50,663 bases of DNA from a virus. A program made the position numbers and the translations under genes. This document shows positions 1 through 50,663 of this stretch, in pieces. The first letter of the stretch is position 1. Each line of letters opens with the position of its first letter. Under the pieces are notes generated by a model. That model had not been told where the DNA came from and did not search any database. It was given only the letters and a program-made list of their open reading frames with translations. Where the stretch lies: IMG/VR virus record IMGVR_UViG_3300002907_000003, positions 1 to 50,663 of that record. One strand, 5' to 3'.

Positions 1-224
1 GATGTATGGCTATTCCATGTCGAGTCATTTCCATCTGTTCCTTGTGTTGCCGTTCCTCCAGTTGCACCAGCACCTCCACCTCCAACAACAACGGGTAGAG
101 ATGCTGAAGTAGCAACGGCATCTGTTCCGGTAATCATTCCACCGGCACCACCGCCACCTCCAATAATATTTGCTCCACCACCTCCACCAGCCACAAGTAA
201 ATAATCTATATTTATGTTTGCCAT
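1..224 (-). CDS. Glycine-rich tail protein (partial, 3' end cut by window edge)
   Basis: The gene starts with ATG directly after the stop of the upstream tail-fibre gene and runs off the left edge after 74 codons. The product begins MANINIDYLLVAGGGGG and continues with runs of glycine, alanine, valine and threonine. This is the usual opening of phage glycine-rich tail-tip or fibre proteins, which form polyglycine-sandwich-like folds and often carry receptor contacts. It is the last visible gene of the tail-fibre module. The fold and role are inferred from composition and position; the C-terminus, where receptor specificity would lie, is missing. Confidence 0.75.
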   Translation of the reverse strand, partial: MANINIDYLLVAGGGGGANIIGGGGGAGGMITGTDAVATSASLPVVVGGGGAGATGGTATQGTDGNDSTWNSHT

Positions 225-1976
225 TTAAGCCTCTTGTGCCGATGCAACCAAGTCCCACTTTGTATCTGTTGAATTATAGATAAATCCAAGATATAAAGTT
301 TTACTTATTACAGTTGTTGTTGGCAATGCCGTTCCCATAGCCCTATAGATTGCATTAAAAGCTAAGGCTCTAGCTGTAGCATTATCTTTTATACGAATAG
401 TTAATTTATATCCTTGTTTTGGACTTCCTCCGGGAATACCAAAAGTAGGTGCGGTAGCAAGAGCGGTAACAGTAAATAATAAATTATTAATTGCCGCTGT
501 TGGAGTCGGGGTTGAACTTGAAGTAATTGTTTCTGTAGGAATATCTATACTTGGTAATCCACCACTGTAATATAAATTTGTTCCATCAGAAATAAATTCC
601 AATACAGTTACAGAACTGGCAACTAAATTAACTTGAGGAACATTGATAAATACAGCGTTCCATGTTGGATTTCTTCCTCCAGTTCCATCCTGTGTTAAAA
701 CAAGCGTGTATATGCCACCAACTTTCAAATTTGTTGGAGCGGCAAATGTTCTGCTTCCACCAAATGTAACTGTAGCATAACTTCCACTATTTGTATCCCA
801 AGATATTGTTGCACCATCGGTAAGTGCAAACGATGTTTGAGCAGGATTTGTAAGTGTTTTATTTGTTAAAATATCGGTCGTTGCTTTTCCAACTAAAGTA
901 TCAGTTGCATCTGGCAATGTCAATGTTCTATCATTTGTATGAGATGAAAGTATTGTCATTGTTTTTCCGGTAGTTGCACCACCTAGAGATGTTTTTAATG
1001 CTTTTGTTACATCAGAAACATTTCCAAAATAAGATGTTGAATCTGACAATATTTTATTTGTTAAAGTATCTGTTGTTGTTTTTCCAATTAAAGTATCTGT
1101 TATATCTGGCAATGTCAAGCTTCTATCGTTTGTATGAGAAGAAACAATAGTCATTGTTTTTGCTGTTGTTGAACCGCCTAAAGATGTTTTTAATATTTTT
1201 GTAGCATCAGAAACATTAACAAAATATGATGTTGAATCAGAAAATAATTTATTTGTTAAAGTAGATGCTACCGCATCATAATAAGTTTTTATGGTTGCTT
1301 TTAAATTTGCCCATGTTAATTTTTTAAGGACATTTGATGCCGCACTATCCACCAATGGAATTTCATCAGCATCTACGGGAGTTGCTTTTGTTGTTGCGGC
1401 ATGAGTGGTATCTGCAAGCATTCCTGCTTGTGTGGTTGTTCCTAATAATGTATTATCAGAATTGACCGTAACAAGATTTCCTGAAGTACCAACTATATTT
1501 ATTTGGTCTGCACTATTTGCTGACACCCATAACCATCTAGTCCCATCAAATATAAATAAATATTCTCTTCCAATTGTTAAATCTGAACCAGTTAAATTTA
1601 TAGCAGTGCCAGAACTATTATTTTTCATTACGGATTTAATTCCCAATGAATTTATATTTAAAGTTACAGTTCCACTAGATGTAGTATCTAAAGTTAATAT
1701 TATTGTCATACCAGTTACATAAGATGTTATCGCTGTTATACCTGTAACGGCATAAAAATTTGCAGATTGAAACAATGCTGTTACTGGAATAGAACCCCTT
1801 GTAGATTGCAAGCTTGTAATTTGTGCGGCTTGGACACCATATGCAGTATCTATTTTATAAAAATTGCTTGTTGATGATGGGCCATCAATAACAGCCCTCC
1901 AAGTTGCAAAAGTTGCCGCTTGGTCGCCAGTTGAATCATATAAGACTAATCCTAAATTCGGAGTTGTAGTAGTCAT
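225..1976 (-). CDS. Tail fibre protein with internal repeats
   Basis: This 583-residue, Thr/Ser/Ala/Asn-rich protein has the beta-rich composition of phage tail fibres. A block of about 60 residues is repeated at least twice. Each copy runs from an LTNK.(L/F)SDSTSYF segment through SLGG.TT.KTMTI, then SSHTNDR, then LTLPD.TDTL(I/V)GK, the last being a phrase common in phage fibre shafts. The N-terminus (MTTTTPNLGLVLYDSTGDQ) probably attaches to the tail or baseplate. The C-terminal part contains two beta-rich stretches and ends at QEA. GAAAGGA precedes the ATG. It lies between small tail genes and the glycine-rich tip gene, which supports host recognition. The exact receptor role is inferred. 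Confidence 0.85.
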   Translation of the reverse strand: MTTTTPNLGLVLYDSTGDQAATFATWRAVIDGPSSTSNFYKIDTAYGVQAAQITSLQSTRGSIPVTALFQSANFYAVTGITAITSYVTGMTIILTLDTTSSGTVTLNINSLGIKSVMKNNSSGTAINLTGSDLTIGREYLFIFDGTRWLWVSANSADQINIVGTSGNLVTVNSDNTLLGTTTQAGMLADTTHAATTKATPVDADEIPLVDSAASNVLKKLTWANLKATIKTYYDAVASTLTNKLFSDSTSYFVNVSDATKILKTSLGGSTTAKTMTIVSSHTNDRSLTLPDITDTLIGKTTTDTLTNKILSDSTSYFGNVSDVTKALKTSLGGATTGKTMTILSSHTNDRTLTLPDATDTLVGKATTDILTNKTLTNPAQTSFALTDGATISWDTNSGSYATVTFGGSRTFAAPTNLKVGGIYTLVLTQDGTGGRNPTWNAVFINVPQVNLVASSVTVLEFISDGTNLYYSGGLPSIDIPTETITSSSTPTPTAAINNLLFTVTALATAPTFGIPGGSPKQGYKLTIRIKDNATARALAFNAIYRAMGTALPTTTVISKTLYLGFIYNSTDTKWDLVASAQEA

Positions 1977-1994
1977 TATTTTTTTCCTTTCTGA

Positions 1995-2480
1995 TTACGT
2001 TAATGTGTAATCCATAGTTCCTAAAGTTTGTGTATCTAATGTCCCTAATGTTTGAGGGTCAAAATCTCCCAATAAATTAAAAATAGCATAAATTGCTGTT
2101 GCAGTTACATGAATTTTTCCTTCATTTATTATTGTAATTATTTTTTGTTTAGCACGAGAAATAAATATAATATCTATTTGACTGTTTATAATAACTACAA
2201 ATTTCATTATTTGTTTCATTGAATAGTTTATTTTAATATATTTAGCATTAATTGTTTGTGTAATTTTTGTTATCAATTTTACAATTGAAACTAATAATTT
2301 AATTTTTTTTACATTTATTGTAGCACTTGCTTTACTTAATATTGTGGCAACAAATAAAATATCTAATTGTTGTATAATTCTAAAAATAAGTGTTGTAGCA
2401 AATTGAAATCCAGATATGAATAAAGAAAAAGTTTTATTTTTTCTATTTATTAATTTAAAAGATTTTTTATTTATATTCAT
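1995..2480 (-). CDS. Hypothetical tail-region protein ending in a QTLGT repeat
   Basis: This 161-residue product is rich in Ile, Lys and Thr. Alternating hydrophobic and polar residues run through most of its length, suggesting long beta strands rather than membrane helices. The C-terminus holds a duplicated phrase, FDPQTLGTLD then TQTLGTMDY, resembling short motifs at the ends of small tail proteins of Gram-positive phages. It lies between a small conserved tail protein and the large fibre gene in the same direction, so a virion role is likely. No enzyme motif is visible and the function is not recognised. Confidence 0.6.
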   Translation of the reverse strand: MNINKKSFKLINRKNKTFSLFISGFQFATTLIFRIIQQLDILFVATILSKASATINVKKIKLLVSIVKLITKITQTINAKYIKINYSMKQIMKFVVIINSQIDIIFISRAKQKIITIINEGKIHVTATAIYAIFNLLGDFDPQTLGTLDTQTLGTMDYTLT

Positions 2481-2497
2481 AACGAATAATTCCTATA

Positions 2498-2905
2498 TTA
2501 AGAATTGTTCATTTGAACAGTAATAGCACCAATAGCAAATAAAACTGTTGTTGCAGATGCAACGGCTCTTGATGGTGTCAATACGTCAAAAAACCAAATA
2601 TTTCCTGATGTCAATGCATCAGAAATAAATACATAAGTTATAGTTCCCCATGATGCCGTACTTTCTGCAAATGTTACTGCCGCTGAATTTGTTAAAATTC
2701 CATTTGATGCTGTTCCCCAATTTGTTTTATCATTTACCAGTGCAACTCTGGCATAAGAACCACCAGAAGGTTCAGTTGCTCCCGTACCATCAATAGCAAT
2801 AGCTGTTGTTGATAATCCAAAATACATTGTTCCGGGTGGAGTATATGCAACCGAACCAAAATTTCTATCTATAATTTTATTTGCGCTAAAATATGTAATC
2901 GCCAT
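2498..2905 (-). CDS. Small conserved phage tail/structural protein
   Basis: This 135-residue protein has the pattern of a conserved small structural protein of phages: near the start YTPPGTMYFGLSTT, then TEPSGGSYARV, then SNGILTNSAAVTF with ASWGTITYVFISDA. The family is usually found beside tail-fibre genes and is thought to be a tail-fibre or baseplate accessory. It precedes the QTLGT-repeat gene and the fibre gene. An endonuclease gene ends one base upstream of its ATG, so the endonuclease appears to have landed in a tail-gene junction without damaging this reading frame. Confidence 0.7.
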   Translation of the reverse strand: MAITYFSANKIIDRNFGSVAYTPPGTMYFGLSTTAIAIDGTGATEPSGGSYARVALVNDKTNWGTASNGILTNSAAVTFAESTASWGTITYVFISDALTSGNIWFFDVLTPSRAVASATTVLFAIGAITVQMNNS

Positions 2906-2906
2906 T

Positions 2907-3830
2907 TTATTTTTTCTCCTTTTTTATTCCATTTGGAAAATTTAATTTTCTTGATAAATCATTCTGAATAACATAATTATCATATGATATTGCAGAATCT
3001 ATTTCATTTTTAAAATATCCCAAACATATTCTTTTATTTTTTATTGTTATTCTAGTTCTCCATAAATTACAACGAGTATCAAAAATAACACCAATATAAA
3101 TACTCGATTGTCTTGAAATATGTTCTTGTTCTAATTTATCAATTATTTTTTGATTTTTTTTAATTTCTTTTTTCGTTATTTTATTTAATTTTGATTTATC
3201 ATATCCATAATATTTTATTAATCCATCATTATATGCTAAAGCCGCAGAAATTTCAGTTTTATGATAGCCGAGAGAATGTTTTATTTTTAAATACATTATT
3301 TCTGCGTGCCATGAATTATTAAATCTATCCCAATAAACACCGACATATTTACTTGATGTATTTGAGTGTTTAGAACCTAAACTTGAAATAACCCTAGAAT
3401 CTTTTTCTTTTTGAGATTGTTTTCTTCCCTTCGTATTGGTATTACCCATCATTGCAATGGACATTTTTTTGTTTCTCTCTTTTGTATGTCTTCTTCCAAG
3501 CATCGGAGCTATTCCACCCGGAGAAATATTATATCCATTTGGTTTTTGAGATTTTAATTTTTTTATCAAATGAATCTCTCTTATGTGTAATTTTTCCACT
3601 TTGCAGAATTCTAAAACACCAATTTCAAAATTTTCTTCACCATATTTATTCCAAGAATTTTGTAATATTAGACAATCATCATCATTTTTCCTCAATTCTC
3701 TGAGATGTCCCATTATTCTATTCCTCAAATCTTTAGCTTGACCAATATATAATTTTTCATTTATTATGTTTTTAAAATAATATATTCCAGACTTGCCTTC
3801 TAAATCTTCAAATAAATTTATCTTTTTCAT
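2907..3830 (-). CDS. Free-standing GIY-YIG homing endonuclease with NUMOD3 and two AP2-like domains
   Basis: This 307-residue protein has a GIY-YIG nuclease domain at residues ~14-105 (SGIYYFKN, then LYIGQAKDLRNRI, with NSWNKYGEENF and an E in IREIHLIK). NUMOD3-like DNA-contact motifs follow (GRRHTKERNKKMS and GRKQSQKEK). Two AP2-like domains complete it (SKYVGVYWDRFNNSWHAEI and SIYIGVIFDTRCNLWRTRI, each followed by a LGYxKTE/FKNE segment). GIY-YIG enzymes of this layout make site-specific DNA breaks that spread their own gene. No intron core or split gene flanks it, so it is free-standing between two intact tail genes. Isoleucine and lysine codons are enriched relative to its tail-gene neighbours, consistent with separate ancestry. 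Confidence 0.9.
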   Translation of the reverse strand: MKKINLFEDLEGKSGIYYFKNIINEKLYIGQAKDLRNRIMGHLRELRKNDDDCLILQNSWNKYGEENFEIGVLEFCKVEKLHIREIHLIKKLKSQKPNGYNISPGGIAPMLGRRHTKERNKKMSIAMMGNTNTKGRKQSQKEKDSRVISSLGSKHSNTSSKYVGVYWDRFNNSWHAEIMYLKIKHSLGYHKTEISAALAYNDGLIKYYGYDKSKLNKITKKEIKKNQKIIDKLEQEHISRQSSIYIGVIFDTRCNLWRTRITIKNKRICLGYFKNEIDSAISYDNYVIQNDLSRKLNFPNGIKKEKK

Positions 3831-3836
3831 TTTGTT

Positions 3837-4193
3837 TTATGTTAATTCTATGCGGGGAAGAATGAGGCAGATTCCCTGTGCTGGACGATACTCACTTCCA
3901 CCAAAACTTGTGATGATAGGTTGTTGAATATATTTTCCAAAAAATGTTTCTGTATTTGTAGCCGATAATTCAATTTTAAATTTATTAGTAGCCGTTATTG
4001 TTCCAACAATATGTAGAACAGTAAAATCTGGTTGTCCATAAGGACATAAAACCCAATCTACTGTTGCTCCACCTAAATCTAAAGGAGTAACACCATCTTC
4101 TTCAAAAACTTCAAATTCAAGAGTATAAGTATTTCCAGCAATAAATGAAAATTCTTCGAGTGAATTTAAGGTTTTAAAACTTATAAAAGACAT
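3837..4193 (-). CDS. Baseplate/tail accessory protein with BppU-like N-terminal domain
   Basis: This 118-residue protein carries a pattern typical of immunoglobulin-like BppU N-terminal domains: IAGNTYTLEFEVFEEDG.TPLDL with GGATVDWVL. Such domains attach receptor-binding parts to baseplates of phages of Gram-positive hosts. Its gene abuts the small gene upstream (stop next to ATG) and follows the tail-tip gene. A related arrangement is visible in the 116-residue product at 30968-31318. The role is inferred from fold-like pattern and context. Confidence 0.6.
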   Translation of the reverse strand: MSFISFKTLNSLEEFSFIAGNTYTLEFEVFEEDGVTPLDLGGATVDWVLCPYGQPDFTVLHIVGTITATNKFKIELSATNTETFFGKYIQQPIITSFGGSEYRPAQGICLILPRIELT

Positions 4194-4394
4194 TTAATTT
4201 TCCTCCTTTTTTTCTTCAGGTTTATTTTCTTCAATATTTTCAACAACAATCAAATTATCAAATATATTTTTTAATGCAACTTTAGATAAAAAAATATGTT
4301 CTACTCCATTCCCTTTTACCTCTATTTCTGATAAATTGTTATTTATTTTTATTATTATTTCTTTTATTTCTATCTCGCTCTTATATTGAAACAT
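4194..4394 (-). CDS. Small acidic hypothetical protein
   Basis: This 66-residue product has an Ile/Val/Lys-rich N-terminal half and a tail of glutamates and lysines (ENIEENKPEEKKEEN). It is embedded between the tail-tip gene and the BppU-like gene in the same direction with no spacing downstream, so it is probably a real co-transcribed gene. No known domain is recognised. Confidence 0.5.
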   Translation of the reverse strand: MFQYKSEIEIKEIIIKINNNLSEIEVKGNGVEHIFLSKVALKNIFDNLIVVENIEENKPEEKKEEN

Positions 4395-4420
4395 ACTATA
4401 TTTTCCTTTTAAAAATTTAT

Positions 4421-7117
4421 TTAAGCTGTATATTGAACTAAAATTCCATTATCAAATCTCATAAATCTATTTCCAGCCGGAGTAGTTACATTGACTGTTT
4501 GATTTAAGCCTCTTCCAGAAACAAAACCATCGGGAGAATAAGTATATAATTTTCCTTCAATATTTATATGTGCAGAAGATGGAACATTAAATATGATACC
4601 AAATTCAGAATGCATATTTATTCCACCACTATCTTGTAACATAAAATTAGCTCCTGAATTTGATGAAATTTCTATTTCTAATGGAGCCGCTATTGAAATA
4701 AAACCAGAAGTACCAGATGTAACACTAACTCCTCCGGGCCATTGTAAAGCAACTCCTGTTGGTGCAACTCCTGTTGATATTTTTTGAAATGGTATGTTGG
4801 TCAATTGAGAATAATCAACAAGACCTAATAATTTTACTGCCTGAATATTTCCAGTAAAAGTTCCAGATGCTCCAGATATATTTCCACTAAAAGTTCCAGT
4901 AGCGGCACTCAATGCGCCTGCAAATGTTCCTGTTGCCGCAGATAAACTCCCTGCAAATGTTCCTGTTGCCGCAGATAGAGAACCGCTAAAAGTTCCAGTA
5001 GCGGCACTTAAAATACCAGCAAAATTTACATTACCAACATTATCAACCCAAAATTTATCAACAAAAGTTCCGCCTTGATTTTTTTGAATATTCAAAACTT
5101 TGATTGCTGTTGGGTCAATAAATATTTTAGTATTTGTTGAAGTTAAAGTAAATTTAGCATTAGTTAATGTTGCACCTGTTTGGTCTAATACAAAATTATT
5201 TCCACCATTAGAAATTCTTAAAGAATTACCGGCAAGAATATTTCCGACGATAACACCACCAACAACACCATATGCTGTTCCACCGCCGGGAACAGATACC
5301 TCTCCAAGTGCTAATTTTGATGTTAAAAATCCATCATCTGAAAATGCTAAAACATTATTTACAAGCCATGCTTGTTTTAGACTATAAGTACCACCACTAT
5401 AATTTCTTGCTCTTAATCCATTTTCATTAATAAGAATTTCTTGATTTGAATTGCTTATTAAATTATTTGTTGTTGTATTTAAATCAGATGTAATAAAATT
5501 TGTTACATCATCTTTATAATTATTACTCCAATTACTCCAATTATAATTATCAAAACTTACAGCAGAACCAGTTTTAACAACATTTCCTACTAAGTCAGAA
5601 TACATAAATCCACTTCCGTCAATTCTAACTCTATTACTAAATAGCATAGAAAAATTAATTGGGTCATTAAAACCAAATGTAATTTTTAATAACACTGTTT
5701 CTATAAAAACATCTGTTTCTATTTCAGCAATTACGGTTGCACCAACTTCTGTTTGAGTCGTAAAAACAGAGAATTCTTCCAATGCAATATAATTTGCTGA
5801 ATTCATAGAAATTTCATATCTTGGTTGAGAAACTCTTGCCAATACTGTTATAGCTTGGTCATATAATGCTTGTTCAGCATGTTGAATTTCTACTAAGGTC
5901 ATAGAATCAGTTTGAATTATATTTTCATTTTTATATGTGTTTTCATATATGAAATTATTCAATTCTAATAATTGTGATGGACTAAAATTTGTTGAAAAAC
6001 TAACCTGATTATTTATTGTAACTATACTAGTTGTTGTTGAATTTATTTGAGTTTGTTTATTTGTAATTAAAATTTGTTGTGCTGTTATTTGAGATTGTTT
6101 TGCGACCATTAGGGCGACAATATCAGAATAGGGGAGTCCCTGTTGTATTCTTACTTTTTGAACGCCCTCCAATGCTAACAATTCAGAATTCAAAGTATCT
6201 AAAGTACCATTTAAAACTATTAATTCTGAATTATAAGTTATTAATAAAGTCAATAAATTAGCATAACTCAACTGAAGAGAATCAATTAAATTATTCCAAT
6301 TATTAACTGCTGTTACAAGACTGGAACTCATCCAATTAGAATTTGTATAATAAGAAAAATCATATATCTTATCTGTTCCTAAAGGATTTACTGCACGTAT
6401 ATTTAAAACACCTCCACCATAAACAGATAGACATGTGGTTATTTCATCACTTTTTTCAGAAAATGTTGCATCTTTTATTATGTTATCAAAACTTAAAAAT
6501 ATATCAGTTTGTATTGTTGCATTTTCTATTGTTTTTGCTGAAATAGTTTTATTATCAGTATCAAAAAAGAAAACACATTCAAATGCTTTACACACATCTA
6601 CCATTAAAAAATTATAAATGTTTGTATCTGAAACATTGAATGTTCTAAATTTAACCATTAATTCTGTATCAATATTTCCAATAGACCATGTTGGTGCAAG
6701 CTTAATCATATCATCAAGAAGTGTTCCAGCAGGACTAACAATGTTATATAAAGCAACTGTTCCACCATAGGCAACCAATCTTTTTGAAATTAAATCTGCT
6801 TCTAAAGAATTGCATGTTACTTTTTTTATTGGAATTGAACCATTCAAATCTTCTTCAGAATCAATAATTAAAAAATATCCATATCCTTCAATTCTAACAA
6901 GTCTTTTGTTTTGAATATAATCATATGCTTCTATGTTTGTTGTTCCACCATCTATACTTTTAGGAAAATCAAATTTGAATTCACTAAGAGAATTAAAATT
7001 TAAATTTATTTCTGTATTATATGCAAGACCCAATGAATATAATTCCGATTTATCCGGGTTGCACAGAAGGATAAAAGGTATTTCAGGTTGACCAAAGAAA
7101 TCAAATTGGACATCCAT
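4421..7117 (-). CDS. Tail-tip / tail-associated baseplate protein (Tal-like)
   Basis: This 898-residue protein follows the distal tail gene, the normal place of the tail-associated protein that caps the tail tube. The N-terminal ~380 residues match the general layout of gp27-like hub domains (NSLSEFKFDFP, then RIEGYGYFLIIDSEE, then KKVTCNSLEADL). A long helical, coiled-coil-like segment follows at ~270-380. Near residues 700-770 a phrase of about 11 residues (SAATGTF.G.L) is repeated six times, likely a beta-helical shaft. The C-terminus ends in a beta-rich domain. No peptidase or lysozyme motif was recognised, so it is called structural. Confidence 0.8.
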   Translation of the reverse strand: MDVQFDFFGQPEIPFILLCNPDKSELYSLGLAYNTEINLNFNSLSEFKFDFPKSIDGGTTNIEAYDYIQNKRLVRIEGYGYFLIIDSEEDLNGSIPIKKVTCNSLEADLISKRLVAYGGTVALYNIVSPAGTLLDDMIKLAPTWSIGNIDTELMVKFRTFNVSDTNIYNFLMVDVCKAFECVFFFDTDNKTISAKTIENATIQTDIFLSFDNIIKDATFSEKSDEITTCLSVYGGGVLNIRAVNPLGTDKIYDFSYYTNSNWMSSSLVTAVNNWNNLIDSLQLSYANLLTLLITYNSELIVLNGTLDTLNSELLALEGVQKVRIQQGLPYSDIVALMVAKQSQITAQQILITNKQTQINSTTTSIVTINNQVSFSTNFSPSQLLELNNFIYENTYKNENIIQTDSMTLVEIQHAEQALYDQAITVLARVSQPRYEISMNSANYIALEEFSVFTTQTEVGATVIAEIETDVFIETVLLKITFGFNDPINFSMLFSNRVRIDGSGFMYSDLVGNVVKTGSAVSFDNYNWSNWSNNYKDDVTNFITSDLNTTTNNLISNSNQEILINENGLRARNYSGGTYSLKQAWLVNNVLAFSDDGFLTSKLALGEVSVPGGGTAYGVVGGVIVGNILAGNSLRISNGGNNFVLDQTGATLTNAKFTLTSTNTKIFIDPTAIKVLNIQKNQGGTFVDKFWVDNVGNVNFAGILSAATGTFSGSLSAATGTFAGSLSAATGTFAGALSAATGTFSGNISGASGTFTGNIQAVKLLGLVDYSQLTNIPFQKISTGVAPTGVALQWPGGVSVTSGTSGFISIAAPLEIEISSNSGANFMLQDSGGINMHSEFGIIFNVPSSAHINIEGKLYTYSPDGFVSGRGLNQTVNVTTPAGNRFMRFDNGILVQYTA

Positions 7118-7135
7118 ATTATTTAACCTCCTTTT

Positions 7136-7933
7136 TTACCCACCAATTTTTTTGGCGATTGTTTGAGTTGTCATAGAAAATTGTGCGATATTTCCTTGTA
7201 TTCTTAATCTATTAACTCCCGGAACTAATCTCAAAAAATGTTTATTGAATTTTGATAATCTTTTCAATCCAGTTGAAGAAGATATTGTTTGTAAACTATT
7301 ATCTATAGTAATTACTTCATTAGCAGAAAGGGCGGTAAAAGTAAACATTCTATTATTATCATCAAGATTTGTTATATTTATATTTCCACCAAAAGAATTA
7401 CAAGTAAGAATATTGGATGGATATAAATAAGAACCTATATCATCTGAAATATTATTAAAAGTAATTGTAGCATCAACAACAGGAACAACATAATTATACA
7501 CAACAGTTTTTGGAAAATTAAAAGCAAATGGAGCATTACAATTAACTGTAAATTTTACTCCTGTTAATAAATTACCAATTCTAACAATTTTTGGGTCATT
7601 TAATATTGCGTCAAAATAAACTAATTGCATATCATCTTCATCAATTTGAAGACGTTGATATGTTCTACTAGAAAAAAAGACTTTTTGAATTAATTGAAAA
7701 AAATCAGCATCAATTTCTTCGTTACTAAAAGCTGTCATTTCAAAAGATAAAACTGGAGATGGAGTTGCACCATAAAAAAATGGTGTTGCCCGTCTATATA
7801 ATTTTTGATTTAATATTTCCATTGAACTTGAACCCATTGATTCATTAACTGCTTGTGCATCTATATTGGAAATTCTTAGTCCATATAATTCCGAAGGAAT
7901 CCCCCCGTAGAGGAAAGAGCTACCATAAAACAT
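7136..7933 (-). CDS. Distal tail protein (Dit-like)
   Basis: This 265-residue product starts MFYGSSFLYGG and contains LYGLRISNID and QKLYRRATPFFYG, then FEMTAFSNEEID, resembling the N-terminal ring-forming domain of distal tail proteins. The length is normal for a minimal Dit. It sits between the tape measure and the tail-tip gene, which is the standard order. A clear GAAAGGAG ribosome binding site precedes the ATG. A 12-bp inverted repeat lies just upstream, after the tape-measure stop. Confidence 0.8.
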   Translation of the reverse strand: MFYGSSFLYGGIPSELYGLRISNIDAQAVNESMGSSSMEILNQKLYRRATPFFYGATPSPVLSFEMTAFSNEEIDADFFQLIQKVFFSSRTYQRLQIDEDDMQLVYFDAILNDPKIVRIGNLLTGVKFTVNCNAPFAFNFPKTVVYNYVVPVVDATITFNNISDDIGSYLYPSNILTCNSFGGNINITNLDDNNRMFTFTALSANEVITIDNSLQTISSSTGLKRLSKFNKHFLRLVPGVNRLRIQGNIAQFSMTTQTIAKKIGG

Positions 7934-7950
7934 ATTTTCTCCTTTCTATA

Positions 7951-7984
7951 TATAAACCCTTATTTATTATAATAAGGGTTTATA
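7951..7984 (-). other. Inverted repeat between tape measure and Dit genes
   Basis: A perfect 12-bp stem (TATAAACCCTTA with its complement) surrounds a 10-base AT loop. It lies after the tape-measure stop and before the Dit ribosome binding site. No U-tract follows on the minus strand, so it is more likely an RNA-stability or processing hairpin than a strong terminator. Confidence 0.55.
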
Positions 7985-7989
7985 ATTAA

Positions 7990-10900
7990 CTATTCTTGAA
8001 ATAAATCTGCGCGCCTATTAAAACCACGATTTTGCATTGTTTTATTTAATTCTGAAATAACTTTTTGTGCTATTTTTTCAATATCTGGAAGAACTGAACG
8101 GTCAAGATTTCCAGAAACAGTTATATCCATTAATTTCTCAATATTTATTCCTCCTGAACCAGATGATTGAACCATTGATTGAGGTAAAATATTTGACATA
8201 AAATTATGCATTTGTTTAGGATTTATAACAAGTTCTCCGTCCATAAGCTTATTAAATTCTTCATTGGATTTTAATTTCGGTGCGCCTCCAACAAATCCAG
8301 ATTTTATACCATCATGTCTATGTGGAACAACGGGAGTGATGGTAGAAGATGGTGTAAACGCTCCAGCACCTCCAGCAACTCCTCCAAGTCCAGCCAAAGA
8401 TGTTCTATATTGTTCTACTGCCATTCTTGCAGAATCCCACATTTGAACAATATCTTTATCAATTCCAGTTCCATATTCACTATTCCAAGCAATTAAATCT
8501 TTATAAACACTTGAATTTTTATCGGCAATCAAGTCTAATGCTTGTTTATTTATATTGCCTTCTTTTGATAAATAATCATCAATTAATTGTATTTGGTCTT
8601 GTAATGATTTTTCTTTTGCGTTATAAGAATTATCAAGTTCTTCAACTCTTATATCGTATCTTCTTTGAGCCGCTTGTTGTTCATCATCAATTTCTCTTAA
8701 GCGTAAACTATATGATTCTTCATAATTCTTTTTTTCTTGGTCAATTGAATCGGTTTGTAATTGTGAAGTTTCTTGTGCAATTTGTTTTTCATGTTCCAAT
8801 GCTTGATTTTGAAGATTATATTGTCTATCAGCAACATCCTGAGACATTCCCTTTTGTAATTTAGCGGCTTCATCTTCTAGTTGCAATTTCTTTGCTTGTG
8901 CTTCGGCACTATCATCAAGTCCTAAAACAATTATTTGTGCTTCTAAATCTGAAAGTTTTTTTTGATTTTCTTCAGTTTTATTATTATAATCGTCTTCTGC
9001 TTTTTTAGCTTTTAATAATTCTTCTTGTGCAGATATGATTTTTAGATAAGAATCAAGCTCATCTTTTATTGCTTGTTTTCTATCATCGGCATTTTGTTGT
9101 TCATCTTCTTTTTGTCTTTGTAGACTTGTTTTCTCATCATCATAAATTTGTTTTTGTCTGTCTAATTGGTCTTTGTATTCTTTTTTTCTTTGTTCAATTA
9201 CATTTTTATAATCCGAAAGTTCTTGTTTGAGATTATCTTTTTCTTGTTTCTTTATATCCTTTAACATTTCAACAACATTTTTTGTTAATGCTTTGAATGC
9301 ATCTTTAGATTCTTTTGTAACCTGAGAAATTGGAGAATCTGACGATGAAGATATTTGACTGGATGCTTGTTTTACAGTATTTACAACAGTTGCAAGTTGT
9401 TTAGCAATTTCTTGGTCTATTTTATCGCCATTTTTTAAAGTATTTAATAAAACATCTTGTTGTGCTTTATCTAAAGAATAATATGAAGTTTTTATTTGAT
9501 TCATGTATTCTTTTTGCAATAAAGCATCTTCTTTTAACTTCTCTGCCAAGCCTTTTGCGGCATAGGGAGTGATTATAAGACTATTTGCCTGTCTTTGAAA
9601 TTGTTCTATTTCCTGTCTTGTTTTCTTATATGCATTTATGTCGGCTTCATAACTTTTTTTATTTGCTAAAGAAAGTTTTTCTTTTTCAATATCAATTTCT
9701 TCTTTTTTTAAATCTAGAAGTGCTTTTAAATTAACTGTTTCATCAATTATGAAATTGCCTTGTTCATCATAATATCCTGAAACTGTAGGAAGAATATCTC
9801 TCAAATCTGATTGAACTTTAAAAAATCTTTCTTGTTCATCATTTGTTTTACTTGTTTTATTTTTTAATGATTCAAATTCTTTCCATAAATCTTTGATGGA
9901 ATCTGATTGTTTATTTAGTTTAGATAAATTAGCGGCACTTTCTTTTGCATTCATAGATAATTGATTTAATTTATCTCTTGTTTCATCAACAGTATCATTA
10001 AAATAATTAAATGCTAAAACAGCCGCACCAATGGCTAGTACAGCAAATCCAAATGGATTTGCTTCCATAATTAAGGTTAATGCCGCCCATGCATCAGTTA
10101 ATGTTGTTATACCAACAGCAGAAACAATAGCCGCTCCATTGAATGCCAATAGGGAAGTGGTTATAACTCCAAAAAGTGCTGGAAGTCCACCAGCCAAAGA
10201 TATTATATTTAATAATCCTGAACCAATATCATATAATGCAGGAACTAATCCACTAGATACAGTTCCTTGTATTAATTTTTCCCATGAAGCAATAAATCTA
10301 TTTTGTGCGGCTTCTGCGCTTTTCAAATAAATTGAATATCTATCCATTGCAAGACCAGCAGAATTTGATTCTTCTGTTTGCAATTTCAATGCTTCGTTCA
10401 TATGTCCCATAAGAACATAGAAAATATTAGCTTGACGTACACCGGCGATACTTTTTGCTATATTGGCTTGCTCTGTATCACTTAAGCCATTCCATTTAGC
10501 TGAAACATCTTCTAATACATCAGACATATTTCTAAATTGATGTTGACTATCTCTCAATGGAACATCTATTCTTGCCAAAGCAGATTCAACATTATTTAAA
10601 CCAAGACCATCTTCATCAATTTTTCCAGCTTTAATATCTTGCATACGAGCAAACATGGTTTTAAATGATTGACCAATTGTTTCTGCGCTTTGTCTGGTAA
10701 CAGAACTAACTACACCAATATAACTTATTAGTTTATCAAGACTTACTCCGGCTTGTTGACCTGACGCCGCTGAATATTGTAATGCTGTTGCCAATTCACC
10801 AGCGCTTGTTGCGGCAACATTATCTACAGCTATCAATTTATCAACAACACTTGAAGCATCTTTTGCTTCTAGTTTATATGAATTTAATGTTGCTGTTAAA

Positions 10901-11718
10901 TAATTTGTTGCATCTGCTGTTTCAAGATTTCCAAGTTTTGAAAGCATTAAACTTGAACGAAGTAATTCTTGTGTTTCTGCAATGCTTTTACCTTGTCTTA
11001 ACCACTCAACACTTCCTTGTGCGACTTCGATAGTTGTTGCGCCTAATTCTCTTGCAAGTCTATTATAACTTAAAGCCAAAGCATTTACTTCTTCTGGTGT
11101 TTGCGCTCCAGTTACTTGCAAGACTTGAATATTTGTCATTTCTTTATTCAAATCTTTTACATATTGAATACCTTGTTTAATTTGATTTAATGCACCATAA
11201 ACTAATCCAATACTTGTTGCATATTGTAAAGTTCTTGAAATAGCATTTGATAAACCATCAGTCCAAGTTGCAATAGATTTAGTAGAACCTTGAACTACTT
11301 TTGTAGTTTGAACAAATCCAGCATTTTGTTCATCAGTAGCATTTTTTAATTTATAAGTTTCAGTAATTAAAGTATCTTGTGCATCTCTATATTTTACAAT
11401 TTGACCAGTGACATCACCAGTATTATTTGTAATATTTGTTGTTTGAACATTTTTTCCTAAATCTTGTAATTCTTTTATTCTTGTTTGAATTTCATCAAGA
11501 GATTTTAATTCCATTTTAGCATCAATAAGTTGAATTTTTGATTTACTCTTATTGATAGAACTATTAACTTTGGCTGTAAAATCGCTAACATCTTTATCGT
11601 TTATATTTAATTTTAAATTTAAACTATATTTTTTTGATAAAGTGTCAACTTCTTCTTGAAGACTTGTTGCATCTATAGATGCTTTTAAAATTAAACGATA
11701 ATCTTTATTGCTTGCCAT
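7990..11718 (-). CDS. Tail tape measure protein
   Basis: At 1,242 residues this is the longest protein in the window. It fixes tail length and helps DNA entry. A TP901-like tape-measure core is visible at ~150-430, including KDLNKEMTNIQVLQVTGA, EELNALALSYNRLA-like text and SGQQAGVSLDKLISYIGVV. Hydrophobic segments lie at ~500-580 (LLNIISLAGGLPALFGVI and ANPFGFAVLAIGAAVLAF). A long charged coiled-coil region spans ~800-1050, rich in Gln, Lys, Glu and Asp. If tail length scales as usual, ~1,240 residues implies a tail near 180 nm, which is inference. GGAGGAAAAATG marks the start. Confidence 0.92.
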   Translation of the reverse strand: MASNKDYRLILKASIDATSLQEEVDTLSKKYSLNLKLNINDKDVSDFTAKVNSSINKSKSKIQLIDAKMELKSLDEIQTRIKELQDLGKNVQTTNITNNTGDVTGQIVKYRDAQDTLITETYKLKNATDEQNAGFVQTTKVVQGSTKSIATWTDGLSNAISRTLQYATSIGLVYGALNQIKQGIQYVKDLNKEMTNIQVLQVTGAQTPEEVNALALSYNRLARELGATTIEVAQGSVEWLRQGKSIAETQELLRSSLMLSKLGNLETADATNYLTATLNSYKLEAKDASSVVDKLIAVDNVAATSAGELATALQYSAASGQQAGVSLDKLISYIGVVSSVTRQSAETIGQSFKTMFARMQDIKAGKIDEDGLGLNNVESALARIDVPLRDSQHQFRNMSDVLEDVSAKWNGLSDTEQANIAKSIAGVRQANIFYVLMGHMNEALKLQTEESNSAGLAMDRYSIYLKSAEAAQNRFIASWEKLIQGTVSSGLVPALYDIGSGLLNIISLAGGLPALFGVITTSLLAFNGAAIVSAVGITTLTDAWAALTLIMEANPFGFAVLAIGAAVLAFNYFNDTVDETRDKLNQLSMNAKESAANLSKLNKQSDSIKDLWKEFESLKNKTSKTNDEQERFFKVQSDLRDILPTVSGYYDEQGNFIIDETVNLKALLDLKKEEIDIEKEKLSLANKKSYEADINAYKKTRQEIEQFQRQANSLIITPYAAKGLAEKLKEDALLQKEYMNQIKTSYYSLDKAQQDVLLNTLKNGDKIDQEIAKQLATVVNTVKQASSQISSSSDSPISQVTKESKDAFKALTKNVVEMLKDIKKQEKDNLKQELSDYKNVIEQRKKEYKDQLDRQKQIYDDEKTSLQRQKEDEQQNADDRKQAIKDELDSYLKIISAQEELLKAKKAEDDYNNKTEENQKKLSDLEAQIIVLGLDDSAEAQAKKLQLEDEAAKLQKGMSQDVADRQYNLQNQALEHEKQIAQETSQLQTDSIDQEKKNYEESYSLRLREIDDEQQAAQRRYDIRVEELDNSYNAKEKSLQDQIQLIDDYLSKEGNINKQALDLIADKNSSVYKDLIAWNSEYGTGIDKDIVQMWDSARMAVEQYRTSLAGLGGVAGGAGAFTPSSTITPVVPHRHDGIKSGFVGGAPKLKSNEEFNKLMDGELVINPKQMHNFMSNILPQSMVQSSGSGGINIEKLMDITVSGNLDRSVLPDIEKIAQKVISELNKTMQNRGFNRRADLFQE

Positions 11719-11760
11719 TTTTCCTCCTTCTCCTCACCAAGATAGGGAGGTGGTTATTAT

Positions 11761-12765
11761 TTAAGTAAATGCTTCATCTGACATATCCTCATCATCACGA
11801 ATAACATATAATTCACTTGTTTGTGATGATTCATGTCCTAATAATTTTTGAACTACTTTTATATCGCGTCCCTGTTCTACTACTAAACTCGTAGCACGTG
11901 ACTCTCTCAAAATATGTGGGTGAAATCTTCTTCCCAATAATTTTGTAAAAATTGTTGTTCCCCATAAATTTAAAGTTGCCGGATTCAATTGTTTGACAAC
12001 ATGGTTATGTTTTGATACAAAAACATATGGACAATCATCATTTCCTCTAATTTCCATCCATTTTTTAATTGCCAACATAGATTCTTCATCAAATTGAAAA
12101 ATTCTAATCTTACCGGCTTTTCCTTTTCCTTTACATCTAATTTTTCCAGTTAAATAATACGTGGCAGTTTTTATAATTTCATTTCCATTTTCATCTTTTA
12201 CTTTTATTTCTTTTTCTTGTTTTTCTGCATTAATAACTTCTTTTAAAAGCTGAATAGATTCTGCTCTTCTACATCCGGTGCTAAAAGTAAATTTTAAATA
12301 TGCTAAATGTTGCCACATTTCTAATTTTTCTAATTCTTTACACATTAAAGAATATTCTTCAAGAGTGGGAGGATTTTTTTCATTTACAAAAGCAGATGTG
12401 GGTGCAGATATTTTTTTAGTTATATAAGACCTAAAATTTAATTCTTCATAATATGTTTCAATATATGAGTTTAAAGATGAAACAGCCGCACGTTTTAATC
12501 TAACAGCAGAAGAAGAGAGTCCTCTTCTTGTCAAATAATTTTGATATAAAAGAAAATCTTTACTTTTTATTTTATCAAAATCTTTATCTTCACAATTATC
12601 TTTAATATAACAAAAATATATACGAAGTGCAGATGTATATTGTGACAAAGTTTGGTCAGATAATTGAATACTTTCTTTTAAAAATTCTTCCACTATTTTT
12701 CTATTTTTTTGATTTATAGATGCCCATTGAACATCTGTAACTTCAGGTATTTTTTCAACTGTCAT
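11761..12765 (-). CDS. Tyrosine recombinase / integrase family protein
   Basis: This 334-residue protein has a SAM-like N-terminal core-binding domain (SDQTLSQYTSALRIYFCYI) and a catalytic domain. Catalytic residues are visible as R166 in STGCRRAES, H284 and R287 in HPHILRESR, H311 in KLLGHESS and tyrosine Y320 in TSELYV. These enzymes cut and rejoin DNA through a phosphotyrosine link. It could integrate the phage or resolve genome multimers. Its location is odd: it is inserted between tail assembly genes and the tape measure, after RusA and a homing endonuclease. It overlaps the endonuclease gene by 11 bases and has a GAGGAG binding site inside it. No attachment site was identified. Confidence 0.9.
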   Translation of the reverse strand: MTVEKIPEVTDVQWASINQKNRKIVEEFLKESIQLSDQTLSQYTSALRIYFCYIKDNCEDKDFDKIKSKDFLLYQNYLTRRGLSSSAVRLKRAAVSSLNSYIETYYEELNFRSYITKKISAPTSAFVNEKNPPTLEEYSLMCKELEKLEMWQHLAYLKFTFSTGCRRAESIQLLKEVINAEKQEKEIKVKDENGNEIIKTATYYLTGKIRCKGKGKAGKIRIFQFDEESMLAIKKWMEIRGNDDCPYVFVSKHNHVVKQLNPATLNLWGTTIFTKLLGRRFHPHILRESRATSLVVEQGRDIKVVQKLLGHESSQTSELYVIRDDEDMSDEAFT

Positions 12766-13399
12766 TATTAATTGCTCCTCTATTTGGATAATCTTCTGGA
12801 AAATTTAATGGATGAGGCAAATTATTATTTATTATATATTCATCATATGCTTTTGCCGCATCAATTTCTGTATCATAAATTCCAATGTGTATTGATTTAT
12901 TATTTAATTTTAATGAGGCTCTCCAATATTTTTCATTTTTAAAAGAAACACCCCTATAAATAGATTTATATTTTATATTTGAACTTCTTTTTTTTGGGAC
13001 TTTCATTCTTAATTTTCTTTCTTCTGAAAGATTTTTACCAAAAAGTGCCTTACGAATATTTTCTTTTGTTTCTTGGGATGGAATCCATCCCAATGAACCT
13101 TCTCCTCCGTCAGTTAAATTATAACCATTTGGAGATTTGGTATTGAATTTTTTAATATAATAAATTTCTTTTTTTATTAGTTCTTCTCTTTCACATTTTT
13201 TAATTATATAAAATTTAAAATTATTTTCTCCATATTTATTCCAAGCATTTTGTAAATAATTATTTACATGTTTATTATTTTTTAAATTAAATTTATGAGA
13301 ATTCCATCTTCCAATTATATCTAAACCTTTTCCAATATATTTTTTATTATTAATTAAATTTTCAATACAATAAATTCCAATTATTTTATTAATTCTCAT
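12755..13399 (-). CDS. Free-standing GIY-YIG homing endonuclease with one AP2-like domain
   Basis: This 214-residue protein has a GIY-YIG domain at ~8-95 (IGIYCIEN, then KYIGKGLDIIGRWNSHK, NAWNKYGENNF and KKEIYYIKKF). A NUMOD3-like segment follows (PSQETKENIRKAL). The C-terminal AP2-like domain reads SIYRGVSFKNEKYWRASL, then HIGIYDTEIDAAKAYDEY. It is a shorter relative of the protein at 2907-3830. The gene overlaps RusA upstream and the recombinase downstream by 11 bases each, so it is tightly wedged but leaves both intact. An AAGGA site precedes the ATG. Confidence 0.9.
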   Translation of the reverse strand: MRINKIIGIYCIENLINNKKYIGKGLDIIGRWNSHKFNLKNNKHVNNYLQNAWNKYGENNFKFYIIKKCEREELIKKEIYYIKKFNTKSPNGYNLTDGGEGSLGWIPSQETKENIRKALFGKNLSEERKLRMKVPKKRSSNIKYKSIYRGVSFKNEKYWRASLKLNNKSIHIGIYDTEIDAAKAYDEYIINNNLPHPLNFPEDYPNRGAINNDS

Positions 13400-13841
13400 T
13401 TTTCATATCCTTAATAATAATTTCAACTCTTGGATTTAATTTATCATATTGGAAGGGATGAAATTTTAATCTTAAATTTTCTCCATTATCATCTATCAAA
13501 ACCCCTGCGTCAACAAATCCATCATTAATCAATTTGGGTGTAAGCAGTAAATTATCGAAATCTCTTCTCCTATGGTCTGGAAAAAAGAAAGTGTATTCAA
13601 ATTCTGCTTTATTTAATTTTAAATTAGCAACATCATAATAGCTTGCTAACCAAATTGAAAATTCTTTATATTTTTGTTTCAATGAATTTTGAACCATTCT
13701 TTTTATTGATGTAAAATAATTAAAAGAAGGTGGTATCGGTTTTTTTATTGGCATAACTTTTCTCTTTGGATATTTTTCAAAATAATAAATCATATATTTT
13801 TCTAAAATATCATTATTAATTATTATTTTATATTTATTCAT
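13389..13841 (-). CDS. rusA: RusA-like Holliday junction resolvase
   Basis: This 150-residue protein carries the RusA active-site pattern: D94 and D96 in HRRRDFDNLLLTPK and D117/D118 in VLIDDNGENL. RusA enzymes are dimeric Mg-dependent nucleases that cut four-way DNA junctions, helping recombination and packaging of branched phage DNA. The N-terminus includes IKKPIPPSFNYF, similar to the family's early strand. It sits upstream of a homing endonuclease and a tyrosine recombinase, forming a small recombination island inside the tail module. The start has only a weak binding site; a 12-bp hairpin lies just upstream. Confidence 0.85.
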   Translation of the reverse strand: MNKYKIIINNDILEKYMIYYFEKYPKRKVMPIKKPIPPSFNYFTSIKRMVQNSLKQKYKEFSIWLASYYDVANLKLNKAEFEYTFFFPDHRRRDFDNLLLTPKLINDGFVDAGVLIDDNGENLRLKFHPFQYDKLNPRVEIIIKDMKNEN

Positions 13842-13853
13842 ATTCTTAATTTT

Positions 13854-13883
13854 ATGTAGACTCTCACATAAGAGAGTCTACAT
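13854..13883 (-). other. 12-bp perfect hairpin upstream of RusA
   Basis: The stem ATGTAGACTCTC and its complement enclose a 6-base loop. The hairpin overlaps the stop region of the upstream gene. There is no U-tract on the minus strand; it may terminate weakly, protect an mRNA end or limit readthrough into the recombination genes. Its GACTCT core recurs in the terminators near 36.6 and 37.6 kb. Confidence 0.5.
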
Positions 13884-14354
13884 ATTAACTCCTCTTTTTT
13901 TAAATTCTGAAGAAAATAATTTTTCTAATTCTCCCTCTTCAAACATTTCATGTATAAAACGATTCCAATAATCCGCACGCTGTTTGTGTCCAAATACATC
14001 ATTTACATTAAGTAAATCAGCAAGACGTTTACGCATATCTTTTCCATTTTCAAAATGGCGACCAGAACCTCTATCAACGGTCATGACTTCCCAATTATAA
14101 AATAATTCTCTTGATATATCATTTAATGTTTTACGAGTTTCTTTTAGTCGAAATGCTTCTAGAAATTCATAAGAAGGAATTCCAGAATTATCTTCATAAT
14201 TCTTATTGGGGAAATAGTCCCAATGGTATGTTTCGGCAAGTATATGGTCTTTTAATTTTTCTCTTACTTGAATGCTAACAGATTCAATAACTTCTCTTGT
14301 TATTTCTTCCATTAGAATTCTTAATTGGTTCTCGTTTTTTATATTCAATATCAT
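13878..14354 (-). CDS. Conserved phage hypothetical protein
   Basis: This product of about 158 residues has an amphipathic helical N-terminus (EEITREVIESVSIQVREKL) and a middle with AETYHWDYFPNKNY. The C-terminus reads FGHKQRADYWNRF, then HEMFEEGELEKLF. The pattern looks like a conserved phage protein of tail or head-tail regions, but I do not recognise a named family. An ATG at 14354 is chosen; in-frame TTG and GTG codons lie just upstream and a later ATG at 14312 is possible. It overlaps the upstream zinc-ribbon gene. Confidence 0.6.
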   Translation of the reverse strand: MILNIKNENQLRILMEEITREVIESVSIQVREKLKDHILAETYHWDYFPNKNYEDNSGIPSYEFLEAFRLKETRKTLNDISRELFYNWEVMTVDRGSGRHFENGKDMRKRLADLLNVNDVFGHKQRADYWNRFIHEMFEEGELEKLFSSEFKKRGVNM

Positions 14355-14562
14355 CACCAAGAACTTTCTTTTTATTATTATCCTGCTTTTTATTTATATG
14401 ATTATGATTTTCATATTCGCAGGTTGGACAATATATATAATCTTTTTCATCTATAATCTCAACACCTTTAACAAGAACAGAATTATTTTCAACTCTTAGT
14501 TGAAGAATTCCACCACATTCTGGACAACGCTTTTTCAAAGTTCTTTTAAGACGACCCAACAT
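14284..14562 (-). CDS. Small zinc-ribbon protein
   Basis: This 92-residue protein has an N-terminal zinc ribbon with CPECGG near residue 13 and CPTCEYEN near residue 46, giving two CxxC pairs 30-odd residues apart. The C-terminal half is basic and rich in Asn and Lys, likely disordered. It follows the chaperone-like gene by one base and overlaps the next gene. Zinc-ribbon proteins in tail regions are not well understood; nucleic-acid binding is only inferred. Confidence 0.6.
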   Translation of the reverse strand: MLGRLKRTLKKRCPECGGILQLRVENNSVLVKGVEIIDEKDYIYCPTCEYENHNHINKKQDNNKKKVLGDDIEYKKREPIKNSNGRNNKRSY

Positions 14563-14563
14563 A

Positions 14564-15103
14564 TTATTTTACCGATTCTTTCATGATTGCTCCAACAGGA
14601 GTATTTTCTAATTCTTTGCTAAAATTTTTTATAATATTATTGATATTATCTAATCCTTCTTGTGAAAAATCGAATTCAGAAATTTTTTTAAGTAAAGGAT
14701 TAATTTGCATCAAGAATGACTGAACAACATAAGCAATATTATCTTTTTTATTTTTTTCATATTCTAAAGCATCTTTTAGTGCCATTTCAAATTGTGGATA
14801 ATTATCAATATTTCTCTTGATTTTTTCCCAAAGACCACTAGCAATAAATAATTCTATATTGAATTCATTTTCAATATCAACATTGGTCATTAAATCTAAA
14901 ACAGCTATAATATTTCCATATTGAGCAGAAATATAATTTCTTTCTTCATTTTCAAAATATATTTGCATAAATGTATTGATTAATATTCTTTGTTTCTCAA
15001 CATTCATATAACGTTCAACTTCTATTTTTTGACCATCAAATTCAACTGAATCTAATGATTTTTGTGATTCCTTTGATTTTATCCAAGCAATCTTCTTACT
15101 CAT
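14564..15103 (-). CDS. Putative tail assembly chaperone
   Basis: This 179-residue, mainly helical protein lies between the tail tube gene and the tape measure, the place of tail assembly chaperones. It contains DSVEFDGQKIEVERYMN, then YISAQYGNIIAVLDLMTN, and a C-terminal helical region rich in Asn and Lys. No clear slippery sequence joins it to the following zinc-ribbon frame. The chaperone call rests on position, size and helical composition, not on a firm motif. Confidence 0.4.
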   Translation of the reverse strand: MSKKIAWIKSKESQKSLDSVEFDGQKIEVERYMNVEKQRILINTFMQIYFENEERNYISAQYGNIIAVLDLMTNVDIENEFNIELFIASGLWEKIKRNIDNYPQFEMALKDALEYEKNKKDNIAYVVQSFLMQINPLLKKISEFDFSQEGLDNINNIIKNFSKELENTPVGAIMKESVK

Positions 15104-15152
15104 GTAATTCTCCTATTTTTTGCATTTTTTAATTATCATCTATTTTTTGTAC

Positions 15153-15183
15153 TTTTTATGACTATATACAATAGTCATAAAAA
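15153..15183 (-). terminator. 13-bp AT-rich hairpin, possible bidirectional terminator
   Basis: The stem TTTTTATGACTAT and its complement surround a 5-base loop. It lies in the 180-base gap between the coiled-coil membrane protein gene and the chaperone-like gene. A-rich and T-rich arms could act on either strand, but the run after the minus-strand stem is interrupted, so strength is uncertain. Confidence 0.45.
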
Positions 15184-15228
15184 TAAACAAAAATACTAAA
15201 GATAAAAAATCATAAAAGTTATTTCACA

Positions 15229-15242
15229 GGTCAAATTGACCC
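15229..15242. promoter_or_regulatory. 14-bp palindrome, possible operator
   Basis: GGTCAAATTGACC-type dyad (GGTCAA and its complement TTGACC around one A/T centre) lies in the same gap as the 13-bp hairpin, about 125 bases upstream of the chaperone-like gene. It could be a repressor site or a small RNA hairpin. No -10 box at suitable spacing was seen beside it. Confidence 0.3.
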
Positions 15243-15283
15243 GTAAATTCATTGATGAAATGACTGTTTTATCAATAGTATTA

Positions 15284-15913
15284 TTATTTAATTAAAGACA
15301 TAATCCAATCTGTTACTGGTTTGATGGTCATTACAAAATATAATGCTCCACCTCCATAAATTAATATTTTAGGTAGATTTTGTTTTATAAAAACTACCGA
15401 ATCTATTTTTCCTTTGTTATCAACATCACTTATTTTTTGATTCATTTGAATAACATCATTTTTGATTGTGGTTATGTCACTACTATTATCTTCAACTTTA
15501 TTTCCAACTTTTTCTGTAAAATTTTTTAGTTCACCGACAGTTTTATCAAATCTTTCAAGTATGTCAGAAAACCTATTGATAGTTTCATCAAATCTTTCTG
15601 CAAAAAGACCAAACTTAGTAATTGTTGCATTCATATCAACATAACCATCTTCTAACTTTCTAATTTTACTTATGTGTTCATTTAATTCAGCCCGATGAGA
15701 GCGTATTTGTTCCTGAATACTGGCTTGTCCATTTCCCCTTACCAATATTTTATCATGAATTTTGAAACCATTTTCAAGACGTTCAACATTTGGATTTATT
15801 GTATTAATTTTTTCTTCTATTGTTCTTAGTCTATTATGGTATTCATCGTTTAATTTTGAAAGTCTTTCGTACTCATTAGACAATACAGCTAATCTTTCAC
15901 TTTCCTCTCCCAC
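15284..15913 (-). CDS. Coiled-coil protein with C-terminal membrane segment
   Basis: This 209-residue protein has a long heptad-like region through residues ~5-165 (for example ERLSKLNDEYHNRLRTIEEK and KNFTEKVGNKVEDNSSDI). A C-terminal hydrophobic helix follows (NLPKILIYGGGALYFVMTI) with a short tail ending MSLIK. The layout resembles haemolysin XhlA-like or holin-associated proteins, or an inner-membrane anchor for lysis or entry. It is placed in the tail assembly region rather than beside the lysozyme. Its role cannot be fixed from sequence alone. Confidence 0.6.
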   Translation of the reverse strand: MGEESERLAVLSNEYERLSKLNDEYHNRLRTIEEKINTINPNVERLENGFKIHDKILVRGNGQASIQEQIRSHRAELNEHISKIRKLEDGYVDMNATITKFGLFAERFDETINRFSDILERFDKTVGELKNFTEKVGNKVEDNSSDITTIKNDVIQMNQKISDVDNKGKIDSVVFIKQNLPKILIYGGGALYFVMTIKPVTDWIMSLIK

Positions 15914-15936
15914 ATAACACCTCTCTAAATAAAATT

Positions 15937-16134
15937 TTATATATCCAGTTCTATTGCATCACCAGATTTTTTATTTTCAAAATTTCCAATTATTTTTTCA
16001 CCATTACCATTATTATCAATAACAATATAGTTTTTACCAACAGCAATAATTTTATATAATTGTTTCATAAATTTCTTTTTTTCTTTTTTTGATTCTTCTT
16101 TATATTCTTTTTCTTCCTTAAAATCATTGAACAT
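15937..16134 (-). CDS. Small charged hypothetical protein
   Basis: The product has 65 residues: a Lys/Glu-rich N-terminus (FKEEKEYKEESKKEKKK) and a beta-like C-terminus (LYKIIAVGKNYIVID, then NGNGEKIIGNF). The ATG at 16134 is preferred over a TTG 12 bases upstream because GGAGG sits five bases before the ATG and overlaps the TTG. It lies between the tail tube hairpin and the coiled-coil gene. No family recognised. Confidence 0.55.
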   Translation of the reverse strand: MFNDFKEEKEYKEESKKEKKKFMKQLYKIIAVGKNYIVIDNNGNGEKIIGNFENKKSGDAIELDI

Positions 16135-16154
16135 AAACACCTCCAATTTAAATA

Positions 16155-16190
16155 ATAAGCGATATAAGAAAAAATTCCTATATCGCTTAT
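16155..16190 (-). terminator. 12-bp hairpin after tail tube gene
   Basis: The stem ATAAGCGATATA and its complement enclose a 12-base loop, starting 10 bases after the tail tube stop. It is followed by an AT-rich run rather than a clean U-tract. It may partly terminate or stabilise the abundant tail tube message, thus lowering expression of downstream genes. Confidence 0.5.
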
Positions 16191-16199
16191 ATCTAATTA

Positions 16200-17234
16200 T
16201 TAAGTTGTTGTTACTGTAACATTTGCATCTATCGAAGTTTTAGCTGTTATTGTTGCTGAAATCAAAGCTGAACCACTAGAAATCCATGTTACTAGTCCAC
16301 CATGAAGAGACACGGTTGCATCACCCGTAGAACTAGAACCAAATGTCAAATCAGCTAATGGTGCTAAGAAGGCGGCCCCACTTGATGGAACTGCCCATAC
16401 AACCAATTGTTTTGTTCCTGAAGCAAGAGTAAAATCACCACCTTGAATTCCAAGAGCAACGACGGAATCATACCAATTTGCATTATCTAATATTTCTATT
16501 AATTTTGCAAGAACTGGTGTATTCAAGCATGAAGCTGTTGTCAAATCAGTATTTGCTAAAGCACGAATTTTCAATGGAGTTGTAGAAACACCATCCGATG
16601 TCATTGACAAAGAAAATGCACCAGTCAAAGTAGCTGTTGGAACAATAATTTGAACAACACCAATTCTACTAGTTGTTTCTTGTGAACTAATTAAAAGAGT
16701 TTCCATTTCAACTCTAACAATTGATGGTAGAACATCTGCTTCGATTGTTAATGAACGAGCCGCAGAATTTAAATGATAATATCTTACACAAACAACATCA
16801 CCACTTGTACCTGTACTAGATGCAAAAGTTGAACCTGAGAATGTAACTTTATCAACTGTTCCGTCAATTTGAGTTACCCAACCGTAGATTGTTGTTCCTG
16901 TTACGGACAATGGAGTTCCTGTAACTGTTCCGCTTCCAGATGCTCCTAAAGTAATTGTTTCTTCTGTATAAACATTATCTCCAGTTACAATTGATTTTCC
17001 AACCGCAGTTGCAAGAAAATCTAAATTAAATTGTGTATCATTAACAGTTAAATTTAAATCACTTGTATGATAATAAATTGCTTGTAGTTGACTACCGCGT
17101 CCACCTCTAATGTCAGTATTTCCAAGTGTCATTTCAAGACTTGAATCTACTAATGTTTTTCCAATAGCAATTAAACTATCGTTTGAAACATCATAAAGTC
17201 TAACATCGGCAACCGAAACCATAAATTTTTTCAT
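16200..17234 (-). CDS. Major tail tube protein with C-terminal Ig-like domain
   Basis: This 344-residue protein is rich in Thr, Ser, Val and Gly. The N-terminus (VSVADVRLYDVSNDSLIAIG) and the segment DIRGGRGSQLQAIYYH, then LNLTVND and FNLDFLA, suit a tail tube protein of siphoviruses. The C-terminal ~85 residues (VVWAVPSSGAAFLAP to the end, VTVTTT) resemble a surface-exposed Ig-like extension. It follows a tail completion gene and precedes the chaperone region, the canonical position. A strong hairpin after the gene suits a highly expressed structural gene. Confidence 0.75.
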   Translation of the reverse strand: MKKFMVSVADVRLYDVSNDSLIAIGKTLVDSSLEMTLGNTDIRGGRGSQLQAIYYHTSDLNLTVNDTQFNLDFLATAVGKSIVTGDNVYTEETITLGASGSGTVTGTPLSVTGTTIYGWVTQIDGTVDKVTFSGSTFASSTGTSGDVVCVRYYHLNSAARSLTIEADVLPSIVRVEMETLLISSQETTSRIGVVQIIVPTATLTGAFSLSMTSDGVSTTPLKIRALANTDLTTASCLNTPVLAKLIEILDNANWYDSVVALGIQGGDFTLASGTKQLVVWAVPSSGAAFLAPLADLTFGSSSTGDATVSLHGGLVTWISSGSALISATITAKTSIDANVTVTTT

Positions 17235-17249
17235 GAATTACCTCCTATA

Positions 17250-17993
17250 TTATTTTTTACCACTTAATTTTTTTTCAACTGAATCTGTGGCAATAAGATT
17301 TTCGTTTCTATCTGATTCTAAATCAGACATCCAATGTTTTATAAAACTTTTATCTTTAAATTCCACAAGTCCACTTAATGAGGCAGATAAATATATTTGA
17401 TAATGAAGTTTTACGTCAACTCTTTGTAATGTTTTTACAAATTTTCTTATTGTCATATTAAAAATATCATCCATATTCATAGATGTAGAAATTAATATGC
17501 ATATTATTTGGTCTTCAAGAGAACCCATTCTTGTATTAGAAGATTTGTTTTTAAAATTTCTTGCTTCCTTTAATTTATCTCGAATTTCTTTTTGAATTGT
17601 TTCATCTTCCAATTCTATTGAATTTTGTTCACATATAATTTTTCTTATGTTTTCAAAATCATTTCCATTAATAATTTTATCATCAATTTTTATTATTGGT
17701 TTTTTTTTATTATCAAAACCAAATGATATGTTTTCATTATCAATTTTTGTAGACAATGATAATATTATGTTTAATTTTTCTAATAAATTATTTTGTTTAT
17801 TAGATATGGAAAAAAGATATTCGAGATAATTCATAGTAATTATATTAACATCTGGAATGCTATTTTTATCAATTGTTAAACAATCAATATAATAATTAAA
17901 TAATATGTAATCTGACATTAACACTGGATAAAGTAAAATTCCATTTATTGGAACTGGCTTATCAAAGATATAAAAAAAATCTCTTGAATTCAT
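17250..17993 (-). CDS. Conserved tail-region protein, possible assembly chaperone
   Basis: This 247-residue, mostly helical protein is rich in Asn, Lys and Ile. Near its C-terminus it has FNMTIRKFVKTLQRVDVKLH then YQIYLSASLSGLV and HWMSDLE, a pattern I associate with conserved proteins beside tail tube genes of Gram-positive phages. Its ATG overlaps the stop of the upstream tail completion gene (TAATG), indicating translational coupling. A chaperone or minor tail role is plausible but unproven. Confidence 0.5.
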   Translation of the reverse strand: MNSRDFFYIFDKPVPINGILLYPVLMSDYILFNYYIDCLTIDKNSIPDVNIITMNYLEYLFSISNKQNNLLEKLNIILSLSTKIDNENISFGFDNKKKPIIKIDDKIINGNDFENIRKIICEQNSIELEDETIQKEIRDKLKEARNFKNKSSNTRMGSLEDQIICILISTSMNMDDIFNMTIRKFVKTLQRVDVKLHYQIYLSASLSGLVEFKDKSFIKHWMSDLESDRNENLIATDSVEKKLSGKK

Positions 17994-18532
17994 TATCCCA
18001 CCTTTGCAGACATGACTATTCTTTTTCCTTTGAATGGAATTTGACCAGAAGGATATTCTCTATTTTCTTTATTTCCCATTACATCAAAAAATAAATTTCC
18101 CAATGCTCCAATACCATTCCAACCATTAAATTTTTCTATTATGATTTGACAAATAGTATCAGTTCTTGTTGTATAATTACTCAATGTATTGACTCTATAA
18201 TGTGCATATACGTCAAAATTCATTGATATTGTTCCAACAGTTCTATTTTCAGGAAATATAGAATAAGGCCAAATTCTTATAACACAAGCTTCATGTACCC
18301 ATGCATTGATTTGTCCTTCATCAGAAAATACTCTAAATAGAGTTTCATCCTTTTGACCCCCATATATCAATGATTGTTTTTGACTCAAAGTTAAATTTGG
18401 TTTTTTCCATGCATCTGCATCACTATAGAACATCAATTTCCAAGTCATCTCATCAGTTTCTAACAAATATTTTATACAATTATATGAATAATTTGGAAGA
18501 TTTGAATATTTATTATAGGCAAATGAATCCAT
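17993..18532 (-). CDS. Tail completion / tail terminator-like protein
   Basis: This 179-residue protein lies between the neck protein gene and the tail tube gene. It contains CIKYLLETDEMTWKLMFY and, later, GTISMNFDVYAHYRVNTL with a C-terminal PFKGKRIVMSAKVG. Predominantly beta strands with an N-terminal helix would suit a tail terminator or connector-completion fold. Identity is inferred from order (connector, neck, completion, tube). Confidence 0.5.
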   Translation of the reverse strand: MDSFAYNKYSNLPNYSYNCIKYLLETDEMTWKLMFYSDADAWKKPNLTLSQKQSLIYGGQKDETLFRVFSDEGQINAWVHEACVIRIWPYSIFPENRTVGTISMNFDVYAHYRVNTLSNYTTRTDTICQIIIEKFNGWNGIGALGNLFFDVMGNKENREYPSGQIPFKGKRIVMSAKVG

Positions 18533-18561
18533 ATTATAAAACTCCTTTAAATTCTAACATA

Positions 18562-19848
18562 TTACCAAGCACCACGAAGCCAGTATTCAACAATCTCAGT
18601 ATGAATACCAGATTCTATTTTTATTTTTAATGATGAATTCAAATATCTAGAAATATTTGTAATTGAAAAATGATTTCCATCTATAACATTATAGCTAAAT
18701 TTAGATATTGGTACAGTGTTCGATATATCAACAGTAATAGTAAATGTATCAGATTGTACAACATCATTCAACCATAAATAAACAGAATATATTTCTACAG
18801 AACCTTCTAAAATAGAATTTGTTGAAGGGTCAAGAATTATTTCATAATTATTTGATGGTGATGATATAACTGAAATTAAACATTCATCATAAACAGAAGA
18901 ATTTCCATCAATTTCACATTTAATTGTTGCCATACCCGGAGAAATAGTTGTTACCAATCCAGATGAATCAACTCTTGCAACCAATAAATTATCGCTTGAC
19001 CATGCTACAGATTTATCAAAAATAATTCCATTTATTTTAACTTCAGCAGATAAAGAAAATGTTTGACCATTTTCTATACTTATAGAATTTTTATTTATTT
19101 TTATTGTATAAATATCTTCAAATGCATCAGCCACACCATTTACAAAATCATCCGTTGTTGGATTACTTTGTCCAACAGTCATTGTTAATTTTAATAATCC
19201 TGTACTTGAATTATCACTTGTTTTTAAATTATTGTAATTATCTATACCCCCACCCATTATTTTATATCCAACCCAATTATCAGTATTTCCAAATAGAAAT
19301 CTTTGACTTGGCTGAATTTTATTCGTAGTTTCATTGAATTGTGTTACCACTTCTATAAAACCAGATGGTAAAACTAGAGAAGAACCAGCGGTACTATAAT
19401 CTCTATTTTGTTTAATATCGTAATTAATTGAACAAGGTGATGTTAGTATTGCTCCAGTTTCAGGGTCAATCCATTTCAAAACATTATTACATCTTTTGAC
19501 AACGGATGAAGCGGCAAGATTTTTAATTCCTTCACTATTAATAACTATCCAATAATTATCATCAAAAAGGTACATATATCCAACATTGGAAACATGGTCT
19601 AAATTTTGAAATAATATTATTTTATAATCATCTCCTAGATGTTGTCCTGTTCTAGTATTAATAGCATGATTCACTCTTACATCTATATCTACAAAGTTTT
19701 TTGACATTGTAGGAAATTCTTCTTTAATAGTGTACCAATCAGTAGATGTTTTAAATTCCATATCTAAATTTTTTTGAAAATCATTTGAAAAAGAATTTTT
19801 AGGGGATTTTTGAATTGGCATGGATGCGTTTAAAAAATCATAAGGCAT
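18562..19848 (-). CDS. Head-tail neck protein with Big2-like Ig domain
   Basis: With the ATG at 19848 the protein has 428 residues and begins MPYDFLNASMPIQ. The ATG follows the upstream stop by two bases and is preferred over an earlier in-frame ATG lying within the upstream gene. The N-terminal half contains DVRVNHAINTRTG, then YKIILFQNLDHVSNVGYMY and VLKWIDPETGAILTSPC. A bacterial Ig-like (Big2) domain follows at ~265-345 (SIENGQTFSLSAEV, then VAWSSDNLLVARVDSSG and ISPGMATIKCEI). Such domains decorate phage capsids, necks and tails and may bind carbohydrates. The neck assignment is from gene order. Confidence 0.65.
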   Translation of the reverse strand: MPYDFLNASMPIQKSPKNSFSNDFQKNLDMEFKTSTDWYTIKEEFPTMSKNFVDIDVRVNHAINTRTGQHLGDDYKIILFQNLDHVSNVGYMYLFDDNYWIVINSEGIKNLAASSVVKRCNNVLKWIDPETGAILTSPCSINYDIKQNRDYSTAGSSLVLPSGFIEVVTQFNETTNKIQPSQRFLFGNTDNWVGYKIMGGGIDNYNNLKTSDNSSTGLLKLTMTVGQSNPTTDDFVNGVADAFEDIYTIKINKNSISIENGQTFSLSAEVKINGIIFDKSVAWSSDNLLVARVDSSGLVTTISPGMATIKCEIDGNSSVYDECLISVISSPSNNYEIILDPSTNSILEGSVEIYSVYLWLNDVVQSDTFTITVDISNTVPISKFSYNVIDGNHFSITNISRYLNSSLKIKIESGIHTEIVEYWLRGAW

Positions 19849-19850
19849 AA

Positions 19851-20315
19851 TTACCCCACAAAATTTCCGGCAAACCATGATGCCCAATCAAGATTTTTAA
19901 ATCCATAGTCCACCATTGCCTGAGAACAATCTTCATTTAATTTATCATATGAAGATTTTTTTGCATTTAAATTATTTGCTTCTGCAAATGTTTTAAAATC
20001 ATCATCTTGAACATGAAGTCTCATTTGTAAAATGTCATTAACTTCTTTGCCAAGCCATTCTTTTACCATGAATTTTGATAATATTATTTTATTTATTTCT
20101 GTCATGATGAAATTAAATTCTTTTGAAGAATCATTTCTATCTGATAAATTTTGTGTACAAGGGTCAAATCCTCTTGTTGCTAAAATTAAAAATCCTGTAA
20201 GATATGTTTCAAAATTTGAAATACCAGTTGTTGGTGTATTATATAAATCAATTAATCTATAGTCTGATAATTGTTGCATAAAGAGGTCAAAGATTTCTGA
20301 AAACGAAGTTCCCAT
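19851..20315 (-). CDS. Head-tail connector-region protein
   Basis: This 154-residue helical protein lies after the capsid genes and before the neck protein. Notable text is FSEIFDLFMQQLSDYRLID, then YLTGFLILATRGFDPC and FMVKEWLGKEVNDILQMRLH. The size and helical content suit a head completion adaptor (gp6/gp15-like), but this is position-based. The stop lies two bases before the next ATG. An intrinsic terminator lies just upstream, after the preceding gene. Confidence 0.5.
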   Translation of the reverse strand: MGTSFSEIFDLFMQQLSDYRLIDLYNTPTTGISNFETYLTGFLILATRGFDPCTQNLSDRNDSSKEFNFIMTEINKIILSKFMVKEWLGKEVNDILQMRLHVQDDDFKTFAEANNLNAKKSSYDKLNEDCSQAMVDYGFKNLDWASWFAGNFVG

Positions 20316-20331
20316 ATTTCCTCCTTATTAT

Positions 20332-20367
20332 ATTAAAAATACAATTCCCGTTATGTAACAGGAATTG
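20332..20367 (-). terminator. Intrinsic terminator overlapping a stop codon
   Basis: On the minus strand CAATTCC pairs with GGAATTG. The stem extends inward through T·G and GTTA/TAAC pairs, and a TATTTTTAAT tail follows. The TAA stop of the 20351-20947 gene lies in the hairpin. This would separate the capsid block from the connector block or tune its readthrough. Confidence 0.65.
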
Positions 20368-20947
20368 CATCTAATGCTTTAGCTTCTTCAGCTAATTTTG
20401 ATAAATCTGTTCCACTTATTTTTGAAATTTGTGAAATGATATTTAAATCTAATTCATTTACTTTCATTTCTTGCACAAGCATCGAATCTATATTTTCTCT
20501 TTGTGCTGGAGTTGCGCTTTGATAAAGTTTTACAGCCAATTTGGAATCACAATTAAGAATTTTTTCAATCATTGATTTAGAAAGAATATTTGCATACATG
20601 TCATTAAGTCCATGTTTTCTGATAATTTTTTCATTTAATATATAAAAATATCCTTTTTCCATGAAACTTCTATAATTTTCCATAACACTAGCTAAATCAT
20701 TATATAGAATTCTTTTTACTTCACCAAAATCATTAAAAGAAAAACGCTTTCCTTTTCCTGATGGTTCTGTACTAAGATTTAATTTTCCGGGATATAAACT
20801 CATTACTTCAATATATGAATCTAAACGAAACTCTAAATCTTCTTCTTGATTTCTCAATTTTTCATTTTCCAATTCAATTCTTGCTAATTTTTCGACCAAA
20901 GTTTCTTCAACTTTAGTTGTTGGTTGTACTTTTTTTTCTGTAGCCAT
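20351..20947 (-). CDS. Hypothetical capsid-region protein with N-terminal coiled coil
   Basis: This 198-residue protein has a charged helical N-terminus (ETLVEKLARIELENEKLRN) followed by EEDLEFRLDSYIEVMSLYP. A middle segment reads FNDFGEVKRILYNDLASVM and the C-terminus AEEAKALDAIPVT. It follows the major capsid gene after two hairpins and precedes the connector gene. It could be a head-associated or assembly protein. The ATG is preceded by AAAGAGGAG. No known family recognised. Confidence 0.55.
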   Translation of the reverse strand: MATEKKVQPTTKVEETLVEKLARIELENEKLRNQEEDLEFRLDSYIEVMSLYPGKLNLSTEPSGKGKRFSFNDFGEVKRILYNDLASVMENYRSFMEKGYFYILNEKIIRKHGLNDMYANILSKSMIEKILNCDSKLAVKLYQSATPAQRENIDSMLVQEMKVNELDLNIISQISKISGTDLSKLAEEAKALDAIPVT

Positions 20948-20980
20948 TTCTCCTCTTTATATTTATAATTTGAATTTTTT

Positions 20981-21050
20981 ATTTAGGGAATGTTCTATAA
21001 TTAAATAAAACATTCCCTAAATTTTATATTATTATTTTTATAGAAATAAT
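20981..21050 (-). terminator. Tandem hairpins after the major capsid gene
   Basis: The first hairpin after the capsid stop pairs TATTATTT with AAATAATA at 21028-21050. The second is a perfect 14-bp stem (ATTTAGGGAATGTT and its complement, 20981-21022) around a 14-base loop. The minus-strand tail after the second stem is A-rich, not U-rich, so partial termination or mRNA-end protection is more likely than full termination. Such elements commonly let capsid message accumulate. Confidence 0.5.
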
Positions 21051-21055
21051 AAAAA

Positions 21056-22183
21056 CTATGGTAATGTCATAACACCGGCAATTGCATTTGTCGCAATACC
21101 AGATGCCCAACTCTTCATAAGAGTTGCATTTTGGTTAAGATTTGCATTAGCAAAATTATTATCAACATTTGCCAATGTTGTTCCTTCGATAACTAATTTT
21201 ACAAGTTTATTCGCTGATGGAGAAATCACATACAAGCGAGTATCATCTAAAACTAGGCTAAAAGGTGTTGTCCAATCAGCTACTTGTGGTAATGCCATTA
21301 CATCATATGTTCCCATAGTGTTAATATAACCAATACGAACATAATCTGATTCCAAAGTATATCTGTAATTTGCATCTGCCGGTAAAACACTCAATAGAGC
21401 GACTGGAGTTCCAACAATAATGGCTTTATTTCCACCATTCCATGCAGAAACCTTTTGAGCCAAAGTGATTAAATCAGATTGACTATATCCAGCGTACTTC
21501 AATTTTGCATTGCCTGAAGATGTAAGATTTGTCATAGCAGTATTGAACGTAGTATAAACATCTCTTGTCATTTCTGATTCAAGTGAACGAATAACTTTTG
21601 TTACAAAATCTCCCAATGATTCTTTTCCGGCCAAAACCTTGTAAAGAGAAACTTGTGTTGATAATTCACGCATTACAGGAACAAGTGTAACTTGTCCTTC
21701 AAATTGCTTATGAATTTCTCCGGTTCTCATGCCTTTACCAGCTTTTGAAACCACAAATAAATCACGAGGTTTAATATCGAATGAAGCAGAATCTCCCCAA
21801 TCAAGTGCTTTTACATCAGTATAAATACCAATACTATCAATTAATGTATCTGGAAGAACCATATCAACAAGAGCGTTGATAACAGCAAAAGTAGCCCATT
21901 TAACCATAGGGTTACTAATCCATTGTTCTAAAGGAAGTTGTTCAAAATGAGCAACACCTGCATGGCGTAAAATTTCACGCTTCAAGCTTGCATTCATTTG
22001 AGTTTCTTTTTCATCAAACGTAATTGTTGTTCCATCTGGACGATTACGTTGAAAATCATATTGTTTTCCATTGTTCTTGTTTTGCATTGAACGATAATGG
22101 TTGTAATAGTCCAAAAATGATTTATATGGACTTAAAAATGTTTCGCCTCCGGCGAATTGTATAACTTTATTAGTAATTTTCAT
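21056..22183 (-). CDS. Major capsid protein (HK97-fold type)
   Basis: This 375-residue protein builds the head shell. Its layout suits an HK97-fold capsid protein. A helical N-arm contains FLSPYKSFLDYYNHYRS. A spine-helix region contains QWISNPMVKWATFAVINALV, and P-domain strands read DWGDSASFDIKPRDLFVV with TLVPVMRELSTQVSLYKVL. The helix VTKVIRSLESEMTRDVYTTF follows. A C-terminal region with GTYDVMALPQVADW and DDTRLYVISP resembles A-domain strands. It follows a decoration-like gene and a protease-scaffold gene, the standard order. A GGAGGAT site precedes the ATG. Confidence 0.88.
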   Translation of the reverse strand: MKITNKVIQFAGGETFLSPYKSFLDYYNHYRSMQNKNNGKQYDFQRNRPDGTTITFDEKETQMNASLKREILRHAGVAHFEQLPLEQWISNPMVKWATFAVINALVDMVLPDTLIDSIGIYTDVKALDWGDSASFDIKPRDLFVVSKAGKGMRTGEIHKQFEGQVTLVPVMRELSTQVSLYKVLAGKESLGDFVTKVIRSLESEMTRDVYTTFNTAMTNLTSSGNAKLKYAGYSQSDLITLAQKVSAWNGGNKAIIVGTPVALLSVLPADANYRYTLESDYVRIGYINTMGTYDVMALPQVADWTTPFSLVLDDTRLYVISPSANKLVKLVIEGTTLANVDNNFANANLNQNATLMKSWASGIATNAIAGVMTLP

Positions 22184-22212
22184 TATATTTTTATCCTCCT
22201 ATATCTATAGTA

Positions 22213-22752
22213 TTACGCAACAGCCACAACTTCAAACAAGTAGGCAGTAACACGTTGTGTATCAATTCCGCCTGTACCAATAGAAATATAGTCAGTTGAA
22301 ATTAATTTTAAAGTTAAACCTGAAACAGCACTAGCCGCCCAAGTTAATTTTTGAGCCGCATTTGTTGCAACAACAAATCCGTTTGATGATTTTGTTCCAG
22401 CAACAGCATCGGCACTCATCAAAATTAAGTCACCCATTACTGGTTGAAACACTGAAAAAATATCCCCAATTTCATTTCTGAAATTTCTTGGGTCAGGGTC
22501 TAATCCCTTATATTTTGAACTTCCAGAAACAGTTACAACAACTTCTGGTTCATAAGCCATCCATAGATTAACTAAATCACTAGTAGTAGGTGCAGTAATA
22601 ACCCAAACTTCACCTTCACCAGTTGTAGTAGATTTTGTTAGAAGATTTCCAACACTACCATTTTCATAAGCACTAGCACTTACAGCGGCACGATTATATG
22701 AATCAATGTTTAAAGCCGCAACTTTTGTTTGTACGATTACTCCGTATGCCAT
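22213..22752 (-). CDS. Probable capsid decoration or head-stabilising protein
   Basis: This 179-residue protein is rich in Val, Ala, Ser and Thr and looks wholly beta. Text includes YGVIVQTKVAALNIDSYNRA, then KSTTTGEGEVWVITAPTTSD and KLISTDYISIGTGG. It lies between the protease-scaffold gene and the major capsid gene, where decoration proteins are usual. There is no lysine-glutamate-rich scaffold signature. The role is inferred from position and composition. Confidence 0.6.
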   Translation of the reverse strand: MAYGVIVQTKVAALNIDSYNRAAVSASAYENGSVGNLLTKSTTTGEGEVWVITAPTTSDLVNLWMAYEPEVVVTVSGSSKYKGLDPDPRNFRNEIGDIFSVFQPVMGDLILMSADAVAGTKSSNGFVVATNAAQKLTWAASAVSGLTLKLISTDYISIGTGGIDTQRVTAYLFEVVAVA

Positions 22753-22765
22753 AATTTATCTCCTT

Positions 22766-24904
22766 TTATTCCCATAATTTTTCTTGCTTTGGTTTTCTTT
22801 CAGAAAAAGGAAGTTGCATTCTTATAATGTCATCTTTTTCCTTATCTTTACTTCCAGCATAAACAAATGCCTTTGCTTTTACCATATTTGTATAAGAATC
22901 CATATTTTCTAAACTAAATTCTAAAGACAAATTGCGGCATTTTTCAATTTCTGCATCTGGCATTCCAACTTCCATCGCTTCATTTAAAACTTTTTCTACT
23001 GCAAAACTAAATTTTTCCAATTCTGAATTTTTCTTGTATTGTTTTAATTCTACATTTTCTTTTGACATTTCATTGATTGTTGCAGAATCTTTTGCAATAG
23101 CCAAAGATGCTTCCTTAACAAAATTAATCATTGAATTAGTAATATTTTTTAATTTAGCATCAGAACCTTTTGCAATTTCAACAGCGCAAGATTCAAGTAA
23201 ACTATAGAATACACTTTTATTCTTATCTTTTTCAGACATTTGACGATATGTTTTTGTTTCTGATTCTAAAAATGAAAGAATTGCTTTTACATCAAGATTT
23301 TCATTCAATGACATATTTACATCTTCTTTTTCTTCTGCGTCAGAACCAACTGTTGAATCAGCATAAGATTCTTTTACATCACCCTTATCTCCCTCTTTTT
23401 TATCTTCTTTTTTTTCTTTTTCAGGAGTTTCTTTTTTTTCTTCTTCAGGTGTTTCTTCTTTAGCAAAAGTTCCATCTTCTTTTGACATAACTTCTGTGTC
23501 TGTCATTTCTTCTTTTGACATAACTTCTGTGTCTGTCATTTCTTCTTTTGCCATTTCTTCTGTCTTATTTTTATCGGCCATATTATTTACCTCCATTCCC
23601 AAGTAATTATCTTCTTGAAATTCAGAAGACATTTTTTCTTCATTTGGCTTATCTAAGCCCATTTTCTCATAAATCTTTAGTATTTTTCCAACCACACCAG
23701 ATTCATTTTGACCTCTTGCTCTTTGTAAAGCGGCAGAAAGACCATAATGATTATAAACAAGAGTATTATTTTTTAACTCCATAACTGGATATTTCAAATG
23801 TTCACTTGGGGCATCTTCCCACCCATTTTCAACAAGCATATAAACATCATTAACTAATGATTTGTAATTGCTTGCATTTAAAATCTTATTTCTAAGAGAT
23901 GTTTTATCTACATTTCCCCATGCATCTTCACTCATTGATTCTTTTTTTTTGTCAATTTTTAAAACTTCACCAGAACCTAAATCTTCTGAAGAAAATTCAG
24001 ACATTTTTTCTTTCTTTACCCAATGTCCATCTTTTACTTCATGTGTTTTTTTAAAACTACTAATTGCAATTGCCCATCCATTTTTATTTTTATCTGTTCC
24101 TATAGATTCGGCTTGTTTTGCAATAGCATTGGCTTGGCTTAAAGTAATTGGGGGATTGATTCCTTTTAATGCAGGATTTGCATCTTTTAAACTAGCGTAA
24201 GGCATAGTAATATCACCTTTCTTTTCATAACTTGAAATCTTATCATCAATATCAATTAATTTATTTATCACTTCTTTTACTTCATTTTTCAAAATTGAGA
24301 AATCAGATTTATATTCAAATTCTTCTTTATAGATTTTTTCATATTCTTCATTCTCTTCTTTTGCAAATGAAATCATTTGTAAATTTGCACCCGGAGATGC
24401 TGGAGTTGTAAAATCTCCCAAAACACAAATAGCAGTATATGTAAAATCTAATAAATTTAATAAACCATCTTCTGTTTCATTATAGTCATTGACTTCTAAT
24501 TCAACTGAAACTGATTTATTTTTCTTTCCAGATTCTTGAAATACTTGCATAAATTTTGGAGCATATTTTTTCCATATTTTTCCAAATACATTTAAAGAAG
24601 TTCTACCGTCTGGTAAAATTTCAAATTCTGCACTATCTGGCATTACAAATCCAGAAATAATAGGAATATCAGAATGTCCTCCAAAATCTCTCAATCTATT
24701 ATCATATTCAAAAATTATTGGTTTTTCATATAATGTTGGAGCAGTTCTTTTTAATGTCTCAACATCACAAACTGTATCATGAAGACTTTTTCCTGTTGAA
24801 AATGCTTTAATTTTTGCTGTTGCAAATTGACTGTCTGGTGATTCATATATAATATCAACACTTTCAATTTCAAAATTTAATTTCTTATTTACCAAGTAAA
24901 TCAC
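22766..24904 (-). CDS. Capsid maturation protease fused to scaffold
   Basis: This 712-residue protein appears to be a protease-scaffold fusion. Residues ~1-200 look like a prohead serine protease of the XkdF type (YEKPIIFEYDNRLRDFGGH, then GFVMPDSAEFEILPDGR and FTYTAICVLGDFTTP). A central module at ~235-295 has PYASLKDANPALKGINPPI then QANAIAKQAESIG and KKTHEVKDGHW, a segment seen in other phage prohead proteins. A highly acidic lysine-rich linker with a duplicated 11-residue phrase follows. The C-terminal ~200 residues are helical (EMSKENVELKQYKKNSELEK), as in scaffolds. The scaffold part would be cut away in the maturing head. Confidence 0.8.
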   Translation of the reverse strand: MIYLVNKKLNFEIESVDIIYESPDSQFATAKIKAFSTGKSLHDTVCDVETLKRTAPTLYEKPIIFEYDNRLRDFGGHSDIPIISGFVMPDSAEFEILPDGRTSLNVFGKIWKKYAPKFMQVFQESGKKNKSVSVELEVNDYNETEDGLLNLLDFTYTAICVLGDFTTPASPGANLQMISFAKEENEEYEKIYKEEFEYKSDFSILKNEVKEVINKLIDIDDKISSYEKKGDITMPYASLKDANPALKGINPPITLSQANAIAKQAESIGTDKNKNGWAIAISSFKKTHEVKDGHWVKKEKMSEFSSEDLGSGEVLKIDKKKESMSEDAWGNVDKTSLRNKILNASNYKSLVNDVYMLVENGWEDAPSEHLKYPVMELKNNTLVYNHYGLSAALQRARGQNESGVVGKILKIYEKMGLDKPNEEKMSSEFQEDNYLGMEVNNMADKNKTEEMAKEEMTDTEVMSKEEMTDTEVMSKEDGTFAKEETPEEEKKETPEKEKKEDKKEGDKGDVKESYADSTVGSDAEEKEDVNMSLNENLDVKAILSFLESETKTYRQMSEKDKNKSVFYSLLESCAVEIAKGSDAKLKNITNSMINFVKEASLAIAKDSATINEMSKENVELKQYKKNSELEKFSFAVEKVLNEAMEVGMPDAEIEKCRNLSLEFSLENMDSYTNMVKAKAFVYAGSKDKEKDDIIRMQLPFSERKPKQEKLWE
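23475..23552 (-). repeat. 33-bp tandem repeat in protease-scaffold linker
   Basis: Two identical 33-bp units (23475-23507 and 23508-23540) and part of a third encode a repeated acidic 11-residue phrase containing MTDTEVMSK. The unit is in frame, so copy number can vary without a frameshift. It forms part of the flexible linker between the protease and scaffold parts. Confidence 0.85.
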
Positions 24905-24912
24905 CTCCTATA

Positions 24913-25119
24913 TTAAAAAAGATTTTTTGTTATTTTGTAATAAAATGGAATATTTTCTAAAACTTCCTTTAATAAATCAGTATTAGCAAAATACCATTCC
25001 CCATTTTTACCTCTACCAAAAAGAGGAATATTTTTTGAATTTATAAGCCAATTGGCAATAATACCATTTGTTTTATATAATTTATTCTCTTTTATAATGT
25101 CAGGGTTAACTACATACAT
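24913..25119 (-). CDS. Small hypothetical protein upstream of protease-scaffold
   Basis: This 68-residue protein contains NKLYKTNGIIANWLINSKN, then PLFGRGKNGEWYFANTD and LLKEVLENIPFYYKI. The pattern suggests a compact fold like a small DNA-binding or helix-turn-helix domain (a potential turn at GIIANWLINSKNIPLF), but this is weak. A terminator lies upstream and a good GGAAG-like site precedes the ATG. It is co-directed with the capsid genes. Confidence 0.5.
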   Translation of the reverse strand: MYVVNPDIIKENKLYKTNGIIANWLINSKNIPLFGRGKNGEWYFANTDLLKEVLENIPFYYKITKNLF

Positions 25120-25132
25120 GATAATCTTCCTT

Positions 25133-25164
25133 TAAACAAAAACTCTCTTTATTACAAGAGAGTT
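25133..25164 (-). terminator. Intrinsic terminator at the end of the EDxHD-type endonuclease gene
   Basis: The minus strand has a 9-bp stem AACTCTCTT / AAGAGAGTT with a 6-base loop and a TTTGTTT tail. The endonuclease TAA lies in the hairpin. It would isolate the endonuclease from the capsid genes, or let only part of the promoter's output reach them. Confidence 0.7.
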
Positions 25165-26072
25165 GTTTTTAATATATTTTCTATATTATCAAAATTCCAA
25201 TACGGAATCCTAATAAGTTTTATATCATTATCTTTACAATATTTTGTTTTTATTTTATCATTTTTCTTTGTTTTTTTAAATTCTATTGGTTTATTGAATT
25301 TATCTTTATAATGAAGAATTCCATCATATTCTATTAAAATATTTAATTTTGAAATATAAAAATCAAATGAAAGAATGCGAATATTTTTGCAATTTTTAAA
25401 ACCTTTATATTGTGTTTCAAATTTTATGTTATTATTTAATAAATATTCTGATATTCTTTTTTCACCTTTTGATGAAGCACAATTTGGACAATTTTTTCCA
25501 GAAGTTCTATTGGAAATTTTACATATCCATTTATATCCACAATCTTTGCAAATCCAATTTTTATATTTATGTGAACCTATTGTAAAATCCTTTGGAATTC
25601 CAGTATTTTTATCATAATTCCATTCAGAAGAAATTTCTGGAAATTTTATTTCCAAATTATTATGATTTCCATTTATTCTCCATAAAGTTTTACATTTACA
25701 TAAACCTCTTCCTGAACGAATATAATCAAAACATATGTAAAATTCTTTTTTACAATTATTGCATAAAAATTTTAAATTCTTTTTTTCTGTAGAAATATAT
25801 TCTCCAGAAATATATGTTATAAGAATATTATTATTTTTTATATATAGTAAAACATTATATAAAGAATAAGGATTATATTTTGCAAACTCATATAATTTAC
25901 AATTTCTTTTTATTTGAGTTTTAAAATTGGTAAATGTTGTACTATATTTATATCCATATTTATCTATAATATTTAAATAATCTTTTGTTGTATTATATTT
26001 TTTATCAATCAAAAAATAATATTTATTTTTTTCTATGATTGATTTTACTTCTTGATATGAAAATTTTCCCAT
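25152..26072 (-). CDS. Zinc-ribbon plus EDxHD/VSR-like endonuclease (free-standing homing endonuclease)
   Basis: This 306-residue protein has zinc-ribbon modules in the middle: LKFLCNNCKKEFYIC, a CKC pair, then NWICKDCGYKWICKIS and GKNCPNCASSKGEKRI. This is the DUF4379-like layout. A VSR/EDxHD-like nuclease domain makes up the last ~90 residues, with E in GEKRISEYL, D in LSFDFYI and E-Y-D with H in ILIEYDGILHYK. Such enzymes act as homing endonucleases in phages. It starts 34 bases after a folded RNA element driven by a perfect consensus promoter and ends in a terminator. A relative lies on the plus strand at 47953-48882. Confidence 0.8.
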   Translation of the reverse strand: MGKFSYQEVKSIIEKNKYYFLIDKKYNTTKDYLNIIDKYGYKYSTTFTNFKTQIKRNCKLYEFAKYNPYSLYNVLLYIKNNNILITYISGEYISTEKKNLKFLCNNCKKEFYICFDYIRSGRGLCKCKTLWRINGNHNNLEIKFPEISSEWNYDKNTGIPKDFTIGSHKYKNWICKDCGYKWICKISNRTSGKNCPNCASSKGEKRISEYLLNNNIKFETQYKGFKNCKNIRILSFDFYISKLNILIEYDGILHYKDKFNKPIEFKKTKKNDKIKTKYCKDNDIKLIRIPYWNFDNIENILKTTLL

Positions 26073-26105
26073 ATATCATCTCCTATAATGATTCCTAAAA
26101 ATAAA

Positions 26106-26160
26106 TTGACGGCAGGACATTTAGGAAATGTCTTTTCAGTTCTAGTTACCTAGCCGTCAA
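26106..26160 (-). ncRNA. Structured leader or small RNA, promoter-proximal
   Basis: The minus-strand RNA predicted from the promoter at 26165-26193 would begin at about 26158-26160, inside this element. An outer stem TTGACGG / CCGTCAA encloses two hairpins: CTAG-GTAA-CTAG, with a GNRA-type loop, and GACATTT-CCT-AAATGTC. The linker is AACTGAAAA. A U-rich run (TTTATTTTTA) follows the outer stem. This could be a ~65-nt small RNA ended by its own terminator, or a 5' leader attenuator for the endonuclease and capsid genes. It matches no riboswitch or ribozyme core that I know. Confidence 0.6.
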
Positions 26161-26164
26161 AAAT

Positions 26165-26193
26165 ATTATACCACAAAATCTTTATTTTGTCAA
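26165..26193 (-). promoter_or_regulatory. Perfect consensus sigma-A-type promoter
   Basis: On the minus strand TTGACA (26188-26193) is followed by exactly 17 bases and TATAAT (26165-26170), with an extended -10 TG before it. It lies after the stop of the intron-split gene (26200) and before the structured RNA. It would give host-polymerase transcription of the RNA element, the endonuclease and possibly the capsid genes. Confidence 0.88.
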
Positions 26194-26199
26194 TATAAA

Positions 26200-26409
26200 T
26201 TATCCAATAGTTAAGAATGTTAATTCAAGAATTTTAGTAGCATCGAATGTTCCTGCAACTGCATAAATTGAACCTTCTAGGGTTGTTGCCGCTGTCACTG
26301 TGCCAGCATCTACAGAACCATTAAAATCTTTTGATAAAACATTATTTGTGTTATCAATAATAGAAGGAAATCCAACTTTATTACCAACACCAATCGAAAC
26401 TGTATCTGT
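26200..26409 (-). CDS. Intron-split structural protein, exon 2
   Basis: This exon encodes the C-terminal 69 residues, starting TDTVSIGVGNKVGFPSIIDN. Joined to exon 1 it gives a continuous ...LPAETHAG / TDTVSIG... sequence, which reads as one conserved phage structural protein of 215 residues. The reading frame opens at the predicted intron end (G at 26410). The ATG present in the unspliced frame is an accident of intron sequence and is not preceded by a good ribosome binding site. Role probably virion or head-decoration. Confidence 0.8.
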   Translation of the reverse strand, partial: TDTVSIGVGNKVGFPSIIDNTNNVLSKDFNGSVDAGTVTAATTLEGSIYAVAGTFDATKILELTFLTIG

Positions 26410-26693
26410 CAATCTGTTACTTAATGACCTTATTACAAGGCGGATAGTATTTTCATGCTATCTCTGCAATTTTATATATTGTTGCAGTTCAGACTATATA
26501 TTCACGCTTAAAATAAGCGGGATGAGTTCAGCATTTATATTACTATAAATGCCCCGTAGTCGTTAGAGGTTCTTTTGTTTTTTATATAAAAGTCTTCCTA
26601 CGGTCTTGTCCATTTTTGGATTTTAACCGTTATACTCATCTTCTAATTAATTTTTATTTAATCCATATATTACTATATGTTCAGGCAAAATTT
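26410..26693 (-). ncRNA. Mini group I intron (284 nt, no endonuclease)
   Basis: The 5' exon ends CAGGT and pairs with GCCTG in the intron, giving the required U·G at the splice site (P1). A P7 strand ACGACTA lies at ~26556-26562 and its partner ATATAGTC at ~26492-26499; AACGGTTAAAATCC in the P3/P4 region precedes them. The last intron base is G (26410). Removal restores one open frame across TDTVSIG. No endonuclease gene is inside, so it either lost one or depends on mobilisation in trans. Confidence 0.85.
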
Positions 26694-27131
26694 ACCTGCA
26701 TGTGTTTCGGCGGGAAGGTCTACCGATGTAATTGTTGCGAAAGCTTTTACGCCCAAAACTTCAGTTGCTCCATTCAAAGCAATTGTGTCAGTAATTGCTG
26801 TGCCAGCCATATTTGTTCCATTAACTGTGACGTTTCCAACATTACCAGACGCATTTCCCTTTATTGTTGCAATTCTTGGAAAGTCTGGATTTGTAAATGT
26901 TCCAGTAGCATATCCAACTTGCGCTCCCGATGTCAACGCAATTGCCGCATGAACATAAGTTGCAGTTCCAAGTGCTGGAGTTGTTGAATATTTAAGTGTA
27001 TTTACTGGTGAAAGAGTTCCAGCACCAGAAAGGGATGCTCCACCCATTATCAAAGTTCCCAACTGTGCCCTTTGAGATGCCGCATTCATATTATTTAAAT
27101 CAGAAATTCTTTTAGCTGTAACAGTAGTCAT
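26694..27131 (-). CDS. Intron-split structural protein, exon 1
   Basis: This exon encodes the first 146 residues (MTTVTAKRISDLNNMNAASQ to LPAETHAG). The composition (Ala, Thr, Gly, Val) and text such as LGTLIMGGASLSGAGTLSP, then NVTVNGTNMAGTAITD, fit a beta-rich virion protein. Without splicing, translation would add KFCLNI and stop six codons into the intron, giving a product that lacks the conserved C-terminus. GGAGG precedes the ATG. Two AT-rich hairpins lie upstream. Confidence 0.8.
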
Positions 27132-27162
27132 ATTTTAAAACCTCCTAATTAAGTCATTATTT

Positions 27163-27212
27163 TGTCTAAATATTTTTAGACGGTAAAGAAATAATATTAT
27201 TTGACAAAAATA
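27163..27212 (-). other. Two AT-rich hairpins in the gap before the split gene
   Basis: One hairpin pairs GTCTAAA with TTTAGAC around TATT. The other pairs AATATTATTT with AAATAATATT around a short loop. They lie between the stop of the 27227 gene and the start of the split gene at 27131. They could be weak terminators or message-stability elements; no clean U-tract or promoter is visible. Confidence 0.4.
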
Positions 27213-27226
27213 ATATTCAAACCATT

Positions 27227-27736
27227 TTATTTCCAATAGCTATCTGCATTCAATTCATAAAATTTTTGAAATGAATAAGATTTTTCATCTTTTATTTCTT
27301 CACCAAACCAATAAGGAATCATAAATTCATTCATTTCTTTTTCAGAATAAAATTCAACTTCTACAATTATATCTCCATCTTCAAAATAGTCAATTGTAGC
27401 AGTTTGATAAATTCCTCCAGAACCAGTATTAACCGTTGGTAAAGTAATAAAAACTCTCTTTTTTTTAATTGGTATTTTTCCAATAAAATCAAATATTCTT
27501 ATATATTGATTTTCTGTAATTTCAGGTTCAATTTCTTCTCTCACTCCATCATTTAAATTGTACTTTGTACAATGAGTATAAACAGTATATTCTTCTCCAA
27601 TCATTTTTCTTATTCTGTTAGAAGGATAAGATTCATCATTAGAGTTTGTATAAACATCTTCAATATCCACATTTCCTGAAATACATTCAGCAGGAGGTAA
27701 TTCTTTTAGCTTCCATCTTCTTTCTTTTTCTAACAT
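27227..27736 (-). CDS. Hypothetical structural-region protein
   Basis: This 169-residue protein contains NVDIEDVYTNSNDESYPSNR, then EYTVYTHCTKYNLND and KKKRVFITLPTVNTGSGG, followed by a C-terminal acidic-aromatic stretch. It appears mostly beta with a basic start (MLEKERRWKLKELPPAE). It lies downstream of the 273-residue gene and before the intron-split gene, all in one direction. No family recognised; a minor virion or baseplate protein is plausible. Confidence 0.55.
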   Translation of the reverse strand: MLEKERRWKLKELPPAECISGNVDIEDVYTNSNDESYPSNRIRKMIGEEYTVYTHCTKYNLNDGVREEIEPEITENQYIRIFDFIGKIPIKKKRVFITLPTVNTGSGGIYQTATIDYFEDGDIIVEVEFYSEKEMNEFMIPYWFGEEIKDEKSYSFQKFYELNADSYWK

Positions 27737-27747
27737 AAATCCTCCTT

Positions 27748-28569
27748 TTATAAAACAAATGGGTTTGGATGTTCATTTGGTTGTAAAATTCTAATTCTCC
27801 ATTTAGGAAGATAATTTTTATTATTTCCCACAGCAAAAATTGGAATTATTGAATTATTAATATATTGTGGAAATGGGTCTGATTTATTTTCCCTATATTT
27901 ACCAGTCCATTGACTTCCAGTTGGATTGCTAGAAGTTGATTCAAATAGATTTCCATTTTTATCAATCCATATTTCAATTCTTACTGAATTTGATGGTCTA
28001 TAAAACATATACCAATTATCTATTAAATTATATTGTTTATAATTTCCCAAACAATCAATAGCATCAAATTCCCAACAATCTTCTCCAGAAATTCTTTTTT
28101 CTCCAGTTATCTTTAATATAGTTCCACCACAAGCAGACGGTTGTAATCTCATATTTTCATTATCTAAATTTTTTTCATTCACATAATCAGCATTAGTATC
28201 ACTACCATATCTATTTGTTATAAACCTATCCCCCTTCATTAATGAACTCCAAGAATATTTTGCTTGTTGTTCTGTAATGCTTGGAGATAATGACCAACAT
28301 AAATTATGCATCCATAATTGAATATCTTCTGTCATGTCAACATAATCATCAATAATAAATCTGGCAACAGCAGGAAGACCCTTAATTCCTCTAGGTGCTT
28401 CATTTCTTGTTGGACGACTCACATGAAATCTGAGTTTTGAATTTGTAACAATATAATCAGGCCATTGTTGGTCATAGTCAAGATTTACAACTCCAAAAAT
28501 ATTATTGTTTTGATTATTTTCTATAATAGAATAATAACTTTCATTTTCATATTCAACTGTTATTTTCAT
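27748..28569 (-). CDS. Hypothetical structural-region protein
   Basis: This 273-residue protein begins MKITVEYENESYYSII. This opening resembles the ends of the two preceding products (KKITVEYSDNKY at the lysozyme's C-terminus and KKVTVENDGGIY in the 107-residue protein). It is rich in Trp, Tyr and Asn, with FHVSRPTRNEAPRGIKGLPA and VRIEIWIDKNGNLFEST. A surface-exposed or cell-wall-binding role would fit, but no family is recognised. Its ATG follows the upstream stop by two bases. Confidence 0.55.
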   Translation of the reverse strand: MKITVEYENESYYSIIENNQNNNIFGVVNLDYDQQWPDYIVTNSKLRFHVSRPTRNEAPRGIKGLPAVARFIIDDYVDMTEDIQLWMHNLCWSLSPSITEQQAKYSWSSLMKGDRFITNRYGSDTNADYVNEKNLDNENMRLQPSACGGTILKITGEKRISGEDCWEFDAIDCLGNYKQYNLIDNWYMFYRPSNSVRIEIWIDKNGNLFESTSSNPTGSQWTGKYRENKSDPFPQYINNSIIPIFAVGNNKNYLPKWRIRILQPNEHPNPFVL

Positions 28570-28571
28570 GA

Positions 28572-28895
28572 CTATATCTTTGTAAAATCAGTTCCAACAT
28601 ATATTCCCCCATCGTTTTCAACTGTAACTTTTTTTGGTTTATAAGGGTCACTTGTTGAAACAACAACTTCTTGAACATAGATAATATTTGTATATCCAAG
28701 AAATCTTGGAACATAATAATTATTTGGTAATTTAATAAAATCTATTGTATAATTTATATTATTAATTTTTTCTATATTTGTAGTTACAACGTCAGAACTA
28801 AAAGTATAACCAATTGGCAATTCTGTTTGAGTATTTGTTTCAAACATACTTGCTGTCAATCTTGGTTTTACGGGATTTATAATTTTATAATTCAT
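28572..28895 (-). CDS. Small structural-region protein
   Basis: This 107-residue protein contains MNYKIINPVKPRLTASMFET, then LPIGYTFSSDVVTTN and NYYVPRFLGYTNIIYVQEVV, ending in YKPKKVTVENDGGIYVGTD. The last segment is similar to the lysozyme's end. The gene is tightly packed between the lysozyme and the 273-residue gene. Likely an accessory virion or wall-binding protein; function not recognised. Confidence 0.55.
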   Translation of the reverse strand: MNYKIINPVKPRLTASMFETNTQTELPIGYTFSSDVVTTNIEKINNINYTIDFIKLPNNYYVPRFLGYTNIIYVQEVVVSTSDPYKPKKVTVENDGGIYVGTDFTKI

Positions 28896-28906
28896 ATAGT
28901 TCCTTT

Positions 28907-30394
28907 CTATCTTTTAGATATGTTAGTTGTTATATATTTATTATCACTATATTCAACTGTTATTTTTTTTATATTATTATTTGGAATTGTTCCAGGAGGA
29001 ATTGTTGTTTTATTTTTTATTCTAAATCCTAAAATATTTGCAACTCTTCTTAATTTATATCCGGGATAACGAATAACATCATCTTCACCAGATGGTTTTC
29101 CTATTATTTTCACAATACCATTATCTCGAATTGCCATAGTGGTACTACCACCACCATCATTCATATACGCCATATAACAACCTAATTTTAACATTATTTT
29201 TGCAACATCTTGAAAATTTAAACCTTCTTTACTATAATAATCTCCACCATCCACAACAAAGAAAAATATTGTTTTTCCATCTTCTGAATATCCCCATGCT
29301 GTTCTTGCTCTAATATCATCTATTGCTTTATTAATTGGAACAATTATTCCATTAATAACCAACCTGTTAGGATGAGAAATTGCATTCCATATTGACGATG
29401 GACGAACAAGAGATAATTCATTATTTTTACCTATGTAAACAGGTTCTTCTATTCCAAATTTTCCATATACATTTCCTTCACTTGAAGCATATCCTGCAAT
29501 CGTAGTTGAAATAAATCCATCTCCATTGATTGCAAAATCTATATTAAATGCATCTAAATAATCAGGAACATATTTTCTTGCTTGAAGTTGAGGACTCACA
29601 TATAGTTCAATTTTATCAGAATCAACTTTCATAAGATGATATGTTGCTTTTCCATAGGAAGTATAAGTTTCATATTTCTTATAATTAATTCCATCATAAT
29701 ATTGTTTTTCTTCCAATAATAAATCTTCTGTTGGAATTGGATTTATGTTTATTTGAATATTAAATCTTTTTATCAAAGATATTTCATCTCCATTATAATA
29801 ATTCAAATCAACAGATGAACTTTCAACTCCATATAAACTTCCAATTCCTTTATCTGTATATTGCCAAAATAACCAACCCTTATCTTTCCAAGTATCGGGA
29901 ATTGCAGGTTGTGGATTATAAGACGCTATCCATAAAGGATATTGATTAAAATATATATTTTCGCTTGATGGAACATTATCTTTCCAATAGTAGAAGTTCG
30001 TATAAATTCCAATTTCTTTATTTCCTACTAAAATTTTTAAATGTTCAAGAAAAATTTTCCAATTTTCCCATCCTTTGAATTGACCACCATAATCTTTTTC
30101 AACATCTATAAACATTGGTAGTTCACCAAAATCACCGTCAAAAACACTCATATATAATTCAGCTTGTGTTTTTGGGTCAATTCTATCATCATAAAACCAA
30201 TAACTTCCACGAGGAAGATTTGCTCTTTTAGACATTGACCAGTTATATAGAAAATCAGGGTCTTTCCATATATTTTGTCCAGCCCTTACAATTGTAAATT
30301 TAGCATTTTGTGACATTATTGAAAAATCTATTTGTCTTACTGTTTCATCATTATCATTATATAAATCAACATCAGTCCCTATAAGATAAGTCAT
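28907..30394 (-). CDS. Endolysin: GH25 lysozyme fused to NAGPA-type phosphodiester glycosidase domain
   Basis: This 495-residue protein has an N-terminal GH25 muramidase domain (~1-205): D8/D10 in IGTDVDLYNDN, and catalytic D97 and E99 in LPMFIDVEKDYG, followed by GIYTNFYYW and KGWLFWQYTDKG. GH25 enzymes cut MurNAc-GlcNAc bonds of peptidoglycan. The C-terminal half (~235-480) looks like an NAGPA/DUF2233 domain (FAINGDGFISTT, then YMAYMNDGGGSTTMAI), related to enzymes that remove phosphodiester-linked GlcNAc. The fusion suggests attack on both peptidoglycan and glycosylated wall polymers. No signal peptide is seen. It is placed among virion genes, so a tail-associated lysin is also possible. 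Confidence 0.88.
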   Translation of the reverse strand: MTYLIGTDVDLYNDNDETVRQIDFSIMSQNAKFTIVRAGQNIWKDPDFLYNWSMSKRANLPRGSYWFYDDRIDPKTQAELYMSVFDGDFGELPMFIDVEKDYGGQFKGWENWKIFLEHLKILVGNKEIGIYTNFYYWKDNVPSSENIYFNQYPLWIASYNPQPAIPDTWKDKGWLFWQYTDKGIGSLYGVESSSVDLNYYNGDEISLIKRFNIQININPIPTEDLLLEEKQYYDGINYKKYETYTSYGKATYHLMKVDSDKIELYVSPQLQARKYVPDYLDAFNIDFAINGDGFISTTIAGYASSEGNVYGKFGIEEPVYIGKNNELSLVRPSSIWNAISHPNRLVINGIIVPINKAIDDIRARTAWGYSEDGKTIFFFVVDGGDYYSKEGLNFQDVAKIMLKLGCYMAYMNDGGGSTTMAIRDNGIVKIIGKPSGEDDVIRYPGYKLRRVANILGFRIKNKTTIPPGTIPNNNIKKITVEYSDNKYITTNISKR

Positions 30395-30407
30395 AATTCT
30401 CCTATCT

Positions 30408-30770
30408 TTATATCAAATATCCAAATACATCAATATCAACTGTACAATCAGATGTTGTTCCAGTAGCTATTGATATTTCAAAACTATCATTTGAAATTAA
30501 ATTTTGAAATTTTGTATTATTTGTATCTAATATAATAAAATCTGTTTCTGGAGTTGTCAAAGAAGATAAATCTACAGATTGTTTCCAATTTGTAAAATTA
30601 TATTCAGTTCCACCAGCCATAGAAGCAGAAGGATTTCTAATAATAACATGTGTTATATATCCGGTTTTTCCAGAAGGAACAATATATAAACTATTATTTC
30701 CGACTGTTTTCATATCAACACCTTCAGATGTTGATAATTTTGTCATTGCTATTGTATTTAAATTTGCCAT
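30408..30770 (-). CDS. Small beta-rich virion protein
   Basis: This 120-residue protein contains NSLYIVPSGKTGYITHVIIR, then NPSASMAGGTEYNFTNWK and ATGTTSDCTVDIDVFGYLI. The pattern suits a small jelly-roll or decoration-type virion protein. It lies directly upstream of the lysozyme gene and is followed by 13 bases before it. No named family recognised. Confidence 0.6.
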   Translation of the reverse strand: MANLNTIAMTKLSTSEGVDMKTVGNNSLYIVPSGKTGYITHVIIRNPSASMAGGTEYNFTNWKQSVDLSSLTTPETDFIILDTNNTKFQNLISNDSFEISIATGTTSDCTVDIDVFGYLI

Positions 30771-30780
30771 ATTTATCCTC

Positions 30781-30966
30781 CTAAAAGTTAAAAACTATTT
30801 GTCCATCATAAGTTACGACATCTCCATCATAAATTACAGCGGAGGATAAATTAAAATTAAAATCAAATGGTTGTCCAGAACTAATCAAAACATTATATTG
30901 ATTTTCATTTAAAGTAATAATTACATCTAAATTATCAGTAGGAGTAATAATTGGATTTATTGTCAT
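30781..30966 (-). CDS. Small hypothetical protein
   Basis: This 61-residue product is acidic and beta-like (NPIITPTDNLDVIITLNENQ, then YDGDVVTYDGQIVFNF). Its ATG sits next to the stop of the upstream BppU-like gene, and a GGAGG site for the next gene follows it. It is probably a minor virion or adaptor protein; no family recognised. Confidence 0.5.
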   Translation of the reverse strand: MTINPIITPTDNLDVIITLNENQYNVLISSGQPFDFNFNLSSAVIYDGDVVTYDGQIVFNF

Positions 30967-30967
30967 A

Positions 30968-31318
30968 TTAAACTCCTAGAATATTAAAATTTCCAGCCAA
31001 AATAGTTCTTGTATAAACTGTTATTGGAGTAATTTCTTGTTTTGGTGTATTCCAAACAAATTCCCATTTATATTTTTCTGATGCAATAGGAAGAGATTCA
31101 ATAGAATCTTTTGAAATAAAAAAATGTAATTTACCAATAGATAAATCGGTTTCAGTTATAACAATAGGTATTATTGTCAAAGCTGTTCCAGAAGGAATAA
31201 TGTTTGCTGTAAAATCATAATTTGTTAAATCAATACCAAAATCTGCATCAAAAGATAAATCATCTCCTAATTGCATTGTTAAATCAAGTTTTCCAGAATT
31301 TTGTTTTAAGTCAGTCAC
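30968..31318 (-). CDS. BppU-like small baseplate protein
   Basis: This 116-residue protein has an Ig-like strand pattern (KLDLTMQLGDDLSFDADFG, then LTNYDFTANIIPSGT and KYKWEFVWNTPKQE) similar to BppU N-terminal or tail accessory domains. It resembles in layout the protein at 3837-4193, though it lies far away between portal and lysozyme. A role in a baseplate or head fibre is inferred. Confidence 0.55.
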   Translation of the reverse strand: MTDLKQNSGKLDLTMQLGDDLSFDADFGIDLTNYDFTANIIPSGTALTIIPIVITETDLSIGKLHFFISKDSIESLPIASEKYKWEFVWNTPKQEITPITVYTRTILAGNFNILGV

Positions 31319-31361
31319 ATTATTTTGCCTCCTTTATTTTATTGATAAAAGACATGTTTCA

Positions 31362-32126
31362 TTAACCTTTTGCTATTCCATGAACAAAACCAGTTCCAGC
31401 AGTTAAAGCAACCGTACCTTTTATTTGCACTTTATAGTATCTGTAAGGTGCTGGTGAAGCAACATAACTACTTGTTGCTAATGCAGAAACAGTAATTGGT
31501 GAACCAACAATAATAGCATCACTAAAATCAGTATCATTTGCCGCTACAACTTGCCAAGTAATAGAATTTGCAATATCTGTATTTTGAATAGTATAAGCCA
31601 TAACAGAATAATTTAATGCATCTATTCCTGAACCAACAACATCAGCATAACTATTTGTTGATAATTGAGCAACAGGAGAAACTTCTAATGATGCATTGCT
31701 AAAACTTCCGCTAACTGAAACTACTTGATTACTAGGTAAAACAACTGGAAAACTTGCGGCGGATGTTTTTTGACCCAATGATGTTGGCATTCTTTCAAAA
31801 GCCCATTTCACCAAACCTCTTAATTTTCCACTTATTGTACCGCTTGTATCGGTAATAACAGCAGAATCGGCAACCGCCCCCTGAGTCGCATCTCCTCCGT
31901 TTGCAATTTCCACTTGTCCTATTGTTATAGTTCCGGTACTAACAGAAACAGGAAGACCATAAACAGACAGAGTTAAATCCTCTGCAATTATTCTCCAAGT
32001 TCCATCGTCTATCATGAATATTGTTCCACCAATTATACTTGCTCCAACGATTGTGTCATTATCAATATCCGATGTTTCAGCTATATATGTGGGAACATTA
32101 TTCTTTGAAATTAATTTTAATGTCAT
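31362..32126 (-). CDS. Virion structural protein (portal-adjacent)
   Basis: This 254-residue protein is rich in Ser, Thr, Val and Ala. A central phrase, SLGQKTSAASFPVVLPSNQ, is common in phage structural proteins that carry repeated beta modules. The C-terminus (YRYYKVQIKGTVALTAGTG) looks like an Ig or carbohydrate-binding-like strand set. It follows the portal gene by 13 bases. It may be a head fibre or minor tail protein. Confidence 0.6.
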   Translation of the reverse strand: MTLKLISKNNVPTYIAETSDIDNDTIVGASIIGGTIFMIDDGTWRIIAEDLTLSVYGLPVSVSTGTITIGQVEIANGGDATQGAVADSAVITDTSGTISGKLRGLVKWAFERMPTSLGQKTSAASFPVVLPSNQVVSVSGSFSNASLEVSPVAQLSTNSYADVVGSGIDALNYSVMAYTIQNTDIANSITWQVVAANDTDFSDAIIVGSPITVSALATSSYVASPAPYRYYKVQIKGTVALTAGTGFVHGIAKG

Positions 32127-32139
32127 ATTTTATTGCCTC

Positions 32140-33789
32140 CTATTTTCCAGCGTTTCCGCCATCTTCTCTTGTTTGAGAACCGCTATCAGTTAATTTAGAT
32201 GTTGGTTTTGTTGGACGACCTTTTGTTTTAGTTGTTGAACTATCTCCTCCACTATCGGCTGGCATTTGCGCCCCCATAATAATTGGAGTTAATCCATCTA
32301 CAAAATTATTTATTTTAGTCATCGCCAATTGACGTTCAAAATGATGAGGTAATTGACCCAATGCGGCCGCTATTTTTTGCATATTTACTATACCATATGA
32401 CATCATATCTTTTTGCATATTTAATCTTTCTTCTCTATTGGTAAAGAAATTTGTACCTTCAAGAAAAAATTTAAATTTTGTTTTTGTTTTTTTATTGATT
32501 TGATATTCCAAGAAATCAGAAAAATAAGGATAAATATGTTCCATCAAATATTCATCAACGTTTATTGATAATTGAGATTCAACAGCATTATTTTTATCTA
32601 AAGTAAATATTAATCTAGAATTTACACCAGATGAAGCAGTAGTTGTTTTCAAAAATTCTTCATAAAATGGAGTTCCTAATGGAAAATCAATTGCTTTCAT
32701 ATCTTCAAGAGGAGCCGCACCTACTTTAATAGCTTCTGATAAGCCCGATTTTAATAAAGCAAGAAACTTTCCTAGCAAATCAGGACTAACAGCAACACTA
32801 TCTTTAACAACTCCACCTTTAACATCTTTATTTAGCATTGGGATTTTTCCTAAAACTAATTTACTTGCACTTGCAATATAAGCATTTGTTTGTAGTTTAC
32901 GAATAACTGGTTGTAAAACTACATCTGAAAACATAGGAGCAAGAAAAGGAATTCTTGTTGCTAATTCAGGATTAAATTTGAAACACCAAAAACCATCTTT
33001 AGGACTTGTTTGAGTCCATAAAACCCATGAACCAGTTCTTCTATCAACTGGATTTGATGGATTATACTTTTTATAAGATTCATTTTCTCCATAAACTCTA
33101 TTATAAAGAGATTTAAAAATTCTAGGAAACATATTTATATCAACACCGGGTTGAATAAAATATAATATATCAAAATCAAAAAGCAATCCATAATCCCATC
33201 TACCAGTAATTAAACAATATTGATGATTTAATTCTTGAAGCGTATATCTATCACCTTCATCTCTCAATACCGAGAAAAATGCTTCTTGTCTAAGCATTTG
33301 TCTAATTGCTGTTCCAAATTCTTTTTTAATATCAAATTTATCTAAGAAATTGTTTACTATTTTGACATCTTTTTTATATTGTTTTAAAAATTTTGCATCT
33401 TCAAAATCAACATCATCTCCAATAGGAACATAAGTTAAATCAAAACTTAACATTCCAGAAAGATAATATAAAACTCTTTTATATACCATTGATGTTAATT
33501 CAAAAAATTCAGAATATCCAACTAATTGTTCTTCATGTTCTTTTGGATTTAATAATGCCGCATCTATTTTATCGGCTGTTGCCATTTGTGGTGACATTGA
33601 AACAGCTTGCAATTGTTGATTAACTAATTGAGGGGTATAAACATTTCCATATAAACTTGATGCAAATTGTAAAACATCCCAAACTTCTTTTTCTGACAAT
33701 AAAATATCATCATTCTTAACTTTTATAATATCTGTTGATTTTTTTGATGATGATTTTCTAGTTATTTTTTTTGATTTTGTTCTTGCCAT
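32140..33789 (-). CDS. Portal protein
   Basis: This 549-residue protein forms the dodecameric DNA gate of the head. It lies directly after the large terminase, is of normal portal length, and has the family's mixed helical layout: VGYSEFFELTSMVYKRVLYY, KQYKKDVKIVNNFLDKFDI, and DRYTLQELNHQYCLITGRW with QPGVDINMFPRIF. A helical region at ~400-470 is followed by an Asn/Thr/Gly-rich disordered C-terminus (SSTTKTKGRPTKPTSKL). The N-terminus is basic (KSKKITRKSSSKK). A GGAGA site precedes the ATG. Confidence 0.82.
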   Translation of the reverse strand: MARTKSKKITRKSSSKKSTDIIKVKNDDILLSEKEVWDVLQFASSLYGNVYTPQLVNQQLQAVSMSPQMATADKIDAALLNPKEHEEQLVGYSEFFELTSMVYKRVLYYLSGMLSFDLTYVPIGDDVDFEDAKFLKQYKKDVKIVNNFLDKFDIKKEFGTAIRQMLRQEAFFSVLRDEGDRYTLQELNHQYCLITGRWDYGLLFDFDILYFIQPGVDINMFPRIFKSLYNRVYGENESYKKYNPSNPVDRRTGSWVLWTQTSPKDGFWCFKFNPELATRIPFLAPMFSDVVLQPVIRKLQTNAYIASASKLVLGKIPMLNKDVKGGVVKDSVAVSPDLLGKFLALLKSGLSEAIKVGAAPLEDMKAIDFPLGTPFYEEFLKTTTASSGVNSRLIFTLDKNNAVESQLSINVDEYLMEHIYPYFSDFLEYQINKKTKTKFKFFLEGTNFFTNREERLNMQKDMMSYGIVNMQKIAAALGQLPHHFERQLAMTKINNFVDGLTPIIMGAQMPADSGGDSSTTKTKGRPTKPTSKLTDSGSQTREDGGNAGK

Positions 33790-33803
33790 TTTTCTCCTCT
33801 CTG

Positions 33804-35612
33804 TTAAACTACCATAATACTATTGAGAAATTCTTCATCAGTATTTCCGGTTTCTTTTAATAAATCGTTATCTAAAAATCCAACGAAATAATTTGCATAT
33901 GAAACACAAGTATAACGGTCTTTTCTTGCTCCATCAGGTTCTTTTAATTTAATGTATCCTGCTTCTAATTTCATAGAAAGATTGACACACTCATTAATAA
34001 ACAAACTTGTTTGAATATATGGATGAAGAAAGAATGCTTTTATAGTTATATCATCATTATCTATTATTTTTTTATAAGTTTTCATTAAATATCCATCTGC
34101 AACTGTTTCTTCAACTAAAAATGAAAACATTTTTTTCTTTAATTTATCTCTAAATGCCACAGCAATTTCAGAATTTAATTTTGCAGATGCAGAAATTGGA
34201 AATATATTTTCTTTAGCATTAATAGCCAAAGTACGTCTTGATAATTCTTCATAAACATCATCAGAAATTCCAATATGTTTCATAACTGTCATTGCTTCGT
34301 ATTCAATATTTCTTTCATCATCTTTTGTTATATTGCCTAATTGGTCAAAAATACTTATACCAGCGTTTGCTATATCAAGCACAATATAATCAGCATTAAA
34401 ATCAAAATAAATTTGTTTCAATCTCAATGTTTGAAAAACAGTATTTTTTCCAGAATGACTTTCCATATAATATAATTCTCTGTGATACCCAACACTCGTT
34501 GGTAAAAGTCTAATGCAAGAAATAATTGTTAAGTCATTACTTCTTCCCGCACGAGTAGCAACATCACAAGATATTAAACGGATTTCTCCTTCAATTCTTT
34601 GGATGTCAAATGGATTTTCTTTCTTATTATATTCATCTTTTCTTTGAGGATAAAATGCTTTCTTTATATCTCTATTTTTTGCAAACATTGACATTTTAAA
34701 ATAAGCATCTCCAGCTTCACCAGCAGGTATATTAAGATATTCTAATTGAAATGGAATTTCTTCCATTGTTTCTTTATCATTTTCAACCTGTTTTACTGTT
34801 TTTATTCTGTGATGAATAGCAGTTAAATAATCTGTGACAAAAAAACCAGAATCTTTTCCAGATAACATTTGTTTTATTGTAATCAATGCTTCTTTATACC
34901 ACCATCCAGAAACAAAGTGTGCAGATGTAATGTGCATTTCTTTTGCTTCTTCGGGAGGAATAATATGATATTCAATATTTTGATTATATGGTGTTGGTCT
35001 AACATAAGCAAATGGTTTGATGATACTATCTAAAATATCCTTATCTACCAATCTACTTTCTTCTACTATAATAAATGTTGCTCTGTGACCCCTCGCACTT
35101 TCTTTACTTGCCACAACTACAATATTACTTCCATTATGAAATATTACTTCATGTTTATTTTGTCCAGATGTAATACTTAAAATTTCTCTTGCTATATTTG
35201 GATAATTATTATTTAAACTTTGTATTTTTTCGCCTATAATAATACCAGCTTGTGCCATAGTGGAAGAAACAATAACAACTGTGCTTCCGGGATATAGTAC
35301 ACAACGAACTATCGCATAAAGTCCAATTAACCAACTTTTTCCAATACTTCTTGATGCAACAGTAAAAAATTTATCTTTTATTCCCATTGCCCATATCCAG
35401 ACAATTTGAAATGGATATAATTTTACACCAAAATAATGTTCTACAAAACGATGAGTATTGAGTCTATAAAAAGTAACCCAAGATTTTAATCTATCTTTTC
35501 TTTCTTGTGTTAATTCTTTTTCTTTTTTCATAACTCTTGGTTTTTGAAATAAGTTTTTACTTCTTGTATTTTTAAAATATTCTTGAGAATAATTTTTTAT
35601 TTTTCCCACCAT
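33804..35612 (-). CDS. terL: Terminase large subunit
   Basis: This 602-residue protein is the packaging motor. Its ATPase domain has a Walker A-like motif at ~86-94 (ASRSIGKSW) and Walker B with catalytic glutamate at ~180-185 (FIIVEE), followed by SRLVDK. The C-terminal RNase H-like nuclease has D350 in ISCDVATRAGRSNDL and D413 in YIVLDIANAG. The protein translocates DNA into the prohead through the portal and cuts the concatemer. It begins two bases after the upstream gene ends and is followed by the portal, the standard order. Confidence 0.95.
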   Translation of the reverse strand: MVGKIKNYSQEYFKNTRSKNLFQKPRVMKKEKELTQERKDRLKSWVTFYRLNTHRFVEHYFGVKLYPFQIVWIWAMGIKDKFFTVASRSIGKSWLIGLYAIVRCVLYPGSTVVIVSSTMAQAGIIIGEKIQSLNNNYPNIAREILSITSGQNKHEVIFHNGSNIVVVASKESARGHRATFIIVEESRLVDKDILDSIIKPFAYVRPTPYNQNIEYHIIPPEEAKEMHITSAHFVSGWWYKEALITIKQMLSGKDSGFFVTDYLTAIHHRIKTVKQVENDKETMEEIPFQLEYLNIPAGEAGDAYFKMSMFAKNRDIKKAFYPQRKDEYNKKENPFDIQRIEGEIRLISCDVATRAGRSNDLTIISCIRLLPTSVGYHRELYYMESHSGKNTVFQTLRLKQIYFDFNADYIVLDIANAGISIFDQLGNITKDDERNIEYEAMTVMKHIGISDDVYEELSRRTLAINAKENIFPISASAKLNSEIAVAFRDKLKKKMFSFLVEETVADGYLMKTYKKIIDNDDITIKAFFLHPYIQTSLFINECVNLSMKLEAGYIKLKEPDGARKDRYTCVSYANYFVGFLDNDLLKETGNTDEEFLNSIMVV

Positions 35613-35614
35613 AA

Positions 35615-36568
35615 TTATTTTTCGCTTTCATTTTCAGAATCATTTAATTCAATTTCTGTTTCATTATTTTCGCCTGATTTTATAACAAAATCTCTTGAAC
35701 GAGTAATAAAATTTTTTATAGGTCTAACAATAAAATTTTCAAAATATTCATTTATATTGTCAACGTCTTTAAATAATTCTCTATTTTCATTCCACCATTC
35801 GGCTGGTTCTTTTTGTTCAATATCTTTTATCCAAACTCCGAATGCTTCTTGATTTTTTCCAGAAGATGCAACATTTTGTTTGGCAGGGTCTAATGCCGCT
35901 GTTTTCAAAATCTCTTGCAATTGTTTTTGTAATTTAGAAACATCTAAATTTTGAACTCTCTTATTTCTAATTGCTAATTGGGTAAAACATATCTCCCTAA
36001 TCATAACAATATCTGAATTTCCACCAATTGAATTATCTTCTTTCCATCTTGCTAATTCTTTTTCTAAATATTCATAATCTTCAAAACTTAAACCTTCGCC
36101 CCAAAAATCATTTAAATATTCTTGAAAATCTTCAGATTCATTAGAAATTTCATCGTTATTAATATTTTTAGTAAATCCATTATATTCATATTTTCCTGAT
36201 AATGAAGGATTTAATTTTAATTGTTTTCCTAAATGTGATTTATATAATGAAAATAAATTTTTACTCAATACTTTATCACCCAATGTTTCCATATGTAACT
36301 CTAAAGAATCTATAACAGATTCCATATATGCAACATCAACAATTTGACATGTTTTATGGATTGCTTCTTTTAAATCCATATAACTATTTTTTAAACAACC
36401 TTCAAATATTTCTGAAATACAAAGTTTACAGATAGACATAAAATTATTTGAATCTATATCTAAATTGACAGCAGAATAAAATTCTGTTGATTTTTTGATT
36501 TTCATACACTTGCGGCAATAGACTCCATCAACTTCAGTTATAAGTCTTTTGCTTTTTAGTCTTGCCAT
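35615..36568 (-). CDS. Zinc-finger protein upstream of terminase, candidate small terminase
   Basis: This 317-residue protein begins with a treble-clef-like CxxC...CxxC finger (VYCRKCMKIKKS at ~17, then MSICKLCISEI at ~45). A helical middle contains DLKEAIHKTCQIVDVAYMES, followed by DYEYLEKELARWKEDNS, and the C-terminus is acidic. Position directly before the large terminase and the end-to-start spacing of two bases suggest a DNA-recognition partner of the packaging motor. It is larger than usual small terminases, so this is an inference. Confidence 0.55.
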   Translation of the reverse strand: MARLKSKRLITEVDGVYCRKCMKIKKSTEFYSAVNLDIDSNNFMSICKLCISEIFEGCLKNSYMDLKEAIHKTCQIVDVAYMESVIDSLELHMETLGDKVLSKNLFSLYKSHLGKQLKLNPSLSGKYEYNGFTKNINNDEISNESEDFQEYLNDFWGEGLSFEDYEYLEKELARWKEDNSIGGNSDIVMIREICFTQLAIRNKRVQNLDVSKLQKQLQEILKTAALDPAKQNVASSGKNQEAFGVWIKDIEQKEPAEWWNENRELFKDVDNINEYFENFIVRPIKNFITRSRDFVIKSGENNETEIELNDSENESEK

Positions 36569-36598
36569 TTTATATGACCTCCGAACTATTTCAGTTTA

Positions 36599-36627
36599 AA
36601 ACAAAAAAGACTCTATAAAGAGTCTTT
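36599..36627 (-). terminator. Intrinsic terminator after tRNA-Thr
   Basis: The minus-strand stem AAAGACTCT / AGAGTCTTT with loop TTAT is followed by TTTGTTTT. It lies nine bases after the tRNA-Thr 3' end and before the small-terminase-like gene. Its core is nearly identical to the terminator at 37556-37582. Confidence 0.85.
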
Positions 36628-36635
36628 CAATATAG

Positions 36636-36707
36636 AGCTACCAGCAGAAATTGAATCCACAAGACCTAATTACAAGTTAGGCATTTTACCAGTTAAATTA
36701 TGGTAGC
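36636..36707 (-). tRNA. tRNA-Thr (anticodon UGU)
   Basis: A cloverleaf is visible: 7-bp acceptor GCTACCA / TGGTAGC and anticodon stem CCTAA / TTAGG with loop CTTGTAA, giving anticodon TGT. The T-arm has a TTCAATT loop. The CCA is not encoded. It is read from the minus strand between the HNH endonuclease gene and a terminator. Confidence 0.85.
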
Positions 36708-36718
36708 AAAAGAAAAAA

Positions 36719-37342
36719 TTATTTTTTTCTATTAGTTCTTCCATTTCCTTTATTTTTTGCTTTAAAAGTTGGAAGAAGAGCATCACAATTATTGCAAACA
36801 TATCTAAGATTATTTGGAAAATTATTATTATGATTTCCGTCTATATGGTCAACAACAACGGGAATTTCAACATCATTCCAATTTTCTAATTCGCAAATTG
36901 AACATTTTTTATCAATATTTATTTTTCTAAAAAATCTTCTTGCTTCTTCGTCGTTCATTTCTCCAGCATTATATCTAGGTAAATTTTTTAAAAAACTATC
37001 TTTTTGATTTTTTTCAGCTTGACATTTTGTATTACAATATTTTCTATCACTTCTTCCATTTATTTTTTTACCACAATTTATACAAAAAGAATCTTTTCTT
37101 CTTTGAATATAAATTTTTATGTTTTTATTAGAATAACTTGCTCCACAACTTTGAGAACAATAAGTATTAACTCTTTTTTCATAATCAATTGGTTTATTGC
37201 ATTCTAAACATAATTTTGGATTATTTTCGTATTTATTTTTTGCTTTTAATCCATTTTCAATTGTTAAATTTCTTCCAATTTTTAATTTATCATTTGCTCT
37301 TTTTCTGCTTGCTTTTGATTTATATCTTCCTGAACTTTTCAT
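36719..37342 (-). CDS. HNH endonuclease with zinc-finger modules
   Basis: This 207-residue protein has basic N-terminal segments (KSSGRYKSKASRKRANDK) and several CxxC knuckles (LCLECNKPI, YCSQSCGAS, FCINCGKKI, KYCNTKCQAE). A C-terminal HNH nuclease fold reads KCSICELENW, then VVVDHIDGNHNNNFPNNL and YVCNNCDALLP. The DH and NN residues form the metal-dependent active site. It lies within a tRNA island, where free-standing homing endonucleases are common. No intron core is seen beside it. Confidence 0.88.
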   Translation of the reverse strand: MKSSGRYKSKASRKRANDKLKIGRNLTIENGLKAKNKYENNPKLCLECNKPIDYEKRVNTYCSQSCGASYSNKNIKIYIQRRKDSFCINCGKKINGRSDRKYCNTKCQAEKNQKDSFLKNLPRYNAGEMNDEEARRFFRKINIDKKCSICELENWNDVEIPVVVDHIDGNHNNNFPNNLRYVCNNCDALLPTFKAKNKGNGRTNRKK

Positions 37343-37370
37343 TTTTTATTTTCCCATAATCCCACAAATA

Positions 37371-37405
37371 TAATTAAAAAGAAAGAAGCCGGGGATTCGG
37401 CTTTT
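37371..37405 (-). terminator. Intrinsic terminator after tRNA-Met
   Basis: The minus strand carries a GC-rich stem AAGCCG / CGGCTT with loop AATCCC, followed by CTTTCTTTTT. It lies about 38 bases after the tRNA-Met gene. It would make the tRNA-Met a short separate transcript. Confidence 0.8.
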
Positions 37406-37442
37406 CGATTGGTTCATGACTTCCAATCTATCTATCTTTTAG

Positions 37443-37513
37443 TTGCGCGAGCAAGAATCGAACTTGCGGCAAGAGGTTATGGGCCTCCTGTGTTACCACT
37501 ACACCATCTCGCA
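37443..37513 (-). tRNA. tRNA-Met (anticodon CAU)
   Basis: The acceptor TGCGAGA pairs with TCGCGCA except for one A/G mismatch. The anticodon stem GGAGG / CCTCT holds loop CCCATAA, giving anticodon CAT. Position 33 is C instead of the usual T, as in some initiator-like tRNAs. The T-arm GCAAG-TTCGATT-CTTGC is perfect. Methionine is most likely; a lysidine-modified isoleucine tRNA cannot be excluded. Confidence 0.75.
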
Positions 37514-37523
37514 TCGTAAAAAC

Positions 37524-37552
37524 ATGTTATCATATAAACATGATTTTGTCAA
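37524..37552 (-). promoter_or_regulatory. Sigma-A-type promoter for tRNA-Met
   Basis: The minus strand has TTGACA (37547-37552), 17 bases, and TAACAT (37524-37529) with an extended -10 TG. It sits between the terminator at 37556-37582 and the tRNA-Met, so the tRNA forms its own unit with terminator on each side. Confidence 0.75.
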
Positions 37553-37555
37553 GAG

Positions 37556-37582
37556 GTTAAAAAGGACTCTATAAAGAGTCCT
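37556..37582 (-). terminator. Intrinsic terminator after the exonuclease gene
   Basis: The minus-strand stem AGGACTCT / AGAGTCCT with loop TTAT is followed by TTTTAACC. It lies about 90 bases after the exonuclease stop and abuts the tRNA-Met promoter. Confidence 0.82.
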
Positions 37583-37669
37583 CTCTAACAAATATATTTA
37601 ATTTCCCCCATATTTATAATAAATAGAAACAATAAAAAATAAATTCTTAATAAATATAGAAAAATTTAT

Positions 37670-38578
37670 TTAATTTTTTAATAAATTTTCTTTTTTAAAT
37701 TTAGACAAAATATTTTTTCCATATCTATGTAAAGAACCGCATTTATCACATCTCAAAGATTCATACATTCCTTGACCTGAAGGATATTTTCCTTCATTTG
37801 TAAATTCTGTTCCCAAACAATTAGGACATTGTTTTGTTTCCAAATTATTGTGTCTGGCAAGATTTGGGTGATTTGGAATGAATCCCCTAAGTTTGTAATA
37901 CAAAGTTTCTGTAGCTATAACATCACCCACATTATAAGAAAGCATCGTATTCAGGGACTTGTCATCCCCATTAGAACAGGCTATCCATAAAGGAAAACCA
38001 TCATTATCAATTTTATTTCTAATACCTAATTTTTTATTTATTTCAGTTAATTTATTTGAAGTAAATCTGAAATTATTTCTAGCTACTTGTAAAGTATCTA
38101 TGGTCAAATATTTTACTGGTTTTGCATACATCAAAAAATAATTATTTAAAGTTTTTCCATCATAATTAAGAAAATTATGTCCAATTATTATATCACATGA
38201 ATTAACAAATTCAAATGCAGATAAAGAAATTCTTTCTGGATTTCTATTTATGGCTTCTTCTGATGTCAGAATATCTGAATATATTTTATTTGAATTCAAA
38301 TATTTTCCAGCCCAACTAAGAAGACATAAATCTTCTATCATTTGTTCTCCACCTAGATATTGTTCTCTCATTCCCCATGAATAAAATTTAGCCGGTAAAT
38401 TTTCTATATCCATCACGCCAATTTTAAAAGTATCAGTTTTTGCATTTACTTCAAAAAATTCTACAGGAATGGAATCCCATGTACCACAATCTTGACATTC
38501 TATTCTTTTTTTTGTTCTGGATTTATTAAATCCTCTTTGTTGAATATTTTCTGAACTACATTCTTTGCAGGTAATCAA
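37670..38578 (-). CDS. DEDDy-type 3'-5' exonuclease with zinc ribbons
   Basis: This 302-residue protein has an N-terminal zinc ribbon (ITCKECSSENIQQRG, then IECQDCGTW). An RNase H-like exonuclease core (~50-235) follows, with D/E in GVMDIENLPAKF (Exo I), D in IIGHNFLNYDGKTL (Exo II) and YNVGD (Exo III, YxxxD). A C-terminal zinc ribbon completes it (KQCPNCLGTEF, then LRCDKCGSLHRYG). It is therefore a DnaQ/PolB-exo-like nuclease without a polymerase domain. It is co-directed with the tRNA cluster. It may process tRNA ends, degrade host DNA or act in replication; the substrate is not fixed by the sequence. Confidence 0.82.
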   Translation of the reverse strand: MITCKECSSENIQQRGFNKSRTKKRIECQDCGTWDSIPVEFFEVNAKTDTFKIGVMDIENLPAKFYSWGMREQYLGGEQMIEDLCLLSWAGKYLNSNKIYSDILTSEEAINRNPERISLSAFEFVNSCDIIIGHNFLNYDGKTLNNYFLMYAKPVKYLTIDTLQVARNNFRFTSNKLTEINKKLGIRNKIDNDGFPLWIACSNGDDKSLNTMLSYNVGDVIATETLYYKLRGFIPNHPNLARHNNLETKQCPNCLGTEFTNEGKYPSGQGMYESLRCDKCGSLHRYGKNILSKFKKENLLKN

Positions 38579-38594
38579 TTTTATCTCCTAATTT

Positions 38595-38619
38595 GGATAT
38601 GTTATAAAAATACATATCC
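38595..38619 (-). other. Hairpin between tRNA-Asn and exonuclease gene
   Basis: An 8-bp stem (GGATATGT and its complement) surrounds a 9-base AT loop. It lies about 25 bases after the tRNA-Asn 3' end. With no clear U-tract on the minus strand, it may mark a processing site rather than a terminator. Confidence 0.45.
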
Positions 38620-38644
38620 CCCTAATTACATTTCCCACATTTAG

Positions 38645-38716
38645 CTGGCACGACAGGACTTGAACCCATATGACGATATTAACAGTATCGCATCTTGCCT
38701 ATTAGATGACACGCCA
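38645..38716 (-). tRNA. tRNA-Asn (anticodon GUU)
   Basis: The acceptor TGGCGTG pairs with CGTGCCA, with two G·U pairs. The anticodon stem CGATA / TATCG holds loop CTGTTAA, giving anticodon GTT. T-loop TTCAAGT is present and the discriminator base is G, as expected for Asn. Confidence 0.88.
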
Positions 38717-38733
38717 AAATTTATTTATTACAG

Positions 38734-38808
38734 TCAGTGTAGCAGGATTTGAACCTGCGAACCTCGCCGCCCCAAACGGCTTGCTCTACCGAACTGAGCT
38801 ACACACTG
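38734..38808 (-). tRNA. tRNA-Pro (anticodon UGG)
   Basis: The acceptor CAGTGTG pairs with TACACTG. The D-arm GCTC / GAGC is perfect. The anticodon stem GCCG / CGGC holds loop TTTGGGG, giving anticodon TGG with the usual G37. The T-arm GCAGG-TTCAAAT-CCTGC is perfect. Discriminator A fits Pro. Confidence 0.9.
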
Positions 38809-38830
38809 ATATTTATTTTTTTTCTTACAA

Positions 38831-38904
38831 GTCCAGTTATAGGAACTCGAATCCTAATTTGCAGGGTGAAAACCTGCCGTCATGACCTTTAGACCATAAC
38901 CGGA
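38831..38904 (-). tRNA. tRNA-Glu (anticodon UUC)
   Basis: The acceptor TCCGGTT pairs with AACTGGA. The anticodon stem GCAGG / CCTGC holds loop TTTTCAC, giving anticodon TTC. The T-arm TAGGA-TTCGAGT-TCCTA is perfect. CCA is not encoded. Confidence 0.88.
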
Positions 38905-38907
38905 TAG

Positions 38908-38978
38908 AGCAGGTAAAGGGAATCAAACCCTTATCATCAGTTTGGAAAACTGAGGCACAATCAATATACCATACCCGC
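38908..38978 (-). tRNA. tRNA-Gly (anticodon UCC)
   Basis: The acceptor GCGGGTA pairs with TACCTGC. The anticodon stem TCAGT / ACTGA holds loop TTTCCAA, giving anticodon TCC. The T-arm AAGGG-TTTGATT-CCCTT is perfect. It is the first tRNA after the promoter at 39016-39044 and lies three bases from tRNA-Glu. Confidence 0.88.
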
Positions 38979-38983
38979 ATTTA

Positions 38984-38999
38984 GGTCTATTTCTAGACC
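38984..38999 (-). other. Small hairpin before the tRNA array
   Basis: GGTCTA and TAGACC surround a 4-base loop, six bases before the tRNA-Gly 5' end and within the presumed leader of the promoter at 39016-39044. It may aid 5' processing of the tRNA precursor. Confidence 0.4.
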
Positions 39000-39015
39000 C
39001 ATTTATATTCTCTAA

Positions 39016-39044
39016 ATTCTACCACATTATGTTATTTTTGTCAA
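39016..39044 (-). promoter_or_regulatory. Sigma-A-type promoter for the tRNA array
   Basis: The minus strand has TTGACA (39039-39044), 17 bases, and TAGAAT (39016-39021) with an extended -10 TG. It overlaps the intergenic space after the holin-like gene and faces the Gly-Glu-Pro-Asn tRNA array and exonuclease gene. Confidence 0.85.
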
Positions 39045-39050
39045 GGGATA

Positions 39051-39350
39051 TTATTTATCAAGTTTATCTTGTTGATGAAATAATTGTCCCAAATAGTAAA
39101 CACCAAAAATTGAACTAATAATCATAAATATAGGTGTTGCAATTGTCATAAAAGCATCAGTTGCATATGTCAATATCAAATATGCTCCAACACCAATTGC
39201 GGCACTTCCCAAGAACGATAAAAATTGTTTTTGGGCTGAATTATATTTTGTTTGAAACCAGTTCCATCTTTCGACTAAAAAAGATACAACGGCCACACTT
39301 CCACCACCGAAAGCAAGAAATTGCAAAAATCCAATTAAAGTTATATTCAT
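39051..39350 (-). CDS. Holin-like membrane protein
   Basis: This 99-residue protein has three hydrophobic segments: LIGFLQFLAFGGGSVAVVSF, FLSFLGSAAIGVGAYLILTY and IATPIFMIISSIFGVYYLG. It has a short polar C-terminus (FHQQDKLDK). Size and topology suit a holin, which makes inner-membrane holes at lysis. However, the lysozyme gene is ~9 kb downstream, so the pairing is inferred. GGAGG precedes the ATG and a promoter lies just after the stop. Confidence 0.6.
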   Translation of the reverse strand: MNITLIGFLQFLAFGGGSVAVVSFLVERWNWFQTKYNSAQKQFLSFLGSAAIGVGAYLILTYATDAFMTIATPIFMIISSIFGVYYLGQLFHQQDKLDK

Positions 39351-39376
39351 TTTTCCTCCTATTTTTTAAAACATTA

Positions 39377-39691
39377 TTATGAAACCATTATTGTATAATT
39401 TCTCGGTACAAGACCACCAGCATTTCCCGATGTATAAGTCCATGTTATATCAGGATAAATTTTTACATGCTCCCATTTTTGCCAATCATAAGGATATGTT
39501 GGATATGTTGGATATGTTGGATATGTTGGATAAACATATGGTCTATCAACATAAATAGTTTCTTTTTCTGGTTGAATGCCCAACAGATTAGTCAAAGCTT
39601 CTTGTAATTCTATTGCTTGTTCAACCGTCAATTCAGCTTCTTTATTTCCTATCTTTATTGTTATTTTAGATATTTGTACATCTTTATTCAT
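39377..39691 (-). CDS. Hypothetical protein with Tyr-Pro-Thr repeat
   Basis: This 104-residue protein has an N-terminal region with KITIKIGNKEAELTVEQAIE, then LQEALTNLLGI, which looks like a small helical/beta domain. A YPT tripeptide repeat follows (four full units, then YPY), and the C-terminus reads WTYTSGNAGGLVPRNYTIM. The repeat is encoded by identical 9-bp units. No family recognised; a structural linker is plausible. Confidence 0.55.
   Translation of the reverse strand: MNKDVQISKITIKIGNKEAELTVEQAIELQEALTNLLGIQPEKETIYVDRPYVYPTYPTYPTYPTYPYDWQKWEHVKIYPDITWTYTSGNAGGLVPRNYTIMVS
39492..39530 (-). repeat. Tandem 9-bp repeat (Tyr-Pro-Thr codons)
   Basis: Four exact copies of GGATATGTT (plus strand) and a partial fifth lie in frame in the hypothetical gene at 39377-39691. 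Exact copies suggest recent slippage expansion. Confidence 0.9.
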
Positions 39692-39729
39692 TTTTAAATC
39701 TCCTTAATATTAATAAAAAACCAATTTTA

Positions 39730-40008
39730 TCAAGGTTTTATTTCTGTAGTTTGTTCTGAAACTTCTTCTATACTTTCAGATTCTTCGTTTTCATCATTAA
39801 GCATATGATACATTCTATGGTCGAATTCTGCTTCGGCTGTTTCACTTGTAAGAGCAAGTGTTTCTAAAATAACCATTCCGGCTTTTGCCATAAGTAAAGG
39901 GATATTGTCAGACATGAATCCTTGAGGCCATGATTCTTCGCCAAAATTTGCTTCACACCATGTTTCTAAAGTTTGAGCTAAATCTGATTCTAATTTTGGA
40001 TGTAACAT
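39730..40008 (-). CDS. Small acidic hypothetical protein
   Basis: This 92-residue product reads LHPKLESDLAQTLETWCEAN, then LLMAKAGMVILETLALTSE, and ends in an acidic tail with several glutamates. It looks helical. Its start codon overlaps the stop of the HU-like gene, suggesting coupling. A weak AAAACC / GGTTTT hairpin with a T-run follows the stop. No family recognised. Confidence 0.55.
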   Translation of the reverse strand: MLHPKLESDLAQTLETWCEANFGEESWPQGFMSDNIPLLMAKAGMVILETLALTSETAEAEFDHRMYHMLNDENEESESIEEVSEQTTEIKP

Positions 40009-40385
40009 TATTTATTCTCCATTTCTGAAATCGCAATATCATTTGCTTTACTTTTAATTTTTCTTTTTTCTGGACTTCTCAAAAGGTCACGTAAATTTTG
40101 ACCCAATTGTACTACTGCACGTTTACCGGCAGGAAAATCTTGGTAAATTGTTTTTCCTTGTAAACGACTTTCTCTTGCATTTACACCTTTTCTAGCTGGT
40201 AAAATTTGTATATAAAGATGCATTAAGCCTCTAATATCTATATCAATTCCGTTTTCAATTGATTCGGCAAATATGTCTTCAAATGTTTTCAGAAATATTT
40301 TTGCATCATTGACTGTAAAGCTTCCTCGTTCGGCAAGCATTTGTATAAATTGGTCACGGTCAATAAAATTTGTATTTTTAGTCAT
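40008..40385 (-). CDS. HU/IHF-like DNA-binding protein
   Basis: This 125-residue protein resembles the HU/IHF family: an N-terminal helical dimer part (DRDQFIQMLAERGSFTVNDA, then FLKTFEDIFAESIENG) followed by IDIRGLMHLYIQILPARKG. The saddle-strand region contains ARESRLQGKTIYQD with PAGKRAVVQLGQNL. It has a longer, basic C-terminus than HU. Phage HU-like proteins compact DNA or assist replication and packaging. It is coupled to the following 92-residue gene. Confidence 0.72.
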   Translation of the reverse strand: MTKNTNFIDRDQFIQMLAERGSFTVNDAKIFLKTFEDIFAESIENGIDIDIRGLMHLYIQILPARKGVNARESRLQGKTIYQDFPAGKRAVVQLGQNLRDLLRSPEKRKIKSKANDIAISEMENK

Positions 40386-40421
40386 TTTTTACTCTTCTCC
40401 TACCAATATATAATGGGGTAC

Positions 40422-41204
40422 TTAACTTTCGCCATTTTTCACAAGTCTTTTTTTAGATTCGAGTTTAATTTTATTTAAATATGTTTTATAACATTCTATA
40501 CAAAAATCATGTTTTTTAGATTTTACTATTTCTTTTCCACATTCTACACAAAAATATTGTATAAAAGAAGTTATATTGTTTATATCTGTAATCACCATAA
40601 AATGTTTTCCTTTATCATCGGCAAAATTCAGTTTAAAACTTTTATCACTAAAAAGATTTGTTTCGATAAACCCTCTAATACCATCTAATTCATATTTTAT
40701 TCTATTAGATTCTTTTTCTGTAGGATGAGAAAATCCAGCAAAATATAATACAAAATTGAAATCCATATTTAAATAATAAGCATGACTTTTTCTTTTTATT
40801 TCTTTTATTCTAGCCGTAGAAAATTTTTGAAGTCTAGCCAAAACTATCATGGTAAAAAGAATTCGATATAATTTATGAGGTAATTTTTTTATTTTTTCTA
40901 TTTCAGAAACATAAACTGGTATATTCATTGTTCCCGATTTTAATTTATACATTTTTGATTTTCTTATGGATTTATTTATCATGTTTTGATAAATAACAGG
41001 ATTGAAATATTCATCCTCATTCTTACAAAAATCAATTATCATATTGTAAATAGTCTTATCTTTATGACCTTGCATATGAAAATATTTACTCAACAAACCT
41101 AATTCATAATTGTTTATTACATGACCAGTAAAGCCATATTTAATTATCTGGTTAGATTTACTTATTTCGTCCAGTATCGGGAGTCTCTTTGGCAATGGAA
41201 TCAA
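40422..41204 (-). CDS. Hypothetical protein with C-terminal zinc finger
   Basis: This 260-residue protein begins with helices (PILDEISKSNQIIKYGF), then YFHMQGHKDKTIYNMIIDF and LPHKLYRILFTMIVLARLQ. It ends with two CxxC pairs (FCVECGKEI and FCIECYKTY) likely binding zinc. The N-terminus overlaps the methyltransferase end by 47 bases. A DNA-replication or transcription role is plausible. No family recognised. Confidence 0.55.
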   Translation of the reverse strand: MIPLPKRLPILDEISKSNQIIKYGFTGHVINNYELGLLSKYFHMQGHKDKTIYNMIIDFCKNEDEYFNPVIYQNMINKSIRKSKMYKLKSGTMNIPVYVSEIEKIKKLPHKLYRILFTMIVLARLQKFSTARIKEIKRKSHAYYLNMDFNFVLYFAGFSHPTEKESNRIKYELDGIRGFIETNLFSDKSFKLNFADDKGKHFMVITDINNITSFIQYFCVECGKEIVKSKKHDFCIECYKTYLNKIKLESKKRLVKNGES

Positions 41205-41877
41205 TTCTCCTTTTTGCTATCTTATATTTTATTTTATCATATTCAATACCAATAACATTTCTATTATTTTTTAATCCCCAAGAAATTGTTGTACCTGAAC
41301 CAACAAATGGGTCAACTATTAAATCACCTTCATCGGTATATGGAAGTAAAATTCTATCCATAAGTTTTAAAGGTTTTTGCCATTCTACAAGTTTTCCGGT
41401 TTCAGGATTAGATATGCGTTCTTTGGCAACAGTGGTTAAACAAATATCGTCTATCCAAGCTGTTGCTTTTTTTGTTATTCTTCCCGAGGGATTCAATCTC
41501 TTAGAACCTGTGGTTGCTTTTGGGACTTGAATCCTGTCAGGATAAAATTTATAATTTGAACCTTTACAATAAATGAGTATGTCATCATAGCATTGATGAA
41601 ATTTATTAGATGGAGAACGCCCCCATTCGTTTTTCCATACAAGATGATTTAAAAATGTTGCGCCATTGATTTCATCTTCCATATAAACCCTGAATCTATG
41701 TTGACTATGAAAATCAGTCATGGCAATAAATATTCCGCCATCTTTTAACATGTCATAATAATGGTCTACCCAATTAAAATCAAGGTTTTCATATATATAA
41801 TCAGCAAAGATAATATCAACTGTTTTACTGTCTCTATTGAACTTCATATTGTCCATGTTCAAAAGTTTGTAAGTCAT
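41158..41877 (-). CDS. DNA methyltransferase, N4/N6 beta-like class
   Basis: This 239-residue protein has motif IV early (VDIIFADYIY, where ADYIY replaces the usual DPPY) and FxGxG motif I late (IVDPFVGSGTTISWGLK). This permuted order is that of beta-class amino methyltransferases. A middle region reads NEWGRSPSNKFHQCYDDIL then IYCKGSNYKFYP. It would transfer methyl groups from S-adenosylmethionine to adenine or cytosine amino groups, possibly to protect phage DNA. The altered motif IV leaves activity uncertain. No partner restriction gene is seen. It overlaps the polymerase exon 2 by 44 bases. Confidence 0.8.
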   Translation of the reverse strand: MTYKLLNMDNMKFNRDSKTVDIIFADYIYENLDFNWVDHYYDMLKDGGIFIAMTDFHSQHRFRVYMEDEINGATFLNHLVWKNEWGRSPSNKFHQCYDDILIYCKGSNYKFYPDRIQVPKATTGSKRLNPSGRITKKATAWIDDICLTTVAKERISNPETGKLVEWQKPLKLMDRILLPYTDEGDLIVDPFVGSGTTISWGLKNNRNVIGIEYDKIKYKIAKRRIDSIAKETPDTGRNK

Positions 41878-42949
41878 TTATTCTAAATTCCTTTTCTGAG
41901 TAATTTTTATTGAGAAAATTTATTTTTCCCATATGGTCTAAAATTGGAACAATTATTTTTCTATTGGAATTTGAGAGCATATTATTTATAATGCCCTCCC
42001 CGAACAGGCTCCAACACATTTCACTTTGAGAATTGTTTTGATAACAAACTCGAACAGCAAGATTTGCTAGTTCATTTATATTAGAGGATATATTAAACAA
42101 GGCTTTATTTTTTATTGCCGCCGCCATTTGTTCAAAGTTTTCATAATCGCTGGTTTCATAAGTTTTTCTTTTAAAGGATTTATATTCTTTATATAATTCT
42201 TCCATTTTTTCCAGTTTTATTTTATTTAATGAAATGTTTTTATCAATATATATATTAAAATCAAAATTAAAATCTTTTTTCAATGAAATTTTATATTCTT
42301 TTATCTGATTTGAAATATATTTATAAACTTTATCCATAATTCCATTTGAATTAATTAAAAATGGAATATATTTAACATATTTTTCATATATTTCTTGTTC
42401 TTTTTTATGTCTTTTTTTAGATAATAAAACATCTAATCCATATCCAAATTTAGATTGACAATAATTTTCATAAATTTTATTATATTTTTTATATTCATTC
42501 ATCTTGTGAGGGTAAAGATAGGTCATCCAAAGAGGACGTTTATCAATAATAATTTTATTTTGAATATTTATCTGTTCTATCTCTTGTAATGTCATGGAAG
42601 ATTTCAACTTAATCCATCTCCCCCATTCCGGTATTTTCTTGGTAATGATTCCTTTTTGTTTATCTATTTCATTACCTTGTAGTTTACGACATATTTTTAA
42701 TCTTTCCATAATCATTTTATATTCAATAGAATCTTTTTCAAATAATGAAAGCATTGAATATAATGTTGTGGATTGATTTGTTATAAGTCCAATCTTTGAG
42801 CCAAAAGAATTGATGTCTGATAAAGCCAGATTATTATTTTCTATAATTCCTTTTGGTGCAGATTTTTTTTCATATGATATTGGCAATCCATTGGATGTGC
42901 CTTGAATAAAAACATCATTATCTGTTGTGAATAAAATATCGAAATCAAA
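41834..42949 (-). CDS. Single-subunit RNA polymerase (YonO-like), exon 2
   Basis: After splicing, this exon contributes 371 C-terminal residues. It opens FDFDILFTTDNDVFIQGT; with the last codon of exon 1 this gives DFDFD, a DxDxD metal-binding loop like DFDID or DxDGD of the YonO/QDE-1-like and crAss-phage polymerases. Helical stretches follow: LSDINSFGSKIGLITNQSTT, then FEKDSIEYKMIMERLKICR and QGNEIDKQKG. The exon's first base is 42949; an in-frame ATG farther in (MPISYE) is not the real start. The methyltransferase gene overlaps its end. Confidence 0.82.
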   Translation of the reverse strand, partial: FDFDILFTTDNDVFIQGTSNGLPISYEKKSAPKGIIENNNLALSDINSFGSKIGLITNQSTTLYSMLSLFEKDSIEYKMIMERLKICRKLQGNEIDKQKGIITKKIPEWGRWIKLKSSMTLQEIEQINIQNKIIIDKRPLWMTYLYPHKMNEYKKYNKIYENYCQSKFGYGLDVLLSKKRHKKEQEIYEKYVKYIPFLINSNGIMDKVYKYISNQIKEYKISLKKDFNFDFNIYIDKNISLNKIKLEKMEELYKEYKSFKRKTYETSDYENFEQMAAAIKNKALFNISSNINELANLAVRVCYQNNSQSEMCWSLFGEGIINNMLSNSNRKIIVPILDHMGKINFLNKNYSEKEFRINDLQTFEHGQYEVQ

Positions 42950-43954
42950 CTTTTATACCCTCGGTTTCCCGATATTTTTAAGGGGAATAGACTATATCTT
43001 TATCCAATTCAAAATTGGATATTTGGCATTTCCTAAGAATGAGTTTCACATTCAAAGTACGGTTTTCACCTAGTCGTTACATGTTCTATTTTCATAGCTT
43101 CACACGGTATTTACTTTATTGATTTATTTTATTTTTATTCTCTTTATTGGCAAAAGAAAATAAAAACCCTCTATATAAAACTTTATTATTTATCATTGTT
43201 GATAGTCTATTTTGAACACTTTTAACCTTTTTAGCTCTCACAATTTTTTTCTCAATCAAAAATTCAGCACAATGTTTTACAGTTAAAAATGTCTCAATAA
43301 TTATATTATCTTTTATCATATCTACTGGTTTTGCCTTAGGATTATTTTCATAAGTTATGTTTCTATGATTCTCAACCCATTGATTGTATTTTTCTTCGCT
43401 CATTCTTTCTTTTGGTGAGACACCAAATTGAGAATTTTTATCACCAGTAACAGAAACACTTCTATTTTTCAACCATTGTTCATATATTTCTGGAGTCATT
43501 CTTTCTTTTGGAGATACTCCGTACATTGGATTATTTTCACCTCTTAAAACTGGAAAAAATTTTCCACCCGGAGAAATATTGCATTGTGCTTGATTTATTT
43601 CTTTATATTTTTCAATATAATAGATTTCTCTTTCATAAGCAACATCTTCATCCAAATTATCTTCTAGGATTTTATAATCACAATCATATTTATTATAATA
43701 TCTCATAAAATATATATTTCTTCTATTTAATCTTTTTGCTCTTCTTCCAGAACCTTTTCCTATGTAAAAAACATTATCTGTTTCTTTATTGAACCAAGCA
43801 TAAACATAATGTTTATTCAAACCCATATCCTATCTGCCAATATTTAAAATCAATTTTAGTATTCCACCGTTAGCAGTATTTCTACCACACCTTATATTTA
43901 TAAGTTAACCAAATTTTTTATTATACATTACTGTATAAGGAGACAGTGTTGTTC
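42950..43954 (-). mobile_element. Group I intron with GIY-YIG endonuclease, in RNA polymerase active-site codons
   Basis: P1 is exact: exon GGAGAT pairs with intron GTCTCC, with U·G at the splice site after 43955. A P3/P4-like CTAACGGTGGAATAC segment precedes the endonuclease gene. After it come the P7 strand GTAACGACTA at 43071-43080 and its partner AAGATATAGTC near 42989-42999, with a P8-like helix between them and a P9-like segment after. The last base is G (42950). The endonuclease lies in a peripheral loop before P7. The 1,005-nt insertion is in frame to restore one 912-residue polymerase after splicing. Confidence 0.9.
43116..43826 (-). CDS. Intron-encoded GIY-YIG homing endonuclease
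   Basis: This 236-residue protein has a GIY-YIG-like domain at ~5-95 (KHYVYAWFNKETDN, then VFYIGKGSGRRAKRL and EREIYYIEKY). Two NUMOD-like repeats follow (ENNPMYGVSPKERM and DKNSQFGVSPKERM). A C-terminal NUMOD1/DNA-recognition-like part reads IETFLTVKHCAEFLI. The enzyme would cut intronless polymerase genes and copy the intron into them. It lies wholly inside the group I intron and does not disturb the predicted core. Confidence 0.9.
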   Translation of the reverse strand: MGLNKHYVYAWFNKETDNVFYIGKGSGRRAKRLNRRNIYFMRYYNKYDCDYKILEDNLDEDVAYEREIYYIEKYKEINQAQCNISPGGKFFPVLRGENNPMYGVSPKERMTPEIYEQWLKNRSVSVTGDKNSQFGVSPKERMSEEKYNQWVENHRNITYENNPKAKPVDMIKDNIIIETFLTVKHCAEFLIEKKIVRAKKVKSVQNRLSTMINNKVLYRGFLFSFANKENKNKINQ

Positions 43955-45577
43955 ATCTCCATCACCATAAAGCATCATGTCAATACCATGAATATTGAAA
44001 ACAATACCGCTTTTCAAATGACCATACCATTTATCAATTTCATTATTTCTAATTAGATTGAGAGTATTCATTTCACTTTTCCAAGTAAGAGGACTTCTGC
44101 CCGATGCAACTTTGAAAATATTTTGTTCTATCCAATAAGAAGAATAGTGTTCATGTTCTTCTAACAATCCTTTTACTGGTAAATTAAAAGCATGTTGACA
44201 TAAAGCAAATGGGTCACTAATACAAACTTGATAATTACCATTTATCAGTAATCCACCAGTATATGATTCTCTTATTTTCTTATTTAGTGTTCTAGAAATA
44301 TATTGTTTAATAAAATAATCTTTTGATGAATTTTTATTTATAAGTAATGCTTTTATATAATTATTATCAATTGATTTCCATTGAGTTTCATCAAATTTTT
44401 CTATAGATGTTCCCATTAAATAAAGAAGTGATTTTTCTGGAGACTCGAAACTTATTTCTTTAAAGTATTGAATAGTGTCATTGCACAAATATTCAATATC
44501 TTTATTATCAATATCTAAAACTTGAATATATTGATAAGATGACCAGAAATTTTTCTTTTCTTCTTTTGGGGTTTGACGAGAGATTCCCCAAGAAAGATTA
44601 TTTGATTCACAATTTGTTTTATAGTTTTCTAAATTAGAATAAGAACTCCATAGCTTAAATTGAGAAGCTGTAAGTATGCAATCTATATCGTTCACATTAT
44701 GTAAATTACCCCATACATCAATTATATTTTCCACATTATATTCTTTTGCAAATCCATGAATATCAAAAGATACACATTGACCCTTTAAAAATGAACCTCG
44801 AATACAAAAAGAATTTGGAATATAATCTAATTCCATTTCACTTGACCATATCTTGGAAAATTCTAATGATATAATTCCCTGCCCATCAAATATATTTTGA
44901 ACAATCGGAATATTCCTTTTTTCAACATGGTCTATTTTGTTTTCATCTTCATAAACAAAATCAACATTTCTATTTTTTGTTATTTCATAATCTGGAACTA
45001 CAACAAATCTAGGTGCTGTAACTTTATGTGTTGCACTGGCATATAAAGCAAAATATGAATTAAACTTATTAATATTTAATTCAATATCTTTATTTCTTCC
45101 ATTGTCAAATATGTTTATTAATTTTTTACAAATAGACTCTTCTGCGAAAATAGATGTGTTACGCCTCGCATGTCCAGCCCCCGTAAGTAGACGAATATAC
45201 TTCTTATTATTTATAAATAATCCTTGTTTAATTATTTGTTTGTAATGTGCCACATTATTAAAATGAATAGATATAATATCAGGAACAAATAATATATCTT
45301 CTAATTCTTTATTTATTTCAAAGATTCTATTTCTATTTATTTTAGAATCTTTTTCTTTTTTTAATGTTCTTTTTTCTTGCAACAATTCATCAATATGATA
45401 TTGTGAAAATTCTATATCGTTTATTCTTCGATAAGTTCTCAATAGTTCTGAATCAGCCAGTGAAATAATTTCATTATTTTTCAACGCTTCTTCATATGAA
45501 ATTTGTATTGTATAGTTTGAATTTTTCAAACGCTCTGATGTAAATTTCATGATGGAAAACTGTTGAAGTTTTTTCAT
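43955..45577 (-). CDS. Single-subunit RNA polymerase (YonO-like), exon 1
   Basis: This exon encodes 541 residues. The pattern is that of the two-barrel RNA polymerases related to YonO and QDE-1: RLLTGAGHARRNTS, later NIFDGQGIISLEFSKIW, then YIPNSFCIRGSFLKGQCVSF, matching the first double-psi barrel. It ends NIHGIDMMLYGDGD at the splice site, where the last D is the first of the catalytic triad. The full protein is 912 residues, the size of SP-beta YonO. It would transcribe phage genes, probably late ones, from DNA. Without splicing translation stops after EQHCLLIQ and no active enzyme results. Confidence 0.86.
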
Positions 45578-45582
45578 TATCT

Positions 45583-45771
45583 TTATTCATCAACTTCTTC
45601 GTCAACAAATTTTCTCTTGTCTTTCATTTTATTATAACTCATTTCATTCCAAATCACATTTCCATTTTTATCTTCTTTGTAATTTAAATTATTCCAATCT
45701 TCATAGCCAATTAAATCTTCATCTTCTTCATCAAAATCATCATCTATTTCATCAACATAATATTCATTCAT
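45583..45771 (-). CDS. Small acidic hypothetical protein
   Basis: This 62-residue product is very acidic (DEIDDDFDEEDEDLIGYEDW) followed by a less acidic part (NVIWNEMSYNKMKDKRKFVD). It lies five bases before the polymerase start. Acidic proteins of this kind may mimic nucleic acid or bind a polymerase; this is only an inference. No family recognised. Confidence 0.5.
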   Translation of the reverse strand: MNEYYVDEIDDDFDEEDEDLIGYEDWNNLNYKEDKNGNVIWNEMSYNKMKDKRKFVDEEVDE

Positions 45772-45782
45772 ATTAAAACCTC

Positions 45783-46208
45783 CTACCTTGCAAAGTCATA
45801 AATAAAGGGACAGTTATCAGATTTTCTTACTCCCCAATTAACAGGAGTAGGAATCCATAAATCATTCAAATTATATTTTAGCATCATTTCAATTATTATC
45901 TCTCGTTCTCTATCGGTTCTTCTTCCACGTTTAAGTTCTTCCTTGATAACAGCAACCCACCCATTTTTACTACTATCATAATTAACAATAACACCAAAAT
46001 ATTTTTTATCTTTTTTATTTATTTTTTTATATAATCGAATTTCTTGTCGTGATTGATTGCCTTCATCATTCAATTTTACAATTATCTTTCCGTCTGTATA
46101 ACAATGTCTTCCTGATTGAATGCCTCCCGTATGAGACATGTGTTTTGCTTTTTTGCCATTTATAAATACATTATTAAAATCATCAACAATAATCTTTGGT
46201 TTTTTCAT
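45783..46208 (-). CDS. Mini protein-kinase-like protein
   Basis: This 141-residue protein shows pieces of a kinase N-lobe and ends at a DFG-like motif. A Gly/Ser loop (SHTGGIQSGRHCY) is followed by K45 in KIIVKLND and E56 in SRQEIRLY. A hinge-like WVAVIKEELKRGRRTD follows, and the end reads VNWGVRKSDN with YDFAR as the last five residues. The catalytic HRD aspartate is not clear. It is about half a normal kinase and resembles the product at 47287-47721. Its ATG overlaps the upstream stop (ATGA). Confidence 0.5.
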   Translation of the reverse strand: MKKPKIIVDDFNNVFINGKKAKHMSHTGGIQSGRHCYTDGKIIVKLNDEGNQSRQEIRLYKKINKKDKKYFGVIVNYDSSKNGWVAVIKEELKRGRRTDREREIIIEMMLKYNLNDLWIPTPVNWGVRKSDNCPFIYDFAR

Positions 46209-46681
46209 AATTTATCCATATTGTTTTTTATAATCTTATCAACCATTCCCATTTTTATAATGTGAACAAACAAAGGAACACTTCCTCTTTTTGCTATATC
46301 AATCATATCTTTAGTTCCTTTTGAATTGTTTTGCCAAAAAGCAATTAAAATTGGATTATCAAATCTTGCATAGTCGAACATTTTCATATTCCTATTTCTT
46401 CCGGCAAGAGCATTATAATCTCCAAAAAAATCATTATGCTTTACAAATACGGGAGGTTCAAAATTATGCCAATCAGCTTCAAATATTTTTTTCTTCAACT
46501 GGTATTCATCGGCGAACTTATTCCCCAATTTATCTGTTCCATATGCACCACCGTGAATTATTTCAAAATCATTTGGATTGATTTCTTTTTTATATTGTAT
46601 CTCTGAAAATATATTCAATACATTTGTTTTGAAAATATGATAATTTTCAAACTCCCTAGAACCAGATATAATAATTCTCAT
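46205..46681 (-). CDS. SLOG/DprA-like (DUF2493-type) nucleotide-binding protein
   Basis: This 158-residue Rossmann-like protein has ISGSREFENYHIF at the start, HGGAYGTDKLGNKFADEYQ in the middle, ADWHNF and GRNRNMKMFDYA later, and ends with a basic helix. SLOG-family proteins bind nucleotides or nucleotide derivatives; the DUF2493 branch is common in phages. Possible jobs are nucleotide salvage, sensing or interference with host defence signals, but this cannot be fixed. It is coupled to the kinase-like gene downstream. Confidence 0.78.
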   Translation of the reverse strand: MRIIISGSREFENYHIFKTNVLNIFSEIQYKKEINPNDFEIIHGGAYGTDKLGNKFADEYQLKKKIFEADWHNFEPPVFVKHNDFFGDYNALAGRNRNMKMFDYARFDNPILIAFWQNNSKGTKDMIDIAKRGSVPLFVHIIKMGMVDKIIKNNMDKL

Positions 46682-46684
46682 ATT

Positions 46685-47278
46685 TTAATCCCATAAATCT
46701 AAATAATATTCTGAAAATTTTTGTAAACCTTTTTGTAATCTTTTATCAAGTTGTCTATGTTCTTCAATAGTCTTCCAACCATGTAATTCATCCATTTGTT
46801 TACGTGCTTTAAATCCATCAATCATTATGTCTAATTCTTGATTCCATAATTTGATTGCATCTTTTTCAATCTTCTTATCTTCATCATTATATGGAGAATT
46901 AAGCATATAATCTTTTGGAAAACAAAGTTGTGGAATTCCATGACCTGATTTTTTATATTCCGGTAAAACTTCCAACATAATATTTGCTAACCAATAATCA
47001 ATTCCCCATATAACTCTATCATCCCATCCTCTAAAAACTCTCTGCCAAGCAAACTTGACTTCATAATAAGAATCTGATATAATTCGTGATATAATCAATT
47101 GAGGTGCAGAATAGATAACATGATGAGCGCATGGAAAAGGCCACCACCAATCTCTTGTAATTTCATCAAACCAATAATGAACAGGATGGTCTTTTTTCCA
47201 TTCTGCTTCCATATCATCAAACATTGTTCCTATAGAATTATAGTTTTTACTTATTTTAGATGTATCAAATTCTTCCAT
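46685..47278 (-). CDS. Conserved hypothetical protein, Trp/His-rich
   Basis: This 197-residue protein is rich in Trp, Asp and Tyr. It contains TRDWWWPFPCAHHVIYSAPQ, then SDSYYEVKFAWQRVFRGWDD and GIDYWLANIMLEVLPEYK. It ends with a helical RQLDKRLQKGLQKFSEYYL. Such proteins occur in many phages near replication or nucleotide genes but have no established role that I know. It lies between the second kinase-like gene and the SLOG gene. Confidence 0.6.
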   Translation of the reverse strand: MEEFDTSKISKNYNSIGTMFDDMEAEWKKDHPVHYWFDEITRDWWWPFPCAHHVIYSAPQLIISRIISDSYYEVKFAWQRVFRGWDDRVIWGIDYWLANIMLEVLPEYKKSGHGIPQLCFPKDYMLNSPYNDEDKKIEKDAIKLWNQELDIMIDGFKARKQMDELHGWKTIEEHRQLDKRLQKGLQKFSEYYLDLWD

Positions 47279-47286
47279 TTATTCTC

Positions 47287-47721
47287 CTAGACACCGTAAT
47301 CCCAAATTTTTATATTATTGTTTATATCCAAACCAAAATTATCATCATTATAAGCACAATCACATAGAGAATACTTTCTTTCAATATTTCTTACTTGTTT
47401 ATAATCTTTGTGATATAAAACATCTTTTTTACTTATATGTCTTGTAGCAATCATGCGTTGTGAAACCCAATATATTTTTTTATTATCTTCTAATATATAA
47501 CCATAATCCAGAGGTTCAACAAAATATTTTTTTTCTTCATCTTTCATCATATTCCACAATTGTATTTCTTGATAAGATTGACCACATTCATCCCAATCCA
47601 TTTTTATGATAATATCACCATATCTATATAAATCCCTGCTATATCCACAAGCAGGATAAAAACTATTTACCTTATCGTTATTTATGTAAATATACGCCCT
47701 ACTGACTACACGAATTCTCAT
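47287..47721 (-). CDS. Mini protein-kinase-like protein (paralogue)
   Basis: This 144-residue protein resembles the one at 45783-46208. K40 in DIIIKMDWDE, E52 in SYQEIQLWNMM and EKKYFVEPLDYGY hinge-like text match the same positions. It has a clearer C-lobe fragment (NDDNFGLDINNNIKIWDYG), where N-x-G and D-Y-G mimic the catalytic-loop asparagine and the DFG motif. The catalytic aspartate is not evident, so it may be a pseudokinase. It is the first gene after the minus-strand promoter at 47750-47778. Confidence 0.52.
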   Translation of the reverse strand: MRIRVVSRAYIYINNDKVNSFYPACGYSRDLYRYGDIIIKMDWDECGQSYQEIQLWNMMKDEEKKYFVEPLDYGYILEDNKKIYWVSQRMIATRHISKKDVLYHKDYKQVRNIERKYSLCDCAYNDDNFGLDINNNIKIWDYGV

Positions 47722-47749
47722 AGATAAATCCTCATATTTTTATTCAAAT

Positions 47750-47778
47750 ATTCTACCATAAAACCTTAAAAATGTCAA
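47750..47778 (-). promoter_or_regulatory. Divergent sigma-A-type promoter, minus strand
   Basis: The minus strand has TTGACA (47773-47778), 17 bases and TAGAAT (47750-47755), with an extended -10 TG. It would drive the kinase-like, SLOG and polymerase genes. It shares the intergenic region with the plus-strand promoter 11 bases away. Confidence 0.85.
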
Positions 47779-47788
47779 GGGCTACATA

Positions 47789-47817
47789 TTGACAGAATAT
47801 AGGAAATGTGGTAGAAT
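47789..47817 (+). promoter_or_regulatory. Divergent sigma-A-type promoter, plus strand
   Basis: TTGACA (47789-47794), 17 bases, and TAGAAT (47812-47817), with an extended -10 TG. It faces the plus-strand endonuclease and helicase genes and is followed by a ~130-base structured leader. Confidence 0.86.
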
Positions 47818-47830
47818 AAATTTGTTTAAA

Positions 47831-47903
47831 ATTATAGAGATAGGTTCAATTTGGTTGCAACTAAATTGTTTCTGATAAATGTCCCTTTCCATTTCTCTAT
47901 AAT
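47831..47903 (+). promoter_or_regulatory. Structured 5' leader of plus-strand operon
   Basis: ATTATAGAGA (47831-47840) pairs with TCTCTATAAT (47894-47903) to close a domain. Inside lies an almost perfect 22-bp dyad (47847-47868) centred on GTTGCAAC and flanked by CAATTT and AAATTG. It could be an operator for a repressor or an RNA structure near the 5' end. No known riboswitch motif was seen. Confidence 0.5.
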
Positions 47904-47952
47904 CTTAAACATTATCATATAAATAAAAAAAGGGATTAATGAGAGGAGTGAA

Positions 47953-48882
47953 ATGACAAAAAAATTAACAATAGAATACTGTAAGAAAAAATCTAAAGAA
48001 AAAGAATATATATTGTTAGAAAATATTTATTTGAATGCTCATACGAAAATGAATTTTCAACATGTAAAATGTAAGTATATATTTTCGATGAAATGGAATA
48101 ATTTTAATTCTGGAGATAGATGTCCGAATTGTCAACGCAAATCAGTTGGATTTAAAAAAAGATTAAAAATAGAAGATTGTAAAAAAATAGCTTTCAATAG
48201 AGGATTTAAATTATTGAACAATATTTATATCAACAATAAAACAAAAATGGAGTTCGTTCACATTGATTGTGGATTTAAATTTTTAAAAGGGTGGAGTAAT
48301 TTTCAATCAGAAAAAGGTTGTCCAAAATGTTCTGGTAAAATTAAATTGAGCATTGAATTTTGTCAAAAAGAATCTTTCAATCGGGGTTATCAATTGCTTT
48401 CTAAAAAATATAAAAATAATAAAACAAAAATGAATTTTAAACATATTGAATGTCAATCTAATTTTTTGATGAATTGGACTAATTTCTATAATGGTAAAAG
48501 AGGTTGTCCAACATGTGATTCCAGTCTCGGAGAGTTAGAGATAAAAAAATATTTAAAAATATGGAAAATAAAAAATTATCATGAATATTATGGATTTAAA
48601 GAATGTCGAGATAAAAAAGTTTTACCATTTGATTTCTATATAAAAAAATATAACATCTGTATTGAATATCAAGGAAAACAACATTTTGAACCTATACAAT
48701 ACACATATTCAATAACTATAGAACAAGCTAAGAAAAATTTAAGAATACAAAAAAATCATGATAAAATAAAAAGAAAATTCTGTAAGAATAATAATATCAT
48801 ATTGCTTGAAATAAGATATAAAGATTTCAATAATATAGAAAATATTTTATATAATAAAATAGAGGAAATTAAAAATGGATAA
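47953..48882 (+). CDS. Zinc-ribbon plus EDxHD/VSR-like endonuclease (plus strand)
   Basis: This 309-residue protein has three repeated zinc-ribbon-like modules of about 65 residues (each with a stretch like C..ES.N.GY.LL..Y.NNKTKM.F.H..C). CPNCQRKS, CPKCSGKI and CPTCDSSLGE separate them. A C-terminal EDxHD/VSR-like nuclease domain follows (SLGELEIKKYLKIW, then LPFDFYIKKYNICIEYQGKQ and LEIRYKDFNNIENI). It is a relative of the minus-strand endonuclease at 25152-26072. A GAGAGGAG site precedes the ATG. It overlaps the helicase start by eight bases. Confidence 0.82.
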   Translation: MTKKLTIEYCKKKSKEKEYILLENIYLNAHTKMNFQHVKCKYIFSMKWNNFNSGDRCPNCQRKSVGFKKRLKIEDCKKIAFNRGFKLLNNIYINNKTKMEFVHIDCGFKFLKGWSNFQSEKGCPKCSGKIKLSIEFCQKESFNRGYQLLSKKYKNNKTKMNFKHIECQSNFLMNWTNFYNGKRGCPTCDSSLGELEIKKYLKIWKIKNYHEYYGFKECRDKKVLPFDFYIKKYNICIEYQGKQHFEPIQYTYSITIEQAKKNLRIQKNHDKIKRKFCKNNNIILLEIRYKDFNNIENILYNKIEEIKNG

Positions 48883-50215
48883 CATCCCCCACATTGTTGT
48901 TATAGATAGTCCTACAGGTTCAGGAAAAACATCTTGGGCTATAGATATGATTAGCAAATTACCAGACGATAAAAATGTATTATATATAACACCATATATA
49001 TTAGAAGTAGATAGAATTATAGCTTCTTGTCCAAACAAACATTTAGTACAACCCAAAAAATGGTCTGGTGATGGAAGTAAAATGAATCATTTGGTTGAAT
49101 TAGTATCACAAAAAAGAAATATTGTTTCTACTCATGCACTTTTGCAAAACATATCAGACGAACTAATAAATTTATTGCGTAACAATGATTATATATTGGT
49201 TTTAGATGAAAGTTTTCAAGTAGTACAACAATATGACCTTTTTCCTGAACTAAAGAAGATGTCAAAGGAAGAAAGAGAAAATATAACTAAATCAGATGTT
49301 CAATGGTTATTCGATGAAAAGTATATAGAAGTTACAGATAACTTTGCAATTAGATGGATAGACCAAAATAAAATGATTGGTAGTAAATATGATAAATTAA
49401 AATCTCTTATTGATAGGGATATGATTTATCTTGTAAATAATTCATTATTTTTATGGACATTTCCCTATGAGGTATTTGGAGAAGGAATATTCAAACAATG
49501 TTACATTATGACTTATTTATTTGAGAGTCAATTCCAACATTACTATTACCAATATTTTAATATCAAATATAAAAAATATCACATTGAATCTAAAGCTAAT
49601 AAATATAAAATGGTTGAAACAATAAATAATCAATATGATATTGATTTCAGAGAAAGAGCTAGTAAACTAATAACAATAATAGATAATGACAAAATAAATA
49701 GAATAGGTTCTTTTTATCGTGATATTCATGGAAAAGTAAAGACAACTGATTTATCCATGAACTGGTATAAAAACAATGAACATTTACATAAACAATTAAG
49801 TTTAAATGTTTATAATTATTTTAAGAATATATCTAAATCAAAAGCTAATAAAAGATTATGGACTGTATTCAAAGATTTTAAGAAATTAATAAAAAATCCT
49901 CTTACTACATCTCACGGTTTTTTGGAAATTACAGCTAGAGCTACTAATAATTACAACGATAGAAATGTACTCGCCTATCTTATTAACAGGTATCCCAATT
50001 CTTTTTATATTGCATTCTTTAGTAAAAGAGGAATAATAATAGACAGCGATTTATATGCCCTATCTGATTTGATTCAATGGGTATGGAGAAGCGCAATCAG
50101 AAACGATAATCCAATTACCCTCTATATTCCTTCTGAGCGAATGAGAAATTTATTCTTGAACTTCCTTCAAAATAAAAAAATAATAAATTATGAAGATTTT
50201 GATTATGAGGATTAG
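48875..50215 (+). CDS. Superfamily 2 helicase-like ATPase
   Basis: This 446-residue protein has Walker A in VIDSPTGSGKTSWAIDMIS (~8-26), motif Ia-like VLYITPYILEVDR, STHALLQN, and Walker B LVLDES near residue 112 (DES in place of DEAH/DEAD). The C-terminal helicase half has ITARATNNYNDRNVLAY and an arginine-finger-like QWVWRSAIRNDNPITLYIP. Such ATPases remodel nucleic acid or act in replication or transcription initiation. Its ATG lies within the end of the upstream endonuclease gene, with AGAGGA before it. The C-terminus ends in an acidic tail. Confidence 0.8.
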   Translation: MDNIPHIVVIDSPTGSGKTSWAIDMISKLPDDKNVLYITPYILEVDRIIASCPNKHLVQPKKWSGDGSKMNHLVELVSQKRNIVSTHALLQNISDELINLLRNNDYILVLDESFQVVQQYDLFPELKKMSKEERENITKSDVQWLFDEKYIEVTDNFAIRWIDQNKMIGSKYDKLKSLIDRDMIYLVNNSLFLWTFPYEVFGEGIFKQCYIMTYLFESQFQHYYYQYFNIKYKKYHIESKANKYKMVETINNQYDIDFRERASKLITIIDNDKINRIGSFYRDIHGKVKTTDLSMNWYKNNEHLHKQLSLNVYNYFKNISKSKANKRLWTVFKDFKKLIKNPLTTSHGFLEITARATNNYNDRNVLAYLINRYPNSFYIAFFSKRGIIIDSDLYALSDLIQWVWRSAIRNDNPITLYIPSERMRNLFLNFLQNKKIINYEDFDYED

Positions 50216-50226
50216 GGGATAAATCT

Positions 50227-50304
50227 ATGCCTACACGCATTCGTATATCTTTAGACTTTTATAAACAACGAATTACCCGTGAATCTGGTTTTAGCCAGTT
50301 TTAA
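50227..50304 (+). CDS. Possible tiny basic peptide gene
   Basis: A 25-residue reading frame (MPTRIRISLDFYKQR and so on) starts 11 bases after the helicase stop and has AGGGGAT before its ATG. It ends in the hairpin at 50290-50326. It might be a small regulatory peptide or chance. Evidence is weak. Confidence 0.28.
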   Translation: MPTRIRISLDFYKQRITRESGFSQF

Positions 50305-50326
50305 AAAGTGATTTTGGCTAAAATAA
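50290..50326 (+). other. Hairpin after the helicase gene
   Basis: TTTTAGCCA and its complement TGGCTAAAA surround a loop of about 17 bases; an A-run follows on the plus strand. On the minus strand this would be a stem preceded by a T-run. It may mark a bidirectional end region, but the stronger terminator lies at 50400. Confidence 0.45.
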
Positions 50327-50399
50327 AAAAAAAGACATATAGCACATAGTCATAAGTACCCCTTTCCCTTTTAAAAAAGATTTATATATGTCTAAAACC

Positions 50400-50427
50400 A
50401 AACCACCCGTAAAAAGGTGGTTTTTTT
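50400..50427 (+). terminator. Intrinsic terminator of the plus-strand operon
   Basis: AAACCACC and GGTGGTTT form an 8-bp stem around CGTAAAAA, followed by a run of seven T residues. This is the clearest terminator in the window and ends the endonuclease-helicase transcript. Confidence 0.92.
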
Positions 50428-50663
50428 GTTTAAGCTTATATTGATATTTATTATTATTGTATATAGTTATTACTATTATTTATGTTGATTATTTTTAATT
50501 TTTATTTATTTTTATTATTATTGTATATAATGTTTTGTTGATTAAATTGTGTGTTTAAAGGTGCTGATGACCGATTTTCAAATACCAGTATGCTTAATTA
50601 TGTAAAATACCCCTATACCTTATGATTATTACATATAATCATAAGCAATAACATACAATGAGC
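50428..50663. other. AT-rich gene-free stretch with short repeats
   Basis: No gene is visible. The sequence is very AT-rich, with repeated TTATTATTATTG(TATATA) text near 50448 and 50510. A perfect 11-bp inverted repeat at about 50616-50643 pairs CTTATGATTAT with ATAATCATAAG around TACAT. It could hold an operator, an origin or a promoter for a gene beyond the edge, but nothing definite is seen. Confidence 0.5.

Follow-up and report, generated by a model that had tools for sequence, protein, structure and literature searches.

The window analysed here is a viral DNA stretch of 50,663 nucleotides (IMG/VR record IMGVR_UViG_3300002907_000003), on the minus strand of which an RNA polymerase gene is divided into two exons by a group I intron. 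Exon 1 (43955..45577) has 541 codons, the first Asp of the DxDxD triad included, and ends in TATGGTGATGGAGAT; the intron (42950..43954) is 1,005 nt long with G as its last base; and exon 2 (41834..42949, 371 codons plus stop), which starts with TTTGATTTCGATATT, carries in translation the second and third triad Asp and a second conserved motif, NEIDKQKG. The intron is inserted at 43955/43954, immediately 3' of the codon for the first Asp of the invariant triad. The spliced frame is open over 912 codons and the joined translation reads YGDGD|FDFDI at the junction, in agreement with the 5' splice site proposed in an earlier sequence-only reading. Absent from that reading was a homing endonuclease ORF of 236 aa in the P6 loop of the intron (43116..43826, minus strand), of the GIY-YIG class by motif. 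Portal and terminase genes lie downstream of the polymerase on the same strand. In a megablast search, window positions 37000-46000 had no near match among phage records; a 12,709-bp stretch is identical in one IMG/VR contig, possibly from the same sample as the source.

The polymerase gene and its intronless relatives

In PHROG profile searches exon 1 matched phrog_8308 (E 3e-94) and exon 2 matched phrog_35857 (E 1e-29). An HMM was built from 19 intronless relatives, with the window excluded, and run on the identical IMG/VR copy (L002): exon 1 was placed at columns 5-548 (658 bits) and exon 2 at columns 549-918 (314 bits), contiguously and with no column lost between them. Because the relatives' HMM places both exons gap-free, the junction is not a matter of chance. 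In phage BUCT082 the polymerase gene is one uninterrupted ORF at the exact junction of the window's intron; its tblastn matches to exon 1 (3272-4909, 40% identity over 99%) and exon 2 (4910-6031, 30% over 99%) abut. The closest intronless relative found (L012) is only ~50% identical, so the gain or loss of the window's own intron cannot be dated.

It is extremely unlikely that each exon encodes a protein of its own, the polymerase being split by nature, and that the endonuclease gene lying between the exons is unrelated to either. PHROGs do divide the family near the junction (phrog_25339, phrog_35857), and phi3T is annotated as having two yonO pieces; however, the exon 2 frame offers no possible start before a TTG 21 codons in, past the triad, the joined frames align gap-free to intronless relatives, an intron core and P1 are present (see below), and one versus two of the triad Asp residues would fall on different chains.

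The split gene is a 912-aa YonO-like (QDE-1-type, two-barrel) RNA polymerase. The DxDxD triad is invariant in 58 aligned relatives, the invariant columns of the relatives' alignment (A3) being D550, D552, D554, D646 and K649, and the window shows both motifs, the first as DFDFD. The triad aligns with the DxDGD of QDE-1 and RDR2. The fold was tested on an AlphaFold model (pLDDT 92.7) of L012, which is intronless and 50% identical to window exon 1. This model matched RDR2 (Foldseek E 1e-19; Z 24.1 over 622 residues, 8.9 A), QDE-1 (Z 18.5 over 642 residues, 4.6 A) and the crAss phi14:2 RNAP (Z 8.8). The sequence-only reading, which had named a YonO-like two-barrel polymerase and proposed a structure search of the spliced protein, is thus borne out as to the superfamily fold, by way of the L012 model in place of the window's own joined protein. 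A search of the genome itself with PF05183 gave zero matches; the controls also gave zero, so this search is uninformative.

YonO transcribes the late genes of SPbeta, and its triad mutant is inactive (PMC5467207). A late-gene role for the window polymerase is a reasonable inference from YonO's role in SPbeta and from the portal and terminase genes downstream on the same strand. With YonO of SPbeta and its relatives, BUCT082 among them, the window polymerase shares the family, the invariant triad, the IDxAK motif and a nearby HU-like gene. The yonO gene of SPBc2 and the BUCT082 gene have no intron, whereas yonO of phi3T has one, at the second motif.

The intron core and its endonuclease

The pairings of a group I intron can be laid out along the minus strand. 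The exon side of P1, GGAGAT (43955..43960), pairs with the internal guide sequence GTCTCC (43939..43944) in 6 bp, the last exonic T pairing with the guide G as a U.G at the splice site. A P2 hairpin, TTATACA-GTAA-TGTATAA (43921..43938), follows in the sequence, and its loop holds the in-frame TAA at which unspliced exon 1 would stop after 8 intron codons. P3 is formed by TTTGG (43909..43913) and CCAAA (43022..43026), P5 is the hairpin CTTAT-AAAT-ATAAG (43891..43904), and P7 joins GACTA (the R element, 43071..43075) to TAGTC (the S element AAGATATAGTC, 42990..42994). The P9 hairpin read from the sequence, CGG-GAAA-CCG (42962..42971), is identical or similar in several other introns, and the final G is at 42950. 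The R and S elements presumably resemble those of T4 td. The window holds a single exact match to AAGATATAGTCTA, at the S element; with up to 2 mismatches allowed the window has 6 matches where 3.2 are expected, so that no further S element stands out from chance.

All five positions pair in each of P3, P5 and P7 in the window, and the pairings are maintained by covariation over 17 related introns. P3 pairs in 84/85 cells with 15 different sequences (maximum of 71 in 20,000 shuffles), the one mismatch being in L049b; P5 pairs in 85/85 (shuffle maximum 78 in 20,000). P7 also pairs in 85/85, alternating among GACTA/TAGTC, GACCA/TGGTC and GATCA/TGATC, although this statistic is weaker, being reached by 12 of 20,000 shuffles. 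The count omits two of 19 introns, L096 and L052b, whose 5' core differs. The P3 3' strands were found via a sequence anchor; L119 had two anchors, and the pairing one was taken. A MAFFT alignment of the 3' halves (A4) was set aside, since L004 and L052 seemed to be wrongly aligned in it. P1, the P7 halves and the terminal G, all claimed in the sequence-only reading, therefore stand, with P3 and P5 in addition.

Covariation was used since Rfam at gathering score found zero group I introns in nine loci. The covariance-model search proposed earlier did give a hit, RF00028 matching the 3' half of the intron (E 0.005), at 21.9 bits and thus under the gathering score of 50; this threshold serves curation and does not define what a group I intron is, and the ORF-less relatives L016 and L049 are likewise below it. 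Such hits are reported frequently to cover only part of an intron whose core is interrupted by a long endonuclease loop (PMC11878797). Parts of the intron match 228 phage records at 80-95% identity, the matching part being its last 50-60 nt among the 20 matches listed. The likeness to group I introns of Staphylococcus, Listeria, Enterococcus and Bacillus phages is confined to this shared part; host gene, guide sequence and ORF differ. Other kinds of insert were considered. For group II introns no match was listed in the window at gathering, nor, with E values up to 10, in the region of the intron. An intein was rejected: it would be in frame with its host protein, whereas this insert is not and has an in-frame stop 8 codons in.

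A degraded, non-functional polymerase carrying a dead insertion is very improbable. The relative L017 does have frame breaks; in the window, by contrast, both exon frames run open right up to the junction, neither the triad nor the second motif is damaged, the intron core pairs, and the identical 12,709-bp stretch recurs in IMG/VR, with the proviso on its sample given above.

The intron ORF (43826..43116) matched phrog_314, homing endonuclease, at E 4.5e-11, and has 30% identity to two Enterococcus phage proteins annotated as homing endonucleases. A YVY...FYIGKGSG motif was spotted by eye, and by this motif the product would be a GIY-YIG homing endonuclease; in Pfam there was no significant hit and no GIY-YIG domain, with NUMOD3 only at 0.064, below the cut-off. 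Towards its C-terminus the product resembles HNH endonucleases encoded in certain other triad-zone introns. Endonucleases of the HNH class occur there in L004, L047 and L051 (by Pfam) and in L052 and L119 (by similarity to those).

Two intron hotspots in the polymerase family

Around the triad codons 17 distinct introns were found at three positions within ~11 nt, and a second hotspot lies at the invariant D of the IDxAK motif, in keeping with the earlier remark that mobile introns target the most conserved codons. No description of the hotspot was found in the literature searched; the element itself belongs to an already known kind of mobile intron. A sequence-only pattern (intron end plus F-D-x-D codons) applied to IMG/VR returned 14 stretches, the window's own copy included, all 14 of which are polymerase exon 2; for 11 loci the presence of exon 1 was confirmed as well. 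A looser pattern returned 11 stretches, five from polymerases (L144, L148, L149, L150 and L153, the last on L049's contig) and six unrelated. A number of triad-zone introns are short, with 284-388 nt and no ORF >55 aa listed in L016, L017 and L049a, and with 291-473 nt in four of seven further lineages. P1 is just 3 bp in L004, L116b and L069, and the last base of L049b as delimited is not G. In L017 the beginning of exon 2 is disturbed by a single base, and the frame is broken a second time farther along. This second break and those in L050, L110 (from coordinates) and L100 are indel- or nonsense-like and were not counted as introns. L038 has a weak extra N-terminal match.

The second hotspot is occupied in the yonO gene of the B. 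subtilis phage phi3T, whose record leaves the intron unannotated; the joined phi3T frame (junction at L135 3154/3555) aligns gap-free to intronless SPBc2, matching it at 781 of 840 aligned residues. BUCT083, a phage of the phi3T type, is annotated with an endonuclease gene in its yonO intron. The near-identical phages CB473P1 and PMBT24 likewise differ in having an intron at this hotspot.

The sequence-only reading had suggested that splicing could act as a timing or stress checkpoint. On this view the phage would retain the intron because splicing that is slow, or depends on conditions, holds back the active late polymerase until the moment or stress state is right. The unspliced product would lack two of the three triad Asp and the remainder of the protein, the YonO triad mutant is inactive (PMC5467207), and three phages (L049, L052 and L116) have two introns in the polymerase gene. 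We nevertheless consider the checkpoint improbable. A triad-zone intron is present in just 11 of 132 surveyed loci (L123, L128 and L134 stop short of the triad); the insertion position differs even between the sister phages L004 and L049; and presence at the second hotspot varies within the near-identical pairs CB473P1/PMBT24 and phi3T/SPBc2. Such patchy presence and varying position fit an element that is mobile and is gained and lost over time. On the polymerase tree the triad-zone introns are scattered, with 9 changes for 10 labelled rows, and there are apparently many independent insertions within ~11 nt. The recurrence pattern looks like that of a favourite target of mobile introns and not of a special switch.

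Probable homing, possible competition and the choice of site

Anatomy, empty sites, covariation and recurrence, all present in the DNA itself, make it highly probable that a mobile group I intron with its endonuclease is inserted after the first triad Asp, self-splices, and homes into intronless polymerase genes. Splicing, cleavage, homing, the late-gene role and the reason for the site are what we infer, as follows. The intron would have entered the gene of a single-chain two-barrel polymerase just 3' of GAT, the codon for the enzyme's first metal-binding Asp. Its RNA would fold, with P1 formed with the exon and P3-P7 as core, and excise itself, joining GAT to TTT, restoring DFDFD and giving the 912-aa polymerase with its probable role in late transcription; an unspliced message would yield only a 549-aa product stopping just past the first Asp. 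In co-infecting phages, copies of the gene that lack the intron are presumably cut by the endonuclease, whereupon repair would copy the intron in.

Introns tend to sit in conserved codons. Two properties may make this site a preferred one: any change of its codons would kill the enzyme, and the Asp GAT supplies the U needed for P1. Selfish mobile introns aimed at unmutatable codons are the most likely explanation.

As a supplement to this explanation, it is possible, though we hold it doubtful, that the intron persists mainly through its endonuclease cutting the late-polymerase gene of rivals. In phage phiPA3 a group I intron with the HNH endonuclease gp210 lies in the virion RNA polymerase beta-subunit gene, and gp210 acts in this way on phiKZ, in an RNA polymerase gene beside conserved Asp codons (PMC11620839). 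The occurrence of two endonuclease classes around the triad, HNH in other introns and, judged by its motif, GIY-YIG in that of the window, is consistent with such competition; the short triad-zone introns, which probably cut nothing themselves, argue against it. What phiPA3 and the window share is a mobile, endonuclease-bearing group I intron that interrupts a phage RNA polymerase gene immediately 3' of conserved Asp codons. They differ in that the phiPA3 host gene encodes a beta subunit of a multisubunit enzyme (near E. coli RpoB D675) and its HNH enzyme was tested for nicking, whereas the window's intron lies in the DxDxD triad of a single-chain enzyme and has a GIY-YIG-type ORF. By analogy, interference competition as in phiPA3 possibly adds to the intron's role.

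RNA polymerases of Zeta crAss-like phages, of a related superfamily, also have frame breaks within DxDxD, for which the authors invoked 'additional, yet unknown expression mechanisms' and left the cause open (PMC7886860). More tentatively still, the catalytic codons of phage late RNA polymerases could be a shared battleground, on which GIY-YIG and HNH endonucleases, with related introns and re-aimed guides, converge on what cannot mutate; introns at DxDxD and IDxAK would then be inter-phage weapons that tie late transcription to splicing. By analogy, such a mechanism may explain the breaks in the Zeta crAss-like phages, for which a testable reading is thereby offered.

Here, then, is a phage polymerase family with two of its most conserved motifs repeatedly occupied by group I introns. 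Full polymerases of the YonO-like family can be missed, since the phi3T and CB473P1 records list the gene as separate pieces. A laboratory system is at hand in B. subtilis, with phi3T (yonO intron) versus SPbeta (none), and the conserved-codon rule becomes a concrete case, with apparently many independent insertions within ~11 nt and two endonuclease classes.

The interrupted polymerase gene and its genome

The window's minus strand carries a single gene for a 912-aa protein (45577..41834), broken by 1,005 nt at 43954..42950. The last residues of exon 1 are ...YGDGD, with GAT as the final codon; exon 2 starts FDFDI, and together the exons form an uninterrupted frame of 912 codons followed by a stop, as the sequence-only reading had observed; its identification of a group I intron in a YonO-like RNA polymerase gene was likewise right. 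Exon 1 matched phrog_8308 (E 3e-94) and exon 2 matched phrog_35857 (E 1e-29); in tblastn, exon 1 matched 35 phage records, including YonO of SPbeta phages, and exon 2 matched three (BUCT082, MT835481, and PMBT24). A single ORF of BUCT082 covers both exons, with matches abutting at 4909/4910. Among 58 intronless relatives picked from 69 non-redundant ones for alignment, the catalytic DxDxD triad (D550, D552, D554), D646 of the second motif (IDxAK), and K649 are invariant (58/58; numbering of L012, an intronless relative with 50% identity to window exon 1). The profile of these relatives detected RDR2 (E 7.5e-6) and QDE-1 (E 0.004); the printed alignment, whose single aligned stretches score low (<17 bits), places the triad on DxDGD of both proteins and the second motif on VDFAKT of RDR2. 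The two-barrel fold was checked on the relative L012, not on the window's protein: its AlphaFold model (mean pLDDT 92.7) matched RDR2 (Z 24.1, 622 residues, 8.9 A), QDE-1 (Z 18.5, 642 residues, 4.6 A), and the crAss phi14:2 RNAP (Z 8.8). With the reservation that a relative was modelled, the structural outcome that would have refuted the sequence-only reading did not arise. In the YonO paper (PMC5467207), a triad mutant is inactive, late genes depend on YonO, and the word "intron" does not occur.

The window is part of a 147,646-bp contig in a 3.4-Mb, 11-contig assembly, and a 147,693-bp IMG/VR viral contig is identical to it across the 12,709 bp compared. Because of this match and the portal and terminase genes, found within the window downstream of the polymerase gene on the same strand, its source is a large tailed phage. 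A tape-measure gene, recognized by eye, is also downstream on that strand, and an HU-like DNA-binding gene lies near the polymerase gene, as in BUCT082, PMBT24, and SPBc2. Six tRNA genes (36636-38978, minus strand) are located upstream of the terminase gene.

The group I intron and its endonuclease

The intron, on the minus strand, contains P1 (exon GGAGAT with guide GTCTCC), a P2 hairpin, the pairings P3 (TTTGG/CCAAA), P5 (CTTAT/ATAAG), and P7 (GACTA/TAGTC), and P9 with a GAAA loop; its last base is G. Across 17 introns of the polymerase family, counted against 20,000 partner shuffles, P3 pairs in 84/85 cells with 15 distinct helices (shuffle mean 54.7, maximum 71) and P5 in 85/85 (shuffle maximum 78). 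P7 pairs in 85/85 cells in three compensating versions, and since 12/20,000 shuffles reach the same count, the P7 evidence taken alone is modest. The Rfam general group I model gave the window intron 21.9 bits vs a gathering threshold of 50, and related introns lacking an ORF scored as poorly. Part of the intron matched 228 phage records at 80-95% (chiefly Staphylococcus, Enterococcus, Listeria, and Bacillus phages); among the matches listed (20 of 228), this part is the last 50-60 nt.

The P6 loop carries an ORF (43826..43116, minus strand) matching homing endonucleases. We assign it to the GIY-YIG class as a reading of its motif by eye only, because a Pfam search of this ORF gave no GIY-YIG match. 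Its C-terminal ~65 residues resemble HNH endonucleases of other introns at the codons around the triad (the triad zone) in surveyed polymerase loci (L051, E 5e-4; L052a, 8e-4; L116a, 0.025; L047, 0.25; set search space), these E values being modest and such domains widespread. No match was detected to the ORFs of L004 and L119, also in the triad zone, or to those of L011, L127, L096, and L049b at other sites. A common target-binding part may be joined to different nuclease heads. Elsewhere in the window, homing endonuclease genes at 2907-3830 and 12755-13399 (both minus strand) match phrog_314 (E 1.3e-24 and 1.2e-37, respectively) and a GIY-YIG PHROG, while two proteins that combine a zinc ribbon with a Vsr-like end (25152-26072, minus; 47953-48882, plus) and one HNH-like protein (36719-37342, minus), recognized by eye only, are perhaps further homing endonucleases.

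Intron positions in the polymerase family

The survey comprised 132 loci: the best 80 of 138 IMG/VR relatives, 43 loci from GTDB contigs, and 9 of 35 phage records. Triad-zone introns are present in 11/132 loci, 10 of them distinct (L064 repeats L047); the counts include redundant copies, and loci with an interrupted exon-1 scan motif would escape. The intron follows the first triad aspartate (D1) in L002 (the window's copy), L016, L017, L047, L049, and L116, follows the second (D2) in L004 and L051, and sits in phase 1 of the codon preceding D1 in L052 and L119. In eight loci (L011, L049, L052, L054, L069, L089, L096, and L116), an intron lies at D646 or immediately ahead of it, and L127 (3518-4809) has the sole one at a third site, near the invariant K172 of an N-terminal motif; none was found at other positions in the 132 loci. 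The L127 contig is binned as Candidatus Gastranaerophilales, and L054 has a ROOL RNA (7164-7767, 268.8 bits) ~2 kb downstream of the intron-bearing polymerase gene. Three polymerase genes (L049, L052, and L116) contain two group I introns, one per hotspot, and the triad introns of the sister phages L004 and L049 are 6 nt apart. Introns are scattered among intronless relatives, since a quick tree of 75 polymerases gives 9 changes for the 10 triad-labelled rows and 8 for the 8 D646 rows.

A DNA-only pattern, combining a single variant of the 3' intron end with subsequent F-D-x-D codons, found 14 stretches in IMG/VR, all exon 2 of the polymerase family, the window's copy (L141) among them. The other 13 matched the family HMM in exon 2 with E 8.5e-6 to ~1e-109 (single-sequence search). 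In the 11/13 with enough upstream sequence (L149 and L151 being too short), the exon 1 match ends at GAT, in the D1 column or one codon later, other upstream GAT codons also being candidates in six. Grouped by eye, the 14 form 8 lineages, 7 besides the window; with the 10 from the survey, there are therefore 17 distinct triad-zone introns, 13 after D1, 2 after D2, and 2 before D1. A second pattern (the same intron end, then F/Y-A-K-T codons) gave polymerase in 30/30 stretches; of the 11 stretches found with a looser one, 5 were polymerase and 6 unrelated. Because the exon motif is presupposed, the patterns show specificity only, and the frequency of such introns elsewhere lies outside their reach.

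Probable mobile introns at catalytic codons and the phi3T yonO gene

A mobile intron in a phage RNA polymerase gene is already known from phiPA3, where it splits the polymerase beta gene behind two conserved aspartates, carries the HNH enzyme gp210, and is reported to give an advantage over phiKZ (PMC11620839). Breaks inside DxDxD of Zeta crAss-like phages have been reported without explanation (PMC7886860). Searches of the open literature, subscription journals excluded, gave only fungal papers and no phage description for group I intron with yonO, papers unrelated by title among the matches listed for intron with yonO, and nothing for SPbeta, group I intron, and phi3T or for aspartate triad, intron, phage, and RNA polymerase.

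The best supported reading is a mobile intron, predicted to be self-splicing and spread by its endonuclease, at codons the host cannot change. The intron would splice itself out of the polymerase RNA, the endonuclease would spread it to other copies, and Asp codons ending in T suit the U.G pair at the splice site; D1 is GAT in 74/108 intronless genes (motif located by regular expression). The proposal that splicing acts as a timing or stress checkpoint on the polymerase is unsupported. The first in-frame intron codon is already a stop in 11/19 introns, and a review (PMC3984707) notes that early stops of this kind may serve to exclude ribosomes from the intron.

In the B. subtilis laboratory phage phi3T (L135, KY030782.1), the annotation divides yonO into two genes, phi3T_60 and phi3T_59, and between them a 400-nt group I intron, unannotated in the record, lies at D646 (3155-3554). 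The joined protein matches SPBc2 YonO, uninterrupted at this site, at 781/840 aligned positions. The whole 400 nt occur in 9 phage records and are 61% covered in 7 more rows, in one of which (BUCT083) the matching stretch coincides with an annotated GIY-YIG gene; the phi3T/SPbeta hybrids Hyb1, Hyb2, and Hybphi3Ts also carry the yonO intron. The value of the intron lies in a recurrent hotspot together with a testable case in phi3T.
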